A model generated the notes under the pieces. That model searched no databases. It had not been told where the DNA came from and was given only the letters and a program-made list of their open reading frames with translations. Made by a program: the position numbers and the translations under genes. From Bolinopsis microptera (lineage: Eukaryota; Ctenophora; Tentaculata; Lobata; Bolinopsidae): 64,000 nt of DNA. Positions 1-64,000 of this stretch are shown here, piece after piece. Within the stretch, counting starts at the first letter, position 1; the number at the start of each line of letters is the position of its first letter. Location of the stretch: NCBI RefSeq assembly GCF_026151205.1, contig NC_087072.1:18460103-18524102 (forward strand), given 5' to 3'.

Positions 1-122
1 AAACTGAAACTGATTATTTCACCGATCTTAAACTTTTACCACAGATTCTGATAATTTTCATCCATCAGCGAAATCATATGCTACATTCAAATTGTTGACT
101 ATTTCAATTTATTTCATTTCAG

Positions 123-1509
123 GACGTCGCGCGCATGACGGACGACTTGGCGATGGATCTCGATCTAGATGGTCCAGAAAAGAACGTCTACGTCGTCAAC
201 CCACAAAAACCAGTTAATTTTAATGTAAGTGATTAGATTATTGACCACAATAAAGTTAATGGTTTTGACTATATTTTGTACTTCAACGCACATTGCATGA
301 CTGACTGCGCAGCATAAGTCTTATTTTTGTTGTATGTTCTGTTTATTTTTGGTATGTTTTCTCCTCTCTGTTCAAACTTGCATCCCGTCCCTCCTTGTTA
401 GGCACCGCGAGGTCTTGAAGCGGCACCGCCTCCTTCTATGGGATACGGCACCCCACCGGCTGTGCCGTCTCCTCCCTCGTCCCGACCTTATCAGTCACCT
501 CGACAATATTCACCGAGACAGGTAACCACCTAATTCTTTGTACTGTTGTCTTTTAATTTAGCGGATTTGTCTTTGGTTTGGTGCATGTTTAGCAATTTGC
601 ATGAGTTTATTGCATGTATGTTTTATGTATGTACCTCTGATCGTGGTGTTTATGTAACATATTAGCAGGAGCCCCCCTCTCCGGGTATTATTAACGACAC
701 ACCCTCCGCCGCGGATATTATGAAAAAGTGGCAGCAACGAGAACGACAGACGAAGTGAGACCCCCTTACATAATTTAATTTTGTGTGTAATATTTGTGGG
801 TTTCTATTTTCTTCTGAAAAGGGTAAAACAAATTCTCTGTTCTGATTTTGAATATCGCAGACCGACCAGACAGACAGACCGACCGACAATTAAGCCTAGA
901 GCACAACACTACACTCCCTCACCAAGACATCAGGCATCGACCCCTACTGACCGACTGACGGATCGACGTTCTTCTCTCGAGAAGATTCTAGCAAACAGGC
1001 GTGTAAAACTTGATAAATTGGAAAGAGAACTGTCTGATCTGGACCGATCCAGCATGAGCAGAAGATCATCTACGGACAGCAGAACAAGATCAAGTGAACG
1101 GAGGTCCTCACAAGATACGCGATATTCCTGTGACTCTGATTCTAGCTCCAGGAGATCAAACCGTCTTTATTCATCAGAGAGACGTTCCTCTAACAGGACG
1201 AGCACCAGACGACCAATACTGGAAACTTGTGGTACTCTCCCTGAACCACCTCCTAGAGGCACGTCACTCGACCAGATTAAAAACAGGCACCTCCAACGGA
1301 ACAACTCCATGGACAAATTTATTACCAACTTAGATCAGCTTCAAGTAGACCTGTCCAAGATACGACCCAAACCAAGGGAACACTCCACACCGCGACGGAC
1401 AAACAGACCGACAAACACATCTACTGCTGTCTCTTCTAACCACAGCAATAATTTGAAACGGGAGAACTCCTTCAAGATCGCTCGTGAAATTATCCAGAAA
1501 TACAGATAG
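123..1509 (+). CDS. 3' end of a gene for an Arg/Ser- and Pro-rich disordered protein, family unknown
   Basis: Four exons join in frame: 123-224, 402-521, 669-754 and 861-1509. Donors are GTAAGT, GTAACC and GTGAGA, acceptors all end in AG, and phases are 0, 0 and 2. Together they give 318 codons plus a TAG stop at 1507. The first exon starts after a pyrimidine-rich acceptor (ttatttcatttcag), so the gene probably continues upstream of the window. A true start at the ATG at 135 is also possible, because an in-frame TGA lies at 96-98. The protein has an acidic start (MTDDLAMDLDLDG), then a Pro/Ser/Tyr-rich stretch, a short helical segment (IMKKWQQRERQ), a charged coiled-coil-like piece (RSSLEKILANRRVKLDKLER) and a long Arg/Ser-rich part. 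It ends in another helical piece, SFKIAREIIQKYR. I recognise no domain. A phosphorylated scaffold or cytoskeletal tail is an inference from composition alone. Confidence 0.8.
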
Positions 1510-2125
1510 GGTAACACATATGCTCCCGGTCTCGTAGAAATGCGGTCAAAATGTGGTAGAAACTATGTATCTAGAGTACTCATCTTCTATCACATGTAAC
1601 ACCCATTATTAGACGTCCAGTTCATGTGACCTCGTTACTTAACTGACTCGCTGCCATAGGTGTATTTTAAATTGCTTATTATGATAAATATTTAATTGAA
1701 AATTATAACTCCGTTTTGACTGCATTTCGAGTTTATGACGGGACCGGTAGCATACCTATAGCATTAGCTGTTGAATTTCTGTAAAACATTGAATTATGGT
1801 CGGTCTTGCTCGCGATCCTTTAATTTCGCGGTAGCACTATATTTCTGGCATTTCTCACGGCTTTTCGAGTATTGCATGCAACATTTACTTGTCGTAATGC
1901 ACCACTTAATTGTTGGAATATAAGGGGATTGCTCACTAGAGGTGGTTTAAAGTGGACAAGATGTCGCCCACGTAATATATAATCGATCCTTTATGCAATT
2001 ACGAAATCTTTCTTTAAAAAACTCCGTTAATTGGTAAGTATTGCGGGCCGTGAAGATTCTACTTTACGGCTGAATGGTGGTCACGACAACATTAGACAAG
2101 AGAAAGATTGGAATTTGAGATTATC

Positions 2126-2651
2126 AATAAACGGGCGCAAACGGTTGCCTTGAATTCAAATAAAAAATTCTAAAATATCTCAACTTTGCAGGAATGAGAC
2201 GAGAAGTTATCATTAGTTCAAGATATCACACTATAGAACTATAGAATTCAACTGTGTACAAAGCTAAGAAAGACCGCTGAACGAACAAGCATCAGTCACG
2301 TGACCAGTGTTTCTCGTGAGCTGACCAATATGCTGCACTATTTTACTTGGGAGTTGGACCGATGAAATGGATTGGTTAGGGAAGTTGATTCAAAACGAAC
2401 GGATGAGACGTTATGTCTTAATGATGATGTGATCGAGTTATGATTACCACAGAGTACAGACTTTTATGTTGGCGATGTGTGTTGTGTTTGAAAATCGGTG
2501 TTATATTTTAGTGATATAAGTCGGCTGCAGCTCTCCACGTATTTGTATTCATGTGTATATTATTCCTTTGCCATTATAATTGTGTTTATGTTATCTTTGC
2601 AGGAAAATGCAATAAAGAAAAATTAATTTTTTATGTTATGCATTGAATAAA
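2126..2651 (+). terminator. Candidate poly(A) signals of the first gene
   Basis: AATAAA occurs at 2126-2131, 2611-2616 and 2646-2651, all downstream of the stop at 1509 and on the same strand. The last two lie 35 bases apart in AT-rich sequence and would give a 3' UTR of about 1.1 kb; the first would give about 0.6 kb. Assignment rests on the hexamer and its position only. Confidence 0.45.
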
Positions 2652-2659
2652 GTGATGAT

Positions 2660-5600
2660 TTTTTCAAGCTTTATCAGCGACTGAATATTTAAATATTTTA
2701 TTTCTGAAGTTCTTAGTTAAATTACATCACAAGTGATATCTATTGATTTTCAGCGCATGCTTTTCTTTTTGTTTTCAGAATTCAGATGATATTGGCAGCC
2801 ACATCTCTTTACAGATTAATTTGTGGTTTTGCTGGCGTTTCTATTTTAGGGATATCAGATTAATTATTCTTTAAGTTTTAGTCGTCCTTTTAGTAAAGTG
2901 TTTTCAAATTATTGAACATACTGAATATAGTCTACTCAGAGGAAGCCTTTCTATGCCAGAATGTTGATAGCAGAACATGATGCCCCGTTAAAACTGTGTA
3001 AATGTATTGGTGTAAAATTTACATTTTACTTCATAGCAAAATAACGTGTATGTTAATTGGTCGCCCTATTGAATTATTAGACAACATTTACAATTTACCG
3101 CAGTTAATGCCTATGAAAACAGATCGTTCGTCCGATCCAGCAATATTGGCGACACAATAAAGCCGGTCACAATACAAACACATCAATTGTTTTGCTTGAT
3201 TGAAAGTAAGTGCGATTAAAACGATTTTGATGCTGGATTAAATTAAATTTTATACTGCCAGCCATCAGACACTGCTATAAAACCATGTGAATGTTCGGCT
3301 GAGACACATGTCTGCATGTAATTTGACCCAAATGGGATAATTGGAATAGGTTATGTTTGCCATACGCGCTTTTCATACGTAAGTTTTGTTCGCGCTTTCC
3401 ATAAAGTAGACGCGCGCAGCGTTTGAACATTTAACATCTAGCAAACGGCTGCGAATGATACTCAGTAAAGTTTTTAAATATGCAACCTCAGGGTAAATTA
3501 GGTTCTGTCCCACATATACACTTGTTTAAATGTTTAAGACTGAATAGTGAATAGTTTCGTAGATATGGTAACTATTTACTTGCCAATGAGAATTATCATT
3601 TCCAAATTTCTACGTTATTCGCGTCCACTATTCTGGTTTTAACGTACAATCTTGCAACTTCCAAGTTCCAACCAGTTTTTAAACTGTTAACCTTTCACAG
3701 CGGTTATACAAGAAATACCATCTCGCCCTGTTGTGTTCACTTCGTTTTAACACAGTCAAGATCCCACGAACACCCTGAAAAGAGCCTCATGATCTAAGAG
3801 AGTGGGCACTGGGCAGGAGACTGAAGCTGTGGAACGTGCCCTACATATATCGACTAGTTGGTGCCAGTTCCTCTCAACACTAGAGCGCGCGTCATATCCC
3901 CACATTGTGACATTTACACCCCAAACTCTTGACAAAGGCGAGGGTATGTGCTGCACTCCCTCACTTTCTCCTGTACCCGCCTATAATGAGGGGGATTCAT
4001 TGCCGGAGGTGGGAGTTTATTTTTACAGCTAAACTTCTAACGGATCATATGTTTTCAGTCAACCTTAAAAGCGGGGAGCTGGGGAAACTTTAGAAAGCAA
4101 ATGAAGGAAACCATACCGTGGGAACACACTTGGAAGTTCGATATTTTATTGTTTAACTGGGCGCTGCACCCGTGGAATCTAAAGATCATCAAATCATTTT
4201 GTCGGCTTTGTCCACAGCAAAACAGTCTTACCACTGAAATACGGGGGCAGAGTTAAAGTTAATCTGTTCGTTGACGCTAACTAATTGTATCTGAGAAGAA
4301 TAAGCACGACGTGCCATCCCAAAGTATGGAAAATATGCACCCGTACATCATTTAGGGATATCTAAGTCTCCATTAGGGTCGGGCTAATTGAATATAAAGT
4401 CTACACAGTGAGTCTAGGAAGGTATAGTGTTGGTGTGTTGGTACACAAAGACCAGTCTGTCAGGGTTACCGTTGTGGGGTTTCACCCTACCACACTCATT
4501 ACATTGTAAGTTTGAGTCTCGCGGGGTTGACGTCTTTAATAATGCTTCAAGCACACTCGCGATCCCCCCGTTGCCTCGTAATTAGATCTCGTATATTGGT
4601 ATATCATATCGGCAGCGGGGGGCTGTTTAACCCAGTTATAGTTCGTGAAGCTTCTTTCCTGGCTATATATCAGACCGTTTGGACGACTCTCACGACTTGA
4701 AGTTTCGGTGAATGAGGCATTAGGGGTTTATAACCTATCATATCAGTCTGACACAATGAGTTAGAAGGATATTATTCGGACGAGCTTAACTTTTTGTCAA
4801 AAGTTGCCGATATAAATTTCAATCCTTAAAGGAAACCCGGGGTTTAAGGAATTACAGTTCGTGAATTTTATTAAATGTAAAAAGCAACTCGGCTAAAATT
4901 ATCCCTGCACAAAATGCTGATCAAAATTTAGAGAGTTTTTACAGAACTCCCCTAGTTTCCTGTTCATGTTACAGTTTCTAAGGCATTTACGACACGTGCT
5001 GTGTGTCCAGAGGTTTTATATACCATAAATACTTGTCACTTCATTATAGTAGACGGCTCTTTTACCTCGTATACGGGAAAATTCATGTTCCAATGCAGGT
5101 ATTTATTATGTAAGGTGGACACAGGGAGGTCTGCAAGGCACATATTGCTATATTATTATTATATTGGAACTCAGTTGATCTTGAGTTGTGGGCACTGGGC
5201 AGGATGTAACAATTATTAACTTAGCAATCAGAGTATTTTAGATGTATTATATGCAGATATGACATACGAGGGGGGGTCAGGTTTAAAAGTACAATAACTC
5301 TGAATATGTAGATAGCTTGCTCCACAACCCAGGTAAAGTCCAACTCCCAAGCTCGGTCTTTACAATATGTTTCGTAACTTGTTCAGGCTTGTTTTACATA
5401 ATTTGTGCTACATGGTCGATCTTGCGAGAAGGATTTGTACTGACAAAACCTCTCTCCCTCTCCCTCTGTTAGCAGCGTCATGGTATGCGCACATAATCTA
5501 AGTGTGTGTTAAGGAGGGGGGTAGGCAGTCTATTTAGTATTGAAACGTTGTTATGTACACTCTAAGATCATATGATAACTTGAAAACTACACACTAAACT

Positions 5601-8600
5601 CAATAACACCACCTTGAGTACAGTTATTATGCAAATAAGCTCGATCAACCGTTCCCAGGCTTTTCTATTAGCCTCCCTCCACGTAGCACTCAGATGGTAG
5701 TTCTCCAAGTTAGATGAGAAGGTACGTTCCCTCCGTAAGTGTGTAATTACCATGTAGACGGTATTATGTAAAGATGTGGATTGTACGTATAATGAATTGA
5801 GATGAGTCTTGAGTATCAATCTCAACATTTCATTGTTATAACTCCATGGAATATATGAATAAATCAGTACCGCAACTTTATTAATTGTAATTTGTATGTC
5901 CTCGTTTTTTGTTCCCTGGGACTCCCTCGGACATGGTAGAGAATACCCGGGTAAAGGGAGAGTGAGTTGTGATTCTGGAGAAAAAGAAGATGAAGACGTA
6001 CAGTTTTCCCATTGTTTGGGTTTATTTTCGTGTATGCTAGGCACACGATGTTATGAGGTCACAAAGACTGTAATAAAGCGACAGTAAAACCTACGGTGTG
6101 CTGGAGTGCTGTGGTAACATAGGTACTGTATTTCAAGGAGAGTAGTTTCTAACCTTTTTAAATATTCGGATTTCTCAGCAAACTTCAGTTGAGGTGTACG
6201 TGCATGTTAACCAAAATAAAGATTTTAAAATTTCCTATCGAATCTGGACCACTTAGTCCTTCAATCGGAAATCCCGGGAAACAACATAATTTTAAAATTC
6301 CGAACATAACTGTTCGCAAGCTAGTTTTTGTTTTTGTTTGTTGATTTATTTTTTTGGTCTGTTCGTTCACACGTTTTAAAATGTAATAGCTGTTAATTGT
6401 TGATTTTAATGGCTGTTTAACACTCAGATCTGAAGAAATATGTGAAATAGTGTAACCAACTAGTGATCTATATACCAGGACACAGGTGCTGAAATATCAT
6501 ATTGGAGACATCTAAAAGCCTCAAGTTTGCTTTGAGGGCACAAGATGAACACGTGTTATTGTACATGCTGCATTCCTAAGAACCTATTAAACTGACGTAT
6601 CAGATGTTAAAATCTGTAATGATTCTCAAGAGAGCTCTAAATCCCCGGTTGACGGGCACTCTCTCTCCAGGATCTCCTGAAGATAACGGTGCAAGGTACC
6701 CATCGATCAGTAGACAGGATTAGACTTTGTTTTATTCAAAATGTTTCAACTGACCATCAACACGTCCAAGCCACAGCCCGATTATGTGCCAATTTACTAT
6801 CGATTTTACAGCTTTCTTACTGTCCGATTATCGGGAGGTAAAGTTAGTGAAACAATAGGAGATTGGGATGATTGCAGTTAGATGGGCGGTTAGAATGGAT
6901 ACTCGGTGTACGTTTAGCGTATTCTGTTGGCGATTAACTGTTCAATTATTCATTGCACACCTTCAATGAATACTGAATATTTATGAGTAAAGTAAGATAT
7001 TGCGTGCAGTCTCCTCATACAGGCGAGTACAATACACATAACAAGCTTAACAAAGGGTTACAAATCGCACCCGGCCACTCAAAGACCCTACTTTCTACGG
7101 ATAACCGTCAAAACATAACTTCAAAGCTATGGCCGGGGCCTGATTGCCGCCTCTTTACACCTTCATAAAGTAAGGGTAGCGACTAGTGCACCCCCACACG
7201 GTATACCACTACACTATCATGTACCGGGGTACCAGGATCCAACACTATAGATACCTGATACCCGCCCCCTCAAACCTTCAAACCTTCAACAACTCAGTTT
7301 TGTACTTATACCCGGAACAGCAAATCATTAGTCTCATTCCGGACTGATCCTCCGTGGCAAATATTCCCGAAGAATACTACAGAATAATTAAGGGGCGTGG
7401 CACGTATAATAATAATAATCCTGAGGAATATTACAACATATCACGGAATAATTGATATGGTGGGAGAAGCAGGACATTATTAGAGGTGAAGTGTTTCCTC
7501 CAGTCGTGTGGAAATAGGAACACTAAATGGTGAACCGTACAATCCTAGAATTACAGAAGAAAGTTATGGGCTTTCGGCTGGGACCGGTACAGAGGACTCC
7601 TAATTTAAGAGAGCCGTTTCATGACCACTCTCTGCAGGGCGTGGAGGTGAGCAGATTGACACATCTAATCTTTAAGCTGAGAGTACTGCAGACAAACATA
7701 GTTTTCAAGAAAGGTGAGTTAGTTAACTTTGGCCCACCCTAGCCTGTAGCTGAGCCCTGAGGGCAGACTTGCATTAGTTGATAATGATAGCACTCCACCA
7801 GACGTCAAATGTGTCTCTTACACGGCAATTAGAGACGAATATTAAAAGATGTGATTTGAATAGCAGACTTACTGATACCCAGCTTACTGCAGATGCAAAT
7901 GTGTCCATGAATCGAGGATCTAGACTTTGACACGTAAAGCTAAGCTCGACTAAGGACAATGCTTAAGTGTTATTATACTGAGCGTGAGTTAACGGAAAAG
8001 TAGACAGTATAGAAATGTAGAGCCGGGTGACAGTGATTTTAACGAGATATTGTTGAAACTTTTATCTGGTGTTTGAATTGCCCTCCTCAATTGCACAATT
8101 ATCGGTTTATGCTGATAAAATGAGCTGAATTATTCAAATATATAAGTGGGTCTTTACCGAAGTTCAAAGGTTTCGAACCTCCCCAGTATTTGACACTAGG
8201 GCTCATTCTGCATAATATCACGGTCGGTGTCCCCAATTATTGGTAATAGATAAGGGACACTGGGTAGGCACTCAAGTAGCTATATCATCATACTCCCACC
8301 ACCAACCAGATATAATTGTCTTTCAGCAATTATAAGTGTTCTGAAAGTTTGTACCCTTTAAACATTGACCACAGTACACTGTATACAAAGTACGCACCGA
8401 GTTTAAAATTTGAGATTAAAAACTTAACTTTTAATGTAATGTACAATATTTTGAGTTGAGCTAGCAGTAGGGCCCCAGTACACGATCATTTGTGGCAGCC
8501 TAGCAAATGAAGACTGCACAGTTTGCGATGTAGCGAGACACTTTATCTCAACCACCCTATTCTTAGGGTGTTGAAATTCGAGTAATATTACCTAATCAAA

Positions 8601-10600
8601 TGAATATCCAATATAAGTGGAGTTCTCTTTGTTATCAGTGATTTCTAGAATAGACTCCTGGTGCGCCTACTTTTGTGGTCACAATACATCAGGACAATGT
8701 TCTGCGTTCATCAATAAGTTTATTAGTTCCCTCTATTAGTGTCCTCTAACTGGATCGTTAACAAAAACCATCCTCCTTTGGAGACGAGAAGGGGTCTATG
8801 ATACCATGAAATGTAATGACATAGACTTCCAATGGCTAGTTTTTGCGAGCAGATTATTCATTATACTGTATATTTTATATCATCTTACAAGGCGTATTGT
8901 TTTACTCAATTAAGTGGACTGTTTAGATGAATTTAGCCGGTGGTGAGCGTGTGTGTGGGAGACAAGTTAAAGACATCGTTTTAAAACAGAAGTTCCGGAG
9001 CGGAACAAAGCAACAAGGTCATAAATCACAATTTTCAATTCGGAGATACAGTAATACAATAAATATTTAGAGAATAAAGCTAAAAACACAGACCAGTAGA
9101 TATCTTCAGAACTGGTTATATATTACATTAGCGTTATTTAACTGTTTTACTGCCAATTTCACAGCTCAACCTGTGGAGCTATCCCTTGGGAGGCAGTGTT
9201 TGCTTTGACACGCGACAGTAGAGGGCCTATCAGCGTATAGCTACAATAACTTAGCTAATCAAATCGCTGTTACAACCACGGAATTTGCTTCCTGCTGTCA
9301 CGTGTCAGATGTGCACTGTTTCCCTCCTGATAGCCACGTCTCTATCCTGGTTCAATTTAGTTCATAAAATATTTCAAATCTATTCGAAAGTTTAGAAAAA
9401 AAACACTGATAATACATCATGTCCATGACAAGTCACTGTTTCTTTAAAATTAAGTCCTAAAAGTTGTAAGAAAACGCATCGCTATAACTTATTGTCGTGA
9501 ATATTTATAAAATCTAGATGTAAGAGCTCTAGAGTTGTGTATAAAAGTAACATATTTTATCCAACAGGGTGCTTCTCAATGATGCATTTTAAGTATCATT
9601 CACACCATTCCACACTCGCGTTGTAGGCGAGTAAATTCACTATAACATACCCAAGCTACTACACAAATTATTTATCTTCAAAAAATTTAAAAAATGCTAA
9701 TGATATAATATAGACTAATAATAGGTATCACCATTATAGGTCTCATGTCCTAAAATTTAAAAATTTTAACATTGTACGTCAGAAATTTTTTATGTACAGA
9801 ATACAGATATAGTCATTATTTCCTTTGTCTCAAAATTCAGTCTAAATTCGTTACAGATTAAAAGTTAAGTCCGAAGAAAACTGAATCCAATTTTTTTCGT
9901 CAAGTATAATACCAAAAACTAACAAATTTCGTATTTAAATTTTAAACTTGATGCTTTATGCCAAGGTATGTCATCCCTCAACAGACAGTTCTCTGCTTTT
10001 GGTTAAAAATGTTCATGCAGTTAAGAAATGTATTTGTTTAAAGGTTCAAAATAGGTTAAAAAGGTGCTCTTGCAGAAGTTTAATAACTTCACTTGCTCGC
10101 TAGAAATCCCCGAACTAGATTGACCCTGATGGGCGTGGGTCAAGTGACGAAATCATAATATGAAAAGAATGTCACGTGTAATGATGAATCCTAAATTTGC
10201 TAAATACTTTCAAAAAATGTGCTCTTCATTAATCACCCTCATGTGCCGGAGACAAGCACTTTTAGAGGCTTTCAGGCTAATCGTGGAAAAGTTTTGGATC
10301 TATGGAAGAACTAGGTGACAATTACAATGTGATACCGAGGTGTCAGGCTGCATCGCCAAAAGTTCGAGACAAAGACTTTACATTTATAAATATATGATAT
10401 ACTGGGATGTTGAGATTAAACAACATTATAATGCCAGGCAGCATATTATTGAAGCATGCCGAAGCCCTCAAAGTAAAAAGCGGAGTTTCTTATCAGGTTT
10501 CCATCACTTGACCGCTCGACCCGAGGGGGGTTTTTATCGTATTCTTTTAATGTAAAATCCTCAAACAATGTCTCAGAGTAACTGGATATGTTTTCACCCA
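2660..10600. other. Geneless stretch
   Basis: About 8 kb of AT-rich DNA between two convergent genes. I see no exon chain with agreeing phases, no protein-like long frame and no clear transposon end. A 17-base string, gtgggcactgggcagga, occurs near 3804 and again near 5188 and may be a trace of an old dispersed repeat. Nothing else can be supported. Confidence 0.5.
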
Positions 10601-10640
10601 GGGAAACTTGAGTGTTGTGCTGATTGTATTGATTAAAAAC

Positions 10641-10646
10641 TTTATT
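10641..10646 (-). terminator. Candidate poly(A) signal of the PLXDC-like gene
   Basis: TTTATT on the plus strand is AATAAA on the minus strand, 272 bases beyond the PLXDC-like stop codon at 10918-10920. It is the first canonical hexamer I see downstream. Confidence 0.45.
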
Positions 10647-10809
10647 TGTACCAAGACTCCCCCCAACTTATCTTCTTTTGAAACTTACTATAGAAATACA
10701 CATATCAGCTATATATTAACCAATTTATACAGCAAAAAGATATTTAATTAACAAAAGGACTTCCAAAAGTCCCAGATTTGCAAAAAATTTGTAAAAACAC
10801 CCCACCACG

Positions 10810-10912
10810 CACGTGCAACTGATGAGCGATCAGCGGACGAACACGTGCATGATCACGTGCACGAGCACGTGCATGGCACACTCGCCACTGACCGCGGGAC
10901 GTGCACGCTGCG
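10810..10912 (-). promoter_or_regulatory. Cluster of CACGTG / GCACGTGC palindromes in the PLXDC-like 3' UTR
   Basis: Within about 100 bases just past the PLXDC-like stop codon the palindromic core ACGTG or CACGTG recurs about five times: gcacgtgc near 10810, acacgtgc near 10840, atcacgtgc near 10853, agcacgtgc near 10864 and gacgtgcac near 10899. CACGTG is the canonical bHLH E-box. In transcribed sequence the same palindromes could form a small hairpin. Binding by any factor is inference. Confidence 0.4.
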
Positions 10913-10917
10913 CGGTT

Positions 10918-32503
<21,586 letters not shown>

Positions 32504-34332
32504 TATCTTCCATCACATTTTAGCTTGTCATACATATAATCTAGTGATTAGATTTATGTTAATACGGAAGGTGATAATTGTTTCAAAACTGTTTTTCTTT
32601 TTTCAAAAGATATATTTGTGACACTCGAGACATGCTCCTTCATCACTAAATGAGAAGCACATTAATTGTACCATCTTCAAAAATATTAAAAAGGAGCAGC
32701 TAAGATATAAGTGACAATAAAATTCTTCTACTCGACACAGGGTAAAGGAAACCAATGGAAATGAAATAAGAGAGGATAAACTTTTAAACTGTCAATTTAT
32801 TATTTAGACTATCTCTGGATAGCAAAGGCAACCGCGATAGAGCCAGAGGCACCATTTCATTGTGCAAGAAGAACAATTTGCCATATGTTTAACAATTTTA
32901 GGATGCCAGAACATTGCAATTCTCATTCTCAGGTCTTTTTTAATTGTGCTACGAGTTTGATTTATCGAGAACAAGAATAACACTGAGCCACTTGTTTTGA
33001 CTCTCAGATCTACAGGAACAACCCTAAAGGAGCAGGTAAGTAACCAAATAGTTCCAAAGATCTGATCTCGAGACCAGCTATTTCAGCAGAGGCCACATAA
33101 AAGCGTGCTGGATGCGGAATCACACTATTGACCTAATACGGCACTTTTACACACCATCGGCTGCAGCCGTTATTCGTTCTATCAGATTTGTGTACAATGA
33201 GATAAGATCCATTTTTTCTATGGCATAACATCAAAAACATCGGAAAGTAGAATTACACATACGAAATTCATTATTATAATTATTATCAGATAGCAAGTTG
33301 ATAATGCAATGACTTTTAATACTAATGATTTTTATTAAAAAACAAAATCATCAGGGTGAATCATGGCAAATTTATAACTGGGATAACTTGTCATGCTGCA
33401 TCACAATCCCTCAACAGATTGAAATTGAGTCACTTTAGTCATTTAGTCTTTAGTCACACATAATGTGTTGATATGTTGTAAAATTATTCTCATCGTCAGC
33501 TCAACTAGCCCCAGTCATCCTGTCCATCGTATTCTAAAACCTTCCATGAGGGTAATTTATACATCTTGAATCGTAGTGAAAGATAATAAAAAAGTTTGAT
33601 ATTGTTTAGGCAGGTGCGGAATTGCACTATTTGAAAAAAAATAGCACACCTACATGTTGCCTCTGGGAATTTTGGCCCAAGATCGAAAATCCGACCTATT
33701 ACATCAGATTTGAAACTTGCTATTATACCCACAGATCTGAATATATTTGACCCATAGCTATTGTGTAAAAAATACACAAGTGTAACCATTCCAAGCAACT
33801 CCCCCTAGGCTGATTTTTGTAATATTATGTGAATTATCTTTCACTGAAGTACCCCAGATCAAATCCCCTGGGCCCTGGCCTACTACCTAGTCAAAGATTT
33901 GACCTAGAGGTTTTGGCATGTTACCTGCGTATGATAATATATATATCTACATATGAGTTCCATTGGTCAGATCTTGAACACTACAAATCTACCATGTGAT
34001 CTGAGGTTCTATTATGACATTTCTACTGTAAAATAATGTTTTATTAGTACCCCAGATCAGATCTCAAGGCAGCTGTAATAAAAATACGGCCAGTCTGTAA
34101 TCACTTGAACATATAATAATTTCATAATATAAAATCTGCCATAGAATTGCAAAATTGGATGTGAGATCATTATGCAGTGGGTCCCAAGCGGTATCATAAG
34201 AAATGAGCTTGCCCAATCTCCAATGAAATAGCCAAATAATTTATATTTTAATTTATAAAGCGGGGTGCTGATCCAGTGACAATTTGGTCCAGATTCCGCA
34301 TAAGTAGGTCCCATGCTTGTTATATGGAAGTA
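32504..34332. other. 5' flank of the PLXDC-like gene; no promoter resolved
   Basis: The upstream flank is AT-rich. No TATA box or initiator can be assigned with confidence, and I see no further coding exon, because an in-frame TGA precedes the start codon. Two short related segments (gtaccccagatca.atc) occur near 33850 and 34050. Confidence 0.35.
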
Positions 34333-34336
34333 TTAA

Positions 34337-35627
34337 AGGATGAGGGGACCTTAGAATTTACTTCCAAATATTCGCGTTTAAGTCCTGTGAAAGTGTGTAG
34401 AATCAAAAAATACGCCGGACTGTGAAATCGATAATTCGTGCAATATCACGCCGCGCTCCTATTGGCTGATAGCAATTTTGGGCTGTGACGTCACTTATGT
34501 TTTAAGACCAACGTGCGCGCGCACCCTTTGCTCGTGTCAACATTTTGTTCTGTTCTGTTTTAATTACGTCGTGTTACCTTTTATTTGGCGTTTGCGAGAG
34601 CGGTATCTTTGGTTGCACTGAATTAGTCTAAGTTACGAATAATTCTCTTTAATAATAATAGTTAAATGTAACTCAGAAAGGCTTTCTTGTAGTTGTAGTA
34701 GGTATTTCTATTTATAAATAGCTAAGATAAGTAGCAACCGCTAACTAAACCACAAACTGCTATTTTGTTTTGACTTGTTTGAAACCCGATATGGACACAA
34801 TTAAAAAGAATGTATGATGTAGTAGAAGACATTTTACTAGCTGGCCCTTGGCGCCTCTAGTCCTATCTGAGTACGCACGTGCGGTTTGACACTGCGCGTG
34901 TACCGGCCTTTAGTTGTACACTCATTTATAATTTACCGTTTTAGTTTGCTGTGACTTGAGTGTAAAGCGTAACGAATGTGGATGTGTTCGTCTGCTATGC
35001 TTGGTATAATATTGCTTGGTGTAATAGTTGCAAATCTTGCTTACGTTATAAGTAGTGTCACATAGTGAGTTAGAACTTAAAAGCTTGGTGCTTGGTGCTT
35101 GTCCAACTGGAATGAAGACATGCATTTCATGCCTACCCGATCCATTTTTATTAGGACCGTGTTGTGTTGATATGACATGTTGATATATCAACTGTGGTAC
35201 GAAACAGGGAGTTGCTAGGTGTTACGTTGGGAGCTATAAATATACATAATTTACATGCCTTTCTGTGTGACTTCAATCTTATTCCAGGTGTATCTCGGCT
35301 CATGGTTATCGTAGGGTGATAATTCTTTTTTCAACCGGTCATAAAAAGTCTCCTCTCCATTGGTTATAGGCTCGTTAGTATCGTAAATTGTTAATTTATT
35401 CTTAATTAGTAATTTAGTCGGCCCGCACGCTCATTTTACCTGTATTTCTATATGCGCGGATCAGAGCAACTCACATAATTGACGTCACAGGTTCAAATTG
35501 TTTTGGCTGGATATCTCGGCGCGCGAATGAAATACAACTTTGCGGATTTCACTAAAGTGGTTTATACGATTAATGTAATAAAAGGATTTGCACGAGAAAA
35601 AAACTTTTTCTAAGGTCCCCTCATCCT
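34337..35627. mobile_element. TTAA-flanked DNA element A (1291 bp, non-coding, piggyBac-type target)
   Basis: TTAA at 34333-34336 and 35628-35631 flanks terminal inverted repeats beginning AGGATGAGGGGACCTTAGA, with the complement at the right end. Subterminal palindromes TGACGTCA lie 149 bases in from the left end (34486-34493) and 140 bases in from the right end (35480-35487). GCGC-rich sequence follows on the inner side of each. No transposase-like frame is visible, so it is a non-autonomous copy. The TTAA duplication suggests piggyBac-type transposition; family assignment is inference. Confidence 0.8.
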
Positions 35628-35631
35628 TTAA

Positions 35632-36947
35632 GATTTCGATGTCATCACGTTTTGGTTAAATTTGTACCAAAGATAACTTTGCTCATCATGAACCATGCCT
35701 AATTTGAGTTTTTCATTTATCATATATCAGTTTTAAACATAAGTGTTTTTAACTATATCTTGACAAGATGTAAAACTTTTAAAGGTTAAATCATGCAAAA
35801 GTAGAACTGGTAACTAAGGATACTAAATTAGAAATGGATAGTCTAAATAATGGGTAGAAACCAGGTTGTGGCAAAACAAATTCTAATATTGTTCAAACTG
35901 AAGTGCCAGGAGACAACTGAATTTTGGTTTGAAAGCCCAGACTACTATAACTGCTTGGTAAGCTAGAGTTGTCTCTTCCAACCGGATAATATCCAGATAT
36001 CAGAGTTTAACGAGACCAATTAAGTTTCGGAATCAATACAATTGACATTTTCTTTGATTATATTTCTCCTATTCTGTTTAAATTTTTGTAGATGTTTGTA
36101 TCATTATTATTTGATTTGATTTGATTTGCTAAAGCATGCCAATAGCTAATCTTTCCAAGTCTACCCAACTACAAGCTAAGTAAAGATCGGATTGTACTCT
36201 AATATTCATACTAATTCGAATTGTGCTTATTTACAAAACTTGAGTTGAAGAACTTGATTTGTTGTAGAAAATATTCTCAATGAAACTAATAAATCAATGA
36301 AACTAATAAATCAATGTTTTAGCTCATTTTACAAAGTCAAATATTTAAAACAATTAAAATTGTATAGTGCTCAATTTGTAAATGACTAGTTGATCTTTGC
36401 TATTGGAAGTTTGTCAAGGACTGGCAGCTAGCGGGGCAAGGAATGCACAGGCTTAGGGGCTTTTGTGCACACCAGAACACTAGCTCGGTAGATTTTTGGA
36501 AACTAGAAGGACTGAAAACTAAAATTGTTTTTGATGGAGGCTGAGGCATGTTTTTGAGAGGGACGGTATAATAGCTTGTGGTAACAACTGGCCTTTACTT
36601 TAATAGGATGAAGTTTTAGTTTTAGGACAGGAAGAAGGCATTAAGAAGATTTGCTCTTTGTTTACAAGGCAGAATATAAGCAATGTTGGTTATAATATGT
36701 ATCAATATCTAGATCTTCGTTTATCAATTTTCACTAAATGGGTTTAAAATTTTAATAGGGAGGGAAATTCATCAACTTTATTAAGTACCTATCAAAAATA
36801 AATCTTATATCAATGTAATATATTAAAAATCATAATCCTAAGTCTAATAATAAAACTGTTAAAAACACTTTCTCACTACACTGCGCTCACACACGTTAGT
36901 AAGACAAAGGAAAATGCACACCCAGCTAATTTTCAATTTCAAGATAA
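35632..36947. other. Intergenic AT-rich DNA
   Basis: No gene or clear element ends seen. A short tandem (gaaactaataaatcaat) lies near 36280-36315. Confidence 0.4.
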
Positions 36948-37196
36948 TCATTTTGGATGTGTGGACCCTAGGGTAGACTTAATGTCAAAATTTAGATTAG
37001 AGCATTCGAAATCTTTGTTTGTCCAATCAAGATCAGCATGGTTATGCTGGTTGACGAGCAGTGATTGCTTCATCCTAGACTTCAGGCAGGCCACACTTAG
37101 ACAGTAGTCACGTATACCAAGCTTAGGCACAATTACGTTCCAATTACGAGTCGTTCTGCTATTGAAGTTGTCAGGGTCTGTCTCTGCGGCAGACAA
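36948..37196 (-). mobile_element. LINE 3'-end remnant (reverse-transcriptase C-terminal domain)
   Basis: An 82-codon minus-strand frame contains FNSRTTRNWNVIVPKLGIRD followed by SVACLKSRMKQSLL. The order (R-T-x-R-x-W-N-x-x-x-P, then S-x-x-x-x-x-K-x-R-x-x) is the usual C-terminal pattern of jockey/CR1-type LINE proteins. No RT catalytic block is present, so the copy is 5'-truncated. Subfamily cannot be given. Confidence 0.6.
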
Positions 37197-38340
37197 GATA
37201 AAAAATCCGTAAAATCAAGAATAGACTTATGTCATAATAATGAACTATTGAGTGACACAATTGAAGAATCACTAGAGACCACTGACAATAACTGACACAA
37301 CCTATCATCATCATCTCCCAGTTTTGCAGAAAAACCATTATCACTCAGGATGGAAATTGGTGGCTGCAGGATCAAAAATATTAGATTTAGAGACGTTGAT
37401 TAGCGTTATTACTATAAACTAGTTCAACAAAAATTTAGTGCACAAGCTCACAAATTAAAGTACGCCAAACTTCTACTCACATTGTGAGCACTTTTAAAAA
37501 AGGAAGATGATGAATTTTTGTGTTTCAATAATCCATCTACAGAACCTATCAAGTACACCAACTATTATATCAGTAGTATAGTGCTATTAAAGAATAAGTT
37601 GTTTCCGGCTGTTCAAGATATATGCACTGGGAGAATAAGTAAAACAAAGTTTTATTTACAACAAACCTGACATGTGTCAGTTATATCATAAATGCCGTCA
37701 TGGACCATTAAAGACCGTTTTGAACAGCAAAAATAAATCGCAATACAAAAAACATTTCATCATTGATCATGAATTGTGAATAGTAAATATGTTCACTCTT
37801 GCAACGAAATATCTAGGGTTTGATAACAAATGATTAATTGGTATTGAAGTGTTGTACATGTAAATCATCGATGGAAATTTGTATTACAAAGCCAATAATG
37901 AAAACTAAACACTGCACTGAAAAGTAAACTCCAGGTATAATGACAAATAATTGAACATAAAATATTTAAAGCATCAAATAAAAGAAATAATAAATTTAGC
38001 AATAATATTTTGCATTATTAAGAAAATAACAATTTCAAGAAATTGAATAGACCAAAGGCTATAATAAAAAATACCATATTACTTTAACTATAAAATGTGA
38101 ATTTAAAATATTTATTAATTTTAGTTTCTAATAATAAATGAATTGGCTAATACAAAGCTTAGCTGTTCTATTTTACAAAATTCATTTTCAAATCGATAAT
38201 TATTTTAAAAACACCTTAACTATTCAAATTAATTCAAAATTAAATACAGAATTGACTGCAGACACGCGTTTTATTAAGCGCGCGGATCGAGCGCGCGCCG
38301 GCAACATCATAAAAAGGATACAAAATTATATGTAAAAATA
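37197..38340. other. Intergenic, very AT-rich
   Basis: No gene, element end or repeat unit that I can support. Confidence 0.4.
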
Positions 38341-38359
38341 AATAATTTACCATTTTTAA

Positions 38360-38905
38360 TGATTTGGCCCGGCGCGCGCTACTTCGTAGCACTTGCCGTC
38401 GAGAAGAAAGTGGCGCGCGCTACTTCGAAGAAATTTAGACGAGTAACATCCGTCAAATAAGTAATCGACGCGATATTAAATTTTATATAATAGAAACTTT
38501 AATTTGGCGTTTGGATTCAGGATTGGCTCACCTGGCCTTTTGCTTGGGATCACCCCAGGCTATTATGTTCATGAACATAGCCTGGCGTAATTGAATCCTC
38601 TAAAACGCGCAAGTAGGTGCGTTTTTGTAGCGCGATGCGTTACTGTGCCGCGCCGCGCACTCAATGAGGCTTCTCACAGCGAAATGCGCTACTGTGCCGC
38701 GCCGAGCTGAGATGAATTGACATCGTCAATTAAGTGATCTGTTGCGCGCCTGTAATCAGTTCTGAACGATCACGTGAATGCTAATCACGTGCGCTTTAAC
38801 TATAACATCTATGAGCATTCGCATTTATTTACAGAGCGATGGAGGTCGAATAAACATTTGGCGGAATGACACGCGCTCACTAAATCGCTCGCCCAAACTT
38901 TTTTC
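38360..38905 (+). repeat. GC-rich dispersed repeat, copy 1
   Basis: A CpG- and GCGC-rich island in AT-rich surroundings. gcgcgcgctacttcg occurs twice near 38375 and 38410, and gctactgtgccgcgcc twice near 38640 and 38685. Parts recur in inverted orientation about 10 kb away: gaagaaatttagacgagtaa near 38427 is complementary to sequence near 48757, and the aaatcgctcgcccaaac segment near 38881 to sequence near 48168. Nothing coding is recognisable. Confidence 0.6.
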
Positions 38906-39264
38906 ATTCAACTGCTAACGCGTATTTTCGCATTGGATAAATTGCAAAATTGTTTTGACTATCAGGAGTGCTCGTTCTTCCTTATATATAATATATGTAC
39001 GTCTTTACACTTTGCTTCTCGGAGGAAGAAAGCAGCAGTCTCTCTTATGGCATTGTGGCGCATGGAAACATATCAACCTAGTTTGCAGTCAAGGGCGTGG
39101 TAGATACTGTTTACATTTCCACGGGCACATTTAGAGGGCACTCCTTGGATCTTCCTTACAGCCCAATTGTATTTCAATTTTATTACACCTTATTACACCT
39201 TATATTCAGTTATTCTATACTTTATATTTGACTATACACTTTACTCGATTAAATTCTGTGATGC

Positions 39265-39648
39265 ATGATCACAGGTATGTTAATTTCGACTTCGAGTGAT
39301 TCAAACTTAAAGTTCATCGCCAATGGCCAATTTGTGCTTTCGTTAAAAATTTCAGATTTACTGCCGTGTTTTTGTTGGGTTGACCGTTTTGTGGAAATCT
39401 ACCGGATCAGGACGACTCAAGCCATTCGTGTCCTACTAAAGCTTCATCAAAAACAAGGTACATATATGTACACCTTCATCATTCAACTCCGGCATCTATC
39501 AATCACGATTTTTCACTATCAGTGTTTCATACATCTTAAAGCAGTGTCACTTCGTTATAAGCAGCTTTATATCTGGTTTCGATTTTTAGTTACATTTTTG
39601 AGGTTTTATTTGAAGTGTCGTTTTTTTCACCAATTTGCTGGTTTGTAA
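39265..39648 (+). other. Unassigned 127-codon open frame
   Basis: The first half reads like a soluble protein (STSSDSNLKFIANGQFVLSL, RTTQAIRVLLKLHQKQG); the second half is a hydrophobic and aromatic composition typical of AT-rich non-coding frames. No family, splice partner or promoter is evident. It may belong to the adjoining repeat. Confidence 0.15.
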
Positions 39649-39900
39649 AATTGTGCCATTCACAGTTTAAGTCTACATCATTACCTTGGCGGCTTACTTA
39701 GTAATATCGATTGACAGCAATTTAATCATGGAAATGTTAGATGAAAACTCAAATTATTTGTTGTTACTCTTTATATATTATGGTAGTTCTTGTTCTCAGT
39801 CATTTTATGCAATTTATTTAAGCTGACTATCAAAACCTTCCCCAACTTGTTTAAACATAATATCATTTGAAATCATAATTGGAAAATCTATACATATACG

Positions 39901-42466
39901 TATATGGACACGTTCATTTGAGTTTGAGGATATTGGTAAACAAAAATAATAGCGTTTTTGACGATAGTGGCTTAATTTTGACATCTATTAACCTAGCACG
40001 TTCAGAAGTTCTGAACATTAGCCACGTAACCCATACTCCCATATGCACTGCTCAGAAAGAAAATCTATTGTTGTTAGGCACTATAATGTTTCAAATGTCA
40101 CATTTTGTGTGACTTAGTTAACTGCAGTTGTCTAATTATCATTCCTTGGTCTGAAATATAGTAGATTAGGTCAATCTAACAATTATGATACAACATTGGT
40201 TAAAGGGCACGGATCGAACGGTTACAAGGCAATATTTGGGTAACTTTGTCACACTCAGAATACCATACCTCTATTCTAGGTGTCCTCAAAACCCTTTTAA
40301 CTCATTATTTGATGGTTGATCTACCAATCATAGTCCTAAAATATATTGTTTTGAGTAGTTAGCTAATACAGGCACTTGGTTATTGGGAAATGAGGTTAAT
40401 TCTGTCACAATATATGGATTTTTAAATTTGTGGCGAATTTTTTATATCTGATTTTGGTTTGAAAGGCGGGAAAACTTTATATGATGACAATGTAGTTGAT
40501 GCAAGTTAAGATCAGTTGATGTTTACATTCAACATTGTCACAAAAAATGATACGAAATCGTAAATAGGTTAAAAACAATGATTATAGAATGAAATAGTCT
40601 CTTATAATAACTCTTATAATAACTGATGTGACAAAGTAAACATGTCTTGCCCCTATTTTGAAGATCTATATAATATTTTATAACTCCTATCTATTAGAAT
40701 TCAACATTCTTTCAGAAAAAATTGGTAGAATATAGTCCAGAACATCAGAGCTCAAGTTTAACAATTTTAGGTTAAATTTGTCAAAGTCACTAAAAATGTG
40801 ATAAAATTAACTTTTCCTGCCACAACAATTTCAAGATAGTGTGTTAAAATTGGCATAGGATGCTTTATTGCCTATATTAATCGATCCAAACTACGAAAGA
40901 ATATAAATGTTAATGTGATGACGATTACCTAACTCTAATAATAACTGATGTGACAAAGTAAAGATGTCTTGCCCCTATTTTGAAGATCTATAACTCTATT
41001 AGAATTCAACATTCTTTCAGAAACGATTGGTAGAATATTGTCCAGAACATCAGAGCTCAAGTTTAACAATTTTAGATTAATTTGTCAAAGACACTGAAAA
41101 TGTGACAAAATTAACTTTCCCTCCCCCAACAGTATCAAGATAGTGTGTTAAAATTGGCATAGGATGCTTTATTGCCTATATTAATCGATCCAAACTACGA
41201 AAAAGATCTGTTGACCTGGAAAAATCGTCAAAAAAAGAGGTCCAAGATTTTCAAAATCGAATAAAAAATTTTTAAAGGCCTCGAAATTCTAAAAAGAGTG
41301 AAATCTTCTAAATGGTCCTTAGAACATATCCTGAAAGTTTCAAGGTGATTGCTCAAAAAATGTAGGAAAAGATAGATCTTTAGGGCGCGCGATTGAAAAT
41401 CGCTTGCGCAATACAATTACACATGAGCGCTGACCTTTGACCGGTAATAATTTCGTCTAGGAACAATATTTTTCCATGGGACCAAAAGTAGCAGATAGAT
41501 ATCACTCCCCTCTATTAGAAACAACTATAAAATCAATTTCGAGAGAAATTTCATGAATATCTGATGACGATTACCTAACTCTTATAATAACTGATGTGAC
41601 AAAGTAACATGTCTTGCCCCTATTTTGAAGAACTATACCTCTATTAGAATACTATGTTACTTTATCATCAAAAAAATTTCGATTAACTAGTTATTTTGCC
41701 AGCAAGGAGCTAACAGAGTTATAATAATTTTGTTGTCACGAAACTATTTTTGACCATGTTGCGGTAGTTTAATTGTAACACAGTTAACATATTACCACCC
41801 GATAATGATTTATGTGACTGGTGCATGGTACTAGCAGTATTGTTTGATCCATAGTACGTATTATAAGGGCTTTAAGCTAGTATATCATTATTTTTTCAAT
41901 TTCACACATGTTCAGATATCATCAAGATTATGTGACAAAGTAAACTTGTTTGTGCCTTCTGTGTTTAAATTCCTCACACTATATGATATAATAACAATTC
42001 CTAGCACTTCCAGGCCATCAAATAAACCTACATTACTCAGTATTGCTTATCAGGGTGCCCTAAATATTCTTCACATATTTTCTTAAATGTGTGACAGAGT
42101 AAACCTGAGTGCACCATCTAACGAAAAATTCGTCAAATATGTAGGTAATGGTCATATGTACCCATCCAATCAACTGGACATTCAAAAATTTGGTCACAAA
42201 CGGCAGCAAGGGGTCCATATTTACTCCGTCACATGTTTATAGTGTGACAATGTAACCATTTCCGTGCCGGCCGTATTTAAACAATATCTTATCACCTGAT
42301 TAAGATATCGTTATGTGACAAAGTTAGCGAAGAGGATGAGACGATTATCCTAACCATCAAGGGTTTGTGTAATTTCATAGTGTGACAAAGTCAACTACAC
42401 TGTTCCTTTTAATAGGGTCACTTATATTTACCAATATCCTCAAACTCAAATGAACGTGTCCATATA
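39901..42466. mobile_element. 2.6 kb unit bounded by perfect 40-base inverted repeats and filled with TGTGACAAAGT motifs
   Basis: Positions 39901-39940 (starting tatatggacacgttc) and 42427-42466 are perfect reverse complements. Between them the motif TGTGACAAAGT(A)AAC or close variants occur at least ten times on either strand, for example near 40243, 40624, 40947, 41590, 41930, 42090, 42245, 42312 and 42380. Part of the interior is tandemly duplicated: about 330 bases starting near 40610 repeat from 40935, and a partial third copy starts near 41563. A related end sequence recurs near 45207-45264. No transposase frame or target duplication is evident, so calling it a transposon is inference. 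Confidence 0.55.
41213..41556. mobile_element. Half copy of the TTAA foldback family seen at 59132
   Basis: This segment runs from the hairpin centre (ttgacctggaaaaatcgtc) through tgctcaaaaaatgtagg, gcgcaatacaattacac and agatatcactcccctct, matching the right arm at 59507-59857. The G/C-rich tip and the TTAA flank are missing, so the copy is truncated. It is embedded in the repeated region at 39901-42466. Confidence 0.75.
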
Positions 42467-42621
42467 GTTTACTAGTTAGCTCTTACTCTTAGCGCTTACT
42501 AGTTTAGCTCTATCTGGTCCCCTGCTACACGGCATGTAAACAATGATTGGCCAGTTAGAGGCGGTCCGTGTAGGCCATATACAGTATACACTGTGCTATC
42601 AGCTATACCTATAATTATATA

Positions 42622-42804
42622 TAGTTCTTTTATTCAAATTTCTGATTGTTTCTGAATAGACTCAGTGAAGACAAATTCTAATGGAAATAAATAGCTGAAT
42701 AACGTATCGACATTTCTACGTCATACTCACATTCTCAATAAATGTATTTAATTGTAGTTGTGAAAATAGTTAAAAACTATCAGAAATTTGAATAAAAGAA
42801 CTAT
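42622..42804. mobile_element. MITE with perfect inverted ends, probable TA target
   Basis: The ends agttcttttattcaaatttc at 42624 and its complement near 42782-42803 are perfect over at least 23 bases, with about 140 AT-rich bases between. A TA dinucleotide flanks both ends, as in Tc1/mariner-type insertions. It has no coding capacity. Confidence 0.7.
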
Positions 42805-43962
42805 AAAATCATGAGACTCAATAACACTACACAAATCCACCAGATTATATATAATATATAATAATATATAATAAATAGTTGTTGCTTGGTTTCCCAAAGA
42901 GAGTGCTCCTTAAAATACTCAAACTCAGATGCCCAACATAACTGAACCAGCAATATGAGTTATCATGTAGAAAGAAAACCAATCTCACTGTTCAATTCCC
43001 ATTAAAAGATGATTGGGAACTGGGTTTTACTATCCCAGTTAATGTTTACTAAAAATAGATATTGAACACCAGATTATATATAATATATAATATATTTAGA
43101 TCTTCTAAAATCTGGAGCACGTCATAGCGCCAAAACTCAAGCTTCTTGACTACTCCAATAAAACATTTGATAACTCGCATCTATTACAAATAATACACTA
43201 CGAACAATGTATACACTTTTATATATTTAAAATCCTCGTCCAAACTTGTTGTCTTCAATATCTGACTTGAAATTAGTGTACTGCTTCTTGACGACAAGAA
43301 TATGCTGATTACAGTGATCCTCTGCACTATATAAATTTGTGCATACATCCATGTGCATACTTGTTTTAAAAATATGAATTTGATAATATACATCACATAA
43401 TATCATTAAGGGGTATATCATCAAGGTTTGATAATTTTTCGTTCATACTTCATGTTAACACTCCTATTATGGTTGGAATTGATTAATACAAGAAATAGAG
43501 CAGCTTATACCAATTCTCCGCATTAAATTTATATTGTTGGGGCACAAAATGTTTTTTATTCTATCACATTTTCAGTGACTTAGCGAAATTTAAATTAACA
43601 TTTTTAAGTTAAACTTAAGCTCTGATGTGCTGGACAATAATCTACCAATCATCGCCAAACATTATCTTATCCAGAAAAAAACACAGTCACGCCTTGATCG
43701 ATCTTATTAATATTTTGACAAGAACCATCAATAGAGCAGTTGTATTCAGATATAAAAATGGCTTTTTGCTGAATTGTATGACTTACTGGAATTGCTAATA
43801 ATGACTAAAATGCTGAAAACAGTTACTCACTCCAATATCTACTAGTGTAATGTGAACAATATTTGAGCAAAATATGGTGAAATCAATGGAATTAGTCAAT
43901 TGGAGGTTAAAATGGTTTGCTGATTTTTGGCACTCGGTTTAATTTTATTTTGAATTGGAGTT
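42805..43962. other. AT-rich intergenic DNA with duplicated palindromic AT tract
   Basis: caccagattatatataatat occurs near 42838 and again near 43068, each followed by more AT palindrome. No genes seen. Confidence 0.4.
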
Positions 43963-44005
43963 GACGAAGTGAGAGTCTCCACTCAGTGGAGACTCTCACT
44001 TAGTC
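43963..44005. repeat. 21-base-arm palindrome next to the CCCGGT element
   Basis: The arms gacgaagtgagagtctccact and agtggagactctcacttagt(c) are separated by a single C at 43984. The inner 17 bases of each arm pair perfectly and one mismatch lies further out. It could form a cruciform or, if transcribed, a stable hairpin. Confidence 0.8.
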
Positions 44006-44022
44006 AATCCTATGTACAAATC

Positions 44023-44907
44023 AGGTGACCGGGAATCCCGGTACCGGGAATCCCGGTACTGGGATTGGCAATTTTGAGCTATCCCGGTCCCGGTCCCGGT
44101 CCCGGTCAACCGGGTCAAGTCACATTTTTCATCCCGGTCCCGGTCCCGGTCAAATGCTGATTTATGATCCCGGTCCCGGTCCCGGTCCCAGTTAGTTCAG
44201 GATTCTTGGTCCCGGTCCCGGTCTCGGTCCCGGTCAATCACTCAAATTTGCTGGGATTTTGACCGGGATCTTTTACATAATTTCATTCACTGTGATTTTA
44301 AGTTTTTACTTTCATTCATTGTGAATTTCATCTTTAAACAACCTCTGAGCCAAATAAAACAATGTTTAAAATTGCTAAACAAGTTTAGGTAACTAATATC
44401 GTTACATAACTCATAAGTGCAGACTAATTGTCAATTGGAATTGGAGAATGAAACTGTTGAATAATTTGAGGGATCATTGATTGAGGAATGAGGAATGAGG
44501 GTGAACTTGAGTAATCAGTACATGAACATTATTGGTGTAGTACATTAGGCCCATGCCCCATATTGACGGTTTTTTTTTTGTTTTTTCTAATTTAATATTG
44601 TAGTTATTACTTATTCAAATTGTTCAATTATAATGTAAATGAAAGTTGCAGCTTTCAATATGAGAACACCAGTTTTGGTCCCGGTCATCCCGGTCATCCC
44701 GGTCACATCCCGGTCATCCCGGTAAAATTGGATTGTTGGTCCCGGTCCCGGTCCCGGTAAGATAGAAATCCCAGAAATTATTGGTCCCGGTCCCGGTCAC
44801 GGTAAATTGATAATCTCAGTCCCGGTCCCGGTCCTGGTCAAGTCACATTTTGTATCCCGGTCCCGGTCCCGGTCCCGGTCAGGCCTAAAATCATGTCCCG
44901 GTCACCT
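44023..44907. mobile_element. Element with inverted ends and subterminal CCCGGT hexamer arrays
   Basis: AGGTGACCGGGA at 44023-44034 and TCCCGGTCACCT at 44896-44907 are perfect inverted ends. Just inside each end are many short runs of GGTCCC/CCCGGT (44085-44240 and 44680-44890), broken by unique AT-rich spacers, with an AT-rich core at 44270-44660. Dense subterminal repeats next to short inverted ends are typical of hAT-like elements, where they bind transposase. No transposase frame is present and I see no clear 8-base target duplication, so the superfamily is inference. Confidence 0.65.
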
Positions 44908-44937
44908 CCTGTTATGTTATAAAACCGTTCATCTGGA

Positions 44938-45900
44938 GTTAAACCATACATCTAAAGTTTACATCATCCTGTACCCTATCATGTACATTCCTGATTCCCG
45001 GAATCAGTGATTCCGGCTTATTCGACATTCACATTATATGCCTCCTCAGAAACAGCAATGTGGTGACCGGCTTTCATTTTTTATTGGCGCACTTCAGTTT
45101 TTACTCTGTCATCAGTGCCACCGGAAGGTAATAGTATTCTTTGGTTAGTTTTTATAGTGTACATACAGACATAATCTTTCAAATTATTACAATGATATAT
45201 TGTGCCTTTAATAGGGTCACTTACATATATTTACCAATATCCTCAAACTCAAACATGTCCATATATATTACGAAAAATATCGTTATTAAGACTCCGGCAT
45301 TTGGCAAATATATGAAAAGCTATAATGATACGTTCTACTTTCTTTCCAAATGCCGTACAGCATTTATTTAGTTAGGTGAACCTACTGTCAAGAGTTGAGG
45401 AACAGCTAGGCTGGTTGTAATCCGCTGCTAATCCAGTTATATTCCCGGAGTTGGAATTTTAAACAAGTTCTATTTTATGCGAACTACACTGTTGTATCAG
45501 GCAAAGTTCATATAATGAATGTCGAATAAACCGGAATAAGGAATGTAAGGTACATGATAGGGTACAGGATAATGTTAACTTTAGATGTAAGGTTTAATAT
45601 AACGTTAACTCCAGATGTACGGTATTATAACATGATGATAACTCTAGATGTAAGACACAAGGTAATGTTAACTCCAGATGTAAGACACAAGCTAATGTTA
45701 ACGTCAGATGTAAGACACAAGTTAATGTTAACTCCAGATGTAAGACACAAGGTAATGTTAACTACAGATGTAAGACACAAGTTAATGTTAACTCTAGATG
45801 TAAGACACAAGGTAATGTTAACTACAGATGTAAGACACAACCTAATGTTAACTCCAGATGCAGATGTAAGACACAAGGTAATATTAACTACAGATGCCAA
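44938..45900. repeat. Inverted repeat of about 95 bases plus a 30-base tandem array
   Basis: 44938-45044 and 45509-45600 are imperfect reverse complements, sharing atcctgtaccctatcatgta, attccgg and attcgacattca in opposite orientation. From about 45560 to 45900 a 30-base unit (acacaaggtaatgttaactc plus cagatgtaag) repeats about eleven times with point changes. Because the unit is a multiple of three, both strands stay open, giving a spurious decapeptide repeat (VRHKLMLTPD). A diverged inverted unit also occurs near 44925-44960, tying the array to the inverted-repeat arms. Confidence 0.8.
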
Positions 45901-46210
45901 GTAAGAGGTAAGGTAAACTTTAAATTTGGGGCAGAAGGTAATGGGATAGCTCTACACAATTATTAATTGTCTTATTATATTCCATATGTTAATATGGAAT
46001 TGATAGCATGTTCGCAAACACGAGTATTAAAGTAATCCATTGTTAATTGTGCCTCTGTAGATCAAAATTTAAAATTTGTTGACAGAATCGTCGAATGAGA
46101 AGTTACAGTTTACCATCTGCAAAGTTTTAGTTACAGGTCTCAAATATGAAACATGGCTTATATGTTATAACTGTATAACTGATTTTTGTACTCCCTAATT
46201 TTCAGAGGGC

Positions 46211-46534
46211 ATGAAAATGAGAAAGATAAAGAAGAACGGCTCGACGAAGAAAGAAGGAAACATTGACGGAGATCTAAAATGGGTGGAGGAAAATATCCCA
46301 TCAACTCTTGGAGACACGTACGAATATTTGTTTTTTCTAATTTCCATTTTAGGCTTCACCATATAACATACTTTGTGGCGAATTTTCTTTTACAATCACT
46401 AATCGATCAGTTATAAAATAATTATCATTAATTAGATACCTTATTATTATTATTATTTCAGTGTGTTCGAGAAACTTATGGACTCGGATGAAGAGGTCGA
46501 ACACAGAAAATACGAAATGTCCAAAATGCAGTGA
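46211..46534 (+). CDS. Small two-exon gene, or last two exons of a gene, family unknown
   Basis: Exon 46206-46317 follows a good acceptor (ccctaattttcag) and ends at donor GTACGA. Exon 46462-46534 follows ttattatttcag and ends at TGA 46532-46534. The phase-2 junction agrees. From the ATG at 46211 the product is 59 residues: a Lys-rich basic start (MKMRKIKKNGSTKKEGN), then an acidic, helical second half (WVEENIPSTLGD, FEKLMDSDEEVEHRKYEMSK). Since an acceptor precedes the first exon, this is probably the 3' end of a longer gene whose upstream exons I could not place among the repeats. No domain is recognised. Confidence 0.55.
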
Positions 46535-46540
46535 AACATA

Positions 46541-46746
46541 TTACCATACCAACTGGTTACCACAGCAACTGGTTACCACAGCAACTGGTTACCATAACAA
46601 CTGGTTACCATACCAACTGGTTACCATACCGACTGGTTACCATACCAACTGGTTACCACAGCAACTGGTTACCACAGCAATTGGTTACCATAACAACTTG
46701 TTACCATACCAACTGGATACCATACAAACTGGTTACCACAGAAACT
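46541..46746. repeat. 16-base tandem array in the 3' UTR of the small gene
   Basis: About thirteen copies of ggttaccacagcaact and near variants (cagc, tacc, taac) begin within ten bases of the TGA at 46532-46534. The unit length is not a multiple of three, so the open frames through it are chance. Confidence 0.9.
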
Positions 46747-48159
46747 GCTTTAGTATTGCTTTAGGACTCATTTTTCCGATTAATTTTATTGTATGGAAGC
46801 AGTTTAATTTATTTTCGTAGATTTCACTCAGTCTGTAAAACTAAAACCCATGAAACACTGGAGTATTTGGAGAATTTGGAGTATTTGACCAATGGTTGTA
46901 GTTGCGATTCTGATTTTGATAAATGTAGACGTTTTCAACAGTGTGCACATCGCTGAGTTTTATTTTGAAACCAAGGATTTTTATAAAGATTACAGTTTGG
47001 TGTGAGAATAATTCGAAAAACGCTGGTCGAAAAATGTTAACGTAAATATTTATTAATTTTCACCACAAACTTTTGATTATGTACAGCTGGACTTGATGAT
47101 CACGTAAACATTCGGACTTCATTTATAAATAACCAACTTATCTCTTTTATTTAATGATATTGAACAGAAATTAAGACAACTCGACCAGCAACAACAGGCG
47201 ATACGTGTTTATTTTACTGTAGAGTAATTGATATTATTTCATGCATGCTTTAGTAGTTTTGGAATTGATAAAATTCGACCGAGAAAAATCGTCAGATTTA
47301 AAACAAGTTTTCATTTCTCACGGGGCAGAATTAATATCATGATTAAAGTTAGATTTCCTCTTAATTGAACATACAATGCACTTCCCACGAGTTACCCCCG
47401 TTTTGGTCGAATTAATGTTAATGTCTTTCGTGTTAATGGATTTGCTTTCGGGGATACATTATTATTTTTTTGAGCTCAATCGTTGCTAAAATTTGCTAAC
47501 ATCTTGTTACATTTGTTAATGTCAATTTGTCCTTGATAAATGAATATATCTTCACTTCTCTTAAACTAATAAGAAAGATGCGTTAACAAACCCAAACTAA
47601 ATTGCATGATGAAAAAAGTGCCACGCCCTATTTAAGGGTGTTAACTGTTAAATGATAATGCTTGTAAAAATTACCGATTTGTCAAAGAAATTCTATAGGT
47701 CGAACATAAGTGTATAAATAGATTCATGCATAATTATGACAAGAAGTTCGATTATTGTTCTGAACTGATAGCAAATGGTAAAATAGGTACCAAGAAGATT
47801 TAATGGTCCCATTTTCTGTAAAACATTTTATTTGTTTTGTAGAATGGCCTATTCTTGTGTCATACTTGGCTTAGAAAACGCTGTCTTCTTTCGTTCCTGA
47901 TTGTCTCACAAAATTCATCATCTAGATATAAATTTGATCATTACTGATAAATAGAGTTCTGATATCTATAGACCTATCAAGCCTTTTTTATGATCCAAAA
48001 TGGCAATATCTGGTCTCTGAAAACCACAAATATTGACTTATCCGCGGGCGCGGAACGTTTTGAGTGAACTTTGCTAGTCCAGACCATGTGGTTCGCCGGT
48101 GCTAAAATTATCACAGATAACTAACGCGCATTTAGGAGACGCGCAAAAGTTGAAATTGT
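46747..48159. other. Intergenic AT-rich DNA
   Basis: No gene, transposon end or RNA gene recognised. Confidence 0.4.
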
Positions 48160-48775
48160 TATTACGGTTTGGGCGAGCGATTTAGAAAGAGCCGGAATGA
48201 CAGGCTAGGAGCGCCGCTCAAAAAACCTGGCCTGGACCGGGAGCCCTTAAACGTTTTGATTCAGATCACAATGTCAATCCTTCATAGCCCGGCGATACTG
48301 GGCCGCGCTCAGCCTGTCATTCCGCCGAATCTCTATTCGGCGAGATTCTATTCTATTATTATGAACGTAATAGCCGGCCTGAGCACTGAAGTCCCCAAAC
48401 AAATCTCGGCGAGGCCCAGTGATGCATCTCGCCGATCTACGGAAGATGCACGGCGCGGCCCAGTAGTGCATCGCGCTACAATTAAATTCCATGCCACCCA
48501 GAAAGGATTGACTTGCCAGGGTTTTAGTTAATAGTTATGAGGTAATTATAAGCCTAAATTGTGAAATTAGTGTGTTGTGTAAAAGATGAAAAGCAAGCAA
48601 AGCAATTTTATATTGCGTTACCCGGCACGTCAGTCGTCAATCCTTTACATAGCCACGCGTCTTCGCGTACTGCGTGACGCGCTTGTTACCTGTGCCATGC
48701 CGCCTTCGGTGGTCGCGCGCTACTCACAGGGGGGCTGAAACTTGACGGATGTTACTCATCTAAATTTCTTCATCA
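48160..48775 (-). repeat. GC-rich dispersed repeat, copy 2, inverted relative to copy 1
   Basis: CpG-rich segment with gggcgagcgattta near 48168, gtcattccgccgaat near 48317 and ttgacggatgttactc near 48757. Each is complementary to a segment of the copy at 38360-38905, in the reverse order. Frames open through this segment are a by-product of its GC content. Confidence 0.6.
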
Positions 48776-48904
48776 TCACTAATATCTGCAAAGTGTCATC
48801 GCACTACATGGAAAAATATACAGTAACTATTTCTCCATCAAATTTAAAAGTTATAATTTATCAAATATTAATCATAAATAACAACATCATTAAAAATTTT
48901 TAAT

Positions 48905-49385
48905 TTATTTATACTTCCCAGTGGAGTAAAGATTTATAAAACGTTTCTTTGCTACATAAGGATGAAACCAAATATAATCATTGTGTTTTTCCTTATTACT
49001 GACATGATTGGTACCTTCAATTCTTGTTAAAACTTCTTTCGAAACATTCCAAAAATGAAAGTCATTATGAATACATTTAGAAATCATATCCTTTTTAAAA
49101 CTTTCCAATCCAATTTTAAAACTCAAAACTGTCAAGCAGTTCTTTAACTCCGAATAGAAGGGAGTTTGTTCCAAAAAGGAACAACCCGCTCTGGAAGAAA
49201 AAAATACTGAAGATTCTTGACTTTTGTCACACTCTTACTACATCTATCGGATGAAACCAGATTAAGACCTGATCTGCTTGGTCTGAACAAGTCTGAACCA
49301 TAATCAGTCAAACCACTAATAACCTTAAAAGCTTCAATAAGGTCCCCAGCGTTGTCAAATTAAGGATTTCTAATCTACGGCTGTA
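48905..49385 (-). mobile_element. CR1/jockey-like LINE 3' end, copy A
   Basis: Reading the minus strand with small frameshifts gives the LINE C-terminal signature in order: YSRRLEILNLTTLGDLIEAF, then RVVPFWNKLPS, then FKIGLESFKKDM. The tail segment WFHPYVAKKRFINLYSTGK is nearly the same as in copy B at 52585, so the two are copies of one family. It has stop codons and lacks the catalytic RT region. Confidence 0.8.
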
Positions 49386-49548
49386 AGGAAAGTAAAAGTA
49401 AAGTAAAGTTTGCACTATGTGAAAAAATATATAATAAATATTTCCCCACCAACATTTATTATCTATCAAATACAATATTTAAAAACAATTTTATCAAAAA
49501 CAATTTTATCAAAAACAATCAACATGTGCAAGAACTAGACCATATGGC

Positions 49549-49944
49549 ATGCAAATACTAGGCCATAAACATTTTGAAAAGGAGCATACGAAACCCATTT
49601 TTAATAGGTTAAAAATTCTTACGGCTCAAAACTTGTACAAATATCACTGCATTTTAGAATTCTCTAAGATTATCAAGTACCACTGCCCATACTCCCTTTA
49701 TGAGGCTATCAACATTTCAAACCGTGCAACGAGTCTAACAGTTATTCTTCTAAATAAATCAAATACCTTTTTGTTTAATGCAGCAAAGCTTTGGAACACT
49801 GTTCATAAAAAAATTTTAACTTCAAGCAATTGTCTAGAAACTTCCATTAACTTGATAAAATTGAGAACGAAAGCACTATTAATACAATCACAGGCTGCTG
49901 ACTTAAAAGAGACTTGGACTCCAAACAATTTTAAGTTACAGTAA
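49549..49944 (+). mobile_element. LINE reverse-transcriptase C-terminal remnant, different family
   Basis: A 131-codon plus-strand frame includes KPIFNRLKILTAQNLYKYHC, then NKSNTFLFNAAKLWNTVHKK. A P-L/I-F-x-x-L-x-I-L-x-x-x-x-L-Y motif followed by G/A-x-K-x-W-N is usual at the end of LINE RT proteins. It runs opposite to the LINE copy at 48905 and shares no sequence with it. Confidence 0.65.
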
Positions 49945-50238
49945 TTTAATCTAATTGCAGCGGCACATAACATAATTTAAACTATTGCTATCATTATTGT
50001 ACTACAGACTGAAAATATCTCAGATCTATTTTGGGCGTTTTTAACAACTTGTAGTTGTAATTCTTAAATATTAGATATCCTAATTTATAACTTTTTAATC
50101 AGAGTGAATTAATAATTGATATTTGATAATTTATTTATTTGATAGTTTAGTCTGATATTGATATTAATATTGATTATATTGATATTGTTATTATTGAATG
50201 AAGCTAACTCCAGACATAAATAATACTACTTCTATTAA

Positions 50239-52265
50239 AGGACCAGTTAACTGAAAAATTTGTAGTCTCCAATTTGGCTAAGATTTAAATCAGCTGTGAC
50301 AAACTGGTAAAGAATCGTATCGCCGAAAGAACCAACTCTCTAGCGTACGTGTAACGCGTGTTATTGCAATAATAAGCTGTGGCCTCGTGACGTCACGAAG
50401 TCCCTCAGTGCGCGCTGGCATAGCGTAATACGTTGCAAATGTTTATCGTTGTCATTAAAACACGTGTTACTCACTCAAATTTTAGAATTATGACTATTAC
50501 CCGAGTTCTCCAAAATCCTTATAGTTTTGGCTATCATCCTAACTAAAGGAATAGCTGATTGGATGTACAGTGCTCACGTCATGATTTTAAACAGTGATAT
50601 AGGTTCTTGGACAGAGGCGGGTGAATGTACGGTTAGAAAGTTTCTGCTATTACAGTTCTTATGTCATATGTGATAATTTTGGATTGTTTTCATTGCTTAA
50701 TTACACAAGCAGGGAGACTGTACCGATTATTTTTCCCCAGTCCATGAAACTCTAACGAGTTTAAAAGGATCTAGATAAGTAGGAGCTAGTTTGTTCAATT
50801 CCGAGAGCAATTATATTTATAGCATAGCGAAATTTCTAACTTTAATCTGCATGTGTCAGCCAGTACAGGAGACAAGAAGTCTGGCTACTTTACGGCCGTT
50901 CCTCTGGGACCATTAGTAGAAGTAGCTTCTATCAGAACAGTGCCGTGGGAACAGAATTCCCGCCAAAATACCCGGTCTACCAAATAGTAATAGTGATTGG
51001 AGTGTACGGTGTGCGGTGTGTTACAGTTTTGAATTATACTTCGGCTTACCTAGCTGTTATCCTAATTGCATTATCATCGGTACATAACATAAATAAACTA
51101 CTGGTAAGTTTAAATACCAAGTGCAAACGTGTTCAGTCAATCGACCCACTGAACAAATATAGAATTTCCAAGATCCTATTATTCTTTTGCCATATATTAA
51201 TACGGCACGATCGATTGTTAGATGGTTAAACGACTATACAATTCTAAAACTATGAGCTAGCACTTTAATCTAAAAATACACTTTTTATATTACTCCTGAT
51301 TTTTACATTTCACGTAAAACATTGTCGCCACAGGTTGATCATGGACACTAACAGCTTAATTTGATATAAATGACTATGAGTTTCTCTAAAGTTAACTCTA
51401 AAGTTGTGTAATCCAGTCATTTATGGACATTTATGGAAATGAACCTGCAAATGTTCAGATACTCACGAAACTTTGCACAGACCTTCCCGAAGGTATGAAT
51501 AAACGATTTTCGTTTGGAGACATTTGTTTGACAGTGGAGAAAACCCAGGAGGACCACGCCCATATTGACCCAATAACGTAACCGACCCCTTGCTTCTGAA
51601 GGTCGTAGAGACTTCAAAATAGGCTTAAACGAAGCCACATATGCATGTTTATATAGGAGTTATCGAGCAACACATGGCCTAAAATCCTTACTTTTCGAGA
51701 AATTCGCCAAAAACCATTTTGGGCGTGGTGCTGAGCCCATTTTCGATAGGATCGTGATAGAGTCTTTAGACACTAGACAGGGTGCAAAAGAACCGCAATT
51801 AGCATATTAATATATGACTTACGAACAAACATATGCCTTAAAGTGCTTACTTTTTCAGTTATTGGCGAAAAACTGATTTTCGGTTCCAGAAATCATGCAA
51901 AACTATGGGTATCTGGTAAATTGGGCTATGAAGGCCCTAAAGGTTTTTGAATGTGTGCAAATTGTGCAGAATGGCCATGTTTATATACAACTTATGAAGC
52001 AACATGTACCCTAAATTACTTACTTTTCGAGTTATTCGGGGAAAAACATTGTATTATGTCCATTTTCTACCTGTAAAATACATTCTCACGAGCTCCTCTG
52101 CGCGCGCAAGGGACTTCGTGACGTCATCGCCAAAATAATACAAACGCTATTTACACGCGTTAGAGAGCAGTTAGAGATTTAGGAATTTCGACTCGTTGCT
52201 TAGTTTGCTATTTGTCACAATCTGTCAAAATATGAGTATAACTTTTTTTTCAGTTAACTGGTCCT
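50239..52265. mobile_element. TTAA-flanked DNA element B (2027 bp, non-coding, same design as element A)
   Basis: TTAA at 50235-50238 and 52266-52269 flanks inverted ends AGGACCAGTTAACTGAAAAA and complement. TGACGTCA lies 149 bases from the left end (50388-50395) and 139 bases from the right end (52119-52126), each followed inward by CGAAGTCCCT and GCGCGC. The interior from about 51640 to 52050 holds three diverged copies of a unit of about 170 bases containing atgtttatata, ttatcgagcaaca and cttacttttcgag. No transposase frame is seen. Confidence 0.8.
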
Positions 52266-52273
52266 TTAACAAA

Positions 52274-52462
52274 GGGACTTGGAGTATAAACGACCAATTT
52301 TGCATAATTGTCTTTCCAACCAAGAATTCAGGAGGCAAGGGTGGGTGCGTAAACTTTATGGTCTGCACTCTCAGATCCTGTATCACCCTGGATTCATTTC
52401 GACGTATTTTTGGTAAAAGTATACATATACTTTCTGGTCACTCTCTTGCTACTCCAAGTCCC
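52274..52462. mobile_element. Short MITE with 13-base perfect inverted ends
   Basis: gggacttggagta at 52274-52286 pairs with tactccaagtccc at 52450-52462; 189 bases in all. It lies five bases from the TTAA flank of element B. It is non-coding and no clear target duplication is seen. Confidence 0.6.
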
Positions 52463-52584
52463 CTAAGATATATGGTCTAAAGTTTGCACTAGTTATATTT
52501 ATAAAATATGTTTTTGTCTGCTTTAACTGATACTAAATAAAATTGTTGTTTTCTTGAAAATTGTTGTTTTCTTGATTATCCTAT

Positions 52585-53240
52585 TTTAAAAACTTTCCAG
52601 TGGAATAAAGATTTATAAAACGCTTCTTTGCCACATAAGGATGGAACCAAAGATAATTGTTATGTTTCTCTTTATTACTGACATAACTGGCTCCCTCAAT
52701 TCTTACTAAAACTTCATTAGAAACATTCCAAAAAAAGCAATCATTTGTAATACTTTTAGAAATCATATCTATCTTATATCCTTCTAATTTAATTTTAAAA
52801 CCTAAAACTGTCACAGAGTTCTTGACGTCCGGAGGGAGTTTGTTCCAATATGAGTACCCACCTCATCAATCAATCAGTCGGGTGAACCGCCTCTGGACGC
52901 TCTCCAGCTCCAAAACAGTCCCTTAACTTCCATGAGCCACAACTGGATTCCACAATTGGACACGATACTCTAGATGAGGTCTTATCAAAGCTTTATAGAT
53001 GGCTATCATTACACATTTTTCTCTAATTATCAAATTCCTTACAATCCAGCAAATCATACGATTTGCCTTGGAAAAACATGCTTTTATCTGTTCATTCCAA
53101 AGCAGGGAACTATGGGTAATAACCCCCAAATCTTTTTCCTGATCAGATACTCCAAGTTCTACGCCATTTGCTAAATAATTTAAGTTAGGGTTGCTATTAA
53201 GATTAATATAAACAACTTTACATTTGGCAGGATTCAACTC
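52585..53240 (-). mobile_element. CR1/jockey-like LINE, reverse-transcriptase 3' part, copy B
   Basis: The minus strand gives, in order, NPAKCKVVYINLN, EKDLGVITHSSLLWNEQI, ANRMICWIVRNLIIR, ALIRPHLEYRVQLWNP, then LESVQRRFTRLI, WNKLP and FKIKLEGYK. This is the end of a LINE reverse transcriptase: the region after the catalytic YxDD block and the C-terminal domain. Frames are broken after the first 104 codons. The 5' truncation point, near 53240-53262, is about 170 bases from the start codon of the intronless WD40 gene. Confidence 0.85.
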
Positions 53241-53430
53241 AAATACTCTCCCAATTTATGGCAAAATATAGATTAAGGCCAACATTTTCTGTGTATTTTG
53301 ATAATGATATAATTAAAGCTATTGATTTCAATTTTGAATCTATTTTTGCTTTCTTTTAGTGATTCCTTAATTTCAAAATTCTTTGTTAATTCTTGTCAAA
53401 ACTCACCAAACTTATTTGAAGCAGGTAAAA

Positions 53431-54485
53431 ATGATGGGTTCAGTGGCAGATTCATCTCGTGCTAGGCGGAAAAACTCCCTGGCAACCAATGCCAATATTG
53501 CTAACTACAAGCTAGATGGTAAACTGAAAATGCTTGCTTCGACTGAGGTCAACTCCCCAATATTGTGCAGTAAATATAGCTTCGATGGGAAGTATATTGC
53601 TTTTGGTTGCTCCAATGGGGACATAAAGATATATTTCACTCAGAACTATAACCACGTATACACCTTGACCCCTGAAGATGGGAAGAAACTTCCTGTAACT
53701 TGTATAAGATTCAGACAGAATGAAGGCCAAGACTTGTACGTCCTGACAGCTACATACTCGTCTGGGTATGTCAGGCTATGGTATGTAACTTCTAAGCAGA
53801 TGGGCAAAGAAATAAAGGAGATGTGGAGTTGTTTTGCTGTGACTTTAACCATAATTTCTCTAAATTTGCTACTGGTGGAGATGATTACAAGATAAGGATT
53901 TATGATGTAGAACGAATGGACTGTTTGAACCTGCTAAGTAAAGGGGAGAGCTTTGAAAGAATGGACGGTCATGCCAGTAGAGTCTTTGCAGTAAAGTATC
54001 ACCCTGACAATGAACATGTCCTGCTGTCCTGTGGCTGGGACAATACCATACAGATTTGGGATGACAGAGAGGGACATGCTGTTCGCAGGATATTTGGTGC
54101 CCATGTGTGCGGAGATGCACTGGACATGGATCCTGTATACTATCATGTGCTGACTGGAAGTTGGCGCCGAGACAACAGTCTCCAAGTTTGGGATTTTGAC
54201 TCTGGAAGACTTATCAAGAATGTCCCCTTACAAAGTCAGAGTTCTACAGAGAAAACGGTCTGTCATTTGTACTGTGCCAAATGGGCTGGTACAGATTTTA
54301 TTGCGTGTGGTGGAAGCGATAATAATGCATTGCGAGTTATTGAAAAATCCTCCATTCAAACGGTTGGAACATTAGAGGGACTGAGCCGAGGATGTTATAC
54401 TCTGGATTACATAGAAGTTAATAATGTTCCCTACATTACCTGTGCAAGTGGATCCAACATTTATTTCATGTCACTAAATGTTTAA
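53431..54485 (+). CDS. Intronless WD40 beta-propeller protein with one apparent frameshift
   Basis: The frame opens at ATG 53431 (or 53434) and runs to about 53819. The same protein then continues one frame over, from about 53817 to TAA 54483-54485, for about 351 residues in total. The two parts meet in aataaaggagatgtgg: one missing A in the AAA run would explain the break. WD40 features recur at 30-45 residue spacing: SPILCSKYSFDGKYIAFG, GDIKIYF, GYVRLWYV, KFATGGDDYKIRIYD, HASRVFAVKYHPD, TIQIWDD, NSLQVWDF. The length suits one seven-bladed propeller, a protein-interaction scaffold. No intron is visible although neighbouring genes are intron-rich, so it could be a retrocopy, and the break could be real decay or an assembly error. 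I cannot assign a named family. Confidence 0.75.
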
Positions 54486-55708
54486 TTTTTTTGGTTTGCT
54501 GGGTAAAATGTTGATAATCTAACAGCAAAAATGTTATTTTGTTCATTTCTTTTTCGTTTAACACTGCCAACAATAAGTATAAACTACTATTATTAAAGAC
54601 AGTATCTTTGGATTACAGCTAAGCTTCGAACTCTTGAACTCTGGATCAAAATTCTTTCGTGTACTCAGTCCTAAATCAAATGCCGAATATAATTAATGCC
54701 ATGCTTAAAAGTCCAGAGTTCGGTGGTTCAATGAATGTTTCAATGCATTGTATAAATTCAATGTATTGACTCTCAGAATGATTTTACTTTATCCAACTAG
54801 ATACAGATTTGGTTACAAAGCAGGTTAGGGATTAAATATCACGTTTAGGCTTTGGCAGTGTTGTATATTATATTAATAAATTTGCACAACTATGTATTCT
54901 TAAAGTTTTGACGTATGAAAATGTTAGCAGGTTATACATTTGGTTCATTGGAAATGTCACATATCGCCTTTACTTTGATTTCTATATGATATACTTAATT
55001 AATATAATGTAATGTGATTAATGGTACAATATATTCGGTACTGAGATTGCTAGCCAGGGTTTCTTCTGCATGAAATTCATTTTTATAAATTTTAATCGAT
55101 TTTGTCGTTAAATCTAATTCTTGAATCTTAACAACAATGAACAATGATCATTTGTACGGTTTGGGTGTTTTATGCATGTGACATCGATTCAAACGAATTT
55201 TCTAGATGAAATTATTGTGATGTTCTAAATTTTATCATCCAGCTTAGCTGGCGTGAACTGGATTTTTACAAATAGCAACTAGTTACCAAGTTAATCATTT
55301 TCCCTGATCCAATAACGTTAGATGTTTTGTTGTTGACCTGTACTTGATGTGTCAAAACAGTTCAAATAATCATATGTATCAAGACTGCAACATTCAGATT
55401 GTAGAGTTATTCAATGTACCATGTTGAACAATACTGGAATTATACCAATTGTTATTCAAAACTAAAATGAATTTCCTTAGTTTCTTCCTAAATCCTGTAC
55501 TAGATTCAAATGCATTGCACATAACAAGACTTTTTGTTGGATTTCTTAACAGTACTAATAACTTGTTCTAATAACCCATGCAATAAATACCATTTAAATC
55601 AAAATAATGCTATATTGGGTTGCACAAGAATGGATTGATTTTCTTCATGTATTCAAACAGTCCACAAACCATTAAAAACCTGTAGAGACATGAATTGAAG
55701 AGACATAT
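54486..55708 (+). other. 3' flank of the intronless WD40 gene and intergenic space
   Basis: Contains AATAAA at 54875-54880 and 55582-55587 and ATTAAA near 54593, any of which could end the WD40 transcript. It is otherwise AT-rich with no further features seen. No A-rich tail directly follows the stop codon. Confidence 0.4.
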
Positions 55709-63520
<7,812 letters not shown>

Positions 63521-63688
63521 GTAAGTAATTATCTTATTAAGTAATTACTACATTCCTTTAACTGGATATCTTAGAGTATACACCAGGTGGCATGTTTTAG
63601 TGCCCTCTTTTTTAAGGTAACATACAAGTGTTAGACATATAGACTGACGTTACATTATTTCTAAACTATCTTACTGGATGGCTTTTAA

Positions 63689-64000
63689 GGGGGCAGGGGG
63701 GGTCTTTATGAAATTTCTCTCGAAATTGATTTTATAGTTGTTTCTAATAGAGGGGAGTGATATCTATCTGCTACTTTTAGTCTTTTAGTCAAAGGTCAGC
63801 GCTCATGTGTAATTGTATTGCGCGAGCGATTTTCAATCGCGCGCCCTGAAAATCGAGTCTAAAAATCTATCTTCTCCTACATTTTTTGAGCAATCACCTT
63901 GAAACTTTCAGGATATGTTCTAAGGACCATTTAGAAACTTTTGCTCGTTTTAGAATTTTGAGATAGGCCTTTAACAAATTTTTATTCGATTTTGAAAATC
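63689..64000. mobile_element. Start of another TTAA foldback element, cut by the window end
   Basis: TTAA at 63685-63688 is followed by GGGGGCAGGGGGG and the same arm sequence as 59132-59480, in the same orientation, but missing about 40 bases near 63786. It runs to the window edge, reaching the attcgattttgaaaatc segment near the hairpin centre. It lies in the WDR intron after exon 14. Confidence 0.85.

Follow-up and report, generated by a model that had tools for sequence, protein, structure and literature searches.

Why should two mobile elements with different terminal repeats carry the same short palindrome at nearly the same distance from their ends? This question is raised by elements A and B, both flanked by TTAA and both lying in a 64,000-nucleotide stretch of the Bolinopsis microptera genome (hereafter the window, meaning the whole of the DNA analysed). 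That two TTAA families share an eight-letter palindrome, TGACGTCA, at near-equal end distances suggests a shared docking site. A and B are otherwise ordinary, recently active TTAA elements that share an interesting end design of putative function.

The coordinates and distances that the first-pass annotation had claimed for A, B and their four palindromes were all exact on re-reading, and a GC-rich stretch was seen inward of each palindrome, as had also been claimed (21 and 21 bp away in A; 14 and 11 bp in B). In both families, as placed in the window, the ends are polar, with a left spacer of 149 bp and a right spacer of 139-140 bp. The features of element A are as follows:

34333..34336, no strand, target-duplication TTAA left of A (sequence; single TTAA at the empty site of another A copy)
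34337..35627, + strand, element A, a non-autonomous TTAA element of 1291 bp (sequence read, inverted ends, further copies)
34337..34356, + strand, left terminal inverted repeat, 20 bp (100% complementary to 35608-35627)
34486..34493, no strand, TGACGTCA, 149 bp in from the left end
34515..34522, no strand, left GC box GCGCGCGC, 21 bp inward of the left palindrome (sequence read)
35454..35458, no strand, right GC box GCGCG, 21 bp inward of the right palindrome (sequence read)
35480..35487, no strand, TGACGTCA, 140 bp in from the right end
35608..35627, - strand, right terminal inverted repeat, 20 bp
35628..35631, no strand, TTAA right of A (sequence)

Those of element B are:

50235..50238, no strand, target-duplication TTAA left of B (sequence; one TTAA in three paralogous empty sites)
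50239..52265, + strand, element B, a non-autonomous TTAA element of 2027 bp inside another repeat (sequence, inverted ends, further copies)
50239..50258, + strand, left terminal inverted repeat, 20 bp
50388..50405, + strand, left copy of the subterminal inverted repeat, 18 bp, perfect
50410..50415, no strand, left GC box GCGCGC, 14 bp inward of the left palindrome (sequence read)
52100..52107, no strand, right GC box GCGCGCGC, 11 bp inward of the right palindrome (sequence read)
52109..52126, - strand, right copy of the subterminal inverted repeat, 18 bp, perfect
52246..52265, - strand, right terminal inverted repeat, 20 bp
52266..52269, no strand, TTAA right of B (sequence, empty sites)

The perfect 20-bp inverted ends read AGGATGAGGGGACCTTAGAA in A and AGGACCAGTTAACTGAAAAA in B. 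In A, the palindromes sit within a 28-bp subterminal inverted repeat of 82% identity; in B, they belong to the 18-bp repeats, with the palindrome at 50388-50395 forming the first 8 bp of the left copy, 149 bp from the left end, and that at 52119-52126 lying in the right copy, 139 bp from the right end. Beside the left GC box of A, ATTGG and TGACGTCA lie close together, which gives this end a promoter-like look.

The palindrome is overrepresented in the window, with 8 occurrences vs 0.67 expected from shuffles. We extended the count to a 304-kb set made up of the window and 240 kb of neighbouring sequence from the same contig, which holds 16 copies of TGACGTCA and 60 TTAAAGG sites. Just four of these 60 sites have an inward TGACGTCA within 1 kb, and these are solely the A and B ends. 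When one mismatch was allowed, the 135-149 bin inward of TTAAAGG contained four palindromes, each of which came from A or B; every other bin up to 390 bp held 0-2. The chance of finding one TGACGTCA within 250 bp at each of the four ends is about 9e-9 with the matching offsets left out of account, a post hoc estimate that assumes independence and uses the density outside A and B (12 TGACGTCA per 300,682 bp). None of these remaining 12 palindromes in the 304 kb is accompanied by an AGG-ended TTAA at the right distance, and the other TTAA-flanked inverted pairs listed there contain no TGACGTCA, save for one at 59543-63970, which we rejected as an element since it consists of the mispaired arms of two foldback copies. 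The genome as a whole shows no excess of TTAAAGGA (7155 + 7073 sites vs 9541 + 9603 for the backward control), and none of 28 such sites, taken in listed order and many of them probably not element ends, has the palindrome in its first 226 bp. The shared palindrome geometry is a correct and non-random observation, and the argument built on it has two families as its independent sample.

How alike are A and B apart from the palindrome? We scored the region from terminal repeat to palindrome against shuffles. Within a single element, the two ends bear a weak likeness to each other (z 3.5 for A, 3.8 for B). Comparison of A with B gave z 1.7 for left with left and -0.2 for right with right among same-side ends, and, among opposite ends, 2.6 for A-left with B-right and 0.0 for A-right with B-left. 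The terminal repeats are family-specific, and the spacers of A and B are near shuffle level when compared with each other. Both elements have in common AGGA, terminal repeats of 20 bp, a palindrome at near-equal distances and a GC box, and the shared motif stands out because its surroundings align little better than shuffles. We also considered as a decayed third family a sequence (L052) that begins TTAAAGGACAACG... and has TGACGG at offset 149. This candidate was rejected: its matches elsewhere begin at query positions 154-169 of 241, so that the repeat excludes TTAAAGG and almost everything between it and TGACGG, and the agreement is due to chance.

A and B represent two recently active multicopy families. 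Querying with each element plus 100 bp of flank recovered at least 32 further full-length copies of A (among the best 40 of 157 candidates, which were scored) and at least 34 of B (among the best 40 of 1282), with identities among the full-length copies listed of 93-99% for A and 94-100% for B. Dozens of copies are thus shown, and the genome probably holds hundreds. For 29 of the 32 A copies and 33 of the 34 B copies, the match takes in both flanking TTAA sites completely, as judged by match extent and not by the TTAA letters. Matches to A start at query positions 84-104, 28 of 32 of them at 97-104 (TTAA being 101-104), and end at 1394-1404 (TTAA, 1396-1399); those to B start at 88-101 and end at 2130-2141 (TTAA, 2132-2135). 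All ten left ends that we fetched have TTAA followed by AGGA and the palindrome at offset 149, with the 20 bases outside differing among copies, and all three of the long interrupted copies read whole have palindromes at 149 and at 139/140. None of 13 copies examined (10 left ends and 3 whole copies) lacks TGACGTCA, the outcome that the first-pass annotation had named as refuting its reading; because the copies are young, this uniform geometry is weak evidence and does not show selection.

Empty sites, sought with a chain of 12 left flanks and the scoring of 40 of 548 candidates, speak against the other refuting outcome that the first-pass annotation had named, a lack of TTAA duplication. The left flank of B in the window is found identically in at least 17 other places, and in all three of the paralogous sites fetched the two B flanks are joined at one TTAA, with 0 mismatches over 160 bp. 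For a second B-type copy (C10) and for an A copy (C3), one empty site each was matched, with one mismatch and a single TTAA, bringing the fetched empty sites with a single TTAA to five of five. As the flanks match single-TTAA empty sites with 0-1 mismatch, the A and B families are shown to insert at TTAA and to duplicate it, and to have done so recently.

Longer copies were found by pairing left-end with right-end matches. In the C4 copy (7.97 kb; L043), A is split by a 6.7-kb palindrome, and in the C2 copy (4.2 kb; L046) by an insert of 2.9 kb whose inverted ends measure 30 bp; the latter copy has TTGA in place of TTAA on its left. The C8 copy (4.1 kb; L045) is a B element interrupted twice, by a palindrome of 1.36 kb and by an insert of 0.75 kb. 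The C11 copy (2.5 kb, of which 1.3 kb was read; L074) is a B element with roughly 490 bp of additional sequence, and the C9 copy (11.3 kb, of which the inner 9 kb was read; L044) contains frames of a non-LTR retrotransposon along with 195 bp of B. Other long pairs, such as C9:3588124 (4.0 kb) and C4:4918782 (4.1 kb), lie outside the set read. Neither A and B themselves nor these five longer copies, three of them read whole and two partly, yielded a transposase. Of 27 stop-to-stop frames listed for the two elements, 6 were scanned with Pfam, giving two weak matches, both below the cut-off (zf-C2H2_12, E 0.053; FIGL1_N, E 0.16), and frames outside the scan were judged by eye.

To which group of transposons do such elements belong? 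An autonomous Kolobok member encodes a transposase with DDE, THAP and H2CH domains. PiggyBac elements usually have ends that start with C. A and B share a TTAA target site duplication with both groups, as seen in the five empty sites fetched, and their terminal bases are AGGA. According to PMC6004289, Kolobok elements are marked by TTAA and an RR terminus, which is AG in ten full-length Xenopus elements; A and B accordingly carry the Kolobok dinucleotide (AG in Xenopus), with AGGATG and AGGACC across all four ends. The first-pass annotation was therefore right in describing TTAA-duplicating elements with many copies and the same offsets, but its piggyBac link is not supported, since TTAA with an AG terminus matches Kolobok, as described in PMC6004289, better. 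Like T2-MITEs, A and B occur as many homogeneous non-autonomous copies; strictly defined, however, T2-MITEs end in AGGRR, from which A and B depart at the fifth base (AGGAT and AGGAC). On the best reading they are Kolobok-like non-autonomous elements, placed by their ends alone, and the TTAA and AGGA terminus indicates that they most likely depend on Kolobok-type transposases acting in trans.

We consider the best explanation of the shared design, with confidence a little above even, to be that A and B are Kolobok-type non-autonomous elements with two-part ends in which the palindrome is a putative subterminal binding site. A transposase would cut at the TTAA/AGGA junction, using the family-specific 20-bp terminal repeat, and the second part of the end would be a subterminal inverted site centred on TGACGTCA, some 140-150 bp in, followed by the GC box. 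By analogy with the P element and PGBD3/MER85, the palindrome is probably a dimer-binding site that helps to join both ends into one complex. It would be bound either by the transposase or by a CREB/ATF-type bZIP protein of the host; TGACGTCA is the CREB/ATF site. The earlier reading of it as a subterminal transposase or host-factor site fits this scheme. If several transposases relied on one host factor, that would account for a site common to families with differing terminal repeats.

The promoter-like left end of A invites a different view, in which the palindrome, with no part in transposition itself, served as a promoter element (CRE) for an ancestral transposase gene and persists at either end since each end is an inverted copy of the other. 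Three copies of TGACGTCA lying within 100 bp in a promoter-like stretch elsewhere in the genome (L010, 6484-6583) are in keeping with this, yet both ends retain the motif at matching distances, unlike the rest of the region, whereas a promoter would need one end and non-autonomous copies would need none; we regard this explanation as unlikely. Shared descent without function, with A and B as old derivatives of one ancestor that kept their palindromes by chance, would account for the common left/right polarity, the equal terminal-repeat length and the weak likeness between the ends of each element, but it sits poorly with four intact 8-mers among terminal repeats and spacers that have fallen near shuffle level, and we hold it to be rather improbable.

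We give still less credence to the possibility that A and B are piggyBac-type elements whose subterminal palindrome is bound by a piggyBac transposase. TTAA duplication speaks for it, and the usual initial C of piggyBac ends would speak against it. Human PGBD3 does bind an internal MER85 palindrome, according to PMC3459987, but the ends here are AGGA, and TTAA with AG termini is described for Kolobok in PMC6004289.

If the palindrome is required, as the favoured two-part reading would have it, a two-part end rule would apply to Kolobok-type TTAA elements; recognition by a host bZIP protein would link the elements to host signalling, with their copies spreading CREB/ATF sites genome-wide. Our literature search, with Repbase outside its scope, found no paper on subterminal sites of Kolobok-type TTAA elements, and neither TGACGTCA nor the word "subterminal" occurs in PMC6004289. 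TGACGTCA co-occurs with transposon/TTAA or MITE terms in PMC3459987 and in two papers on other subjects, a pine miRNA and the GRAF promoter. Among ten further papers listed, most concern CREB and none includes Kolobok.

Among known systems, the Xenopus Kolobok elements and T2-MITEs, as described in PMC6004289, resemble A and B in TTAA duplication, an AG/AGG terminus and multicopy non-autonomous derivatives. T2 ends read AGGRR, whereas the fifth base here is T or C, although the autonomous Xenopus A3 and A4 elements also have AGGAC. The autonomous Xenopus elements have TTAA and AG termini, one subfamily with AGGACATGTCAACCCC, whereas A and B are known from copies in which no transposase was found. 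In layout, A and B are comparable to the P element and the zebrafish THAP9 element, which, according to PMC7776569, combine terminal repeats with a separate short subterminal inverted repeat: 11 bp with spacers of about 100 bp in the P element, the ends of which are polar as in A and B, and 12 bp with 400-bp spacers in the THAP9 element. Both of these duplicate 8 bp, in contrast to the TTAA of A and B. The THAP sites known in P and Galileo lie about 40-70 bp from the end (PMC3688188), and one at 149 would therefore be unusually far in. Finally, PMC3459987 describes binding of the human PGBD3 transposase to an internal 16-bp palindrome of MER85, a system that shares with A and B a TTAA target, non-autonomous copies and an internal palindrome, in that case transposase-bound, and differs from them in its 13-bp terminal repeats, its palindrome sequence and the position of the palindrome, which in MER85 is separated from the 5' repeat by 3 bp and from the 3' repeat by 96 bp; the title of the same paper ties AP-1 proteins to the PGBD3 transposase fusion protein.

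Element B is inserted within another dispersed repeat, the host repeat being represented by window positions 50155-50238 and 52270-52373 on its two sides, and sequence identical to its left flank occurs at at least 17 other places. On contig C7 (G000:C7:9398319-9403319), a pair of B copies in opposite orientation is found, with approximately 0.9 kb between them.

TTAA also accompanies other structures of the window. A large foldback palindrome at 59128-59861, with TTAA on its flanks and ends reading GGGGGCAGGGGGGG, does not contain TGACGTCA, the eight-base palindrome (CREB/ATF site) located near both ends of A and B; further partial copies of this foldback lie at ~41200-41500 and ~63680-64000. 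TTAA likewise adjoins a 763-bp structure with inverted ends TTTGTTAAGCTCATTTG (57162-57924).

Elsewhere in the genome, TGACGTCA occurs three times inside 100 bp of a promoter-like stretch (region L010, 6484-6583), with two of the three separated by 14 bp and ACGCGT between them. A tandem array with a period of 29 bp, every unit carrying TTAAAGGA, is present at G000:C1:1986851-1987206.

A long A copy, L043 (C4:15527863-15535869), is split by a near-perfect 6.7-kb palindrome, with an overlap of 6 bp at the split. In each arm lies a frame of 229 aa in which a single C2H2 zinc finger matches slightly under the Pfam cut-off, and the palindrome may be a giant foldback element or an assembly artefact.

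The inner 9 kb of the 11.3-kb copy on contig C9 (L044) contains a non-LTR retrotransposon (3408-8191, minus strand), whose first frame matches a 2OG-Fe(II) oxygenase (E 7e-19) and, under cut-off, a GDSL lipase; the next frame carries endonuclease and reverse transcriptase.
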